64,000 bases of DNA from Streptomyces liangshanensis (GTDB taxonomy: Bacteria; Actinomycetota; Actinomycetes; Streptomycetales; Streptomycetaceae), in NCBI RefSeq assembly GCF_011694815.1, contig NZ_CP050177.1:6269501-6333500 (forward strand), read 5' to 3'. Shown here piece after piece: positions 1 to 64,000 of the stretch. Made by a program: the position numbers and the translations under genes. A model generated the notes under the pieces. That model saw nothing but the letters and a program-made list of their open reading frames with translations, ran no database searches and was not told where the DNA came from. Position 1 is the stretch's first letter, and each line of letters opens with the position of its first letter.

Positions 1-1
1 C

Positions 2-1855
2 GACCGGACGGCCAACGACCGCCACCGCCGCTACGCGGACGGCCGCAGCAGCCACCCCCAGGTCCTCAAGGCCGTCGCCCTGCTCCGCGAGGAGCGCTAC
101 CGCCACCTCGACCTCGGGCTGCTCTGCACGATCGACGCGGCCAACGACCCCCTCGCGGTGTACGACGCGCTGGCCGCCCTCGACCCGCCGCGCATCGACT
201 TCCTGCTCCCGCACGCCACCTGGGACGACCCCCCGCCGCGCCCCGACGGCTCGCCCACGGCCTACGCCGACTGGCTGCTGACGATCTTCGACCGCTGGCA
301 GGAGCAGGGCAGGCCCATGCCGGTACGGCTCTTCGAGTCGGTGCTCTCCACCCTCGGCGGCGGCCCCAGCCTCACCGAATCGCTCGGGCTCGCCCCCACC
401 GACCTGGTCGTCGTGGAGACCGACGGCTCCCTGGAGCAGGTCGACTCCCTCAAGAGCGCCTACGACGGGGCGGCGGCCACCGGGTTCGACGTCTTCGCCC
501 ACACCTTCGACGAGGTCGCCGCCCACCCCGGCGTGCGGACCCGTCAGCTCGGCCTCGCCGGGGTCAGCGAGACCTGCCGGCAGTGCCCGGTCGTCCGCTC
601 CTGCGGCGGCGGCCTCTACACCCACCGCTACGGCTCCGGAGCCGCGTCCGGGCCCGGGGCGGGACCCGCCGGGTTCGACCGGACCTCGGTCTACTGCGCC
701 GACCTCGAAGCCCTGATCCGCGGGATCGAGTCCCGTACGGCCGCCGCGATCACCTCGCCCGCCGTCACGGACACCGGCGAACTGCTCGGCGCCCAGCTGG
801 AACTGACCCGCTCGCTGCTCGCCGAGCTCCACTCCGAGCTGGCCGGCCGGGGCGGCGCCTCCTGGCAGGAGGCCTGGGAGCTGGCCGGGGAGGTGGAGCG
901 GCGCTCCGACGCGCTGGACGAGCTGCTCGCCCACCCGTACACCCGGCCCTGGCTGGTCGACTCCGTCGCGGCCCTGCGCGAGGAGCGCCCGGAGGCGCCG
1001 GGCACCGCGCTCCGGCTGGCGGCCCATGTCGCCGCCGCCGTGATCCGCGGGGGCCTGGACCTGCCCGTGCGGGTCGGCCACCGGGACGGCTTCCTGCACC
1101 TGCCCACCCTCGGGGTGCTGCGCCTGGACGACGGGGCGGGGCGGTACGGCTCCCACGAGGAGGCCGAGGTACGCGTCGTGGAGCGGGGCTTCCTGGTGCG
1201 CGCCGGCGCGCGGGAGCTGCTGGTCGCGCGCCCCGAGGAGGCCACCCCGGACTGGCGGCCCGTGCGCCGGCTGGCCCGCGACGGCGCCCCCGGCCTCGCG
1301 CTCGACGACCTCGATCCGTACCGCGACCGCTTCGGCGCGCCCGTCCACCCCGGGCTCGGGGACGCGGCGGCGGCCGACTGGAGCGCCCGGCTCGCGGCGG
1401 CCTGGGGGCTGCTGCGGGACGCCGTACCGGACCAGGCGGCGGAGGCGGCGGGGACGCTGTCCACGCTGACGCCCCTGCTGTCGGCGGGCACCGGCGCGGC
1501 GGCCGACCCGCCCGGCTACGGCGCCCTCGGCCTCCCCGTCCACGGGGACGCCGGGGAGCTGGCGCTCGCGCTGCTGCGCGGCTTCCGCGCGGCGAAGCTG
1601 CGGGCGCTCACCGAAGTGACCGACCTGTACGCGCTGGACGGCGCGTGGAGCCGCCCCGCGCCCTGGCGGGACACGCCGGTCGCGGTGTCGGAGCTGCTGG
1701 CCGGGGCGTACGAACGGGTCGGTCTCGCGGCGTACGACGGCGCCTACCGGGACCACGCCCGCCGGGCGCTGGACACGCTGGAGGCCGCGGCCGAACTCAC
1801 GGTCGGCGGGAAGAGCCTGCTGGCCGCCCTGTGGAAAGAGGTCGACCATGCCTGA
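2..1855 (+). CDS. fxsB: FxsB-type radical SAM/SPASM maturase, 5' partial
   Basis: Radical SAM/SPASM peptide maturase of the FxSxx-COOH system, which crosslinks a short precursor (FxsA). The frame is open from base 2, so the start and the CxxxCxxC iron-sulfur motif lie left of the window. Visible are the end of the radical SAM barrel (LLCTIDAANDP, then LLPHATWDDPPPRPDG at about 208-252) and the cysteine-rich SPASM segment ETCRQCPVVRSCGG (about 568-610). A roughly 370-residue C-terminal extension follows. In it the place where related proteins carry an HExxH metal motif before AKL reads RGFRA (1577-1591), so this is the inactivated beta-hydroxylase/metallohydrolase extension form. The stop overlaps the next gene by 8 nt, indicating an operon. 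The family call is from memory of FxsB proteins; the inactive motif is seen directly. Confidence 0.88.
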   Translation, partial: DRTANDRHRRYADGRSSHPQVLKAVALLREERYRHLDLGLLCTIDAANDPLAVYDALAALDPPRIDFLLPHATWDDPPPRPDGSPTAYADWLLTIFDRWQEQGRPMPVRLFESVLSTLGGGPSLTESLGLAPTDLVVVETDGSLEQVDSLKSAYDGAAATGFDVFAHTFDEVAAHPGVRTRQLGLAGVSETCRQCPVVRSCGGGLYTHRYGSGAASGPGAGPAGFDRTSVYCADLEALIRGIESRTAAAITSPAVTDTGELLGAQLELTRSLLAELHSELAGRGGASWQEAWELAGEVERRSDALDELLAHPYTRPWLVDSVAALREERPEAPGTALRLAAHVAAAVIRGGLDLPVRVGHRDGFLHLPTLGVLRLDDGAGRYGSHEEAEVRVVERGFLVRAGARELLVARPEEATPDWRPVRRLARDGAPGLALDDLDPYRDRFGAPVHPGLGDAAAADWSARLAAAWGLLRDAVPDQAAEAAGTLSTLTPLLSAGTGAAADPPGYGALGLPVHGDAGELALALLRGFRAAKLRALTEVTDLYALDGAWSRPAPWRDTPVAVSELLAGAYERVGLAAYDGAYRDHARRALDTLEAAAELTVGGKSLLAALWKEVDHA

Positions 1856-2642
1856 CGCGACGGACGAGGCGACGCCGGGGACGGTGGCCGCGCTGGTCGC
1901 CGATCTGAGGGCCCTCGGGGTCACGGAGGGGACGACCCTCCTCGTCCACGCCTCCCTGGGCTCCACCGGCCTCGCCCCCGACACCCTGCGCACCGCCCTG
2001 CTGACGGCCGTGGGCGACGCGGGCACCCTCGTCGTGCCCGCCTTCACGGAGGACAACTCCGATACCTCCTCGGCCCATCTGGCGCGCGTCCGGGGGAAGA
2101 CACGCCGGGAGGCGGCCGCCTTCCGGGAGCGGATGCCGGCCTTCGACGCGGCGACCACGCCGTCCACGGGGATGGGCCGGCTGGCCGAGTCCGTGCGCAC
2201 CCATCCGGGTGCGGTGCGCAGCGCCCATCCGCAGACCTCTTTCGCCGCCCTGGGACGCCGGGCGCGGGAATTGACCGCCGTCCATCCCCTGCACAGCCAT
2301 CTGGGCGAGGACTCCCCGCTGGGCGCCCTGGCCGCGGCCGGCGCGCGGGTTCTGATGATCAATGTGGGATTCGCCGTCTGCACCGCGTTCCATCTCGCGG
2401 AATACCGGGTTGGCGCGCCCACCCGTTCGTATCGCTGTGTGGTGAAAGACCCTGACGGGATGGCGCGGTGGGTGGAATATGAGGATGTCACCCTCGACGA
2501 CAGCGATTTTGATTCCATCGGCTCTTCGTTCCCCTGGGGTCTGGAACAGAAGGGACAACTGGGAGGAACATCCGCGCGGCTGTTCCCGATCAAGGATGCC
2601 GTTGATCACGCCGAGTCGTGGATGACCGAAAAGCGGCGTTGA
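1848..2642 (+). CDS. AAC(3)-family N-acetyltransferase-like protein of the Fxs locus
   Basis: A 264-residue protein with the aminoglycoside 3-N-acetyltransferase (antibiotic_NAT) fold. It has the N-terminal LLVHASLGSTG segment, the TLVVPAFTEDNSD loop, the PSTGMGRLAE helix, the HPQTSFAALG and DSPLGALAAAGARVLMI segments, and a histidine-bearing AFHLAEYRVG near residue 183. Real aminoglycoside enzymes acetylate the 3-amino group using acetyl-CoA. AAC(3)-like genes recur in Fxs loci between fxsB and fxsC, so a role in modifying or detoxifying the Fxs peptide is at least as likely as drug resistance; that is inference. The ATG sits 8 nt inside fxsB behind AAGAGG, implying coupled translation. A 76-nt gap separates it from fxsC. 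Confidence 0.82.
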   Translation: MPDATDEATPGTVAALVADLRALGVTEGTTLLVHASLGSTGLAPDTLRTALLTAVGDAGTLVVPAFTEDNSDTSSAHLARVRGKTRREAAAFRERMPAFDAATTPSTGMGRLAESVRTHPGAVRSAHPQTSFAALGRRARELTAVHPLHSHLGEDSPLGALAAAGARVLMINVGFAVCTAFHLAEYRVGAPTRSYRCVVKDPDGMARWVEYEDVTLDDSDFDSIGSSFPWGLEQKGQLGGTSARLFPIKDAVDHAESWMTEKRR

Positions 2643-2718
2643 TTGACCGAACGTCAAGGGGAGGGAGTGGGCTCCGCTCCGGAATGATTAGTTCGCCAAG
2701 ACACAGGACGGGGGTCGT

Positions 2719-4050
2719 GTGCAGGCGTCACCGCAGCAGCGAGCGGCTGACCATCGGCCGTATTTCTTTCTGAGTTACGCACACACACCGAGGGACGGGG
2801 CGGGAGGCCCGGACCCGGACATGTGGGTCGAGCGGCTCTTCCGGGATCTGTGCGGCCATGTGCTGGCCATGACCGACCTGCCGGCGGGAGCGCCGCCGGG
2901 CTTCATCGACCGGGAGATACGGTCCGGCGAGGGCTGGTCGGAACGGCTCGGTGAAGTCCTCTCCACCTGCCGGGTGTTCGTTCCGCTGTTCTCGCCGCGT
3001 TACTTCGCCAGCGAGATGTGCGGCAAGGAGTGGTACGCGTTCGCGCAGCGTGTCATCTATCAGCAGGCGAAGAGCAACAATCCGTCGGACGCGATCGTGC
3101 CGGCCCTGTGGGTGCCGGTGCCGCCGCAGCAACTCCCGGGCCCTGCCGAGCGGTTGCAGTTCAACCACCGCGACTTCGGGGACCGTTACGTCACCGACGG
3201 GCTCTACGGCCTGATCAAACTCCGGATATTCGCCGAGGAGTACGAGCGGGCGGTCTACGAACTCGCCAAACGCATCGTCAGTGTCGCCGACACCGCGGCC
3301 GTCGGCCCCGGCCGGCCCCTCGACTACCGCCAGGTGCCCAGTGCGTTCGGGGTCAACGGCGGCCCGCGCCCCATGCAGGTCACGGTGGCCGCGCCGACCC
3401 GCCACGACCTGCCCGAGGGGCGGACCCCGCACTACTACGGCGGCACGGCCCAGGACTGGAATCCGTACCACCCCGACTCCGTCAGGCCGTTGGCGTACGT
3501 CGCCAGGGATCTGGTGCGCTCCCTGAACTACCAGGCGGACATCATGTCCTTCGACGACGTCGCCGTACCGCACGACGGCAAACAGGCGCCCACCCGGCCG
3601 GAGATCCTGCTCGTGGACCGGTGGGCGCTGCACGACGAGGAACAGCGCGAGCGGCTCGCCGCGTTCGACGCCGAGCACCGGCCCTGGGTGAGCGTCGTCG
3701 TGCCGTGGAACCGCGAGGACCAGCAGAGCCGGGCGGCCGAGACGGAGCTCGGCGAACAACTGGAACGGACCATGCCCAGGAAGATGGGCCAGGGCCGGGC
3801 CGCCTGCCGGGCCGCCGCCAAGGGCGTGCCCAGCATGGAGGCGTTCGGGCAGATCCTGCCGCAGGTCGTCGAGGCGGCCGCCCAGCAGTACCTGAGACAC
3901 GCGGCGGTCTACCCGCCCGCCGGCGGCAGTCACACCGAACGGCCGCGGCTGCGCGGCCCGATGGCCGCCGAGTACGCGACGACGCACTACATACCCGAGA
4001 CGCACGACCTGGCGCCCGATGCGGAGGACACGGATGACAGAACGTCGTGA
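2719..4050 (+). CDS. fxsC: TIR-like protein FxsC
   Basis: A 443-residue protein of the FxsC family, starting at a GTG 4-5 nt after a purine-rich AGGACGGGGG stretch. The N-terminus (about residues 14-190) is a TIR-like domain: YFFLSYAHTPRDG, then LSTCRVFVPLFSPRYFASEMCGKEW with the glutamate/cysteine-rich patch typical of the family. The C-terminal half (about 230-410) holds a second alpha/beta segment with EILLVDRWALHDEE and VSVVVPWNREDQQS and ends in a low-complexity tail. TIR-like domains are NADase or signalling modules, but no activity is proven for FxsC. It overlaps the downstream fxsT by 17 nt, so the two proteins are probably made together and may interact through their TIR-like parts. 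Confidence 0.85.
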   Translation: MQASPQQRAADHRPYFFLSYAHTPRDGAGGPDPDMWVERLFRDLCGHVLAMTDLPAGAPPGFIDREIRSGEGWSERLGEVLSTCRVFVPLFSPRYFASEMCGKEWYAFAQRVIYQQAKSNNPSDAIVPALWVPVPPQQLPGPAERLQFNHRDFGDRYVTDGLYGLIKLRIFAEEYERAVYELAKRIVSVADTAAVGPGRPLDYRQVPSAFGVNGGPRPMQVTVAAPTRHDLPEGRTPHYYGGTAQDWNPYHPDSVRPLAYVARDLVRSLNYQADIMSFDDVAVPHDGKQAPTRPEILLVDRWALHDEEQRERLAAFDAEHRPWVSVVVPWNREDQQSRAAETELGEQLERTMPRKMGQGRAACRAAAKGVPSMEAFGQILPQVVEAAAQQYLRHAAVYPPAGGSHTERPRLRGPMAAEYATTHYIPETHDLAPDAEDTDDRTS

Positions 4051-7000
4051 CGGACGCATCGTCACCTTCTACTCTTACAAGGGCGGCACGGGCCGCACCA
4101 TGGCCCTGGCCAACACCGCCTGGATCCTCGCCGCCAACGGAAAGCGCGTCCTGGCGGTCGACTGGGACCTGGAGGCACCCGGCCTGCACCGGTTCTTCCA
4201 CCCCTTCCTCGACCCGTCCACCCTCGGTGCCACCACCGGGGTCATCGACCTCATCACCGAGTACGCGTGGGCCGCGACCAGCCCCGTGGAGCGGTCCGAC
4301 GACTGGCACCGCGACTACGCGCGCATCCAGCCGCACGCCGTCTCCCTCACCCCGGAGAACCTCGGCTGGGAGTTCCCGGCCGGCGGCACCCTCGACTTCG
4401 TCTCCGCCGGGAAGCAGAACCGCGAGTACTCGGCGACCGTCTCCACCTTCGACTGGGACAACTTCTACGACCGGCTCGGCGGCGGCCACTTCTTCGACGC
4501 GCTGCGCGACGACATGAAGGCCCACTACGACTACGTCCTCATCGACAGCAGGACCGGTCTGAGCGACATCGCCGACATCTGCACCGTCCACCTGCCCGAC
4601 GTCCTCGTCGACTGCTTCACCCTCAGCGACCAGTCCATCGACGGCGCCGCCGCCGTCGCCCGCCAGATCGACGAGCGGTACGGCGGCCGGGGCATCAAGA
4701 TCTTCCCCGTGCCGATGCGGATCGACGAGGGCGAGAAGGAGAAGGCCGACGCGGGGCGCGCCCTGGCCCGGCTCAAGTTCGACCGGTTCCCCGGCGGGCT
4801 CTCCGGGGAGGAACTCACCGCCTACTGGGGCGCGGTGGAGATCCCGTACCGCCCCTACTACGCCTACGAGGAGACCCTCGCGACCTTCGGCGACGAGGCC
4901 GGGCTGAGCAACTCGCTGCTCTCCGCCTTCGAGCGGGTCACCGCCTACGTCACCGAGGGCGCCGTCACCGCGATGCCCTCGGTCGGGGAGGAGGCGAGGC
5001 TGCGCATCAGGGACGCCTTCACCCGCCGCCGGCCCTCGCTGCCCGCCGACCTGTTCCTCAGCTACGTCGCCGAGAACCGGATGTGGGCCGACTGGGTCGA
5101 ATCGGTCCTCACCCGGGCCGGGTTCCGGGTCGTGCCCCGGGACGTCTCCGCCGACCCGGACGCCGCCGGGACCGGCAAGGGCACCGCCACGACCGCCGAG
5201 ACGGCGGCCCGTACCGTCGTGCTGCTGTCCACCGCCTACCTCAAGTCCGCGCGGGCCGTGGAGGTGTGGACCCGCGCCGCGTCCGAGGACCCCGGGGGCG
5301 GGCGGCGGCAGCTGGTGCCGCTGCGGGTCGGGGACGTACGGCTCACCACGCCGTACATCGACCGCAACCCCGTCGACCTCTACCGGCTGGACGAGGTCCA
5401 CGCCACGACCGCCCTGCTGCGGGCGCTGGAGCGGCCCGTCCAGCTCACCGACGCGGTGGCGCCGGGCCCGCGCTTCCCCGGCACCGTCCCCAAGATCTGG
5501 AACGCCCCCGCCCGCAACCCCGGCTTCACCGGGCGCTCCCTCGTCCTGGAGCGGATGCGCGACCAACTGGGCGGCGGCATGGCCGTGGTGCTGCCCCAGC
5601 CGCAGACCCTGTACGGGCTCGGCGGCATCGGCAAGACGCAGGTCGCCCTGGAGTACGTGCACCGCTTCATGGCCGACTACGACCTGGTCTGGTGGATCTC
5701 CTCCGAGCAGGTCGCGGACGTGGTCGCGGGCCTCGCCGAACTCGCCGTACGGCTCGGGGCCCAGGGCGGCGAGGACATGGCGGCCGCCTCGCAGGAGGCC
5801 GTCGACCTGCTGCGGCGCGGCGTACCGTCCTCGCGGTGGCTGCTGGTCTTCGACAACGCCGACGACCCCGAACTGCTCAAGCGCTTCTTCCCGTCGGGCG
5901 GTCCCGGGCACGTGCTGGTGACCTCGCGCAACCAGACCTGGTCGCAGTACGGCGACGCGCTGCCCGTCGACGTGTTCCTGCGGGAGGAGTCCGTCGAGCA
6001 CCTCCAGCGGCGCGCGCCCGGACTGAGCGCGGTGGACGCCGACAAGGTCGCCACCGCCGTCGGGGACCTGCCCCTCGCTGTCGAACAGGCCGCCGCCTGG
6101 ATCGCGGAGACGGCCACCCCCGTCGCCGACTACCTGGAGCAACTGGCCCAGCAGGCGCCCAGCGTGCTGGCGCTCAACCAGCCCGTCGGCTACCCGGAAC
6201 CGGTCGCCGCCACCTGGAACATCTCCATCCAGCGGCTCAAGGAGCGTTCGCCGGCGGCGGTACGGCTGCTCCAGCTCTGCGCCTTCTTCGCCCCCGAGCC
6301 GATCTCCGCCAACCTCCTCTACAGCAAGGAGATGATCGAGGCGCTCAAGCCGTACGACGCCTCGCTCCAGGAGACGCTGGTGCTCGGCCGGGTCATCCGG
6401 GAGATCGGCCGGTTCGCGCTGGCCAAGGTCGACCAGGTCGGCAACAGCATCCAGGTGCACCGGCTGGTCCAGGCGATCATCAAGGCCCAGCTCACCGAGG
6501 AGGAGCAGCAGGACGCCCGGCACGCCGTCCACCGGATCCTGGCGGGCGCCAGGCCCGACGACGACGAGCCGATCGACAACCCCGGCACCTGGGAGCGGTT
6601 CAACACCATCTGGCCGCACCTCGTGCCGTCGGACGCCGCCCGGTGCCGGAAGCCGGAGACCCGCCGGCTGATGATCGACCGGGTGCGCTACCTCTGGAAG
6701 CGCGGCGACCTGCCGGCCGCCTTCGAACTCGCCAACGACCTGCGGGACGTGTGGCGGGACAAGCTCGGCAACGACGACCTCCAGTACCTCTACCTGCGGT
6801 TCCACCTCTCCAACATCCTGCGCTCGCAAGGGCGTTACGTGGAGGCGCGGGAGCTGGACGAGGAGACCCTGGCCCGTCAGCGCGTGGTGCTGGGGGCGAC
6901 CCATCCGCACACGTACATGACCACCAGCGGACTCGCCATGGACCTCGGCACGCTCGGCGAGTACGGCAAGGCGATGGAGCTGGCGACGGAGGCGCACGAA

Positions 7001-7981
7001 GGGTTCAGCTCGATCTTCCACGAGTCGCACCCCCGGACGCTCGCCGCCGCCAACAACCTGGCCCTGAACCTGCGGATGGTCGGATACTTCTCCCGGGCGC
7101 GGGAGTTGGACCAGGACGTCTTCGACCGGCGCACCGAGGTGCTCGGCCCGGTGCACCCGTACACCCTCTCCTCCGCCGCCAGCCTCGGGCGGGACCTGCG
7201 GGAGATCGGGCGGTACGAGGACTCGGCCGCGCTGCTCAGCCGGACGTACGCCACGCTCAAGGAGCAGATGGGGCAGGCGTTCCCGGGCACCCTCGTCGCG
7301 GCCAAGAGCCTCGCCGTGTCGCTGCGCAGGGCGGGCCGCCTGGAGGACGCGCGGCGGCTGACCACGGCCACCCGCAACCGCTACCGCGCCAAGTACGGCA
7401 CGGAGGTCAACCCGGACTCGCTGGCCTGCGACCTGAACCTGGCCGCCGACCACTTCTCGGCCGGGGAGCCGGTGGCGGCCAGGGACCTGGCGCAGGAGGT
7501 CGTGGACCAGTACATGAAGGTGCCGGGGGAGCGGCACCCGTACACCCTCGCCGCGATCAACAACCTCGGTATCTACCACTGGGGTTGCGGGGCGCCCGAG
7601 CTGGCGGAGCAACTGCTCCAGGGCGCGCTGCGGGCCATGCGGGAGGTGCTGGGGGACGAGCATCCGCACACGCTCTTCTGCACCGTCAACCTCGCCAACG
7701 CCAAGGCGGACCTGGGGGAGTTGGACGAGGCGCTGGCCATCGAGCGGGCCGCCGTCACCGGGCTGCGCACGGCGCTGGGCGCACACCACCCGGAGGTGCT
7801 CGCCGTCATCTCCAACCTCTGCGTGTCGCTGGGCGCCTCGGGCCGCAAGGACGAGGCGGCGCCGATCCGCGCGGAGACGGTGGAGGAGCTGACCCAACTG
7901 CTCGGAGAGGACCACGCACTGACCCGCCTGGCACGCGACGAACGCAGAATGCACCGCGACCTGGAGCCCCTGGTGGTGTAG
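4034..7981 (+). CDS. fxsT: FxsT: MinD-like / TIR-like / NB-ARC / TPR fusion
   Basis: A 1315-residue multidomain protein of the FxSxx-COOH system. Residues 10-310 are a MinD/ParA-like P-loop domain with the deviant Walker A KGGTGRT and YVLIDSRTGLSDIAD. Residues 335-455 are a TIR-like domain (LFLSYVAENRMWADWVE). Residues 490-780 are an NB-ARC/STAND ATPase with Walker A GLGGIGKTQ and Walker B WLLVFDNADD. From about 830 to the end lie TPRs of the kinesin-light-chain type with recurring HPxT and NNL motifs. I chose ATG 4034 because GGAGG (4023-4027) lies 6 nt upstream; ATG 4019 is also in frame but lacks a good RBS. It overlaps fxsC by 17 nt. The layout resembles NLR-like sensor proteins of conflict systems; its role in the Fxs system is unknown. 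Confidence 0.87.
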   Translation: MTERRDGRIVTFYSYKGGTGRTMALANTAWILAANGKRVLAVDWDLEAPGLHRFFHPFLDPSTLGATTGVIDLITEYAWAATSPVERSDDWHRDYARIQPHAVSLTPENLGWEFPAGGTLDFVSAGKQNREYSATVSTFDWDNFYDRLGGGHFFDALRDDMKAHYDYVLIDSRTGLSDIADICTVHLPDVLVDCFTLSDQSIDGAAAVARQIDERYGGRGIKIFPVPMRIDEGEKEKADAGRALARLKFDRFPGGLSGEELTAYWGAVEIPYRPYYAYEETLATFGDEAGLSNSLLSAFERVTAYVTEGAVTAMPSVGEEARLRIRDAFTRRRPSLPADLFLSYVAENRMWADWVESVLTRAGFRVVPRDVSADPDAAGTGKGTATTAETAARTVVLLSTAYLKSARAVEVWTRAASEDPGGGRRQLVPLRVGDVRLTTPYIDRNPVDLYRLDEVHATTALLRALERPVQLTDAVAPGPRFPGTVPKIWNAPARNPGFTGRSLVLERMRDQLGGGMAVVLPQPQTLYGLGGIGKTQVALEYVHRFMADYDLVWWISSEQVADVVAGLAELAVRLGAQGGEDMAAASQEAVDLLRRGVPSSRWLLVFDNADDPELLKRFFPSGGPGHVLVTSRNQTWSQYGDALPVDVFLREESVEHLQRRAPGLSAVDADKVATAVGDLPLAVEQAAAWIAETATPVADYLEQLAQQAPSVLALNQPVGYPEPVAATWNISIQRLKERSPAAVRLLQLCAFFAPEPISANLLYSKEMIEALKPYDASLQETLVLGRVIREIGRFALAKVDQVGNSIQVHRLVQAIIKAQLTEEEQQDARHAVHRILAGARPDDDEPIDNPGTWERFNTIWPHLVPSDAARCRKPETRRLMIDRVRYLWKRGDLPAAFELANDLRDVWRDKLGNDDLQYLYLRFHLSNILRSQGRYVEARELDEETLARQRVVLGATHPHTYMTTSGLAMDLGTLGEYGKAMELATEAHEGFSSIFHESHPRTLAAANNLALNLRMVGYFSRARELDQDVFDRRTEVLGPVHPYTLSSAASLGRDLREIGRYEDSAALLSRTYATLKEQMGQAFPGTLVAAKSLAVSLRRAGRLEDARRLTTATRNRYRAKYGTEVNPDSLACDLNLAADHFSAGEPVAARDLAQEVVDQYMKVPGERHPYTLAAINNLGIYHWGCGAPELAEQLLQGALRAMREVLGDEHPHTLFCTVNLANAKADLGELDEALAIERAAVTGLRTALGAHHPEVLAVISNLCVSLGASGRKDEAAPIRAETVEELTQLLGEDHALTRLARDERRMHRDLEPLVV

Positions 7982-7992
7982 AGGCCCCTCTT

Positions 7993-8032
7993 CCGGCCCG
8001 CCGGAAGGGCTCCGGCTCTTCCGGCGGGCCGG
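7993..8032 (+). terminator. Hairpin terminator after fxsT
   Basis: A perfect 15-bp GC-rich stem (7993-8007 with 8018-8032) and a 10-nt loop, starting 11 nt after the fxsT stop. There is no T-run, as is common for Streptomyces terminators. Confidence 0.8.
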
Positions 8033-8054
8033 GAGCGGCGCGCACTCTCGGTAG

Positions 8055-8082
8055 TTGATCTTCTACTCGGAGTGACTAGGCT
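8055..8082 (+). promoter_or_regulatory. Candidate sigma-70-type promoter of the SGNH hydrolase gene
   Basis: TTGATC (8055-8060) and TAGGCT (8077-8082) are separated by 16 nt and lie 43 nt before the GTG start at 8125, in a locally AT-rich stretch. This is a motif match only. Confidence 0.45.
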
Positions 8083-8124
8083 TTTGGGTGAAGGCATCAC
8101 CGACACCCCACAGTTGGAGTATTC

Positions 8125-9096
8125 GTGGCAAAGCCCCGCGTCCGCCTGGCCCTGCTCGGTTCGGCGGCGGTGCTCACCGCAGGCACCCTCGCACCCGCCC
8201 AGTTCGTCGGCGCGCAGCCCGCCGCCGCGGCGTCCTACGAGTGGGTCGCCCTGGGTGACTCGTACACCGCCGGGGTCATCCAGGCGGCCGGTGACGTCTT
8301 CGAGATCCCCCGGGACGGCTGCGAGCGCACCGACCGCTCCTACCCGCAGGTCATCGACCGGGACCTCGGCTCGCTCATCGAACTGACCAACGTCAGCTGC
8401 GGCGCGGCCACGATCGAGGACGTCACCTTCCGGGCCCAGGAGCCGATCGGCCGCAATGTGCCGGGCCTTCCCCAGGACCCCGACTACCCCTTCCCGCCGG
8501 TCCCGCCCCAGTCCGAGGCCGTGCGCGCGGGCACTGACGTGATCACCGTCGGCGCGGGCGGCAACACCCTCGGCTTCGCCGACATCCTGGTCAAGTGCCT
8601 GGAGCTGGGTTCGGGCAGCGGTGGTGTGGGCACCCCGTGCAAGGACGACCTCGCCGACAGCGTCCCCGGCCGGCTCGCCACGGTCGGCAAGGACTACGAC
8701 GAGATGCTCGCCAAGCTCCACGAGCGGGCCCCGCGGTCCAGGATCCTGGCCGTCGGCTACCCCACGGTCATCCCCCAGGACACCTCCAAGTGCCAGTACA
8801 ACAACCTGCGCCAGTTCCTCTCCATCACCTCCGGAGACCTGGACTGGCTGCGCGACGACGTCCTGGAGCCGCTCAACAAGACCATCGAGAAGTCGGCCGG
8901 CACCCAGGACTCCGCCACCTTCGTCGACCTGTACGACTCCTCCCGGGACCACAGCGTCTGCGACACGGGCAAGTGGGTCGAGGGCGTCTTCGACAGCGAC
9001 GACCGGCCGGCGCTCGTCCACCCCAACGCCCGGGGACACCACAACGCCGCCGACCGGATCACCCCGGCCATCCTCGGCGCCCTCGACCCGAGCTGA
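8125..9096 (+). CDS. Secreted SGNH/GDSL-family hydrolase
   Basis: A 323-residue exported esterase/lipase of the SGNH hydrolase superfamily. A Sec signal peptide covers residues 1 to about 34: basic MAKPRVR, a hydrophobic core, and an Ala-rich cleavage area ending AAAAS. Block I with the nucleophilic serine is VALGDSYTAG; block II is around TNVSCGAATIED; the block III Gly/Asn oxyanion part is TVGAGGNTLGF; block V has HPNARGHHNAADR, supplying the catalytic His. Six or more cysteines suggest disulfides in an extracellular enzyme. The GTG start follows GTTGGAGT. It is preceded by its own promoter candidate and the fxsT terminator, so it is probably monocistronic. The substrate is unknown (lipid, acetylated polysaccharide or ester). 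Confidence 0.85.
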   Translation: MAKPRVRLALLGSAAVLTAGTLAPAQFVGAQPAAAASYEWVALGDSYTAGVIQAAGDVFEIPRDGCERTDRSYPQVIDRDLGSLIELTNVSCGAATIEDVTFRAQEPIGRNVPGLPQDPDYPFPPVPPQSEAVRAGTDVITVGAGGNTLGFADILVKCLELGSGSGGVGTPCKDDLADSVPGRLATVGKDYDEMLAKLHERAPRSRILAVGYPTVIPQDTSKCQYNNLRQFLSITSGDLDWLRDDVLEPLNKTIEKSAGTQDSATFVDLYDSSRDHSVCDTGKWVEGVFDSDDRPALVHPNARGHHNAADRITPAILGALDPS

Positions 9097-9244
9097 CCCG
9101 CACGCGGCGTACAGGAGCCCGACCGTTCGATTCCGGGCGCGGTGGGGGGATGGGGCTTCGCTAAAGTGATCACTCGCACGCATGGAGTGGCCATGCGGGT
9201 GAACCGCCCCGCCGGAGATCCCGGAGGGAAGGAACGAGGTTGAA

Positions 9245-9616
9245 GTGAGCCTGTCGAAGCCCGAGATCGACTTCCCCGTCGGCGACGCCCCCACCGAGCT
9301 CCAGATCGAGGACATCGTGGTGGGAGACGGCACCGAGGCCAAGCCCGGCGCCACGGTCGAGGTCCACTACGTGGGGGTCACCTTCGAGACCGGGGAGGAG
9401 TTCGACGCCTCCTGGAACCGCGGCCAGACCTTCCGCTTCCCGCTGGGGGGCGGCAGGGTCATCAAGGGCTGGGACCAGGGCGTCGCGGGGATGAAGGTCG
9501 GTGGCCGGCGCAAGCTCACCATCCCCTCCCACCTCGCGTACGGCAACCAGTCCCCCTCCCCGCTGATCCCCGCCGGATCGACGCTCATCTTCGTCGTGGA
9601 CCTGCTCGGCGTCTGA
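9245..9616 (+). CDS. FKBP-type peptidyl-prolyl cis-trans isomerase
   Basis: A 123-residue single-domain FKBP. Visible are the standard core strands (VEVHYVGVTFETGEEFDAS), the FRFPLGGGRVIKGWDQGVAGMKVGG segment carrying the active-site Ile-Lys-Gly-Trp, and the C-terminal LAYGNQSP...IPAGSTLIFVVDLL. There is no signal peptide, so it is cytoplasmic. The GTG start follows GGAACGAGG. It catalyses proline isomerisation during protein folding and is a common actinomycete housekeeping gene. It faces the thioesterase gene on the other strand, with a shared hairpin between them. Confidence 0.93.
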   Translation: MSLSKPEIDFPVGDAPTELQIEDIVVGDGTEAKPGATVEVHYVGVTFETGEEFDASWNRGQTFRFPLGGGRVIKGWDQGVAGMKVGGRRKLTIPSHLAYGNQSPSPLIPAGSTLIFVVDLLGV

Positions 9617-9633
9617 GCCGCCGGCCCCCGATG

Positions 9634-9663
9634 GGCGTCCCGCCGCGGTGGTGGCGGGACGCC
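9634..9663. terminator. Bidirectional hairpin between FKBP and thioesterase genes
   Basis: A perfect 11-bp stem (9634-9644 with 9653-9663) and an 8-nt loop in the 60-nt gap between two convergent genes, so it can serve both. Confidence 0.75.
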
Positions 9664-9676
9664 GTGCGTTCGGGTC

Positions 9677-10114
9677 CTAGCCGTTCACCCCGGCGAGGAC
9701 CCGGTCCGTGGGGAGGGTGTCAGGGACGAGGTAGCGGGCGTACCAGCCGCGCTCCTCGGGCGACATGACGCTGCGGCTTCCGGTGGGGTCGAAGCGGACG
9801 TAGCGCGCGCGTACGGTGGCGTGCTCCCCGCGGTCCGAGGAGATGGTGGTGGCGAGGGTCAGGCTGGCCCTCCCGACCTTCTCCGCCCGCAGGGTCAGCC
9901 GGACCTCGGCCAACGTCCAGGGCAGCGGCTTGCTGAAGCCGGCCTGGACGTTCGCGGTCCCCCAGTAGGTCTGGATGCCGAGTTCGTCCCGCAGGGCCCA
10001 CACCCACTCGATCGCGGTGTCCTCCGCGTACTGGATGATCGACAGATTGTGCACGTTGCCGTAGATGTCCGCGTCGCTCATCCGGATGGGCCGCCGGGTC
10101 GTGAACGTTTCCAT
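9677..10114 (-). CDS. Hotdog-fold acyl-CoA thioesterase family protein
   Basis: A 145-residue protein of the 4-hydroxybenzoyl-CoA thioesterase-like/YbgC hotdog family. The N-terminus reads RPIRMSDADIYGNVHNLSII: an aspartate in the MSDAD loop followed by the long hotdog helix (QYAEDTAIEWVWA), then the beta-sheet with RAEKVGRASLTLATTI and HATVRARYVRFDPTG. Such enzymes cleave acyl-CoA or acyl-ACP thioesters in the cytoplasm. It is convergent with the FKBP gene. It lies 11 kb from the PKS cluster and I see no reason to assign it there. The substrate is unknown. Confidence 0.78.
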   Translation of the reverse strand: METFTTRRPIRMSDADIYGNVHNLSIIQYAEDTAIEWVWALRDELGIQTYWGTANVQAGFSKPLPWTLAEVRLTLRAEKVGRASLTLATTISSDRGEHATVRARYVRFDPTGSRSVMSPEERGWYARYLVPDTLPTDRVLAGVNG

Positions 10115-10357
10115 GAGTGTCCTGAATCAGAGAAGGGAAGTGTCCGCGGGGGGACATGACGGGCCGCCCCGGGCCGGTGGTCCTGCGATCGGCGGCCGGT
10201 CAGCGGCCGGCCGGGGTGTGTACCGCTTCTCCCGCGAGGGCCTGGGCGGTGCGGTCGGTGACGGTGCCGTTCGAGCGGTCGCCGGCGCCGGTCGGTGCGC
10301 CGTGCATGATCATCTTTCTCATGCCCGGACAACGACCGTCGCCCGGACAGGGCACGG

Positions 10358-11224
10358 TCAGTCGTCGAGCAGCCAGGTGAGGGTACGGGGCAGGGCGTGC
10401 AGCGCGGCGAAGTGCGCGGCCGCCGGCTCCAGCACGGTGGTCACGTCCGGGATGCGCTCCGCGAGCCAGCGGGTGTGGCCGACCGGCGAGAAGACGTCCT
10501 GCTCGCCGTGCCACAGCAGCACGGGCCCCTGGATGTCGGCGGGGTCGAAGCCCCACGGGCTGCAGAAGGCGAGGGCGTCGTCGATCCAGCCGTACGCCGA
10601 AGTCCGCAACGCCTCCTGGTAGTTGCGCAGCAGCATCATCCTGAGCCCCACGTCGGAGACCACCCGCCGGTCGGAGTCGGTCAGCTCCCTGCGCAGGTCG
10701 TCCAGCAGCCGCACCGGGTCCTTCCTGATCGCGTCGGCGCGCGGGGTGAGCCGGGCCGCCACCCCGTCGGGGTCCACGGACGCGGTGGTGTACTCCAGGA
10801 CGTTCGAGGCGGCCATGCCCTCGAACCAGTCGAGCCCGGCCGCGTCCCGCGGCGCGAGGGTGACCAGCGCGGCCGTACGGGTCACCCGGTCGGGCAGCAG
10901 CGCGGCGCAGGCCAGCGCGTGCGGAGCGCCGCCCGACCGGCCCACGACGGCGAACCGCTCCAGGCCGAGGGCGTCGGCGATCGTCGTCACGTCCTGGGCC
11001 ACGTCGGCGACGCTGCGCCCCTGGAGCCGGTCCGAACCCCCGTACCCCGGCCGGTCGAAGGCGATCAGCTGCATCCCCCGCTGGTACAGGACCAGGCCGC
11101 GGGGGGCCGGGCCCAGCCTGCTGCCCGGCGTGCCGTGCAGCAGGAAGATCGGCCTGCCGTGCGGGTCGCCCAACCGCTCGACCATCAGATGCCGCCCGTC
11201 CGCCCCGCGCACGCGACGTCGCAA
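10358..11224 (-). CDS. Alpha/beta hydrolase
   Basis: An alpha/beta-hydrolase fold protein of about 288 residues. It has the oxyanion segment FLLHGTPGSRLGP, FDRPGYGGSD, the nucleophile elbow VGRSGGAPHA (Gly-x-Ser-x-Gly), a late aspartate in LLWHGEQDVFSP, and a C-terminal histidine in AAHFAAL. These give a Ser-Asp-His triad. The start is uncertain: TTG 11224 follows AGGAAGG at good distance; GTG 11212 and a much longer ATG 11326 are in frame, but the extra N-terminus of the long form has no family-like sequence. The gene seems to stand alone; the substrate cannot be read from the sequence. Confidence 0.82.
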   Translation of the reverse strand: MRRRVRGADGRHLMVERLGDPHGRPIFLLHGTPGSRLGPAPRGLVLYQRGMQLIAFDRPGYGGSDRLQGRSVADVAQDVTTIADALGLERFAVVGRSGGAPHALACAALLPDRVTRTAALVTLAPRDAAGLDWFEGMAASNVLEYTTASVDPDGVAARLTPRADAIRKDPVRLLDDLRRELTDSDRRVVSDVGLRMMLLRNYQEALRTSAYGWIDDALAFCSPWGFDPADIQGPVLLWHGEQDVFSPVGHTRWLAERIPDVTTVLEPAAAHFAALHALPRTLTWLLDD

Positions 11225-11675
11225 CCCCCCGCCCCTTCCTCGTGAAGGCCCTTCTCCCACAGCACGGCCGGCACGGCCCGCACGGCGCGCGCCGGCAGGG
11301 CCTGTACAAGCACCGTGTTCCTGCATTCCCCGCCGGTGTGCTGATCACCCATCAGGGCGGGCCGGGCGGCCGGTTCACGCCGATTGTCCCGGGGGAGCCG
11401 TGGGACCCCTGGGACGGATGTGAGCGGGGGGCGTCGATTTCAGGACAGGACTAGTCCTTACCGCCTGCTGCACGGGCGGTCGCACCGGGTGTTCGCATAC
11501 GGAACCATTCCCGCCCAACCCCGGATGGCCGAGAGGCCCGGGGCCGTTCGGCTGGCCGTGAGCGCGTCCTGAACTCGGCCTTGTGTGCTACTCGCCGGTC
11601 TCGGAATAGTGGGCGCCTCATCCCCGTGCCAGGACACCCCACATGCTCCGGCACGGTTCCCCCCACAGGAGGTCG
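11225..11675. other. Intergenic region between hydrolase and protease genes
   Basis: About 450 nt between divergent genes with no credible ORF. It holds a promoter candidate for the protease: TTGTGT (11581-11586), 17 nt, GAATAG (11604-11609), about 67 nt before the start. Locally AT-richer sequence near 11480-11510 could hold the hydrolase promoter. Nothing else is recognised. Confidence 0.4.
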
Positions 11676-12761
11676 ATGGTGCAGCACCGGCGCATTTCGA
11701 AGAAGCGGGCGACGCTGGCAGGTGGTGCGGCGATCGCGGTGGTGGCGGCCGGCCTCACCTTCCGGACTGCGAACGCCAGTGAAGGAACGGCTCCTCCCAC
11801 CCCGAAGTCCCTGACCGCCGCGGCGGCCGGAAACCTCGCGTCGACGCTTGACGACAGCCTGGGCGGCGACACGGCCGGCTCGTACTACGACGCCAGGACC
11901 AAGGTGTTGGTGGTCAACGTGGTCGACGAGCGGGCGGCCGAGAAGGTCCGGGAGGCCGGCGGCCGGGCGAGACTGGTCGGGAACACCCTGGGCGAGCTGA
12001 AGGCCGCGGCGGGGACCCTCGCCGACCGGGCGTCCCTCCCCGGCACGTCCTGGGCGGTCGACCCGGTGACCAACAAGGTCGCCGTCGCGGCCGACAGCAC
12101 GGTCGTGGGCGCCGCCTGGGACCAGCTCGACGGTGTCGTGAAGGACCTGGGGGACAAGGCGCAACTGACCAGGGTGCCGGGGGAGTTCAAGCCCTTCCTC
12201 TCGGGCGGTGACGCGATCACGGGCAGCGGCGGACGCTGCTCGCTCGGCTTCAACGTGGTCAAGGACGGCCAGCCGTTCTTCCTGACGGCGGGGCACTGCA
12301 CGGAGGCCATCCAGAGCTGGTCCGACGCGCGGGGCAACCCGGTCGGGGCCAACGCGGGCTCCAGCTTCCCCGGCAACGACTACGGCCTGGTGAAGTACGC
12401 CGCCGGGGTCGCCCACCCCAGCGAGGTCAACCTCTACAACGGCGCCGCGCAGGCGATCACCGGGGCGGGCGCGGCGACGGTCGGCCAGCAGGTGACCAGG
12501 AGCGGGTCCACCACCCAGGTGCACACCGGTCAGGTCACCGGGCTCGACGCCACCGTGAACTACGGCAACGGCGACATCGTCAACGGGCTCATCAGGACCA
12601 CGGTCTGCGCGGAGCCGGGCGACAGCGGCGGCTCGCTGTTCGCGGGCTCCACCGCGCTCGGGCTGACCTCGGGCGGCAGCGGCGACTGCTCGGCGGGCGG
12701 GACGACGTTCTTCCAGCCGGTGCCGGAGGCGCTCGCGGCGTTCGGGGCGCAGATCGGCTGA
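11676..12761 (+). CDS. Secreted streptogrisin-type S1 serine protease
   Basis: A 361-residue chymotrypsin-fold (S1/S2A) protease precursor. A signal peptide spans residues 1 to about 34 ([20 protein letters not shown]... ending RTANAS). An alpha-lytic-protease-type prodomain covers about 40-180. The mature enzyme begins near [12 protein letters not shown]. The catalytic triad is His207 (TAGHC), Asp235 (NDYGLV) and Ser317 (GDSGGS), with paired cysteines around the His and Ser loops. AGGAGG at 11667-11672 serves ATG 11676 (3-nt spacing) or GTG 11679 (6 nt), so the exact first codon is open; an upstream ATG at 11643 is disfavoured. It degrades extracellular protein. A hairpin follows the stop. 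Confidence 0.92.
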
Positions 12762-12776
12762 TCGGCTGGATTGACC

Positions 12777-13883
12777 TCACGCGCCGGACGGGCCCGCATC
12801 GGCCCCGTCCGGCGCGTGCGGCGTTCCCGGGGCGTGCGGCGTTCCCGGGGTGGTGGCCGCCTCGCTCCCGTCGTCTCTCCCGCCCCTCCCGCGCAGCGAG
12901 GACATGAGCAGCAGGAGCAGGGTGCCGCCGACCGCCCAGGCGGAGAGCACGATCAGCCGTACGGCGATCGCGTTGCCGTGGAAGTACGCGATCGAGCGGG
13001 CGACCCAGGTGGCGGAGCCCGGCGGCAGCGCGGGCCCGATCGAACGCCAGAAGTCCGGCAGCAGCGGGATCGGGACGGCGCCGCCCGCGCTCGGGTTGCC
13101 GGCGATGACGATCAGCAGGATCGCCACGCCGATGCCGACGATGCCGAAGACCGACTGGAGGGCCAGGGTGGCCGCGCCGACCGCGAAGACGGTGAGTGCG
13201 CCGAGCCCCCACAGCCCGAACAGGCTGCCCGGCAGCGCGGACAGGATCGGCCCGGCGATCACCGCGCCGAGCAGGCCGCCGACGATCGCGTACCCCGCCA
13301 TGACGAGCAGCCGGATCGCCGCCCTGGCGCGGTTGGCCGGCCGGGCCCCGGCGCTGATCGCGAGGGCGCCCGCGCACAGGTAGCCGCCGACGCACCAGCC
13401 GACCACCAGGTAGAACGCGGACAGCCCGTGGGCGTCGTGCGAGGAGGCGGGCGCCACGTCGTCCAGCCGGAGACCGCGCCGCTGCTGCTGTTCGATCTGG
13501 TCGAAGATGTTCACCAGCACACCGGTCTCGGTCGAGCCCTGGCCCGAGGCGACCAGCAGGGTGTCGGTGGTGCCCCGGGCGTCGACGATCAGCGCCGCGT
13601 CGATGTCGCGGTTCAGCATCTGGTGGCGCGCGGTCCCCTCGTCGGGGAGTGTGCGCGGGGAGAGAGGCTTGCCCGGCAGCTGTTCGAGATCGGCCGCCAG
13701 CTGTCCGGCGAGCTGCCCCGGCGCGACGACGCCGATCTTCACGTCCGTGGGCTTCGGGCTGTGCAGCGCCCCTACGTAGGACGCGATGAAGAGCAGCTGG
13801 AGGCCCAGCACGCCGACGATGAGCAGGGCGGCTCTCGGCGTGACCGCCGTCTTCACCTCGTCCAGGAAAGTCATGCCCCTCAC
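12777..13883 (-). CDS. DUF3533/ABC-2-like membrane protein
   Basis: A 368-residue integral membrane protein. One N-terminal transmembrane helix (AALLIVGVLGLQLLFIASYV, about 17-36) is followed by an extracytoplasmic domain of about 140 residues (KIGVVAPGQLAGQL...), then five or six helices from about residue 165 (FYLVVGWCVGGYLCAGALAI through ILLIVIAGNPSAG) and a last helix near 325-345. This is the layout of DUF3533/YhgE-Pip/ABC-2 type permeases, which act in export or cell-surface functions without a known substrate. No ATPase partner is adjacent. The C-terminal tail is Pro/Thr/Gly-rich with a duplicated PGTPHA. The start is GTG 13883 or ATG 13874. It is divergent from dnaE2 and shares the intergenic region with the SOS box. 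Confidence 0.72.
   Translation of the reverse strand: MRGMTFLDEVKTAVTPRAALLIVGVLGLQLLFIASYVGALHSPKPTDVKIGVVAPGQLAGQLAADLEQLPGKPLSPRTLPDEGTARHQMLNRDIDAALIVDARGTTDTLLVASGQGSTETGVLVNIFDQIEQQQRRGLRLDDVAPASSHDAHGLSAFYLVVGWCVGGYLCAGALAISAGARPANRARAAIRLLVMAGYAIVGGLLGAVIAGPILSALPGSLFGLWGLGALTVFAVGAATLALQSVFGIVGIGVAILLIVIAGNPSAGGAVPIPLLPDFWRSIGPALPPGSATWVARSIAYFHGNAIAVRLIVLSAWAVGGTLLLLLMSSLRGRGGRDDGSEAATTPGTPHAPGTPHAPDGADAGPSGA
12780..12816. terminator. Hairpin between convergent protease and DUF3533-type genes
   Basis: A 13-bp stem (12780-12792 with 12804-12816). It lies just after the protease stop and inside the last codons of the opposite-strand gene. An 18-nt direct repeat next to it encodes PGTPHA twice in that gene's tail. 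Confidence 0.65.
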
Positions 13884-13944
13884 GGTCCGGGGGCCGGGGT
13901 GTCCTCGCAGGTGGGAGGGGGCCGAATGGTCGAGAGAACGCTAA

Positions 13945-13960
13945 TCGTACGCACGTTCGA
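13945..13960. promoter_or_regulatory. LexA (SOS) box
   Basis: The sequence TCGTACGCACGTTCGA matches the actinobacterial/Bacillus-type LexA operator TCGAAC-N4-GTTCGA at 11 of 12 defined positions. It lies 67 nt upstream of dnaE2, which is LexA-controlled in Streptomyces and Mycobacterium. The operator could also affect the divergent gene. Confidence 0.78.
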
Positions 13961-14026
13961 AACTTGGTCTATGGTGGGGACGGGGGAGGTGAGAACGGTG
14001 AGAACGGACGGAGCCAGGAGGTGCGG

Positions 14027-17000
14027 ATGCCCGGGTTCACGCATCTGCGCACCGTCTCCGGGTTCTCCCTGCGGTACGGGGCCTCGCACCCGGAGCGGCT
14101 GGCCGAGCGCGCGGCCGCGCGCGGCATGGACGCCCTCGCGCTGACCGACCGCGACAGCCTCGCGGGCACGGTCCGCTTCGCCAAGGCGTGCGCCGAGGAG
14201 GGGATCCGCCCGCTGTTCGGGGTGGAGCTGGCGGTGGAGGAAGGCGGCCGGGCGGGGGGCGGTGCGGCCGGGCGGGTGCGTGCGGGAGGGGGCGGCGGCG
14301 CTGTCGAGCGGGGACGTGCGTCGGTGGGTTCCGGTGGTGTCGGGTCGGGGCGTACCGGGGCGGCCGGTGGTGAGTGGGGTCGTACGGCGGACGCCGGCGG
14401 GGCCGCGCGCCGGCGCGTGCCCGTGCGGGGCGGGGCCTTCGTCGACGAGTCCGCGCCCCGCGCGGTCTTCCTCGCCCGGGACGGCGCGGCCGGCTGGGCC
14501 GACCTGTGCCGGCTCGTCTCCACCGCGCACGCCGCCGGGGAGGACAGCCCCCTGCTGCCCTGGGGGGACAACCACGGCGACGGGCTGACCGTGCTCCTCG
14601 GGCCCGGCTCCGAGACCGGCCGGGCCCTCGCGGCGGGCCGCCCCGACCGGGCCGCGCGGCTCCTCGCGCCCTGGCGCGAGATCTACGGGGACGCGCTGCG
14701 CCTGGAGGTCGTGCACCACGGCCGTACGGGCACCGGGCCCGGATCGCTGCGGCACGCCGCCCGCACGCTCGGGTTCGCCACCGAGCAGGGGGTACGAGCC
14801 GTCCTCAGCAACGCCGTGCGCTACGCCGACCCCGGGCAGGGGCCCGTCGCCGACGTGCTCGACTCGGCCCGCAGGCTGATGCCCATCGACCCGCGCGGCA
14901 CCCTCGACAGCGGGGAGCGCTGGCTCAAGGGGCCGGACGCGATGGTCCGTACCGCCGAGCTGGTCGCCGAGGCCGCCGGATTCCGGCGGGACATCGCCCA
15001 CCGGCTGCTCGCCCTGACCGAGGAGACCGCCGCGAGCTGCGTGGTCGACCCCGAGGACGACCTCGGCATCGGCACCGTCCACTTCCCCGAGCCCCGGCTG
15101 GTCGGCGCCGACCGCCGCAGCGCCTCGCGGGTGCTGCGCTCCCGCGCCGCCGCCGGGATGGTGCTGCGCGGCTACGACCGGCGCGGTGACCACCGGGAGT
15201 ACTGGGACCGGATGGACGACGAGCTGCGCACCATTGACCGACTGGGCTTCGCCTCCTACTTCCTGACGGTGGCTCAGGTCGTGTCCGACGTGAAGGGCAT
15301 GGGGGTCAGGGTCACCGCGCGGGGCTCGGGCGCGGGGTCCCTGGTCAACCACCTGCTGGGCATCGCCCACGCGGACCCGGTCGCGCACGGCCTGCTGATG
15401 GAACGTTTCCTCTCCACGCGCAGGGAAGGACTCCCCGACATCGACATCGACGTCGAGTCCGCGCGGCGGCTGGAGGTCTACCGCGCGATCCTCGACCGGT
15501 TCGGCCCCGAGCGGGTCGCGGCCGTCGCCATGCCGGAGACGTACCGGGTGCGCCATGCCGTACGGGACGTGGGCGCGGCCCTCTCCATGGACCCCGCCGA
15601 GATCGACCGGATCGCCAAGTCCTTCCCCCACATCCGGGCCAGGGACGCCCGCGCCGCCCTGGAGGAACTGCCCGAACTGCGCGCGCTCGCCGGGGAGTCG
15701 GAGCGGGGAGGCGCGAAGTACACCCGGCTGTGGGACCTGGTGGAGGCGCTGGACGCGCTGCCGCGCGGGATCGCCATGCACCCGTGCGGGGTGCTCCTCT
15801 CGGACGCCTCGCTGCTGCGCCGCACCCCGGTGGTGCCGACCAGCGGCGAGCACTTCCCCATGTCCCAGTTCGACAAGGAGGACGTCGAACGGCTGGGGCT
15901 GCTCAAACTCGACGTGCTGGGCGTACGGATGCAGTCGGCGATGGCGCACGCCGTCACGGAGATCGCGCGCGCCACGGGCGAGGACCTGGACCTGGACGAT
16001 CCGGCGCAGGTCCCGGAGGGCGACCCGGAGACGTACCGGCTGATCCGCTCCGCCGAGACCCTGGGCTGCTTCCAGATCGAATCGCCGGGGCAGCGCGACC
16101 TGGTCGGCCGGCTCCAGCCCGCGACCTTCCACGACCTGGTGGTCGACATCTCGCTCTTCCGGCCGGGACCGGTGGCGGCCGACATGGTGCGCCCGTTCAT
16201 CGAGGCCCGGCACGGCCGGGCGCCGGTCCGCTACCCGCACGCCGACCTGGAGGAGGCGTTGAGCGAGACGTACGGGGTGGTCGTCTTCCACGAACAGATC
16301 ATCCGGATGGTCGACATCATGACGGGCTGCGGCAAGGAGGAGGCGGACAAGGTGCGCAGGGGGCTGTCCGACCCGGAGTCGCAGGGCAGGATCCGGGCCT
16401 GGTTCGAGCGGCGGACGCGGGAGCGGGGGTACGCGCCCGACGTGACCGCGCGCACCTGGGAGATCATCGAGGCGTTCGGCTCGTACGGCTTCTGCAAGGC
16501 GCACGCGGTCGCGTTCGCCGTACCGACCTACCAGTCGGCGTGGCTCAAGGCGCACCACCCGGCCGCCTTCTACGCCGGACTGCTCACCCACGACCCGGGG
16601 ATGTACCCGAAGAGGCTGCTGCTGGCGGACGCGCGGCGGCGGGGGGTGCCGGTGCTGCCGCTGGACGTGAACCGGTCGGCCGTCACCCATCACATCGAAC
16701 TGGTGTCCGATGGGGCCGCGCGGCCGGGGACCTGGGGGCTGCGGCTGGCGCTCTCCGACGTCCACGGCATCAGCGAGGCGGAGGCGGCACGGATCGAGGC
16801 GGGGCAGCCGTACTCCTCGCTGCTGGACTTCTGGCAGCGGGCCCGGCCGGGCCGCCCGGTGGCCGAACGGCTCGCGCAGGTCGGCGCGTTGGACGCCTTC
16901 GGCGCCAACCGCCGGGACCTGCTGCTGCACCTGTTCGAACTGCACGGCGCCCAGCGCGGAGCGGGGTCCCGCGGTGACCAACTCCCGCTCGGCGGAGGGC

Positions 17001-17626
17001 AGCGGACCGCTCCCGTCGGACTGCCCGACCTGGGCGACGCGGAGCGCCTGAGCGCCGAGTTGGGCGTGCTCGGCATGGACGCCTCCCGCCATCTGATGGA
17101 GGACCACTACGCGTTCCTCAAGGAGCTCGGCGCGTTCTCCGCCAAACGCCTGCGGGACGTGCCCCACGGCGCGACCGTCCTGGTGGCGGGGGCCAAGGTG
17201 GCGACCCAGACCCCGCCGATCCGCTCCGGCAAGCGGGTCATCTTCACCACGCTGGACGACGGGACGGGCCTGGTCGACCTGGCCTTCTTCGACGACAGCC
17301 ACGAGGCGTGCGCGCACACGGTGTTCCACTCCTGGCTGCTGCTGGTACGGGGGGTGGTGCAGCGGCGCGGGGCGCGGAGCCTGAGCGTGGTGGGGGCGGC
17401 GGCGTGGAACCTGGCGGAGCTGGTGGAGCTGCGGAAGGAGGGCGGCCTGGAGGCGGTCGCGGCGGCACTGGACGCGCCCGCGCCTGCTCCGTCCGGGGAC
17501 AACGGCCGGCGGATCAGGCTGCCCACCGGCTACGAGATGAACCCGTGGTCCGACCTCCGGCCGCCCGGCGAAGGCCTGCCCACCGGGCGGAAGTTGTGGC
17601 ACTCCAGCCCGGGGAGCGCGGGATGA
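14027..17626 (+). CDS. dnaE2: Error-prone DNA polymerase III alpha subunit DnaE2
   Basis: A 1199-residue C-family polymerase used in damage-induced translesion synthesis. The N-terminal PHP domain starts FTHLRTVSGFSLRYGASHPE. An Arg/Gly-rich insertion follows at about residues 70-140 (unusually low complexity). The palm carries catalytic aspartates in LPDIDIDVES (about 470). The fingers include FRPGPVAADMVRPFIEARHG and SYGFCKAHAVAFA. The OB domain is near 1040-1140, and the C-terminus KLWHSSPGSAG is characteristic of DnaE2. ATG 14027 follows AGGAGG (14016-14021) at 5 nt; in-frame GTG 14021 overlaps the RBS and is unlikely. The stop overlaps the next start (ATGA), giving an operon with the ImuB-like gene. 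An SOS box lies upstream. Confidence 0.95.
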   Translation: MPGFTHLRTVSGFSLRYGASHPERLAERAAARGMDALALTDRDSLAGTVRFAKACAEEGIRPLFGVELAVEEGGRAGGGAAGRVRAGGGGGAVERGRASVGSGGVGSGRTGAAGGEWGRTADAGGAARRRVPVRGGAFVDESAPRAVFLARDGAAGWADLCRLVSTAHAAGEDSPLLPWGDNHGDGLTVLLGPGSETGRALAAGRPDRAARLLAPWREIYGDALRLEVVHHGRTGTGPGSLRHAARTLGFATEQGVRAVLSNAVRYADPGQGPVADVLDSARRLMPIDPRGTLDSGERWLKGPDAMVRTAELVAEAAGFRRDIAHRLLALTEETAASCVVDPEDDLGIGTVHFPEPRLVGADRRSASRVLRSRAAAGMVLRGYDRRGDHREYWDRMDDELRTIDRLGFASYFLTVAQVVSDVKGMGVRVTARGSGAGSLVNHLLGIAHADPVAHGLLMERFLSTRREGLPDIDIDVESARRLEVYRAILDRFGPERVAAVAMPETYRVRHAVRDVGAALSMDPAEIDRIAKSFPHIRARDARAALEELPELRALAGESERGGAKYTRLWDLVEALDALPRGIAMHPCGVLLSDASLLRRTPVVPTSGEHFPMSQFDKEDVERLGLLKLDVLGVRMQSAMAHAVTEIARATGEDLDLDDPAQVPEGDPETYRLIRSAETLGCFQIESPGQRDLVGRLQPATFHDLVVDISLFRPGPVAADMVRPFIEARHGRAPVRYPHADLEEALSETYGVVVFHEQIIRMVDIMTGCGKEEADKVRRGLSDPESQGRIRAWFERRTRERGYAPDVTARTWEIIEAFGSYGFCKAHAVAFAVPTYQSAWLKAHHPAAFYAGLLTHDPGMYPKRLLLADARRRGVPVLPLDVNRSAVTHHIELVSDGAARPGTWGLRLALSDVHGISEAEAARIEAGQPYSSLLDFWQRARPGRPVAERLAQVGALDAFGANRRDLLLHLFELHGAQRGAGSRGDQLPLGGGQRTAPVGLPDLGDAERLSAELGVLGMDASRHLMEDHYAFLKELGAFSAKRLRDVPHGATVLVAGAKVATQTPPIRSGKRVIFTTLDDGTGLVDLAFFDDSHEACAHTVFHSWLLLVRGVVQRRGARSLSVVGAAAWNLAELVELRKEGGLEAVAAALDAPAPAPSGDNGRRIRLPTGYEMNPWSDLRPPGEGLPTGRKLWHSSPGSAG

Positions 17627-18588
17627 TCCTCTGCGTACGCCTGCCGCGCGGCGCCGAACCGGCCCTGCCCGCGCTGCTCGGGCTGATCGAGGACATCAGC
17701 CCGGTGGTCCAGGTGCTGCCACCCGCCGCCGCGCTCGTCGACGTGCGCGGCGCCGAACGGTACTTCGGCCTCGACGCGGCCGGGATCGCCGCCGTCCTGC
17801 GGGTACGGGCGCTCGCGCACCTCGGGACCGGCTGTGCGATCGGGGTGGCCCCCACCCCGATGCTGGCCCGGATGGCCGCCCACGAGGCCGCGCCGGGCAC
17901 GACGTACGTGGTGCCCGACGACGAACGCGCGGTGGAACGGTTCCTGGCCCCGGGCCCGGTGGGCGCGCTGCCCGGCATCGGCGCGGCGACGGCCCGCGCG
18001 CTGCGGGCGTACGGCCTCGACACCATCGGCGCGGCCGCCGCCGTACCGCTCCCGACGCTCCAGCGGCTCATCGGGGTGCGCCTGGGGCGCGAGGTGTACG
18101 AGAAGGCGCACGGCATCGACCGTACGCCGGTCGTCCCGAACGCCGCCGCGCGCTCGATCGCGGCCGAACGGACCTTCGCGCTGGACGAGTTGCACCAGGA
18201 GCGGCAGCGGCGCGCGCTGCTCTCGATCACGGAGGAGCTGGGGGCGGGGATGCGGGGGGCGGGCCAGGTGTGCGGCGCCCTGACCCTCACCGTGCGGTAC
18301 GCGGACCGGTCCGCGACCGTCCGTACGCGCGCGCTGCGTGAGCCGACCGCGCACTCCCCGGCGCTCGCCGCGGCCGTGTACCGGATCCATGGGTCGCTCG
18401 GACTGCAACGGGCGCGTGTGCGGGCTCTTTCCGTACGGGCCGAGGGACTGGTCCCGGCGGACGGGGCCGCCCGCCAGCTGACGTTCGACCCGGCCGACGA
18501 ACGGGCGCGGCGGATCGAGGCGGTGGCCGACCAGGTCCGGGCGAAGTTCGGCGCGGGAGTGTTGCTGCCCGGATCGCTGGCCGCCTGA
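17623..18588 (+). CDS. ImuB-like Y-family DNA polymerase homologue lacking catalytic acids
   Basis: A 321-residue Y-family polymerase-related protein. The thumb helix-hairpin-helix (GALPGIGAATARALRAYGLDTIG, about 120-142) and little-finger region are clear. The N-terminal palm is abbreviated: it begins MILCVRLPRG where active enzymes have a DxD metal-binding motif, and the later motif reads ALVDVRGAERYF instead of SIDE. It therefore looks catalytically dead, as is ImuB in mycobacteria, which serves as an adaptor bringing DnaE2 to the beta clamp. A QLTFDPADE stretch near residue 287 may be a clamp-binding motif (inference). It overlaps dnaE2 by 4 nt and shares its SOS control. No imuA' homologue is beside it. 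Confidence 0.82.
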   Translation: MILCVRLPRGAEPALPALLGLIEDISPVVQVLPPAAALVDVRGAERYFGLDAAGIAAVLRVRALAHLGTGCAIGVAPTPMLARMAAHEAAPGTTYVVPDDERAVERFLAPGPVGALPGIGAATARALRAYGLDTIGAAAAVPLPTLQRLIGVRLGREVYEKAHGIDRTPVVPNAAARSIAAERTFALDELHQERQRRALLSITEELGAGMRGAGQVCGALTLTVRYADRSATVRTRALREPTAHSPALAAAVYRIHGSLGLQRARVRALSVRAEGLVPADGAARQLTFDPADERARRIEAVADQVRAKFGAGVLLPGSLAA

Positions 18589-18620
18589 GGCTAAAGTGAA
18601 GCGCGTCACATTTTACCGAC

Positions 18621-18658
18621 GCGTAACTTCCCTTCTGCTTTCTACTCGTGCGTAACTT
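18621..18658 (+). promoter_or_regulatory. Direct repeats upstream of the lipase gene
   Basis: The 9-mer GCGTAACTT occurs at 18621-18629 and again at 18650-18658 in the 154-nt AT-richer gap before the lipase gene. It is a possible operator pair; no regulator can be named. Confidence 0.3.
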
Positions 18659-18742
18659 GCAGGAGAACAGCCAACCTTGTGGTCCGGGCCATATGGGCTG
18701 ACAGACATCGCCTTTTCCCTTGAGCCGCAAGGAGATCGCCCG

Positions 18743-19690
18743 ATGCTGCCCTCGAACGATCCGGACGGACGGTCCTGGAAGCGCGTGCCGGTGTTGCTGG
18801 CCGCGTTGCTGGCCGCCCTGACGATCGCCGTGACCCCGGCCGCCGCGACCACGATCGACACCCCCACCCGCGTCACCGCCGCCGCTTCCCCCGCCTCCGC
18901 CCCGGCTTCCGCCGCCTCGGCCGCCGCCGTGAGCAGGGGGTGGAACAACTACTCCTGCAAGCCCTCGGCGGCACACCCCCGCCCCGTCGTCCTCGTCCAC
19001 GGCACCTTCGGGAACGCCGTCGACAACTGGCTCGGCCTCGCGCCGTACCTGGTCGACCGGGGGTACTGCGTCTTCTCGCTCGACTACGGCCAACTCCCCG
19101 GCGTCCCGCTGTTCTACGGGCTCGGCCCCATCGACGCCTCGGCCGCCCAGCTCGCCACGTACGTCGACAAGGTCCTCGCCGCGACCGGCGCGCCGAAGGC
19201 GGACCTCGTCGGGCACTCGCAGGGCGGGATGATGCCGCGTCACTACCTGAAGTTCCTGGGCGGGGCGGCGAAGGTGAACGCCCTCGTCGGGATCGCCCCC
19301 GACAACCACGGCACCACCCTGCTCGGGCTCACCCGCCTCCTGCCCTACTTCCCCGGCGCGGAGGCCCTGTTGAGCGAGGCGACCCCCGGGCTCGCCGACC
19401 AGGTGGCCGGGTCCGCCTTCCTGAACCGGCTCAACGAGGGCGGTGACACCGTCCCCGGGGTGCGCTACACCGTCATCGCCACGCGGTACGACCAGGTGGT
19501 CACCCCGTACCGCTCCCAGTTCCTCACCGGCCCCGGGGTGCGCAACGTGCTGCTCCAGGACCTGTGCCCGCTCGACCTCTCCGACCACGTCGCCATCGGG
19601 CTCCTCGACCGGATCGCCTTCCACGAGGTCGCCAACGCGCTGGACCCCGGCCGGGCGACACCGACCACCTGCGCGTCGGTGATCGGCTGA
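18743..19690 (+). CDS. Secreted alpha/beta-hydrolase lipase (class 2 type)
   Basis: A 315-residue extracellular lipase/esterase of the lipase class 2 family. The signal peptide is around residues 10-37 (hydrophobic VLLAALLAALTIAV, then AAA), followed by an Ala/Ser/Pro/Thr-rich linker to about 68. The catalytic domain has PVVLVHGTFGNAVDNW (oxyanion), the nucleophile in GHSQGGMM, an acid residue near TRYDQVVTPY, and a histidine in LSDHVAIG. ATG 18743 is chosen because AAGGAG lies 9-10 nt upstream; the longer in-frame start at 18677 would place unsuitable residues before the signal peptide. It probably hydrolyses triacylglycerols or other esters outside the cell. A very strong hairpin ends the unit. 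Confidence 0.88.
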   Translation: MLPSNDPDGRSWKRVPVLLAALLAALTIAVTPAAATTIDTPTRVTAAASPASAPASAASAAAVSRGWNNYSCKPSAAHPRPVVLVHGTFGNAVDNWLGLAPYLVDRGYCVFSLDYGQLPGVPLFYGLGPIDASAAQLATYVDKVLAATGAPKADLVGHSQGGMMPRHYLKFLGGAAKVNALVGIAPDNHGTTLLGLTRLLPYFPGAEALLSEATPGLADQVAGSAFLNRLNEGGDTVPGVRYTVIATRYDQVVTPYRSQFLTGPGVRNVLLQDLCPLDLSDHVAIGLLDRIAFHEVANALDPGRATPTTCASVIG

Positions 19691-19738
19691 CACCCAGGAC
19701 GCACCCGCGTCACCCGGGGGCGTACGGCTCCGGACAGC

Positions 19739-19784
19739 GGTGTGGCCCCGGTGCGACGAGCGTTCGTCGCACCGGGGCCACACC
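19739..19784. terminator. Strong bidirectional terminator
   Basis: A perfect 21-bp stem (19739-19759 with 19764-19784) and a 4-nt loop between the convergent lipase and LPMO genes. Confidence 0.9.
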
Positions 19785-19799
19785 CATGGTCACGCGTGC

Positions 19800-20930
19800 T
19801 CAGCGGCCGTGGCGGCCCGAGGCCACGGCCCGGCGGCGGACCGTGCCGAACATCACCGCGGCGCCGATGGCCAGCGCCGCCGTGCCACCGATCGCGAAGT
19901 ACGGGGTGGTGCCGTCGGCGCCCGTCTCGGCGAGGTTCTCCTCGCTGCCGGTGGGTTGCGCGGCGGCGGTGTCGGCGCCGTCCGTGGCGGTCGTGGCGTC
20001 GGGGGCGGCGGCGGAGGTGGCCGAGTCGCCTGATTCCGGGGCCTGTTCGGCCGGGGCGGCGGCGTTCTTGGCCTCGGGGTAGTTGGCGTCGTCGTCGTCC
20101 GCCGCCTCGTCCGCCGGGGGCTGCGCCGCGCCCGTGGCCGTACCGGCGCCGGTTCCGCTTCCGCTGCCCGGACCGGTGGAGGCGTCCTGGTCACCGTGCC
20201 CGTTGTGCTCGATGGTGGACTTGCCGGTGCCCTCGGCGACTTCCTGCTCGGTGGGCGCGGACGGGGCGGGTACGGCTCCGTCGACCGTGCCGTTGTCCTT
20301 GCCGAACACCACGTCGGAGCAGGTGTAGAAGGCCTCGGGGCTGTCCGAGCGCTGCCAGATCGAGTAGATCAGGTGACGGCCCGTCTTCTTCGGCACGATC
20401 CCCGTGAACACGTAGTCGCCGTTCACCAGCTTCGGGTCGGTCACCTTGAGGAACGGCTTCGCCTCCAGGTCCGACCACTTGAGCGGCGCGGCCGGGTCGT
20501 ACCCGTCCTTCGTGACGTACAGCTCGAAGGAACCCCGGTGCGGCGCGGTGCCCTTGTAGCGGAAGGTGCGGTTGCCCGCCGTCATCGGGGACGACGGCCA
20601 GTCGGCGCGCGCCAGGTCGAGCCCCTTGAACTTGTCGTTGCCCGCGCTGCACAGCTTGCCGTCCGGGATCAACTGCCGTGACTTGCCGGCCGCGTTGGCG
20701 ATGTTCACGCCGTTCCAGTCGTACAGCGCCTGGGTCCCCCCGATGGCCACCGCCGCCTTGCACGCCTCCGACTTGGGGCTCTCAGGACCTTCGGCGAAGC
20801 ACGCGGCCACCCGGCTGACCGGGTCCGTCATCGAACCGTGCGCGGCGGCCGGGCCGGCGGCGAGAGCGGCCAGCGCGAGGGGAGCGACGCCGAGGACGAC
20901 GATCCCGGTGGCCGTACGACGAGCGGTCAT
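19800..20930 (-). CDS. AA10 lytic polysaccharide monooxygenase with sortase-type tail
   Basis: A 376-residue exported copper monooxygenase (chitin/cellulose-binding AA10 family). The signal peptide ends GPAAA, leaving HGSM, so the mature N-terminus is the His that forms the copper histidine brace. The second brace His is in GTAPHRGSFELYV. The catalytic domain ends near residue 205. A long Ala/Thr/Pro/Glu-rich linker follows, then LAETG, a hydrophobic helix (YFAIGGTAALAIGAAVMFG) and RRR, i.e. a LAxTG sortase (class E-like) signal. The enzyme should be fixed to the cell wall and cleave crystalline polysaccharide oxidatively. The start at 20930 follows AAGGAG. Longer in-frame starts (to 21068) are disfavoured because they would bury the signal peptide. 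Confidence 0.9.
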   Translation of the reverse strand: MTARRTATGIVVLGVAPLALAALAAGPAAAHGSMTDPVSRVAACFAEGPESPKSEACKAAVAIGGTQALYDWNGVNIANAAGKSRQLIPDGKLCSAGNDKFKGLDLARADWPSSPMTAGNRTFRYKGTAPHRGSFELYVTKDGYDPAAPLKWSDLEAKPFLKVTDPKLVNGDYVFTGIVPKKTGRHLIYSIWQRSDSPEAFYTCSDVVFGKDNGTVDGAVPAPSAPTEQEVAEGTGKSTIEHNGHGDQDASTGPGSGSGTGAGTATGAAQPPADEAADDDDANYPEAKNAAAPAEQAPESGDSATSAAAPDATTATDGADTAAAQPTGSEENLAETGADGTTPYFAIGGTAALAIGAAVMFGTVRRRAVASGRHGR

Positions 20931-21469
20931 GAAGTGGTTCTCCTTCTGAGCGGCACCAGCTGCGGGAGCTGTACAGGCGAACAGTGCGGAGCGGGGGAGG
21001 CGCCGGCGGACGAAGCAACCTCCCGATGCCCCGCCTTCCGGTGCCGACCCCGCTCCGGCGCTCAGCAAACTAGCCGCTCCCGAGCCCCGGATCCGCCGTC
21101 ACCAGGGGGCGGAGCCGATCCTTATGCCTCCGTTAAGGAAGACCTAAGAAGCCCCTGAGGAAACCGCCGCGGGCCCGGGCGCACCACCGCGCGGGCCTCC
21201 GGGGCGAGTTGGCGGATCGGCTCGTCCTTCTGTCCTTTGCCAGGGGAAAGTTCCTTCCCGCCGACGCCGCGAATCGTGACCCCACCCTTCTCAACTTTCA
21301 CGTGAGTCACAACGAAGCGCGTGGGCAGTGCCTTTGAACCTCCCTGGCCCCACCCGCTCCCGCGTGGGAACTTTGCCTTCCGCTTACCTGCTCTTGACTC
21401 TTGGTGCAGCGGTTCTCTAATCTCTCGCACATCGTCGACACATCGGTCGGAAGCCAACAGGGGAGAACC
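20931..21469. other. Intergenic region at the left border of the PKS cluster
   Basis: About 540 nt between divergent genes, noticeably less GC-rich than its surroundings between 21210 and 21469. It must hold the LPMO promoter and that of the flavin monooxygenase. The short ORFs in it show no family features. No regulator gene or insertion sequence is seen. Confidence 0.5.
21394..21421 (+). promoter_or_regulatory. Candidate promoter of the flavin monooxygenase gene
   Basis: TTGACT (21394-21399), 16 nt, then TCTAAT (21416-21421), about 48 nt before ATG 21470. The -35 is one base from consensus and the region is AT-rich, a good candidate for the left-hand promoter of the cluster. Confidence 0.5.
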
Positions 21470-22708
21470 ATGTACGACGTTATTGTCGTGGGCGCACGCT
21501 GTGCAGGATCGCCTGTCGCCATGCTTTTGGCCCGCCAAGGTCACCGCGTTCTGATGGTTGATCGTTCATCATTTCCCAGTGACGCGGTTTCGACCCACTA
21601 CATTCACCAGGCCGGCCTTTCCCGCCTGAAGGACTGGGGGCTGCTCGACGAGGTCATCGACGCGAAGACACCGGCGATCCGCAAGATGAACTTCTCGTAC
21701 CGCGGCATCGAATTGAACGGATTCGCCGAGCCCATCGACGGAATCGACGCGGTGTACTGCCCGCGCCGCGTCGTCCTCGACGAGATCCTCGTCAACGCGG
21801 CGCGCCGCGCCGGTGTGGAGGTCATCGAGGGCTTCACCGTCTCCGGAGTGGTCTCCTCCGACGGCCGGGTGACCGGTATCCGGGGGCGTACGGGCGACGG
21901 CCCCGAGCGGGAGTTCCGCTCGACGGTCGTGGTGGGCGCCGACGGGTTCCATTCCACGGTCGCCAAGGCGGTGGGCGCCGGGCTCTACAACGTCCGCCCC
22001 GCCTCCGGATTCATCTACTACTCGTATTTCAGCGGCCTCGACTGGGGCCTGAACCACAAGACCGGGTTCAACGAGAACTGGATCGGCACGTGGCCCACCA
22101 ACGGCGACGTCACCATGCTGGCCACCATCTGCGCCCGTGACCAGCTCAAGGAGTTCCGCCAGGACGTCGACAACCGCTTCCAGGGGGTCTTCGACGACAT
22201 CGTGCCCGAGCTCGGCGCCGAGCTGCGCGACCGGGGCACCCGCGAGGAGCCCTTCAAGCCGATGCGCTACCCGGACAACTACTACCGGCAGGCCCACGGC
22301 CCGGGCTGGGCCCTGGTCGGCGACGCCGGCTACCACAAGGACCCGCTCACCGGCTGGGGCATCACGGACGCCTTCCTGCACGGGGAGCTGCTCGCGGCCC
22401 GGCTCCACGAGGGCCTGGCGGGGGAGCGGCCCATGGAGGAGGCCCTCGCCGAGTACCAGGCGACGCGCGACGAGGAGAGCGCGGGGGTGTACGACTACAC
22501 CACCACCCTCGCCGAGCTCACCCCTCTGCCGCCGTTCCTCGACCTGGTCCTCAGCTCCGTCAGCACCAGCCAGGAGTGGACGGACAAGATGCTCGGCCTG
22601 ATAGCCGGCGGCGTCGAGGACCACGAGATCTACGCGCCGGACAACCTGAAGCGCCTCTTCGACGACGCGGGTGTCCCCGAGGAGAAGCGGCTCTACGACT
22701 TCTCCTAG
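21470..22708 (+). CDS. FAD-dependent monooxygenase / oxidoreductase (PHBH fold)
   Basis: A 412-residue class A flavoprotein. The N-terminal dinucleotide motif is YDVIVVGARCAGSPVA, followed by an acidic end of strand 2 (VLMVDRSSFP). The second FAD motif is VVGADGFHSTVA. The GD motif is VGDAGYHKDPLTGWGITDA (about 282-300). It resembles hydroxylases and reductases of the geranylgeranyl-reductase-like group, with no transmembrane segment. ATG 21470 follows CAGGGGAG. It is the first gene of the cluster, separated by 272 nt from the Rieske gene, so it may have its own promoter and terminator. It is probably a tailoring hydroxylase or N-oxidase acting on the glycine-derived head or the polyene. The substrate is not predictable; the cluster assignment rests on position only. 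Confidence 0.8.
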   Translation: MYDVIVVGARCAGSPVAMLLARQGHRVLMVDRSSFPSDAVSTHYIHQAGLSRLKDWGLLDEVIDAKTPAIRKMNFSYRGIELNGFAEPIDGIDAVYCPRRVVLDEILVNAARRAGVEVIEGFTVSGVVSSDGRVTGIRGRTGDGPEREFRSTVVVGADGFHSTVAKAVGAGLYNVRPASGFIYYSYFSGLDWGLNHKTGFNENWIGTWPTNGDVTMLATICARDQLKEFRQDVDNRFQGVFDDIVPELGAELRDRGTREEPFKPMRYPDNYYRQAHGPGWALVGDAGYHKDPLTGWGITDAFLHGELLAARLHEGLAGERPMEEALAEYQATRDEESAGVYDYTTTLAELTPLPPFLDLVLSSVSTSQEWTDKMLGLIAGGVEDHEIYAPDNLKRLFDDAGVPEEKRLYDFS

Positions 22709-22934
22709 GCCGGTTCGTCCGCACCGTTCAGCCGTAACTCTCACCCGTACCTCTCACCGAATTCATCCAGCACAGCCGTCCGCCGTGCGATTGTCACCCG
22801 AATAATCCGTGGCAGTCGCACGGCCGACGTGCGGTCGGCCAAAGGTCCCCCCACGCCTTTCACTGCCTTGCGCCGAGCAATAGACGCTCGTTTCTCACGC
22901 CACACTTCTTTACCGAGCATCCGCTCACGGCAGT

Positions 22935-22963
22935 CCTTTCACCGCCCTTTCACGCCTTTTCAC
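22935..22963 (+). repeat. Short direct repeats before the Rieske/PKS operon
   Basis: CTTTCAC, CTTTCAC and TTTTCAC end at 22942, 22953 and 22963, i.e. at 11- and 10-nt spacing, with a further copy of CCTTTCAC at 22856-22863. Helical-turn spacing suggests an operator. They lie directly before the RBS GGGGAG (22967-22972). The rest of the 272-nt gap from 22709 is AT-richer and holds no gene. Confidence 0.35.
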
Positions 22964-22980
22964 CATGGGGAGTCCTGGGG

Positions 22981-24128
22981 ATGACGCGCGCGTCCAGCAT
23001 GTTCGATCTCATTGACGAGCAGGATGAGGAAAGGCCCTATTTCGAGACGGGCGGGGTCGGCCGTTCGCACGACTTCTACACCGGTGAGCGCCAGCACCGG
23101 CGGGAGATGGCGCGGATCTACGGCCGGCGCTGGCTGCCGGTGGACCACGTGTCCCGGCTGAAGGAGAAGGGGTCGTACAGCACCCTCAACATCGGCACCG
23201 GCTCCGTGCTGCTGATGCACGGTGACAACGGCATCCAGGCGTACCACAACTACTGCCGGCACCGGGGTTACAAGCTGGTGGAGGAGGCCACGGGCAAGCG
23301 CCAGAGTGTGGTGTGTCTCTACCACTGCTGGGTGTACGACAGGAACGGCAAGCTCAAGAGCCTCAACGGCACCTACTTCGACCACTTCTTCGAGAAGGAG
23401 AAGAACGGGCTGGTGCCGGTCAGGACCGAGGTCAGGTTCGGTGTGGTCTTCATCGCGTTCTCCGACGACGCGCCCGATCTCGACGCCTCCCTGGGGCAGT
23501 TCGGCGAGTTCGCCCGGGTCTACGAGCTGGCCGAGCTGGAGTGTGTGCAGGCGAAGGACTACCCGGTCGCCTCGAACTGGAAGCTCGTCGCGCACAACGT
23601 CAACGAGAGCCTGCACTTCCCCACCGCGCACAAGGACCTGCACCGCATCACCGACTTCGACGACGCCGGCACGTACGACCTCAAGGGCGACATCGTCGGC
23701 GCCTGGCAGTCGATCCGCGGGGGCTACAACTCCGTCTCCATGACGGGGCGCAGCGGGCGCTCGCCCATGCCGCTCGTCCCCGAGGGCGACCAGCAGAAGA
23801 TCAACTGGATCACCATCCTGCCCAACCTCCTGTTCGGCTTCACCGCCGACTACGTGATGATGCAGTGGGTCTGGCCGGAGAGCCCCGGCACCTGTTTCGT
23901 ACGGCACTTCTGGCTCTTCCACCCCTCGGAGACCGCCAAGGACGACTTCTCCCACGAAGCGGTGTTCGCGCTCTGGGACAAGGCCAACTACGAGGACTGG
24001 GAGCTGTGCGAGCGCACCCAGCGCGGCCTGTCCAACCCGATGTGGGCGCCGGGCCAGCTCTCCCTCGACGAGGAAGTCGTCTCGCAGATCGACGCGTGGG
24101 TCGCCCGCGAGACCGAAGAGGACGAGGG

Positions 24129-24132
<4 letters not shown>
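22981..24132 (+). CDS. Rieske non-heme iron oxygenase
   Basis: A 383-residue alpha-subunit-type Rieske oxygenase. The [2Fe-2S] ligands are Cys92/His94 (YCRHRG) and Cys112/His115 (CLYHCW) with 17-residue spacing. The mononuclear iron site is His212 and His217 in NESLHFPTAH, with Asp339 (YEDWELCERTQRG) as the likely third ligand. The catalytic set is complete. Enzymes of this type hydroxylate, desaturate, demethylate or N-oxygenate (PrnD-like amine oxidation is one precedent) and need a separate reductase, which is absent here. It starts the main biosynthetic operon after RBS GGGGAG and overlaps the first megasynthase by 4 nt (ATGA), so it almost surely acts in the pathway, perhaps on the glycine unit loaded by the next protein. 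Confidence 0.9.
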
Positions 24133-33823
<9,691 letters not shown>

Positions 33824-33827
<4 letters not shown>

Positions 33828-36800
33828 CCCACCGGGTGGAGACGTACGAGAAGACCTTCGCCGGCACCGACTCCTTCATCGCCCAGCACCGGTCCGCCGG
33901 TACGGGGATCCTGCCGGCCTCGATGCAGCTGGAGATGGCCGTCCTCGGCCTGCTCCGGCGCGGGGAGTTCACCCCTCTGGAGCTCACCGACCTGGCGTTC
34001 CTCCGGCCGTTCGCCGTACCCGCCGACGGCCACGGCATCGTCACCCTGGACGTGACCTTCGGCCCGCACCCCCGCTTCGAACTCACCGCGGGCCCGGACC
34101 GCAAGGCGCTGTCCACCGGATCGGGCCGGCCGCTGCCCGCCGCCCCGGCCGGCGTCACCGCGTGGGAGGTCCCCCGCGAGGAGCGGGTCACGCCCGAGGC
34201 GCTGTACGGCAGTTGGGCGCGGCACGGCCTGGAGTACGGCCCCGACTTCCGTACCGTACGGGACCTCCGCGTCGCGGACGGATCCGCCGAGGCCGTCCTG
34301 CGCAGCGACGCGGAGCCCCTGCCCTGGTACGCCCATCCGCTGCTCGTGGACGGGGTGTTCCAGGTGGTGAGCTGCGCGCTCCAGGACCCCGCGGAGCGCT
34401 CGGCGCCCGTACCGCTGCTGCCGATCGGCGTGGAGCGGTTCGCCCTCCTTCCCGGATTCGCCGGGCTCACGGGCCCGGTGACCGTCCGCGTCCGCAGGAC
34501 CGCCGTGGAGGGCGCGTACTCGGTGGCGGACGCCCTCGTCCTCACCCCGGCCGGTGAGGTCGTCGCCGAACTGACCGGTGTGCGCATGCGCCGTCTGCCC
34601 CGGGCGGCCTCGCCCGGGAGCGCGGCCCTCACGCGGCTCGCCACCCGCGTCCACTGGACCGGGGCACCCGCCCCCGCGCCCCGCGAACCCGCCACCGGGA
34701 CCTGGGTGGTCCTGCACCACGGCGACACCCACGCCCTGGGCGTCCGTACCGCCCGCGCCCTGCGGGCCGAGGGCGCCGAGGTGGTCGAGGTGGTGCCCGG
34801 AGGACCGGCGGGTGCGGCCGGCGGGGCGGATGCGGCCGATGCGGCCGGTTCCGCCGATGCGGCGGACGGCCGCCGGATTCTCCCCGAGATCGACGAGGAG
34901 GCCTTCCGGCGACTGTGGGAGGACCTCCCCGGGCCCGTCGAGGGTGTGGTGCACCTGTGGAACACCGGACCGGTCAGGCCGGCCCGCGACGAACTGCGCA
35001 CCGGCCTGTACGGAGCCCTCGCCGCGGTCAAGACGCTCGGCGAACGACAGCGCAAGGCACGGTTCTTCGTCGTGACCGAGCAGGCGCAGCCGGTGGCGGA
35101 CCGGGACCGGCCGGTGCCGGAGCGGGCGGCGGTCTGGGGCCTGATCCGGACGGCGGCCATCGAGTATCCCGGGCTGCGCCCGCGCCTCGTGGACGTCGGC
35201 CCGCTGGGGAGCGCGGAGGCCGCCGCCGGATCCGTGGCGGCGGCCCTGACCAGGACGGCACCGGCGGAGGGCGACGCGCTCCTGGCCGAGCTGGGCGGCG
35301 CGGGCCCGGTCGAGATCGCCTACCGCGACGGCGTGCGCCACCAGCCGGAGCGGGTGCCCCTGGACGGGCCCGGCGCGGCCCTGACCGGCCCTGACCGGCC
35401 GGGCGTCGACCGGTCGGGCGTCGGCCTGCCGGCCGCTGACCGGCCCGGGATCCGTCGGGGCGGGCGCTACCTGGTCCTCGGCGGGCACGGCGGCCTCGGC
35501 CTGGAGGTCGCCGCGCGCTTCGCCCGCGAGGGGGCCGCTGTGGTCGGCCTCGTCAGCCGCTCGGGGCGCGGCGACCGGGAGCGGCTCGCGGCGATCGAGG
35601 CGTACGGCTGCGCCGTCGTCTCCTTCGCCGTCGATGTCGCGGAACCGGGTGCCCTGACCGCCGTGGTGGCCGGATTCCGGGAGCAGTTCGGCGCGCCGCA
35701 CGGCGTCGTGCACGCGGCCGGGACGCTCAAGGACGGGCTGATCCGCGGCGCCACCGCCGACGACGTCGCCGCCGTCCTGCGCCCCAAGGCCGACGGCCTG
35801 CGCGAGCTGGCCGCCGCCGTCGCCGGGACCGACCTCGACTTCGCCGTCCTCTTCGCCTCCGTGTCGGGCACCTTCGGCAACCTCGGGCAGGCGGGGTACG
35901 CGGCCGCCAACGCCTACCTCGACGCGTTCGCCCACGCCCACGGGGCGCCGTGGACCAGCATCGACTGGGGCCTGTGGGGCGAGGTCGGCATGGGCACCGC
36001 CGCGGCCGACCAGCTGCGCCGCCGGGGTGTCCGGCCGCTGGGGACGGCCGAGGCGCTCGACGCGCTGACGGCGGCGCTGCGGGGGGACGTACGCCAACTG
36101 GTCATCGCCCACGCGGACGTCGATCCGCGCGCGGAGCGGGCCGAGCGCGCCGACGCTGCCGTGGAGCCGGACGGGCAGGACCGGCCGGACGGCTCGGGGG
36201 CGGCGGCCTCGGACCGTGTCCGCGACCAACTGGCCGCCTTCCTCGGCGAACGTCTCGGTGTCGCCGGCTTCGACCGGAAGGCGCCGCTCGCCGACTACGG
36301 CATCAACTCCATCATGAGCGTGGAGCTTTCGGAGGAACTGTCCCGCCGCTGGGACGTCCGGCTGCCCGCCACGCTGTTCCTGGAGTACGCGGACTTCGCC
36401 GATCTCGCCGACGCCCTGACCGAGCGGTACGGGGTCAGCCCGGAGGCGCCGACTCCCGTACCGCACAGCGCTGTTGAGCCGCAGGCCCCAGCGACCGCCA
36501 CTGCGACTGTGCCTGTGACTGCGGCACAGGCACCGGAGCGAATACCGGCACCACGAATACCGGCGCCACAAGCGCCGGCCCCCCGCCGCGCCCCGCGCCC
36601 CGGCGACATCGCCGTCGTCGCCGTGTCCGGGGACCTCCCCGGCGCCACCGACCAGGCGGCGTTCTGGCGGATGCTGCGTTCCGGCGGACACGCCTTCACC
36701 GACGTCCCCGCCGAACGCTGGAGCGCCGACGCCCACTTCGAGGACCGCGGGCCGCACATGACGGGGACGTACTGCCGTACCGGCGCCTTCGTCTCCGGGC

Positions 36801-39800
36801 TCGACCGCTTCGACCCGAAGTTCTTCGGTGTCTCCGTCCGTGAGGCCGAGGAGATGGACCCGCAGCAGAAGCTCCTGCTCGAACACGCGTGGTCGGTCAT
36901 CGACGACAGCGGGCTCGCGGGACGCCGGGACGTCGGTGTGTTCGTCGGTGCCACCTACACCCACCACCGCGACGCCCGGGGCCTGGACGCCGTGGGACCG
37001 CACACCGCGCTGGGCTCCATGAACGCGGTGCTCGCCAACCGCATCTCGTACGCCCTCGATCTCACCGGCCCCTCCCAGACCGTCGACACCCTGTGCTCCT
37101 CCTCCCTGGTCGCCGTACAGCAGGCGGTCATGGCGCTGCGTACCGGCCAGTGCGGCGCGGCGATCGTCGCCGCCTGCCACGTGGGGCTCACGCCGTGGTA
37201 CTACCGCAGCCTGAGCCAGCTCGGCGCCCTGTCGCCGACGCTTCCCCGGCCCTTCGACGACCGGGCCGACGGGTTCGTGCCCGGCGAGGGCGCGATCGCC
37301 GTCGTGCTCAAGCCGCTCGCCGACGCCGAACGCGACGGGGACCGCGTCCTGGGCGTCGTCAAGGGGGCGGCCGTCAACCACGGCGGTCGCGGCAGCGCCC
37401 TGCCCGTGCCCCGCAGCGAGGCGCAGGTCGCGGTAATCCGCGCTGCCCTCGCCGACGCCGAGGTGCCGGCCTCGGACATCACCCTCGTCGAGACCCACGG
37501 CACCGCGACCCGGCTCGGCGACCCGATCGAGATCGCCGCGCTCGCCGAGGTGTTCGGCGGGGACGACGAGCGGCAGGACCCGTGTTTCCTCGGGTCGGTC
37601 AAGGCGAACATCGGGCACCTGGAGCCCGCGAGCGGTCTGGCCGGGCTGGTCAAGGTGCTGCTCTGCCTCAGGCACCAGGAGATCCCGCCCCTGGCCGGGT
37701 ACGAGACGCCGGGCACCCACGTCGACCTCGCGGCCGGCCCGTTCGTCGTGCCCACCGAACCCCTGCCGTGGCCGTCGCGGGCGGACCGTCCGCGCCGCGC
37801 CGGGATCAGCGCCTTCGGCATGGGCGGCACCAACGCCCACGTGGTGGTGGAGGAGTACGTGGCACCGGTGGCGCCCGCGCACGCGGCCTCCGGGCCGCCC
37901 CGCGCCCACCTCCTCGTCCTGTCGGGGCACACCCCCGAGGCGCTCGCCCGCCGCGCGGGCGACGTGGCACGCCTCCTCGCCGCCGACCCGGCGCCCGACC
38001 CCGGCGCCCTGTGCTTCTCAGCCGCCGTCGGGCGGGACCACCTGCCGCACCGGATCGCCGTCCTCGGCGCGACCGCCGCCGGCCTGCGGACCGCCCTGGA
38101 GCAGGCGCTCCGCGCCCCGGTGGTCCCAGGCACGGTCGTACGCGGCGACACGCCCGAGGACCACGACCTCACCCGCCTCGCCCACCGCTACACCGCCGGG
38201 GAGAAGGTCGACTGGAGGCGTACGTTCGACACCGCGCCCCCGCGCCGGGTGCCGCTGCCGCCCTACCCCTTCCGCGACGTCCCCGACCCCGTACCGGACA
38301 CCGCAGCCCCCGATGCCCTGGGCGAGGTGGCCGCGCGCGTCACACGAGCCCACCGCGTCTTCGGCGACGCGACCGTCCCGGCCGCGCTGCTCCTCGCCCG
38401 GGGATGGGAGCGGCACCCCGTCCTGGAGCGGATCTCCCTGCTGGCAAGGGGAGTGGGCGAACACCCGCTCGTCAGTGACCTCGACGACCGCGTCTCCCAG
38501 GAGACCGTGACCTTCCGGTACGGCGACCTCGTCATCGCACGGCTGACACCGGGCCTGCCCGTCCCCGTACCGGACCTGGACACACCACCGGCGGACTCGC
38601 ACCGGCTCGACGCCCTGCGGGCCGCCCACACACGGACCATGGAACCGGACGGCCTGTACGCCTGGTTCGCCGCCAAGGGCATGGACCTCGCCGCGCCGCT
38701 GCGCTCGATCACCCACATCCACTACAGCGCGTCGGGCGTGCTCGCCCGGATCGGCGGGGAGGACGAGAGCCAGGCGGTCCGTACGGTCGCGGCCCTCGAC
38801 GCCGCGCTCCAGAGCATGGCCGTCCTCACCCTGGCCGACCCGGCCGCCTTCACCTCGACGTACCTCCCGGTGTCCGTCGGCCGCGCGGTGCGCCGGTCCG
38901 ACCCGGCGCGCACCCGGTACGTCCATCTCCGCGCCGTCGAACAGGAACCGGACGGCACGCGGCGGGGTGACGTGACCCTGCTCGCCGCCGACGGCGAGGT
39001 GCTGGCCACGCTGGGCGACGTGGTCTACCGGCCGCTGCCGAACGCCGGACCCGTCCCGGGGGGCGCCCGGACCGTGGCGCGGAGCCCGCTGGTGCCGGTG
39101 GTCGGCGAGGAGGCCGTCACCCGTCTCGTACGCACGGTCCTGCGCGACCCGGACGTCAGGCCGGACACCTCGCTCTCGTCGGCGGGCCTGGACTCGATGC
39201 TGGCGACGTTGGTCGCGGCCGAGATCGAGGAGGAGTTGGGGGTACGCCTGGGCCCCACGGACGTGCTGGCGGCGCGGGACTGCCGGGCGCTGGCCGCGAT
39301 GGTGGCGGAGCTGGCGCCGGAACCGGCGCGGGGCGCGGAGGTGGCGGAGGCGGACGTACAGGCCGAACGCCCGTCCTCCGAGACGGCGTTCGCGGAATGG
39401 ACCCCCGCCGAACAGACCCCCGTTGAGCCCGCACACGCGGAGCCGGTTCACGCGCAACCTGCCCCCGCAGAGCCCGTCCAGGCCGAGCCCGTCCACGCGC
39501 AACCCCCCGTCCGCGCCCGGGACATGGCCGTCATCGGCCTCGCCTGCGCCCTTCCCGGCGCCACCGGCCCCGAGCGGTTCTGGGAGCTGCTCTCGCGCGG
39601 CGGCAACGGCGTGGGACAGGCGCCCCCGTCGCGGTGGCGGGGCGCCGATCCCGGTCGTACCGCGGCCGGCGGATTCCTGGACGACATCGAGGAGTTCGAC
39701 GCGCGCTTCTTCGACTTCTTCCCCAAGCAGGCGGAGGTCCTGGACCCCCAGGCGCGCTGGCTGCTCCGCACGACCTGGGAGGCGCTGGAGTCGGCCGGGC

Positions 39801-42800
39801 TGCCCGCGGCCTCCGTGCCCGCGCGGACCGGTGTGTTCGTGGGCGCGAGCTACCAGCACTACAAGGACCAGAACATCGCCCCGGAGCTCGACGCGCCCAG
39901 CGGCCTCGGCAATCACAACGCCTTTCTCGCGAACCGGGTGAGTTACTTCCTGGATCTGCGGGGTCCGAGCATGACGATCGACACGTTGTGTTCGTCGTCG
40001 TTGGTGGCGTTGCACACGGCGGTGCGGAGCATCCGTGACGGCGAGTGCGACCAGGCCGTCGTCGCCGGGGTCCGGCTCGCGATGTCCCCCCTGCACTACG
40101 CCGCCATGGACAACCTCCGGGCCCTGTCCCCGACCGGCGCCTCCCGGGCGTTCGACGCGTCGGCGGACGGGTTCGTGCCGGGGGAGGGCGTGGTCACGGT
40201 GGTGATCAAGCCCCTGGCCGACGCGCTGCGGGACGGCGACCGCGTCCGCGGGGTCATCAAGGGGAGCGCCGTCAACCACGGCGGGCGCGGCAGCGGACTC
40301 ACCGTGCCCAACAGCGCCGCCCAGGACGAGGTCATCGCCCAGGCGTTGAACGACGCGGGCGTCACGTCCGAGTCCGTGGCCATGGTCGAGGCCCACGGCA
40401 CCGGTACGACCCTCGGCGATCCGATCGAGGTGGACGGCCTGACCCGGGCCTGGCGCCGGCACACCGACCGGACGCAGTTCTGCGCGATCGGCTCGTCCAA
40501 GAGCAACATCGGGCACCTCGAACCGGCAGCCGGACTGGCGGGGTTGGTGAAGGTGCTCCTCGCCCTGGAGCACGAGGAGATCCCGCCGACCCTGCACGTG
40601 ACCCGTCCCAACGACCACATCCGCTTCGAGGACACCCCGTTCTACGTCGCCGACCGGCCGATCCCCTGGCCGCGCACGGACCGGGCGCCCCGGCGCGGCG
40701 CGGTGAGCGCCTTCGGGATGGGCGGTGTCAACGCGCACGTGGTCGTGGAGGAGGCGCCCGCCCTCCCGCCGCGCGGGCCCCTGCCCGCCCGGGAGCACGT
40801 CCTGCGGGTGAGCGGGGCGACGGAGGAGGCGGTACGGCGGCTGGCCGCCGCGTACGCCGACCGGTTCGCGGCGTCGGCCGGGGACCGGGAGACCGCCGAC
40901 CTCTGCCACTCGGCGAACGTCGGCCGCTCGCCGCTGAGTCGCACGACGACGGTACGGGGGCGTGGTGCGGCCGGCCTGGTGGCGGAGCTGCGCGCCCTCG
41001 CGGACGGGCGGCCCTTCACGGCCGAACCGCACCGCGATCCCGCCTTCTGGGCCTCGCTCTCGGCGCCCGGCTCGCGGATCACGGACCTGCCCACCTACCC
41101 GTTCGCGCGGGGCCGGCACTGGCACATCAGGCCGGAGGCCGCTCCGGCCGCCCCCGTTCCGCCTGCCGCCGCGCCGACCCGGGCGGAGCCGGTCCCGGCC
41201 GACAGCGCGACGCCCGAGGCATGGCGGCTCGTGTGGCGGGCCGAGGGCATCCGCCCGGCGCCGGACGGCGTCGGGGATCCGTTCCTGCGGAGCGCGGCCG
41301 TCCGAGGCGCCGTCCGGGTGGTCGCGGCGGACCGCGACGTGACCCGCGCGGTCACCGCCGCCCTGCGGGACCTGGGCGTCTCGGTGGCCGAGGAGGAAGG
41401 AGTGGGCGGCCCGGTCGGCCCGGACAGTCCGGTTGAAGGGCTCGTGGTGGTCGCCGATGCCCCGGTACACCCTGATGTTGAAGCCGGGTTGGGCGCCTTC
41501 TGGGCCGACCTGCGCGCCCATGTCACGGCCCTGCCCGCCGGCGGGAAGCTGCTGTGGGCCGACCGGCACTCCGCCGTGGTGCTCGGCGCCGAGCGGGCCG
41601 GCCTGCGGCCCGACGCGGCGGCGCGCGTGACGGCCGTACGGGCCGCCGGCGCGGAGAACACGCTCGCCGTCACCACGCTGGACCTGGACCCGGACGCCCC
41701 CGCCGCCTCCCAAGCGGCCCTCGTCGCGGCCGAGTTCGCGGCGCTGCGCCCCGGCGACAACGCCGCCGTGGCCTACCGGCGGGGCGCCCGCTTCGTACCG
41801 GAACGGGTCGCGGCCGTCCCGGCGCCGCCCGCCAAGCTGACGGTCGACGGCTACTACCTGGTCACCGGTGGACTCGGCGCGGTCGGGCGGCAGTTGGCCG
41901 GTCACCTGATCGACCGGGGCGCCAAGCGGGTCGGCATCATCGGCCGCTCGGTGATCGACACCGCGCGGTCCGCCCCGCTGGCGGAGCTGCGGCGCCGGGC
42001 CGAGGTGGACTACCTGCCCTGCGACATCGCGGACGAGGGCGCCCTGGCGTCGGTCGCCGCACGGTTCGGCCAGGGCTGGGGCCGGCTGCTCGGCGTGGTG
42101 CACTCCTCCGGTGGCGTGAACCCCTTCGGGGCGGTCCGCCGCCGCGCGTGGGCGGACACCGCGAAGGTCACCGAGCCCAAGATCGCCGGCTCACGCCATG
42201 CGGTCCGCCTCGCGAAGGCGGAGGGCGCCGAGTTCGCCGTACTGGTCTCCTCGATCGCCGGGGTCCGGCCCGAGGCGGGCCGGGGACTGGTCGACTACGC
42301 CCTGGCCAACGCGTACCAACTGGCCCTGGCGGAGCGGGAGAACGGCCCCGACACGGCGGTCACCGCCCACGCCTGGCCGAACTGGTCGGGTACGGGCATG
42401 GCGGCGTCCGAGTCGTACGCCGCCGCGCACGCCCTGACCGTCGACCAGGCCCTGGAGGGCTTCGCCGGGCACCTGCGCTCGGGCGGGAGTGTGGTCTTCC
42501 CCGGCAGCGCGCTTCCCGCTCCCGCCGCGGGGTCGGAGCCCCCGACGGGCACCCCGATCCCGGCGAAGGCCAGCTCGCCCACCCTCCCGACGGCCGTCCC
42601 CGCAGCGGCCCCGACGAGCGTGCCGACGGTCCCCCCGGGGGCCGGCGGCCGTACCGCCGAGACCATGGCCGGCTTCGTCCGGGCCGCCTTCCTGCACGTG
42701 CTGGGCGAGGACCCCGGCCACCGGATCCTGCCCGAACTGGGCCTGGACTCCCTGGCCATAGCGGAGTTGGCGACCGCCATCGAGCAGCGCAGCGGCCGGA

Positions 42801-43024
42801 CGGTCGACCCGTCCTTCCTGATGCGGGCCCGGACGGTCGACGACCTGGGGGCCCGGCTCGCCGCCGCCGAGGCCGGTACGGAGACCGGCGCGGGCACCGG
42901 CGCGGGCGACCCCGTGTCCCCGGAGCCCGGCCGGCCACCGGAGCCCGGCGGGGCGGCCCGCACACCGGACTCCGCGCTCAGCGCGCTCCTCCGTCCCCTG
43001 CTGACCCCGGACCAGGGCCGCTGA
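33824..43024 (+). CDS. PKS B: DH2-KR2-ACP2-KS3-DH3-ACP3-KS4-KR4-ACP4
   Basis: A 3066-residue PKS without any AT domain. DH2 has His22 and Asp176 and lacks its usual first strand, which sits at the end of protein A. KR2 has GGHGGLG and the Ser/Tyr/Asn set in SGTFGNLGQAGYAAANAY. ACP2 has Ser829 (GINSI). KS3 has Cys1091 (TLCSSS, IGHLEPASG). DH3 is near 1495-1740 with His in AHRVFGDATVP and Asp in LDAALQS. ACP3 has Ser1791; KS4 has Cys2056. KR4 has TGGLGAVG and SSIAG...DYALANAY; ACP4 has Ser2976. The GTG start overlaps A by GTGA. KS3-DH-ACP-KS4-KR-ACP resembles the dehydrating bimodules of trans-AT systems, where the upstream DH works with the downstream KR. Malonyl units must come from AT2/AT6 acting in trans or from an AT elsewhere. 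Confidence 0.92.
39926..40073 (+). repeat. KS4 copy of a near-identical KS tract
   Basis: The counterpart of 31572-31719, 147 of 148 bases identical. A second block (about 40147-40310 against 31790-31960) is also almost identical. Confidence 0.9.
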
Positions 43025-43058
43025 GCCCGTGCCGGACCGACCGTACGAAGGGAGTGCT

Positions 43059-46000
43059 GTGACCGACGACAGCCCGATCGCCGTGATCGGTATGGCCGTT
43101 CGGCTCCCCGGAGCCGAAGACACGGTGGACCTGAGCCGGATGGTGACGCGCGAGGACGTCGAGGTCGACGAGGTGCCCGCGAGCCGCTGGGCACGCGAGC
43201 TCTACCGGGGTGAGGGCCGGCACCAAGGCACCCACCACCGGGGGGCGTTCCTCCAGGACCCGTTCTCCTTCGACCACGACGCGTTCGGGATGACACCCGA
43301 GGACGCGGTCCTCCTCGACCCCCAGCAGCGTTTGATGCTGGAGGTCGGGGCCCGCGCCCTGGAGGACGCCGGCTACCTCGGTACCCGGCGCAGGCTCGAC
43401 GCGGGGGTGTTCGTCGGCGCCCGGATGAACTCCTACGGCTTCGACCACGGCCGGGGACTGTCCCCCGACCCGTCGGAGGAGGGCCCAGGACCGCTCGCCG
43501 GCGGTCCGGTCCCGGCCGCCCTGTGGGGCCGGTCGCAGAACTTCGTCGCCAGTTGGCTCTCCGACCGCTTCGACCTCTCCGGTCCCAGCCTGGTCGTGGA
43601 CACCGCCTGCTCCTCCTCGCTGACGGCGGTCTGGCTCGCCTGCCAGAGCCTGCGGACCGGCGCGTGCGAGATGGCCGTGGTCGGCGCGGTCGACCTGCTC
43701 ATCGACCCCCTGACCTTCGTCCTGCTCTCCCGTACCGGCGCCCTGTCGAAGGACGGCCTGTGCCACACCTTCGACGAGCGGGCCAACGGCTACGTGCCGG
43801 GGGAGGGCGCGGCCTCGCTGGTCCTCAAGCCCCTGGCCGCCGCGCGGGCCGACGGCGACCTGATCCTCGGCGCGCTCACCGGCGTCGCGGTCAACAACGA
43901 CGGCCGCACGATGGGGGTCACCACCCCCAACCTCGAAGCCCAGGTAGAGCTGTTGACCAAGGTGTACGGGAAGGTCGACCCGTCGACCGTCCAGTACGTC
44001 GAGGCACACGGCACCGGCACCGCCATCGGCGACCCGATCGAAGTGCGGGCGCTGACCGAGGTGTTCGGGAAGTACGGCGCGGGCCGGGGCACGGTGGCGC
44101 TCGGCTCGCTCAAGCGGCGGATCGGGCATCTGCACTCGGCGTCCGGCCTGGCCGGGCTCGCCAAGATCATCACGTGTCTGCGGGACGGCGTCCTGCCCGC
44201 CACCGCCGTCGAACGGCCCAACCCCCGGCTGGGGTTGGACGCGAGCCCCTTCCACCTGCCCGCGACGTCACGACCGTGGCCGGAGGCGGCGGTCCGGCGC
44301 GCCGGGATCAGCGGGTTCGGCTTCGGCGGCACCAACGCGCACGTCGTGGCGGAAGCCGTTCCCGGCGCGACGGCGGCCGGCGGGACCGGTTCCGGCCCGG
44401 ACGGCACGGTGACCGCGCGGGCGGTGGAGGTCCTCACGCTGTCGGCGGACAGCCCGGACGGTCTGCGTGAACTGGCCGCGCAGTGGACGGCGTTCCTGCC
44501 GTCCGCCGCCGACGACCTCGGCAATGTCTGTGCCACCGCCCGCCTCGCCCGGCCGCACCGCGCCGAGCGCCTCGTGGTCACCGGGACCGACGCCGACGCG
44601 CTGGTGACGGCGCTGCGGTCGCGGCTGCTGGGGTCCGGTGTGCCCGGCCCGCGGGACCCGTCGTACACCGTGGTCGTACGGCCCGCCGAGGCGGCGGCCC
44701 CGCCCGCCTGGCTGTCGGCACTCCACCGCTCCCACCCGTCGGTACGGGACGTGGTGGCCCGCTTCGAGGAGGCCTCCGGGCTCCGACTCGCCCGTTTCTC
44801 GGGCCTGTTGCTGAGGATCTGCGCCGGGGTGGCCGCCGCGCTCGCCCTGCGGGACCTGGGACTTCCCGAGCGGGCCGTCGACCTGCCCCCGGGGTGGGGA
44901 CCGGTCGCCGACTTCACCCGGGGCCGGGTGACGCTCGAAGAGGCGCTGGCCGACGTCCTGAGCCAGGAGAACCGGGCGCAGGACGGGACGTCCGCGGCGG
45001 GGGCGCCGCCCGGGGAGCTGTGCGGGCGGCTGGCGCGGGCCACGGACGACCGGCAGGTGGAGGCCGTGTTCGCGGCGGTCGCCGCCGAGGTCCACGAGTC
45101 CGGCCAGGACGTCGACTGGACCGCCTTCCAGGCGGACGTGGCCTGGGCGAAGCGCCAACTGCCCTTCGCCCAGCCGCGAGGGGGGTCGCTGGACCTCCGC
45201 GAACCCCTGCGCTCACCCGAACCCGGTTCACCGACCGTCCTGTCCACGGACACGGACACAGGAACAGGTGAGGGTGCGGGATACGCCTTCTCTCGCGTCT
45301 TCGGACCGGGTGAAGTGCCCGTCGCCCAGCACTCGGTGTACCGGAAGATCATGCTTCCGGGCGTCGCGTGGTTCGACTTCCTGCGCCAGGGAGCCGAGTT
45401 GCGGGGAAACACTTTCCACGGAGTGCGTGACGTCCTCTTCCACCGGCCGTTGATCCCGTCGGGGGCGGTGCGTGTGGAGTGCAGGGTGGACGGCGACGGC
45501 GGCTTCACGGTCGAGGAGGCCGGGGGAGCGGAGCCGTACGTGACCGGGCGGTTCGTCACGGACCCCGGTCCCGCGCCGGCGCCCGAACCGCTGGACACCC
45601 TGCTGCCGGCCTGCTCGCGGTTGCACGCGGGGTCCGGCCTCTACCGCTGGCTGCGCCGCATCGGCTACCACCACGGCCGCTACTACCGGAACATCTCCTG
45701 GGTCGCCGCGCTGCCGGGCGGCGGCACGCTGGCCCGCATCGAGGGCGGCCGCCAGCGCGCGATGAACCCGTCCGGCGTCCGGCTGTTCCCCGGACTGCTC
45801 GACAGCGTCACCATCGCGGCGATCGACCCCGACAACCCGGTGTTCGGCGCGGAGGACGCGAGCGCGTTCATCCCGCTGTCCGCGGACCGGGTGCTGGTCC
45901 ACGGTTCGCTGGACGAGGCCGCGTACGTACGGACCGAGGTCGCCTTCTGGAACGAGGAGGCGTGCCGTGTCACGCAGGTCGTGACGGACGAGGCGGGCCG

Positions 46001-49000
46001 GGTCTTGCTGGTGTTCGGGGACATCGCGTCCAAGCGGGTGCCTTTGAGGGCCTTCGGCGGGGACGAGGAGGCCGGGACACCGGTGGTGGTACGGGAGAAG
46101 GGGCCCGACCAGCACCCGGAGCCGGAACGGACACCGGCACCGGCGGAGGCACCGGCAGAGACACCAGCACCTCCACCCGCACCGGTAGCTGTGTCGCCAG
46201 GCGTGTCGTCGGACGTGCGGCGCGCGGCGCACAGCTCGCCCGAGGCGCGGGTGCTCGGCTGGTTCCTCGACCTGACCGGGATCCCCGCCGAGCACGCGGA
46301 CACCGAGTTCCTCTCCGCGGGCTTCGACTCGGTCGGCCTGGTCGGCCTGAGCGAGCGCGTCACGCGGGAGAACGGCGTCCCGCTCTACCCGACGGTGTTC
46401 TTCGAGTACCCGACGCCGCGCGCCTTCGCCGCCCATCTGGTCGGCGAGGCACCGGAGTTCGTGGCCTCGCTGGAGCACACCCGCCCGGCGGAACCGCGGG
46501 AGGCGGCGCCCGAACCGCCGCCGCAGGAGGCGGCGCCCGCACCACAACCACCAGCGCCCCCGGTCAGGAGGACACCCCCCGCTCCCGCGCCCGTCTCCGC
46601 GCCCACCCCGTTCACGGGCTCCCCCCGTGACATAGCCGTCGTCGGCGCGGCGATCCGCGTCCCGACCGCGCGCACACTCGACGCCTACTGGTCCCTCCTG
46701 AGCGAGGGCCGCGACACCGTCCGTACGCCCCCGGCCGACCGCCGGAGCCACCACGGCAACGCCCACGGCGACGACCGCCCCGCGGCACCGCCGCAGGCGT
46801 CCTTCCTGGAGACCGTCGACGAGTTCGACCCCGCGCCCTTCCGGATCTCCGCCCGCGAGGCACCCCTGATCGACCCGCAGGCCAGGATCGTGTACGAGAC
46901 GATCTGGGAGGCGCTGGAGGACGCCGGCCGGCTCGGCGACCGCGCCCGGGACAGCCGTACGGGCCTGTGGATCGCGTACAGCCACGACCACTACCACGAG
47001 GAGCGGGCACGGCACGGGGTGGCGGCGGGACGCGGGCTCGGGCTGGAGGCCATGATCCCGAACCGGCTCTCGTACCTCATGGACTGGAACGGGCCGAGCG
47101 TCGTCGTCAACACCCTCTGCTCCTCCTCGCTCGTGGCCCTGCACACCGCGCTCCAGCACCTGCGCGCCGGTGACATCGACACGGCGGTGATCGGCGGGGT
47201 GCACGCCGCGATCAGCCCCGAGTACTTCCGCTCCATGGGCGACCTGATGGCCCTCTCGCCCCGGCACCGCTGCCGCGCCTTCGACCACTCCGCCGACGGG
47301 TTCGTACCGGGGGAGGGAGCCGCCGCGATCGTGCTGCGCCGCCACGAGGACGCCGAGCGGGCGGGCGACCGGGTACGGGGCCTGGTCAAGGGCGCCGCCG
47401 TGAACCACGGCGGCCGCACCACCCGGTACTCCGCACCCAGCCCGCGCGCCCAACGCGAAGTCATCACGGCCGCGTTGGCGGACGCCGGGACCGGGGTGAC
47501 GGTCGACTCGATCGGGATGGTGGAAGCACACGGGACCGGCACCAGCCTGGGCGACCCGATCGAGGTCGACGGCCTGACCCGGGCCTGGCGCCCGCACACC
47601 GACCGTGCGCAGTTCTGCGCGATCGGCTCGCTGAAGAGCAACATCGGGCACCTCGAACCGGCCGCCGGACTGGCCGCGTTGGTGAAGGTCCTGCTCGCGA
47701 TGGAGCACGAGGAGATCCCGCCCACTCTGCACGTGACCCGTCCCAACGACCACATCCGCTTCGAGGACACCCCGTTCTACGTCGCCGACCGGCCGGTGCC
47801 CTGGGCACGCACGGACGACGGGTCCCCGCGCCGCGCCGCGCTCAGCGCCTTCGGGATGGGCGGGGTCAACGCGCACGTGATCATCGAGGAACCACCCGCG
47901 ATACCCGTGCGGGAGCGCCCCGCGCGGGACAGCCACGTCCTGCGGGTCAGCGGCGCGACCGAGCAAGCGGTACGGACCCTGGCCTCGGCCTACGCCGACG
48001 CGTTGGCGGCACGACCCGACAGCGCTCTCGCCGACTTCACCCTCACCGCCAACGCCGGCCGGTCCGCCCAGCGGCACCGGGTCGCCGTCCGCGGCGCCAC
48101 CGCGGCCGAACTCGCGGCGCGCCTGCGGGAGATAGGCCGGGGCGAACTGCCCGTGTCCCGGCAGTCGAACCTCGCCGAGCCCACCGCCTTCCTGTTCACC
48201 GGGCAGGGCTCGCAGTACGCGGGGATGGGACGGGGGCTGTACGACGCCGAGCCGGCGTTCCGCGAGGCCGTCGACGAGTGCGCCGAGCTGGCGGCCCCGT
48301 ACACCGAACGCCCCCTGCTCGAAGTGCTGTTCGGCGCCGAGCCCGGGGTGGTCGACCGGACCCGGTTCGCACAGCTCGGGATCGTGAGTGTGCAGGTCGG
48401 TCTGGTGCGGCTGCTGGAGTCGTGGGGGATCCGCCCCGGCGCCGTACTGGGCCACAGCGTCGGCGAGTTGTCCGCGGCCTGGGCGGCGGGAGTGGTCTCC
48501 CTCGCCGACCTGATGCGGCTGACGGCGATACGCGGCCGGCTGATGCAGGACTGCCCCGCGACGGGCACGATGGCCGTGGTGCACGCGGACGCCGACGCCG
48601 TACGGGCGGCCCTGGCGGACCATCCGGCCGTGGAGATCGCGGCGTTCAACGCGCCGCGCGCGATCACGGTGAGCGGCCCCACCGCCGCGCTCGACGCGTT
48701 CTGCCGGGCGACGGCCCACCGGACCCAGCGGCTGACCGTCAGCCACGCCTTCCACTCGGCCGCGATGGACGGGGCCCTCGCCCCGTTCGCGGAGGCGGTC
48801 GCCGGTACGAAGCTGTCCGCGCCGCGCGTTCCGCTGATCTCCACACTGTCGGGCGACTGGCACACGGAGGCCACGGTCACCGATCCGTCGGTGTGGGCCG
48901 AGTCCGTCCGCCGTCCGGTGCTCTTCGCACCGGGGCTCGCCCGGGTGCACGAGGCGGGGACACGGGCGTTCTGGGAGATCGGCCCGAGCCCCGTCCTGAC

Positions 49001-49334
49001 CACCCTGGGGCGCGCCTGCCTGCCGGATCCGGCAGTCAGTTGGTCGCACACCCTGCGCCGGGGCCACCCCGACCAGGAGCAACTGCACACCGCGCTGGTC
49101 GCGCGTCACCACCAGGGTCACACCGACATCGCCTGGGACGCGGTCCACCGGGGCGGCGACGGGCGTGTCACCACCCTCCCCGCCTACCCCTTCGACCGGC
49201 AGCGCTTCTGGATCACCGGAGCCGCGCCCGCCGCGGCGGCACCGACACCACCGGCCCCCACGACCTCACTCCGGCATTCCCTGCCACCTACCCACCCGAG
49301 CTTCACCCCGAAGAAAGCGTCAGCGACATCATGA
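43059..49334 (+). CDS. PKS C: KS5-(decayed AT)-DH5-ACP5-KS6-AT6
   Basis: A 2091-residue PKS. KS5 has Cys184 (TACSSS) and IGHLHSASG. About 270 residues follow (430-700), including CAGVAAALALRDLGL and TLEEALADVLSQE. They read like an AT whose GHSxGE nucleophile motif has been lost (PPGWGP at that place). DH5 has His758 and Asp915; ACP5 has Ser1091 (GFDSV). KS6 has Cys1354 (NTLCSSS). AT6 has Ser1800 in GHSVGE with malonyl-type HAFH, and is roughly three-quarters identical by eye to AT2. GTG 43059 follows AAGGGAG at 5 nt; GTG 43029 is in frame but has no RBS. It ends 35 residues after the post-AT linker and overlaps alkC by ATGA. Its last module is completed by protein D, on the other side of alkC. 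Confidence 0.91.
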   Translation: MTDDSPIAVIGMAVRLPGAEDTVDLSRMVTREDVEVDEVPASRWARELYRGEGRHQGTHHRGAFLQDPFSFDHDAFGMTPEDAVLLDPQQRLMLEVGARALEDAGYLGTRRRLDAGVFVGARMNSYGFDHGRGLSPDPSEEGPGPLAGGPVPAALWGRSQNFVASWLSDRFDLSGPSLVVDTACSSSLTAVWLACQSLRTGACEMAVVGAVDLLIDPLTFVLLSRTGALSKDGLCHTFDERANGYVPGEGAASLVLKPLAAARADGDLILGALTGVAVNNDGRTMGVTTPNLEAQVELLTKVYGKVDPSTVQYVEAHGTGTAIGDPIEVRALTEVFGKYGAGRGTVALGSLKRRIGHLHSASGLAGLAKIITCLRDGVLPATAVERPNPRLGLDASPFHLPATSRPWPEAAVRRAGISGFGFGGTNAHVVAEAVPGATAAGGTGSGPDGTVTARAVEVLTLSADSPDGLRELAAQWTAFLPSAADDLGNVCATARLARPHRAERLVVTGTDADALVTALRSRLLGSGVPGPRDPSYTVVVRPAEAAAPPAWLSALHRSHPSVRDVVARFEEASGLRLARFSGLLLRICAGVAAALALRDLGLPERAVDLPPGWGPVADFTRGRVTLEEALADVLSQENRAQDGTSAAGAPPGELCGRLARATDDRQVEAVFAAVAAEVHESGQDVDWTAFQADVAWAKRQLPFAQPRGGSLDLREPLRSPEPGSPTVLSTDTDTGTGEGAGYAFSRVFGPGEVPVAQHSVYRKIMLPGVAWFDFLRQGAELRGNTFHGVRDVLFHRPLIPSGAVRVECRVDGDGGFTVEEAGGAEPYVTGRFVTDPGPAPAPEPLDTLLPACSRLHAGSGLYRWLRRIGYHHGRYYRNISWVAALPGGGTLARIEGGRQRAMNPSGVRLFPGLLDSVTIAAIDPDNPVFGAEDASAFIPLSADRVLVHGSLDEAAYVRTEVAFWNEEACRVTQVVTDEAGRVLLVFGDIASKRVPLRAFGGDEEAGTPVVVREKGPDQHPEPERTPAPAEAPAETPAPPPAPVAVSPGVSSDVRRAAHSSPEARVLGWFLDLTGIPAEHADTEFLSAGFDSVGLVGLSERVTRENGVPLYPTVFFEYPTPRAFAAHLVGEAPEFVASLEHTRPAEPREAAPEPPPQEAAPAPQPPAPPVRRTPPAPAPVSAPTPFTGSPRDIAVVGAAIRVPTARTLDAYWSLLSEGRDTVRTPPADRRSHHGNAHGDDRPAAPPQASFLETVDEFDPAPFRISAREAPLIDPQARIVYETIWEALEDAGRLGDRARDSRTGLWIAYSHDHYHEERARHGVAAGRGLGLEAMIPNRLSYLMDWNGPSVVVNTLCSSSLVALHTALQHLRAGDIDTAVIGGVHAAISPEYFRSMGDLMALSPRHRCRAFDHSADGFVPGEGAAAIVLRRHEDAERAGDRVRGLVKGAAVNHGGRTTRYSAPSPRAQREVITAALADAGTGVTVDSIGMVEAHGTGTSLGDPIEVDGLTRAWRPHTDRAQFCAIGSLKSNIGHLEPAAGLAALVKVLLAMEHEEIPPTLHVTRPNDHIRFEDTPFYVADRPVPWARTDDGSPRRAALSAFGMGGVNAHVIIEEPPAIPVRERPARDSHVLRVSGATEQAVRTLASAYADALAARPDSALADFTLTANAGRSAQRHRVAVRGATAAELAARLREIGRGELPVSRQSNLAEPTAFLFTGQGSQYAGMGRGLYDAEPAFREAVDECAELAAPYTERPLLEVLFGAEPGVVDRTRFAQLGIVSVQVGLVRLLESWGIRPGAVLGHSVGELSAAWAAGVVSLADLMRLTAIRGRLMQDCPATGTMAVVHADADAVRAALADHPAVEIAAFNAPRAITVSGPTAALDAFCRATAHRTQRLTVSHAFHSAAMDGALAPFAEAVAGTKLSAPRVPLISTLSGDWHTEATVTDPSVWAESVRRPVLFAPGLARVHEAGTRAFWEIGPSPVLTTLGRACLPDPAVSWSHTLRRGHPDQEQLHTALVARHHQGHTDIAWDAVHRGGDGRVTTLPAYPFDRQRFWITGAAPAAAAPTPPAPTTSLRHSLPPTHPSFTPKKASATS

Positions 49335-50452
49335 GCACCGAGTACGGACTGAAGCGGCACTTCAACGGCGACGCGGCTCGCCTCCTCGGCGGAAAGATCC
49401 GCGCGGTCCATCCGGCGTTCGACGTCGACGGCTATGCCGCCGAGGTCGAACGGCTGATTCCCGGCAAGGAACTGAAGGACCGCGTCCTGGTCCTCGCCGA
49501 GGGCCTGCGCAGCCGGCTCCCCGAGGACTACGTCGAGGCCGTGGGCATCCTCGTCTCCATCCTTGAGGACGAACTCGCCGAGGGCGAGGGGATGTTCAAC
49601 GTCAGCTGGTTCCTGATGCCGGTCGCCCGGTTCGTCGAGGAGTACGGCCTCGACCACCCCGAGGTGTCCTTGGACGCGCTGGTCGAGATCACCAAGCGGC
49701 ACACGGCGGAGTACGCGATCCGGCCCTTCATCGAGCGGCACTACGACGTGACGATGAGCCGCATGCCCGCGTGGGTCACCGACCCGAGCCACAACGTCCG
49801 GCGCATGGCCAGCGAGGGCACCAGGTCGCGGCTGCCCTGGGCCCGCACCCTGACCCTCTTCGTCAAGGACCCCGCCCCGGTGCTCGCGGTGCTCGAACCC
49901 CTGCGCAGCGACCCCTCCGAATACGTCCGCAAGTCCGTCGCGAACAACCTCAACGACATCTCGAAGGACGCGCCCGGCCTCGCCCTGGCCACCGCCCTGC
50001 GCTGGACCGAGGAGAGCCCCACCCCCGAGACGGCGTGGATCGTCCGGCACGGCCTGCGCACCCTCGTGAAGAAGGGCGACCAGACCGCGCTCGCGATCCT
50101 CGGGGCCACCGGGGGAGAACACATCAAGGTCCCCGAACTCCGTCTCACCCCGGGCACGTTGACGCTCGGTGACACCTTCGTCCTGCGCGCCGAGATCGAG
50201 AACACCGACACCCGCGCGCACAGTGTGGCCGTCGACTACGTGATGCACCTCGTCCGCAAGAACGGCCGCACGATCCCGAAGGTCTTCAAGCTCTCCACCC
50301 TCGAACTGGCCCCGGGGGAACGCAGGACGCTGGAGAAGGCCCACACGATCAAGGAGATCCAGACCCGCGCCTACTACCCGGGCGAGCACCTCGTCGACCT
50401 CCAGGTGAACGGCCGGGTCCTGGCCACCGACCGATTCGACCTAGAGCTGTGA
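49331..50452 (+). CDS. alkC: AlkC-family DNA glycosylase (alkylation repair, probable self-resistance)
   Basis: A 373-residue HEAT-like-repeat DNA glycosylase of the AlkC family, which excises N3-alkylated bases without flipping them. Family signatures are plain: FVEEYGLDHPEVSLDAL, YAIRPFIERHYDVTM, VRRMASEGTRSRLPWA, KDPAPVLAVLEPLRSDPSEY and VRKSVANNLNDISKDAP, covering about residues 20-250. A C-terminal Ig-like beta domain (about 262-373: LRLTPGTLTLGDTFVLRAEI...YPGEHLVDLQVNG) is the form reported for full-length AlkC. The gene overlaps PKS C by ATGA and PKS D by GTGA, so it is translated as part of the megasynthase operon and lies between the two halves of one module. The related AlkD-like YtkR2 protects the yatakemycin producer. 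By analogy I infer self-resistance to a DNA-alkylating product. Confidence 0.93.
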   Translation: MSTEYGLKRHFNGDAARLLGGKIRAVHPAFDVDGYAAEVERLIPGKELKDRVLVLAEGLRSRLPEDYVEAVGILVSILEDELAEGEGMFNVSWFLMPVARFVEEYGLDHPEVSLDALVEITKRHTAEYAIRPFIERHYDVTMSRMPAWVTDPSHNVRRMASEGTRSRLPWARTLTLFVKDPAPVLAVLEPLRSDPSEYVRKSVANNLNDISKDAPGLALATALRWTEESPTPETAWIVRHGLRTLVKKGDQTALAILGATGGEHIKVPELRLTPGTLTLGDTFVLRAEIENTDTRAHSVAVDYVMHLVRKNGRTIPKVFKLSTLELAPGERRTLEKAHTIKEIQTRAYYPGEHLVDLQVNGRVLATDRFDLEL

Positions 50453-53400
50453 CCGGCCGCCGCTCCCGCCTCGGCGAGGACGACCCGGTCGTCCGCGACC
50501 ACCGGGTCGGCGGGGTGCCCGTCCTGCCGGCCGCCGCGCAGATCGACGCCGTGCTCGGGCTCTGCGACACCACCCGCCCGGACAGCCGGTGGCAGCTGGA
50601 CCAGGTGGCCTTCCTCGCGCCCCTCGCGCTCCCGGCCGCCGCGTCACGACCGGGACAGGGACCGGACGCAGGCCCCCGGGCGGGCGTCGAGGTCGAGGTC
50701 ACCGTGGAGGACGCGGGCTGCGCGGTCCGCTCCCGCCCGCACGAGGACGCCGCCTGGGTGGTGCACAGCCGCGCCCGGGCGACCGGCCACGCCCTGCCGC
50801 CGCCCGACTACCTCGACGTGTCGGGCCTGCGCGCCGGGTGCGCGGAGGCGGTGCCGCTGTCCGAGGTCGACGCGTGGCGGGCGGCGAGCGGCATCACGTA
50901 CGGACCGGCGTTCCGGGCGATCCGCTCGGTCCACCGGGGCCCCGGCCGGATCCTCGCCCTGCTGAGGGAGCCGGAGGACGCGTCGGGCGCGCGGCCGGCC
51001 GGCCACTTCGTGCCGCCCGCGCTGCTCGACAGCGTCTTCCAGTGCCTCGGCATGCTGGACGACGGCACGGCCGGGGCGTGCCTGCCGTGGTACGTGGGCC
51101 GGATCACCGCCCGTCGCCGGATCTCCGGCACCGTCCTGGCGCTGGTCGAGCGCACCGACGCCGGTGCCGGTGGCGGGGACGGTGCGGCGACGGGGACACC
51201 CGCCGCCGGGGTCGTACGGGGCCGGGCCACGGTCTGCAACCAGCAGGGCGAGATCCTACTGACGCTGGACCGGATCACCTTGAAGAGCGCGGGCCCGGCG
51301 CCCGGCCGGCCGCGCCCCGACGCCCCCACGCCCGAGGGCGCGGTGACCACCACCGTCTGGCAGGTGGCGGAACAGCACCCCTCGCCTGCCCGGCCAACCC
51401 CTCCCACCGGTCCGTCGCTCGTCGTGTCCGACCGGACCGGCGATCCACTGACGGACCGTCAAGAGGTGGTACACCTGGCCCCCGAGGACCTCTCCGAGGA
51501 CCGCGTCGACGCCGTCCTCGCCGGGACCGCGTTCCGTGAGGTCGTCTACGTCGCCCCCCGCGGCCTCACCGAGGCCGGCGAGGCGCGGGCCGCCCTGCAC
51601 GGCGTCTTCACCCTCGTCCGGCGCCTGGCGGCGCACCCGCCGATGCCCGACCTCACCTTTGTCACCCACACGGCCCAGAGCGTGACCGGGGACGAGCGGG
51701 TCGAACCGTTCCATACGGCGCTCTGGGGGCTCGCCCGCACCCTGCGGGCCGAGTACCCGCGCGCGTCCGTCCGGCTCGTGGACCTCGGCGGGGGCGACAC
51801 CGGGCACGACACCGCCGTACCACCGCACCCGCTGGACACCCTGCCGCGCACACCCCCGGAATCGGCGCTGCGGAACGGCGTCCGGTACGAGCCGGCCCAC
51901 GCCCCGCTCGCCCTCCCCGGCGACGGTCCGCCCCTGCCCGCCCTCGCCGGCGGGACGTTCCTCGTCACCGGGGGGATGGGCGGCATCGGACTGCACGTGG
52001 CCGAGTTCCTCGCGGCGGAGGGCTGCGCCGGGCTCACCCTGATGGGGAGGACCGAGCCGCGGGAGGGCGAGGCGCGCGAACGCCTCGACCGGCTCGCGTC
52101 CCGGTGCGACCTGCGGATCGTCCGCGCCGACGTGAGCGACCCGGACGGACTCGCCGGCACCCTGCACGGGACAGGCCCGTTCGACGGTGTGTTCCACGTG
52201 GCCGGTGTCCTGCGCGACGGCCTGGCCCGCACCCTGACCCCTGACCGGATCGACGAGGTCTTCGATCCCAAGATCAGCGGCGTGCACGCGCTGGACGCCG
52301 CCTTCCCGCCGGACGCGCGGCCCGGGTTCTTCGCGCTGTTCTCGTCCGTCGCGGCCGTCCACGGGAACCTCGGACAGAGCGGTTACGCCGCCGCCAACGC
52401 CTACCTCGACGGGTACGCGGCCCGCCGACGCGCCCTGGGCGAACGGTGGTTCAGCCTCGGCTGGGGCCTGTGGACCGTCGGCATGGGCGAGGGGATCGCC
52501 GAGGCCGCCGCGTCGCGCGGGATCCCGGCCCTGCGCGCCGACGAGGGAATCGCCCTGCTCCGTACGGCCCTCGGCCTGCCCCCCGCGCACTACATCCTGT
52601 CCGCCGTTCCCGAACAGAAGGACGAACAGATGACTCTCGTGGCCTCCGAAGCCGGGTTGTGGCCGTCGCTCTCCGCGATCCTGACGAAGACCCTCCACCT
52701 GAGCGACGTGTCCCCGGAGGACAGCCTGCTGGACCTGGGCCTCGACTCGATGATGGCGGTGGAGGTGGCGGCCGCGCTCGCCGCCCAGGGCGTGGACGTC
52801 GACCCCGTGACCTTCTTCGAGCACGCCACGGTGGGCGAGTTGGTCAGGCACCTGGACGCGAGGAGCGGCGCGACCGCCACGCCCGCGCCCGTACCGGACC
52901 CCGTCCCCGCCCCGCCGCCCGCGACCCAGGCCGCCCCGCCGACGCACCCCGCTCCCCAGTCCCGGCCCGCACCCCCGCACCAGGCCGCACCCGCGCCGGC
53001 CCCGACCGCACCCACCCCGCCGCCGGCCCCGCGCTTCGTCCCCGACTGGGACCGTTTCCGGCAGCCCGAGCCGTCCCCGGCGGCCCCCGCGCCCGCCCTG
53101 TTCGCCCCGTACCCCTCGCCCTCACACCACCCCGCACCGCTCCACCCCTCCGCCGCACCGACCTACCCGGTCGCCGCACAGCCCCACCCGCGCACCGCCC
53201 CGACCCACCCCAACACGGGACCCACCCACCCCGGCATCGCACAGGCCCACCCCGGCACCCCGCCGACCCCGCGCCGGACCCTGCCCGGACGGCTGTCCGA
53301 CCTCCCCCAGGGGTCGTTCCTCGACCGCCGCATCGACGCGCTCTCCGTCGAGGACCGGGTGGTGGTCGCCCAGGACGACTACTTCTACGAGCCCGTGATC

Positions 53401-54501
53401 GAGGAGGCCGAGGGCTCCTGGATCAAGTTCGACGGCAGGTGGTTCCTCAACCTCGCCTCGTACAGCTACCTCGGGCTCGTCGGCCACGCGTACATCGACC
53501 AGCAGGCGCAGCGCGCGCTGGAGCGGCACGGCACGGGCGCCCACGGTGTGCGCCTCCTCGCCGGCACCCTGCACCTGCACCGCGAACTGGAGCTGTCCCT
53601 CGCCCGTTTCCTCGGCACCGAGGACGCCATCGTCTTCTCCAGCGGCTACATGGCGAACGTGGCGACGGTCGGCGCGCTCGTCGGCCCGGACGACGTCGTC
53701 ATCGGCGACGTCTACAACCACGCCAGCATCCTGGACGGTTACCGCCTGTCCGGCGCGAAGGTCATCACCTACGCGCACAACGACCTCGCCGACCTGGAAC
53801 GCGCCCTGCGCACGGCGGGCGACGCGGGGCGGCTCGTCGTCACCGACGCCGTGTTCAGCATGGACGGGGACATCGCCGACCTGCCCGGGATCGCCGCGCT
53901 GTGCGAGCGGTACGACGCCCCGCTGATGGTCGACGAGGCACACAGCCTCGGCGTGCTCGGCGCCACCGGCCGCGGCATCACCGAGCACTTCGGCATGGAC
54001 CCCGCGCGGGTCCCGGTGAAGATGGGCACGCTCTCCAAGACGATCCCGAGCGCGGGCGGTTACGTCGCCGGGTCGAGCGACCTCGTCTTCGCGCTGAAGA
54101 ACAACGCGCGCGGCTGGATGTTCTCCGCGGCCGTCACACCGCCCCAGACGGCGGCGGCCAAGGCGGCGATCGAGGTCATGGAGGCGGCGCCGGGGCTCGC
54201 CGGCGAACTGCGGCTCCTCACCGGCCGCTACCGCGACAAGCTGCGCCGCCTCGGCTTCGACACGCTCGCCAGCGAGTCGCCCGTCGTGCCGATTCTCTGC
54301 TCGACGGCCGAACAGGCCCAGGCCATGGCACGCCTGTGCCAGCGCGACGGCCTGTTCGTCCAGCCGATCGTCTACCCGGCCGTCCCGCGCGCACTGCCCC
54401 GGCTGCGCACGATCGTCAACCTCAGCCACACCGACCAGGACCTGGACGAGGCACTGGTGACGCTGGAGAAGGCCGGCCGCCGCGTCGGCCTCATCGCCTG
54501 A
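50449..54501 (+). CDS. PKS D: DH6-KR6-ACP6-alpha-oxoamine synthase
   Basis: A 1350-residue terminal protein. DH6 starts almost at the N-terminus with His18 (DHRVGGVPVLP) and Asp194 (LLDSVFQ). KR6 has TGGMGGIG (about 505) and SSVAAVHGNLGQSGYAAANAY. ACP6 has Ser767 (GLDSM). A 130-residue Pro/Ala/His-rich linker (about 808-940) leads to a PLP-dependent alpha-oxoamine synthase (about 950-1350) of the AONS/KBL/serine palmitoyltransferase family. That domain has VDEAHSLGVLG and the Schiff-base Lys1197 in GTLSKTIPSAGGY. It should release the ACP-bound chain by decarboxylative condensation with an amino acid, giving an alpha-amino ketone; Gly, Ala or Ser cannot be told apart here. There is no thioesterase domain in cis. 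GTG 50449 overlaps alkC (GTGA). It completes the KS6-AT6 module of protein C. Confidence 0.92.
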   Translation: MTGRRSRLGEDDPVVRDHRVGGVPVLPAAAQIDAVLGLCDTTRPDSRWQLDQVAFLAPLALPAAASRPGQGPDAGPRAGVEVEVTVEDAGCAVRSRPHEDAAWVVHSRARATGHALPPPDYLDVSGLRAGCAEAVPLSEVDAWRAASGITYGPAFRAIRSVHRGPGRILALLREPEDASGARPAGHFVPPALLDSVFQCLGMLDDGTAGACLPWYVGRITARRRISGTVLALVERTDAGAGGGDGAATGTPAAGVVRGRATVCNQQGEILLTLDRITLKSAGPAPGRPRPDAPTPEGAVTTTVWQVAEQHPSPARPTPPTGPSLVVSDRTGDPLTDRQEVVHLAPEDLSEDRVDAVLAGTAFREVVYVAPRGLTEAGEARAALHGVFTLVRRLAAHPPMPDLTFVTHTAQSVTGDERVEPFHTALWGLARTLRAEYPRASVRLVDLGGGDTGHDTAVPPHPLDTLPRTPPESALRNGVRYEPAHAPLALPGDGPPLPALAGGTFLVTGGMGGIGLHVAEFLAAEGCAGLTLMGRTEPREGEARERLDRLASRCDLRIVRADVSDPDGLAGTLHGTGPFDGVFHVAGVLRDGLARTLTPDRIDEVFDPKISGVHALDAAFPPDARPGFFALFSSVAAVHGNLGQSGYAAANAYLDGYAARRRALGERWFSLGWGLWTVGMGEGIAEAAASRGIPALRADEGIALLRTALGLPPAHYILSAVPEQKDEQMTLVASEAGLWPSLSAILTKTLHLSDVSPEDSLLDLGLDSMMAVEVAAALAAQGVDVDPVTFFEHATVGELVRHLDARSGATATPAPVPDPVPAPPPATQAAPPTHPAPQSRPAPPHQAAPAPAPTAPTPPPAPRFVPDWDRFRQPEPSPAAPAPALFAPYPSPSHHPAPLHPSAAPTYPVAAQPHPRTAPTHPNTGPTHPGIAQAHPGTPPTPRRTLPGRLSDLPQGSFLDRRIDALSVEDRVVVAQDDYFYEPVIEEAEGSWIKFDGRWFLNLASYSYLGLVGHAYIDQQAQRALERHGTGAHGVRLLAGTLHLHRELELSLARFLGTEDAIVFSSGYMANVATVGALVGPDDVVIGDVYNHASILDGYRLSGAKVITYAHNDLADLERALRTAGDAGRLVVTDAVFSMDGDIADLPGIAALCERYDAPLMVDEAHSLGVLGATGRGITEHFGMDPARVPVKMGTLSKTIPSAGGYVAGSSDLVFALKNNARGWMFSAAVTPPQTAAAKAAIEVMEAAPGLAGELRLLTGRYRDKLRRLGFDTLASESPVVPILCSTAEQAQAMARLCQRDGLFVQPIVYPAVPRALPRLRTIVNLSHTDQDLDEALVTLEKAGRRVGLIA

Positions 54502-54606
54502 CCCACGCCCCGCGGACGGACACGCCCCACAGACCGACCCACCCCCCCGCCGGCAGACCCACGAACGCGAACAGACGCCCGCCCACCACCCACGAGGGAG
54601 ACCCCG

Positions 54607-54915
54607 ATGAGCGAGATCAACGGCAAGGCGTTCTTCGGCGCGGTGCTCAAGGCCATCGCCTGCACCCGCAACCACAACACCGACCAGCGCCAGTACGCCG
54701 AAGGCGTGCTCGAACCCGCCTCCCGCATACGCGAGTTCGAGAAGGAGCTCGGCGAGCGCCCGCCCACCGACGCCGAGGCGGAGCGGGTGCTCGGCTGGCT
54801 GGAGTCGACGTTCCGCACCAAGCACACCCCCGAGGAGGAGCGGGAGCACTACCTCGTCCACATCGCCACCGTCTCCCGGGCCCCCGCCGCGCCCGCCAAC
54901 GCCCTGGCCCCGTAG
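54607..54915 (+). CDS. Small conserved-looking protein of unknown function
   Basis: 102 residues, start ATG 54607 with GAGGGAG 6-7 nt upstream. It is soluble, charged and mostly helical by appearance (ASRIREFEKELGERPP, DAEAERVLGWLESTF), with one Cys and a disordered Ala/Pro tail. I recognise no family. It stands 105 nt after PKS D and 39 nt before the deacylase, in the same direction, so it is probably co-transcribed. It could be a pathway protein (a small binding or chaperone-like partner), but nothing in the sequence shows a reaction. Confidence 0.65.
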   Translation: MSEINGKAFFGAVLKAIACTRNHNTDQRQYAEGVLEPASRIREFEKELGERPPTDAEAERVLGWLESTFRTKHTPEEEREHYLVHIATVSRAPAAPANALAP

Positions 54916-54954
54916 GTGTCGTACGTGCCGCAGCGACCCGCCGAGGAGGCAGGC

Positions 54955-56067
54955 ATGCCGGATCCCGCGTGGTACAGCCACGAGATCTGCTTCTGGCACG
55001 ACCCCGGCCCCGGATCCGGTTACGTACCGGTCGGGCCCGGTGTCGAGCCGCTGCGCCAGTTCGCCGTGGACCCCGACCTGCGCCGGGCGGAGGGGCTGGT
55101 CAGGGCGGCCGGGGTGATGGACCACTTCCGGCAGGTCACCCCCGTACCGGCGAAGGACGACGACCTGCTCCTCGTCCACACGCCGGGGCACGTCGAACGG
55201 GTCGAGGCGGCCTCGGCGCTCGGGGCCGGCGACGCCGGGGTCTACGCGCACGTCAACTACCACAGCGCCCTGGCCGCGCGGCTGGCGGTCGGCGCGTGCG
55301 TCCAGGCCACCGAGGCCGTGCTGGCCGGGACGTACGACCGGGCCTACTGCCTGGTCCGGCCGCCCGGGCACCACGCCGAGCCGGACCGGGCGATGGCGCT
55401 GTGCCTCTACAACAACGTCGCCGTGGCGGCGCGGGCCGCCCAACGCGCCGGCGCGCGGCGGGTGCTGGTCCTGGACTGGGACGTGCACCACGGCAACGGC
55501 ATCCAGCGCGCGTTCTACGACGACCCCGACGTCCTGTACGTGTCGATCCATCAGGACGGCCTCTTCCCGCCCGCCTCCGGACTGGTCACCGAGACGGGCA
55601 CCGGCGCCGCCACCGGGACGACGCTCAACGTGCCGCTGCCGGCCGGGTCGGGCCACGAGACGTACCTCGCGGCCGTCGACCGTCTGGTCGCCCCCGCCGC
55701 GCGGGCGTTCGCCCCCGAGCTGATCCTCGTCGCGGCGGGCGTCGACGCGGGCGGTCACGACCCGATGGGCCGGATGATGTGCACGAGCCGCACCTTCCAC
55801 GCGATGACGTCCGCGCTGTGCGACCTCGCGGACGAACTGACGGGCGGCCGCGTCGTGTTCGCGCACGAGGGCGGCTACTCCGCCTGGTACCAGCCGATGC
55901 TGGTCCTCGGCACGGCGTCCGCGATCGCCGGCCTCCCGGAGCCGCAGGACCCCTTCCTGCACTCCCTGGAACACCTGCCGGGACAGCGCCTCCAGCCCCA
56001 TCACCGGCGCGTGGTCGAGCACTTGGAGAACCACCATCCGCTGCTCGCCGGGAGGGCGCGGCCATGA
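54955..56067 (+). CDS. Class II HDAC-family zinc deacylase
   Basis: A 370-residue histone-deacetylase-superfamily enzyme close to bacterial HDAH/acetylpolyamine amidohydrolases. The N-terminus SGYVPVGPGVEPL is typical of that group. The catalytic pair is His139/His140 (PPGHHAE). Zinc ligands are Asp176 and His178 (DWDVHHGNG) and Asp264 (GVDAGGHDPMG). Tyr308 (HEGGYSAWY) completes the site. All key residues are present, so it should remove an acyl group from an amine. ATG 54955 follows GAGGAGG at 5 nt; an in-frame GTG at 54916 is worse. It overlaps the thioesterase gene by ATGA. Options in this cluster are removal of the starter N-formyl or another N-acyl mask, or a resistant target copy if the product inhibits HDACs. 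Both are inference. Confidence 0.9.
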   Translation: MPDPAWYSHEICFWHDPGPGSGYVPVGPGVEPLRQFAVDPDLRRAEGLVRAAGVMDHFRQVTPVPAKDDDLLLVHTPGHVERVEAASALGAGDAGVYAHVNYHSALAARLAVGACVQATEAVLAGTYDRAYCLVRPPGHHAEPDRAMALCLYNNVAVAARAAQRAGARRVLVLDWDVHHGNGIQRAFYDDPDVLYVSIHQDGLFPPASGLVTETGTGAATGTTLNVPLPAGSGHETYLAAVDRLVAPAARAFAPELILVAAGVDAGGHDPMGRMMCTSRTFHAMTSALCDLADELTGGRVVFAHEGGYSAWYQPMLVLGTASAIAGLPEPQDPFLHSLEHLPGQRLQPHHRRVVEHLENHHPLLAGRARP

Positions 56068-56879
56068 CCGCCGACTGGCTGATGAAGCTCGGCACGGGCG
56101 CGCGGGGTCCCGGCGGCCGTACCCGCCTCCGTCTCCTCGCCCTGCCGCACGCGGGCGGCTGGCCGTCCGCGTTCCGTACCTGGCGGCGCGTGCTCCCGCC
56201 GGACGTCGAGCTCCTCGTGGCCCAACTCCCCGGCAGGGGAACGCGCATGGACGAGCCGCCGCTGCGCCGGGTCGAACCCCTCGTCGAGGGGCTGACCCGC
56301 GCGGTGGCCGCACTGGAACCCCTCCCGTACGTGATCCTCGGGCACAGCTTCGGCAGTGTCCTCGGCTACGAACTCGCCAAGGCGCTCGAACGCAAGGGCC
56401 TCCCGCCCCGCCTGCTCGCCGTGTCCGCGCGCCAGCCCCCGTGCTTCCCCAGCGAGGCGCCCTTCGCGCATCGCAGGACGGACGCCGAACTCCTCGACCA
56501 CCTGGTGGAGATGGGCGGCATCTCGCCGGAACTCATCAGCCGCACGGACCTCGTCCGGGGCGCGCTCACGGCGATACGGGCCGACCTGGAAGCCATGGAG
56601 ACCTACCGCCGCCCCCTGTCGGGCACGGCGGTCCCGATCCTGTCGCTCGGCGCGGTGGACGACCCCGTCGTCATCGCCGAGCGGCTGCACCTGTGGTCGC
56701 TGGAGACCACGGGCCCCTTCGACCGGCTGATGTTCACCGGCGGTCACTTCTACCTGTACGCCCCCGGCGTCGCGACCTCCGTCGCCCGCCGGCTTCTCAC
56801 GGACACCGGCGGCGTCCGCACCGGAGACAACAGCCGCCCGTACGACCGATCACCGTTCCACCGAAAGGACATGTTGTGA
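56064..56879 (+). CDS. Type II (editing) thioesterase
   Basis: A 271-residue alpha/beta-hydrolase of the NRPS/PKS type II thioesterase family. It has LLALPHAGGWPSAFRTWRR near the N-terminus, the nucleophile in LGHSFGSVLGYELA (about 92-105), an Asp in LGAVDDPVV, and the catalytic His in FTGGHFYLYA. Such enzymes hydrolyse stalled or mis-primed acyl groups from carrier proteins. With chain release assigned to the oxoamine synthase, editing is its likely job, which matters in a line with many carrier domains and few ATs. It overlaps the deacylase upstream (ATGA) and the exporter downstream (4-nt GTGA). Confidence 0.9.
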   Translation: MTADWLMKLGTGARGPGGRTRLRLLALPHAGGWPSAFRTWRRVLPPDVELLVAQLPGRGTRMDEPPLRRVEPLVEGLTRAVAALEPLPYVILGHSFGSVLGYELAKALERKGLPPRLLAVSARQPPCFPSEAPFAHRRTDAELLDHLVEMGGISPELISRTDLVRGALTAIRADLEAMETYRRPLSGTAVPILSLGAVDDPVVIAERLHLWSLETTGPFDRLMFTGGHFYLYAPGVATSVARRLLTDTGGVRTGDNSRPYDRSPFHRKDML

Positions 56880-58477
56880 GCACGATCACCGCCCCCCACC
56901 ATCGGGCCGGACCACGCGAGTGGCTCGGTCTGGCCGTGTTGGCCCTGCCGACACTGCTGCTGTCCATCGATGTGAGCGTGCTGCACCTCGCGGTACCCCA
57001 TGTCAGCGCGAGCCTGGACCCCAGCTCCTCGCAGATGCTGTGGATCATCGACATCTACGGCTTCACCATCGCCGGGTTCCTCGTCACCATGGGCACCCTC
57101 GGCGACCGCATCGGCCGCCGCAAGCTGCTCGTCATCGGCGCGGCCGTCTTCGGACTCGCCTCGGTGGCCGCCGCCTACGCCACGAGCCCGGCGACGCTCA
57201 TCGCGGCACGCGCCGCCCTCGGGGTCGCCGGCGCCACGCTCATGCCGTCGACCCTCGCCCTGATCAGCAACATGTTCCGCGACGCGAAGCAGCGCGGCGT
57301 GGCGATCGCGGTCTGGGTGACGATGTTCTCCCTCGGGATCGCGATCGGCCCGGTCGTCGGCGGCGCCCTGCTCGAATACTTCTGGTGGGGCTCGGTCTTC
57401 CTCCTCGGCGTGCCGGTCATGCTGGTCCTGCTGGTGGCCGCGCCGCTGCTGCTGCCCGAGTACCGCGACCCGGAGGCCGGCCGTGTCGACCTGACCAGCG
57501 TGGCGCTGTCCCTGGCCGCGATCCTTCCGGTGGTCTACGGGATCAAGGAGCTGGCGGCCGGCAACGGCGTCCCGGTGCCCGTCGCCGCGATCGTCGTGGG
57601 GGCGGCGCTCGGCTGGGTGTTCGTCCGCAGGCAGCGCACCCTGGAGAGCCCGCTGCTCGACCTGCGGCTGTTCCGGAACCGCACGTTCGCCACCTCGCTC
57701 GTGGCGCTGTTCCTCAGCATGTTCGTGGCGGGCGGCACGTACCTGTTCGTCACGCAGTACCTCCAGCTCGTCGCGGGCCGCTCCCCGATGTCGGCCGGAC
57801 TGTGGCTGCTCCCCGCGGCCTTCGCGCTCATCGTGACCTCGATGCTCGCCCCGGTCGCCACCACCTGGCTGCGCCCCTCGTACGTCGTGGGTGTCGGACT
57901 GCTCGTCTCGGCGGCCGGCCACCTCACGCTGAGCCTCGCCGACAGCACGTCGGGCGTGACCCAGGTCGTGACGGGCTTCCTCCTGGTGTACGCGGGCGGA
58001 GGCCCCCTGATCGCCCTCGGCACCGACCTCGTGGTCGGGTCCGCGCCGCCCGAGCAGGCGGGCTCGGCCTCCTCGCTGTCCGAGACGAGTACGGAGCTGG
58101 GCATGGCGCTCGGCGTCGCCGTCCTCGGCAGCCTCGGCACGGCCGTCTACCGCGCCGAGCTGACCGTGCCGGGCGGCGTCCCCGCCCGGGCGGCCGACGC
58201 CTCCGAGGACACCCTCGCCGGGGCGGTCGAGCACGCGCGGGGCCTGTCCGGCGACCTCGGCCCGGCGCTGCTCGCCGAGGCGCGTGACGCGTTCACGAGC
58301 GGGCTGAACGCCATCGCGATCGTGGGGGCCGTGCTGGCCCTCGGCACGGCCGTGCTGGTGGCGGCGGTCATCAGGACGCCCGCCTCGGGCGGCGGCGAGG
58401 CCCCGGAGCCGGGCGGGGACGCGCCGTCCGGCGTGCCGGCGCAGGCCAAGGCGCAGGACGGCAGCCTCACTTCCTGA
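56876..58477 (+). CDS. MFS exporter, DHA2 (14-TMS) family
   Basis: A 533-residue drug:H+ antiporter of the EmrB/QacA type. The first helix is WLGLAVLALPTLLLSIDVSVLHLAVP with the DVSV... motif of DHA2 proteins; motif A is GTLGDRIGRRKLL. About 14 hydrophobic segments can be counted. The tail is Gly/Pro/Glu-rich and disordered. It starts at GTG 56876, overlapping the thioesterase stop. As the last gene of the operon it is the best candidate for export of the cluster product and a second layer of self-protection besides AlkC. Confidence 0.92.
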   Translation: MSTITAPHHRAGPREWLGLAVLALPTLLLSIDVSVLHLAVPHVSASLDPSSSQMLWIIDIYGFTIAGFLVTMGTLGDRIGRRKLLVIGAAVFGLASVAAAYATSPATLIAARAALGVAGATLMPSTLALISNMFRDAKQRGVAIAVWVTMFSLGIAIGPVVGGALLEYFWWGSVFLLGVPVMLVLLVAAPLLLPEYRDPEAGRVDLTSVALSLAAILPVVYGIKELAAGNGVPVPVAAIVVGAALGWVFVRRQRTLESPLLDLRLFRNRTFATSLVALFLSMFVAGGTYLFVTQYLQLVAGRSPMSAGLWLLPAAFALIVTSMLAPVATTWLRPSYVVGVGLLVSAAGHLTLSLADSTSGVTQVVTGFLLVYAGGGPLIALGTDLVVGSAPPEQAGSASSLSETSTELGMALGVAVLGSLGTAVYRAELTVPGGVPARAADASEDTLAGAVEHARGLSGDLGPALLAEARDAFTSGLNAIAIVGAVLALGTAVLVAAVIRTPASGGGEAPEPGGDAPSGVPAQAKAQDGSLTS

Positions 58478-58493
58478 CCGCGCCGGACCGTGT

Positions 58494-58543
58494 CGTACGT
58501 CCGGGCCGGCACCCCCCGCGGGGGGTGCCGGCCCGGACGTACG
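58494..58543. terminator. 50-bp perfect palindrome closing the cluster
   Basis: 58494-58517 pairs fully with 58520-58543, leaving only a 2-nt centre that is itself self-complementary. It lies between the convergent MFS and VOC genes, 17 nt after the MFS stop. Most likely a bidirectional terminator. Confidence 0.9.
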
Positions 58544-58554
58544 CTCCCGCCCCT

Positions 58555-59022
58555 TTACGTACGGTCGGCGGCGCCGTCGTCCGGCGCGTCGGCTCCCTCG
58601 GCGGCGGCGAAGGCCGCGGCGAACTCGGGCGCCGGCTCGATGGGCGTGATGATGTCGACGAGGACGCCGTCCGGGTCGGCCACGATGAAGTGCCGCTGCC
58701 CGAAGTCCTCGCTGCGCAGCGGGAGGACCGGCGTCAGGCCGGCCCGGTCGACCAGGCGGGCGTGCTCGGCGTCCACGTCGTCCACCTCCAGGTTGAGCAA
58801 CAGGCCCTGCGCGGGCCTGCGGTAGGCGGCCGGCATGGTCGGATGGCTCGCGTCGAGCAGCGCCAGCTCGTAGAACGGCGGCTCGGGGCGGCGCAGGCTC
58901 ACGTACCAGTCCGAGGCGAACGTCTTCTCGAAGCCGAACAGGGTCGTGTAGAACTCCAGGGACTCCGGCAGGTGTTCGCTACAGATCACCGGATAGAAGC
59001 TGGTCACGCTGGGGGCGCTCAT
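58555..59022 (-). CDS. VOC-superfamily (glyoxalase/bleomycin-resistance fold) protein
   Basis: A 155-residue single VOC domain pair: [27 protein letters not shown], then [21 protein letters not shown] and [21 protein letters not shown]. Metal-ligand-like positions (Glu/His) are present, but the activity (glyoxalase, drug binding or isomerase) is unclear. It ends in an Ala/Glu/Asp-rich tail. ATG 59022 follows AGGAACGG; the longer in-frame start at 59115 is unlikely. It faces the cluster across the 50-bp palindrome, so it is probably outside it, though a drug-sequestering role cannot be excluded. Confidence 0.78.
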
Positions 59023-59188
59023 CGGATTCACCGTTCCTGGTGGGTCAGTGGGGCCGCGGCGGGAGGCCCGGAGCCGGCCGCCGCTGAACCCCACCAGTAT
59101 GGAACTCTTTGCCAAGATTTTATGACCAACAGGGTTCTCCCGGCGCGTTATCGCCCGTTCGGGTGAGCGGGCCCGCCGGAGGACACCC

Positions 59189-59872
59189 TCAGCCGATCCA
59201 CCGGTAACGCCGCTCCGGACGCCCCGTCCCGCCGTACTTGAGCGTCACCCGCGCCCGCCCCGTGTCCGCGAAGTACTCCAGGTAGCGCCGGGCGCTCACC
59301 CGGGACAGCGCGCCCGCGTCCGCGCACTCCGTCGCCGACAGGCCCTCCGGGTACGCCCGCAACGTACGCTCCACCAGGTCCGCCGTATGGGCGGCCAGCC
59401 CCTTCGGCAGCTCCCTGCTCCCCGGCGGCCGGGTACCGAAGAGCTGGTCCACGTCCTCCTGGCGCGCCTCGCCCAGCCCCGCCAGCCGCGTCCGCAGCGC
59501 CGCGACGTGCCGCAACTGCTCCTGGAGCGCGGTCTGGTTGAACGGCTTGATCAGATAGTGCAGCGCACCCGTCCGCAGCGCCGCCCTGATCACCCCCGCG
59601 TCCCTGGCCGCCGTGATGAACAGCGCGTCCGCCACGGCCCGCCCCGCGTCCCGCTCCTCCGCCGCCCGCAGCTCGCGCAGCACGCCGATCCCGTCCATGT
59701 CCGGCAGGTAGATGTCGAGCAGGACCACGTCGGGGCGCAGCGCGTCGGCGGCGCGCAGCGCGTCGGCGCCGTTGTGCGCCACCCCGACGACCGTGAAGCC
59801 GTCCATCGCCGACACAAAACGGCTGTGCAGCTTCGCGACCATGAAGTCGTCGTCCACCACCAGCACTTTCAT
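59189..59872 (-). CDS. CitB/DctR-type response regulator
   Basis: A 227-residue two-component regulator. The receiver domain has the acidic pair VVDDD at the N-terminus, phosphorylation site Asp53 ([13 protein letters not shown]) and Lys in LIKPF. The C-terminal helix-turn-helix ([25 protein letters not shown]) is of the kind found in regulators of carboxylate uptake (DctR, CitB, MalR). ATG 59872 is chosen because it begins right at MKVLVVDDD. It is divergent from the tricarboxylate transporter genes, which it probably activates. The usual histidine kinase partner is not adjacent: the gene downstream is the VOC protein. Confidence 0.88.
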
Positions 59873-59891
59873 CACGCCGACACGGTAGGGC

Positions 59892-59947
59892 GCGACCACA
59901 ACGACCACAACGTCCGTTGGTTCCGGAAGAGAGACAGCTTGTTAACA
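59892..59947. promoter_or_regulatory. Candidate operator between response regulator and tctC
   Basis: Two abutting 9-nt direct repeats CGACCACAA (59892-59900, 59901-59909) and the 8-bp palindrome TGTTAACA (59940-59947) in the 135-nt divergent region. Plausible binding sites for the adjacent regulator; no promoter hexamers stand out. Confidence 0.4.
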
Positions 59948-60007
59948 CGCGGGCAACATGTGGGCCACTTCACAGTTTTCCGAAGGGAAATCCGAAAGGC
60001 GGCACAC

Positions 60008-60991
60008 GTGCGACTCCGCACTCCCCTCGCCCTGCTCGGGTCGGCGCTGCTGGTCCTGGTGGGCCCGCCCCTGCTCTCGGCGGGCAGCGGCGACGACACC
60101 GGCACGCAGATACCCGGCCTGCGGTTCATGGTCCCCAACACCCCCGGCGGCGGGTACGACATCACGGCGCGCACCCTCGCGAAGAACGCCGAGGACGCCG
60201 GGCTCACCCACAACATCGAGGTGTTCAACCTGCCGGGCGCCGGCGGGACCGTGGGCCTCGCCCGGCTCGTCGGGGAGCACGGCAACGGCAAGCTCGCCAT
60301 GTCCATGGGACTCGGCGTCGTCGGCGCCGTCCACACCAACAAGTCGCCCAAGACGCTCGCCGACACCACCCCGGTCGCCCGGATCACGGAGGAGTCGGAC
60401 ATCGTCGTGGTCGGCAAGAACTCCCCGTACCGCACCATCGCCGACCTGCTCACCGCCTGGAAGAAGGACCCGGCGAAGGTACCGGTCGGCGGCGGGTCCT
60501 CGCCCGGCGGGCCCGACCACCTCGCCCCCATGCTGATGGCGAAGGCCGCCGGCATCGCCCCGAAGGCCGTCAACTACGTGCCCTTCGACGGCGGCGGGGA
60601 ACTGCTCGCCTCCATCCTCGGCGACAAGGTCTCCTTCGGCGTCTCCGGACTCGGCGAGTACCTCGACCAGATCAAGGCCGGGGAGCTGCGGCTCCTCGCC
60701 GTCACCGGACCCGAGCGCATCCCCGGCCTGGACGCCCCCACCCTGCGGGAGGCGGGCCTCGACACCGACTTCACCAACTGGCGCGGCATCGTCGCCCCGC
60801 CCGGCCTCTCCGACGCGGAGAACGCCAAACTCGTCGGCTTCGTCAAGAAGCTGCACGACTCGCCCGAATGGCGCGAGTCCCTCAAGAAGAACGGCTGGGA
60901 CGACGCCTTCCTCACCGGCGACGCGTTCGGCGACTTCCTCGCCGCCGAGGACCGCCGCGTGGACTCCGTCCTCAAGGAGCTGGGACTGTGA
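60008..60991 (+). CDS. tctC: TctC-family solute-binding protein
   Basis: A 327-residue extracytoplasmic substrate-binding protein of a tripartite tricarboxylate transporter. A signal peptide covers residues 1 to about 24 (RLRTPLALLGSALLVLVGPP), with no lipobox Cys seen. The Bug/TctC fold is recognisable from FMVPNTPGGGYDITART, LPGAGGTVGL, VGGGSSPGGPDH and NYVPFDGGGELLASILGDKV. It binds a carboxylate (citrate-like in characterised systems) and delivers it to TctBA. The start is GTG 60008 after GAAAGGCGG. It is the first gene of a three-gene operon, overlapping tctB by GTGA. Confidence 0.9.
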   Translation: MRLRTPLALLGSALLVLVGPPLLSAGSGDDTGTQIPGLRFMVPNTPGGGYDITARTLAKNAEDAGLTHNIEVFNLPGAGGTVGLARLVGEHGNGKLAMSMGLGVVGAVHTNKSPKTLADTTPVARITEESDIVVVGKNSPYRTIADLLTAWKKDPAKVPVGGGSSPGGPDHLAPMLMAKAAGIAPKAVNYVPFDGGGELLASILGDKVSFGVSGLGEYLDQIKAGELRLLAVTGPERIPGLDAPTLREAGLDTDFTNWRGIVAPPGLSDAENAKLVGFVKKLHDSPEWRESLKKNGWDDAFLTGDAFGDFLAAEDRRVDSVLKELGL

Positions 60992-61566
60992 CCCCACCGA
61001 ACGGATCCACCGCGACACCCCCCACCGCGACACCACCCCCGGCCACACCACCCCCCACGCCCGCGCCCGGCGCGCGCTCCTGGCTGCGCGAACACTCCGA
61101 GATCGGCGTCGGCGCCCTGCTGCTCGCCCTCGGGATCCTCGTCCTCACCGACGCCCTCACCATGGACGTCGAGATCACCCAGCGCGGCCCCGTCGGCCCC
61201 AAGACCGTCCCGATCGTGGTCGGCATCGGCCTGGTCGTCGTCGCGGTCCTCCTCACCCTCGACGTCCTGCGCGGCGGCCGGGGCGAGGCCGAGGGCGGCG
61301 AGGACATCGACCTGAGCGAACCGGCCGACTGGCGCACGGTCCTGCTCCTCGCCGGGGTCTTCCTCGGCAACGCCGTCCTCATCGGCCCCCTCGGCTTCCC
61401 GATCTCCGGCGCCCTGCTCTTCTGGGGCTCCGCGTACGCGCTCGGCAGCCGTCACCCCGACCGCGACCCGCTGATCGCCGCGGGCCTCTCCCTCGTCACC
61501 TACTTCGTCTTCGACAACCTGCTCGGTGTCCCCCTCCCCGGTGGCCCGCTGATGGGGGTGCTGTAA
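60988..61566 (+). CDS. tctB: TctB-family small membrane subunit
   Basis: A 192-residue membrane protein with a Thr/Pro-rich cytoplasmic N-terminus of about 30 residues, then four hydrophobic helices (IGVGALLLALGILVLTDAL, VPIVVGIGLVVVAVLLTLDV, TVLLLAGVFLGNAVLIGPLG, and the FPISGALLFWG/LSLVTYFVFDNL pair). This is the TctB layout. It partners TctA in tripartite tricarboxylate uptake. It starts within the tctC stop (GTGA) and ends 3 nt before tctA. Confidence 0.87.
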   Translation: MTPPNGSTATPPTATPPPATPPPTPAPGARSWLREHSEIGVGALLLALGILVLTDALTMDVEITQRGPVGPKTVPIVVGIGLVVVAVLLTLDVLRGGRGEAEGGEDIDLSEPADWRTVLLLAGVFLGNAVLIGPLGFPISGALLFWGSAYALGSRHPDRDPLIAAGLSLVTYFVFDNLLGVPLPGGPLMGVL

Positions 61567-61569
61567 GAA

Positions 61570-63075
61570 ATGGACTCCCTCAACTCCCTGATGGACGGGT
61601 TCGGTACGGCTCTCACGCCGATGAACCTGCTCTGGGCCGCGATCGGCGTGCTCCTCGGCACGGCCATCGGCGTCCTGCCCGGCATCGGCCCGGCCATGGC
61701 CGTCGCCCTGCTGCTCCCCGTCACCTACGGCCTCGAACCCACCGGCGCCTTCATCATGTTCGCCGGGATCTACTACGGCGCGATGTTCGGCGGCTCCACC
61801 ACCTCGATCCTCCTCAACACCCCCGGGGAGAGCGCGGCGGTCGTCGCCGCGATCGAGGGCAACCCGATGGCCAAGGCCGGACGCGGCGCGCAGGCGCTCG
61901 CCGCCGCCGCGGGCGGGCACTTCGCCGGCGGCATGATCGGCACGATCCTGCTCGTCGTCCTCGCCCCGACCGTCGCCTCCCTCGCGGTGGACATCGGCGC
62001 CCCCGACTACTTCGCGATCATGGTGCTGGCGTTCATCGCCGTCACGTCCGTCCTCGGCTCGTCCCGCATCCGCGGCCTCGCCTCGCTGCTCATCGGCCTC
62101 ACCCTCGGCCTGGTCGGCCTGGACCAGATGACCGGACAGCAGCGCCTCACCTTCGGCTCGCTCCAACTCGCCGACGGCATCGACGTGGTGATCGTCGCGG
62201 TCGGCCTCTTCGCGATCGGCGAGGCCCTGTGGGTCGCCGCCCACCTGCGCCGCTCCTCGGGCGAGGCGATCCCGGTCGGCCGCCCCTGGCTCGGCAAGGA
62301 GGACGTGCGGCGCACCTGGAAGCCCTGGCTGCGCGGGCCGCTCATCGGCTTCCCGTTCGGCGCGATCCCGGCCGGCGGCGCCGAGATCCCGACCTTCCTC
62401 TCGTACGTCACCGAGAAGCGGCTCTCGAAGCACAAGGACCAGTTCGGCAAGGGCGCCATCGAGGGAGTCGCGGGCCCCGAGTCGGCCGCCTCGGCCTCCG
62501 CCGCCGGGACGCTCGTCTCCATGCTCACCCTCGGCCTGCCCACCACGGCCGTCGCCGCCGTGATGCTCGCCGCCTTCCAGCAGTACGGCATCCAGCCCGG
62601 CCCGCTCCTCTTCGAACGCGAACCCGACCTGGTCTGGGGCCTGATCGCCTCCCTCTTCGTCGGCATGGTGCTGCTGCTCGCGCTCAACCTGCCGCTCGCG
62701 CCGGTCTGGGCGAAGCTGCTGCGCATCCCGCGGCCCTACCTCTACGCGGGGATCCTCTTCTTCGCGGCCGTCGGCGCCTACGCGGTCGGCGGGGAGGCCC
62801 TGGACCTGGTGATCCTGCTGATCATCGGTCTGATCGGGTTCGGGATGCGGCGGTACGGGCTGCCCGTGTTGCCGGCCGTCATCGGGGTGATCCTCGGCCC
62901 GGCGGCGGAACAACAGCTGCGGCGCGCCCTCCAGATCAGCGACGGGAGTGTGAGCGGCCTCGTCAACACCCCCTTCTCGGTCACCGTGTACGCGGTGGTG
63001 GCCCTGTTGCTGGTGTGGCCCGCGGTGAGCAAGCTCATCGCCCGCGGGCGAGGCCGTGGCGAGTCCACGCCATAG
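61570..63075 (+). CDS. tctA: TctA-family large membrane subunit
   Basis: A 501-residue permease with about 12 transmembrane helices. The conserved TctA motif near residues 35-60 ([20 protein letters not shown]) and [14 protein letters not shown] (about 78-91) are both present, as is a second inverted-repeat copy around [20 protein letters not shown]. It forms the translocation channel for carboxylate uptake with TctB and the binding protein TctC. A 16-bp-stem terminator follows. Confidence 0.93.
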
Positions 63076-63105
63076 GGCTCCGTGTACGACGCGAATCAGC
63101 CGCTG

Positions 63106-63141
63106 CCCGGACGCCCCGGAGGACTCTCCGGGGCGTCCGGG
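63106..63141 (+). terminator. Terminator of the tct operon
   Basis: A perfect 16-bp stem (63106-63121 with 63126-63141) and a 4-nt loop, 31 nt after the tctA stop. Confidence 0.85.
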
Positions 63142-63253
63142 GACACACAGCGTGGCCGAAAACCGCTCAACTCGGACACGGGCAGCGGAAAAGGTGACCG
63201 CGGGTGACGGTGAATGGGCTCCCGCTGTCAGTGGTGGCTGGCACCATCGGAAC

Positions 63254-64000
63254 ATGACCTCGATCGACTGGGACGCTCTCGCAGACTCCTTCGACCAGGA
63301 GCCGGACCACGGGCTGCTGGACTCCGCCGTCCGGATGGCCTGGGCCGACCGCATGCGGGACTGGCTGCCCCGGGAGCCCTCCCAGGTGCTCGACCTCGGC
63401 TGCGGTACGGGCACGCTCGCCCTGCTCGCCGCCGAGCAGGGCCACCGCGTCACCGGCGTCGACCTCTCGCCCGCGATGGCCGGGCAGGCGCGGGCCAAGC
63501 TCGCGGGCCGGGAGGCCGAGATCCTGGTCGGGGACGCCGCGCGGCCGCCGGTGGGGGAGCGGACCTTCGACGTGATCCTCGCCCGGCACGTGCTGTGGCT
63601 CCTGCCCGACCCCGGCGCGGTGCTGCGCCACTGGGCGACGCTGCTCAGGCCGGGCGGCCGGTTCGTGCTGATCGAGGGGGTCTGGTCCGGTACGGGACTG
63701 GCCCCGGCCCGGCTCATGGAGGCGCTGGCCCCGCTCACCGAGCGCGTCCACTACGAACGCCTGTCCGCCGACCACGAGTTGTGGGGCCGGCCGGTCGACG
63801 ACGAGCGGTATGTCGTGGTGGCGCAGGCCGCCCGCCCCGGCCGCCACACCGAGGTGGTCGACGTCCACCTCATCCTGCGCAGGGGCGACGACGTGCTGCT
63901 GGCCCGCCGCGCCGGCACGGGATACGGGGACGGCCTGCTCAACGGCCCCTCCGGGCACGTCGAGGCGGGCGAGGACGTCAGGGCCGCCATGATCCGCGAG
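63254..64000 (+). CDS. SAM methyltransferase-Nudix hydrolase fusion, 3' partial
   Basis: The frame is open from ATG 63254 to the window end (249 residues seen). Residues 1 to about 190 are a class I methyltransferase: VLDLGCGTGTLALLAAEQG (motif I), VTGVDLSPAMA (acidic loop), DVILARHVLWLLPDPG and LLRPGGRFVLIEG. From about residue 197 the chain continues without a break into a Nudix domain (VDVHLILRRGDDVLLARRAG) with the start of the Nudix box, GHVEAGEDVRAAMIRE, cut by the window edge. The reading frame is continuous across the junction. Substrates are unknown. No RBS of note precedes it. Confidence 0.85.
   Translation, partial: MTSIDWDALADSFDQEPDHGLLDSAVRMAWADRMRDWLPREPSQVLDLGCGTGTLALLAAEQGHRVTGVDLSPAMAGQARAKLAGREAEILVGDAARPPVGERTFDVILARHVLWLLPDPGAVLRHWATLLRPGGRFVLIEGVWSGTGLAPARLMEALAPLTERVHYERLSADHELWGRPVDDERYVVVAQAARPGRHTEVVDVHLILRRGDDVLLARRAGTGYGDGLLNGPSGHVEAGEDVRAAMIRE

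Follow-up and report, generated by a model that had tools for sequence, protein, structure and literature searches.

What is the role of a DNA glycosylase gene that lies between the two halves of a single PKS module? This question was raised by alkC, which we analyzed within a 64,000-nucleotide stretch of DNA from Streptomyces liangshanensis (hereafter the window). Our answer, which we consider likely, is that AlkC protects the producer by excising bases modified by the cluster's own product, a predicted DNA alkylator.

Identity of the alkC product

The alkC open frame occupies 49331..50452 on the forward strand and encodes 373 amino acids. In sequence comparisons, the solved AlkC structures 5vi0 and 5vhv matched residues 6-371 of the product (E 1.4e-65), and the Pfam family DNA_alkylation fell narrowly above its cut-off (21.8 vs 21 bits). 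An NCBIfam scan of the 373-aa product gave no match. A structure model, built on a 33-sequence alignment, reached a mean pLDDT of 94.2. The model is helical up to about residue 258 and then forms a beta domain; the HEAT-like-repeat solenoid and the C-terminal beta domain of the AlkC family are both present in it. Its closest solved fold was the Pseudomonas fluorescens AlkC-DNA structure (5vhv, TM 0.88/0.91). We take E121 and D203 to be the catalytic acidic pair of the P. fluorescens enzyme; mapped through the alignment with solved AlkC, these correspond to E127 and D209 of the alkC product, and both were invariant in 121/121 aligned AlkC proteins. We concluded that the gene product is, by sequence and predicted fold, an AlkC-family DNA glycosylase, as the initial annotation had claimed, with base excision itself as its predicted activity.

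Two other glycosylase families were considered for this protein and rejected. Membership of the AlkD/YtkR2 family was set aside because AlkC was the best match by both sequence and fold, with AlkD2 matching at E 3e-7 only over residues 141-230. As for the AlkZ/HTH_42 family, PF06224 was absent among the families found in the product up to E 0.1. In base composition, alkC resembles its surroundings (GC3 0.94, neighbors 0.91-0.97). Elsewhere, the host genome encodes a second, distant AlkC (40%) and three AlkZ-like proteins above the cut-off.

Cluster genes and predicted product

The cluster genes are ordered as a FAD enzyme, a Rieske protein, the PKS genes P1, P2 and P3, alkC, P4, a 102-aa protein, an HDAC-like enzyme, an MFS pump and, on the opposite strand, a VOC protein. 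Among the non-PKS genes are a FAD_binding_3 oxidoreductase (21467..22708) and a Rieske oxygenase (22981..24132, GbcA/demethylase-like), both conserved in the cluster, and an HDAC-like amidohydrolase (54916..56067), all on the forward strand. The conserved 102-aa protein (54607..54915, forward) has no family assignment. The MFS efflux pump (56795..58477, forward) has a provisional start codon in a frame that is open from 56441. Beside it is conserved the VOC protein (58555..59115, reverse strand), which has a glyoxalase/bleomycin-resistance fold, matches 3vcx at E 1.5e-41, and is weakly similar to the mitomycin-binding protein (E 6e-4).

All four PKS genes are on the forward strand. P1 (24129..33827) reads formyltransferase-A-PCP-KS1-DH-ACP-KS2-AT, P2 (33824..43024) reads DH-KR-ACP-KS3-DH-ACP-KS4-KR-ACP, and P3 (43059..49334, its start picked by eye, with an in-frame GTG also at 43029) reads KS5-DH-ACP-KS6-AT. 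P4 (50449..54501) reads DH-KR-ACP followed by an oxoamine synthase (BioF/Kbl-type PLP), and so holds the second half of module 6 and the releasing domain. The Cys and the first His are retained in 6/6 KS domains, those of the AT-less modules included; in KS5, R replaces N before the second His.

The formyltransferase of the P1 loader was supported by both Pfam (E 4.8e-13) and ArnA (E 7e-15). Reading the pocket of the P1 A domain by eye gave D-I-L-Q-L-G-L-I-W, which we take to be a glycine code. The A domain thus probably activates glycine, and the starter would probably be formylglycyl. Release by the oxoamine synthase of P4 would yield an alpha-aminoketone, a product chemistry that we read from the domains. 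No certain warhead-making domain was found among the cluster genes; the prediction that the product is a DNA alkylator is drawn from AlkC itself and from the company of the MFS pump and the VOC protein.

Distribution of AlkC and of the cluster

We asked how often AlkC and the cluster occur together. Among 392 genomes of the genus, the cluster Rieske protein (at least 86%) was found in 14 and cluster-type AlkC (at least 71%) in 15, and all 14 were among those 15. There was a clean gap below these matches, as the next-best AlkC stood at 46% (48% for one 95-residue piece) and the next-best Rieske at 34%. The association was highly significant by Fisher's test across the 392 genomes, with relatedness ignored (p 8e-25). 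Among 394 genomes of the class, which include the window's own genome and others of the genus, the Rieske protein (E <= 1e-80) was found in three, with AlkC in the slot in 3/3, and AlkC (E <= 1e-100) was found in six. These whole-genome searches scored the first few candidates per genome, such that misses are possible. Of 16 distinct Rieske-positive genomes, 15 had the slot verified by their flanks. The exception, G375, is 55% complete and carries AlkC in three pieces.

These data bear on a first alternative, in which AlkC mends small alkyl damage from a by-product or a reactive intermediate (e.g., formaldehyde from a demethylase-like Rieske step) and not damage from the secreted end product. 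The similarity of the Rieske protein to GbcA and to a demethylase speaks for such a role. However, other Rieske proteins occur in 253/392 genomes of the genus (any match at E <= 0.001), mostly without the cluster-type AlkC, which was found in 15/392, and the pump and VOC protein of the cluster better suit a toxic end product. We therefore regard this alternative as unlikely.

We then compared the surroundings of alkC among related loci, using the best 80 of 560 loci in a named-genome scan with AlkC, and a flank comparison over 111 loci. Within those best 80, the 13 loci L003-L015 (75-97% identity) belong to Streptomyces, Micromonospora, Nonomuraea and Microtetraspora, and 13/13 have a 373-aa alkC that overlaps its neighbors on both sides: the stop on the PKS side lies 1 or 5 bases inside alkC, and P4 begins within the alkC stop. 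P4 was downstream in 13/13, and KS-AT homology was upstream in 12/13, the remaining locus (L008) beginning 211 bp before alkC. A further set of loci (L083-L094) gave P4 in 12/12 and P3 in 11/12, with L089 beginning 211 bases before alkC and showing a KS-AT-type end by eye; some genomes of L083-L095 are apparently duplicates of those of L003-L016. The slot is also kept in G638 and in a Nocardiopsis-type genome, G597. In four complete-genome loci the entire cluster was syntenic (FAD enzyme 75-80%, Rieske 89-91%, AlkC 76-78%, HDAC-like 83-84%). Between the window and L003, AlkC is 97% identical and P2-P4 are 80-85% identical (best segments).

Other loci differed in their surroundings. Neither P3- nor P4-type PKS genes were present in the available flanks of L016 (73%) and L017 (64%), and P1-P4 were found in the flanks of 0/64 loci of 34-49% identity (L019-L082) and of 0/17 others (L095 and L096-L111). 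One locus, L018, has the cluster on both sides of an interrupted alkC frame (139 aa). The AlkC fragments of L018 and G375 are possibly due to assembly quality. The PKS genes of L018 are likewise fragmented, as in an error-rich assembly.

Because the slot was kept in 13/13 loci, and because AlkC and the cluster co-occurred in 14/14 and 3/3 genomes, we concluded that AlkC is a constant member of an orphan cluster family whose loader reads formyltransferase-A(probably Gly)-PCP. Random placement of AlkC among operons, which the initial annotation had named as an outcome that would refute its reading, was rejected on the same grounds: the fixed slot in the sister loci and the co-occurrence with the cluster Rieske protein.

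This AlkC subfamily is not exclusive to clusters and has uses outside them too, because close homologues stand alone in several genomes. G386, the one genome of the 15 that lacks the cluster-type Rieske protein, agrees in AlkC identity with the S. hydrogenans locus L016, where a standalone AlkC has an AraC-type regulator and an acetyltransferase close by. In G638, one copy is in the cluster (78%) and a second, preceded by a gene that looks TetR-type by eye, stands alone (69%). The AlkC genes of G652 (64%) and G715 (58%) share in part a non-cluster neighborhood, and that of G427 (62%) has no PKS within its short flanks. G597, G652, G715 and G427 bear the same genus label. We retained 113/120 AlkC proteins (those over 300 aa) for the protein set. 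We claim no one-clade origin for the in-cluster AlkC: the label in-cluster versus standalone required seven changes on one tree (88 rows) and nine on another (79 rows), many rows being without known context, and the standalone rows shifted position between the two trees.

These standalone relatives, and the genomes with AlkC that lack the cluster, speak for a second alternative, in which AlkC is a general-purpose repair gene carried along in the operon and unconnected to the product. Such a gene would have had to hold the same overlapping slot through 13/13 sister loci in several genera and to be present in every cluster genome searched (14/14 and 3/3), and we consider this explanation improbable, slightly more so than repair of by-product damage.

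Position of alkC in the split module

The junction sequences on the forward strand are an ATGA at 49331..49334, where the alkC start overlaps the P3 stop, and a GTGA at 50449..50452, where the P4 start overlaps the alkC stop; both overlaps are as described in the initial annotation. The gene is thus encoded within the biosynthetic operon. P3 terminates directly after KS-AT and P4 opens with DH-KR-ACP, such that module 6 is halved around alkC. Four-base overlaps were also found at the Rieske/P1 and P1/P2 junctions. At P1/P2 the PKS is cut at the same AT|DH boundary as at P3/P4; the two genes meet there directly in a GTGA overlap, and the same is true in four relatives.

The initial annotation's view of alkC as embedded inside a split module therefore holds in part. 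The KS6-AT6 and DH6-KR6-ACP6 halves do flank the gene, but the split is not due to it; insertion of alkC as the origin of the AT|DH split was rejected, since P1/P2 is cut likewise with nothing in between. We concluded that alkC occupies, and did not cause, a split point, and that a break between AT and DH is a feature of this PKS in general. The position of alkC, precisely at the AT|DH break of module 6 with overlaps into the halves on either side, might suggest that the AlkC fold is a scaffold or docking factor that joins the split module and is no glycosylase, but this is very improbable, given that P1/P2 is split alike without any such protein, that the catalytic residues are invariant in 121/121 proteins, and that the complete AlkC fold is kept.

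Discussion

We favor the explanation that AlkC is the producer's antidote to the cluster's product. In the mechanism that we envisage, a formyl-aminoacyl (probably formylglycyl) starter would be handed along six KS domains, and the oxoamine synthase would free the chain as an alpha-aminoketone. The FAD, Rieske and HDAC-like enzymes would complete the product, and one such step would make or unmask an electrophile. AlkC would then cleave the N-glycosidic bond of the product's base adducts, general base-excision repair would complete the process, and the MFS pump and VOC protein would reduce free product. Because alkC overlaps both neighbors, translation of P4 would be tied to that of AlkC; that is, the releasing domain would rarely be translated without translation of the antidote.

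Could an enzyme of this family accept the adducts of a natural product? AlkC is reportedly non-base-flipping, going by the title of one paper. The related glycosylase AlkD is described as leaving the base unflipped (PMC4433238), and YtkR2 as acting on larger adducts in the yatakemycin producer (PMC9570651). The lack of base flipping would let such enzymes accept adducts of larger size, YtkR2 being the example. Bacillus cereus AlkC, in the accounts given, failed to remove hedamycin or trioxacarcin adducts (PMC9040887, PMC8934636). AlkC is thus not an all-purpose enzyme for bulky adducts, and a bulky-adduct role would need a specialized AlkC.

Self-resistance of the proposed kind has precedents. 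YtkR2 and C10R5 (AlkD family; yatakemycin and CC-1065) are likewise described as cluster-encoded repair glycosylases directed against the producer's own alkylator (PMC8626424, PMC9570651), whereas the alkC product belongs to the AlkC family, has a C-terminal beta domain, and comes from a modular PKS cluster. AlkZ, HedH4, TxnU and LldU (HTH_42; azinomycin, hedamycin, trioxacarcin and LL-D49194) likewise confer cluster-borne self-resistance by base excision (PMC9040887, PMC8934636), but the alkC product is from a different family and lacks PF06224. The AlkC proteins of P. fluorescens (5vhv, 5vi0) and B. cereus share the family and fold of the alkC product; they are presented as general alkylpurine glycosylases or controls, without a cluster role. 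Two families, YtkR2/AlkD and AlkZ/YcaQ, are described for the glycosylases that act on natural-product adducts (PMC8934636). Our literature search, in which most subscription journals were out of reach, found no AlkC described as a cluster resistance gene, and in the texts retrieved AlkC served as a control enzyme. AlkC here would therefore be a cluster-borne base-excision self-resistance of known kind, with a glycosylase family beyond the AlkD-like and AlkZ-like ones.

A broader claim can be put forward only tentatively, as it falls a little short of an even chance: that AlkC represents a third family of glycosylases drawn into self-resistance, that widespread formylglycine-primed, aminoketone-releasing PKS clusters make a DNA-alkylating genotoxin, and that, with the antidote gene set between both parts of the terminal module, the releasing half is never made without the antidote. 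The analysis flags the orphan cluster family (14/392 sampled genus genomes) as a likely origin of novel genotoxins, whose chemistry AlkC should read out. If the proposed role is right, in-cluster AlkC genes would offer resistance-guided mining a third bait, beside those of the AlkD-like and AlkZ-like kinds, and the type of adduct could be predicted from the preference that AlkC has for positively charged alkylpurines.

Both ends of the assembly line have known counterparts. The conglobatin and oxazolomycin loaders are formyltransferase-A(Gly)-PCP, the same kind of starter module as in P1, and conglobatin offers a precedent for a formylglycyl starter and likewise has its first extension module divided between two proteins (PMC4504003). 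In contrast to those systems, release here is assigned to the oxoamine synthase, and no CongE/OzmP-like cyclodehydratase was recognized among the cluster genes scanned, in a scan that was not dedicated to such enzymes; a conglobatin-like oxazole end group was for this reason not favored. In Pseudomonas sphingolipid synthesis by SgaAB, a PKS chain is likewise released by an oxoamine synthase (PMC12134224); that system differs in being monomodular, with a separate enzyme and lipid products, and AlkC is not mentioned in the available parts of the report.

A closer counterpart may exist in S. albus (albidoflavus) J1074, a widely used laboratory host. The uncharacterized protein D6B3S9 of that strain is listed as KR-CP-PLP2 with a domain of the 8-amino-7-oxononanoate-synthase type, and the prediction for its cluster is Gly-Mal-Mal (PMC3870968); one Gly plus two Mal fits the one A domain and two ATs found here. 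The D6B3S9 entry, as available, names neither a product nor AlkC. An S. albidoflavus homologue of P4 is 82% identical across the synthase region. We infer that D6B3S9 is homologous to P4 and a member of the AlkC cluster family, such that a related cluster is probably present in J1074.

The pairing of AlkC with an oxoamine synthase may also extend well beyond Streptomyces. When the 120 best AlkC matches were compared with the 120 best oxoamine-synthase matches, 23 exact contig sizes were common to both, one of which (9664) is ambiguous in belonging to two AlkC proteins. Equal size, which is distinct from gene order, suggests that the two genes lie on the same contig. The size-matched contigs included those of Actinokineospora, Parafrankia and Nocardiopsis terrae. 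Also among them were AlkC proteins of 51-53% (P0104, P0105, P0113, P0114), mostly metagenomic, which apparently share their contigs with oxoamine-synthase relatives of 58-66%.

Architecture of the PKS

The boundary between the first two PKS polypeptides, P1 and P2 (33815–33840), also falls between an AT and a DH domain; the two genes overlap there by a GTGA, and no gene is inserted. The same AT|DH split between P1 and P2, likewise free of an inserted gene, was found in four relatives. Splitting between AT and DH seems to be a rule for the PKS of this cluster. Across the PKS genes (24129–54501) we counted six KS domains versus only two ATs, which accompany KS2 and KS6, and AT-less KS-DH-ACP modules are present in the same span. 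In one sister cluster, L018, alkC is interrupted and the PKS genes are broken into many pieces, a fragmentation that probably reflects an error-rich assembly.

Other glycosylases in the host genome

A second AlkC (40%) is encoded outside the cluster in the same genome (G000:C1:246703–247659). Three AlkZ-like proteins of this genome also scored above the cut-off.

Genes flanking the PKS

Between P4 and the HDAC-like gene lies a conserved gene for a 102-amino-acid protein (54607–54915), for which an NCBIfam search returned no match. The VOC protein adjoining the efflux pump (58555–59115) is conserved, including in relatives G273, G385, G387 and G044. In these four, an additional VOC-like match (37–41% identity) lies on the opposite strand; no such match was seen in the window. 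The VOC proteins may possibly form a further resistance layer.

Roughly 4 kb 5' of the cluster, a large protein (13964–17626) resembles by eye an error-prone DnaE2-type polymerase; it had no match in the searched stretches of the relatives. Farther upstream, the genes at 158–7981 (radical-SAM-like, TIR-like and tetratricopeptide-like) are, by eye, suggestive of an FxSxx-COOH peptide system.
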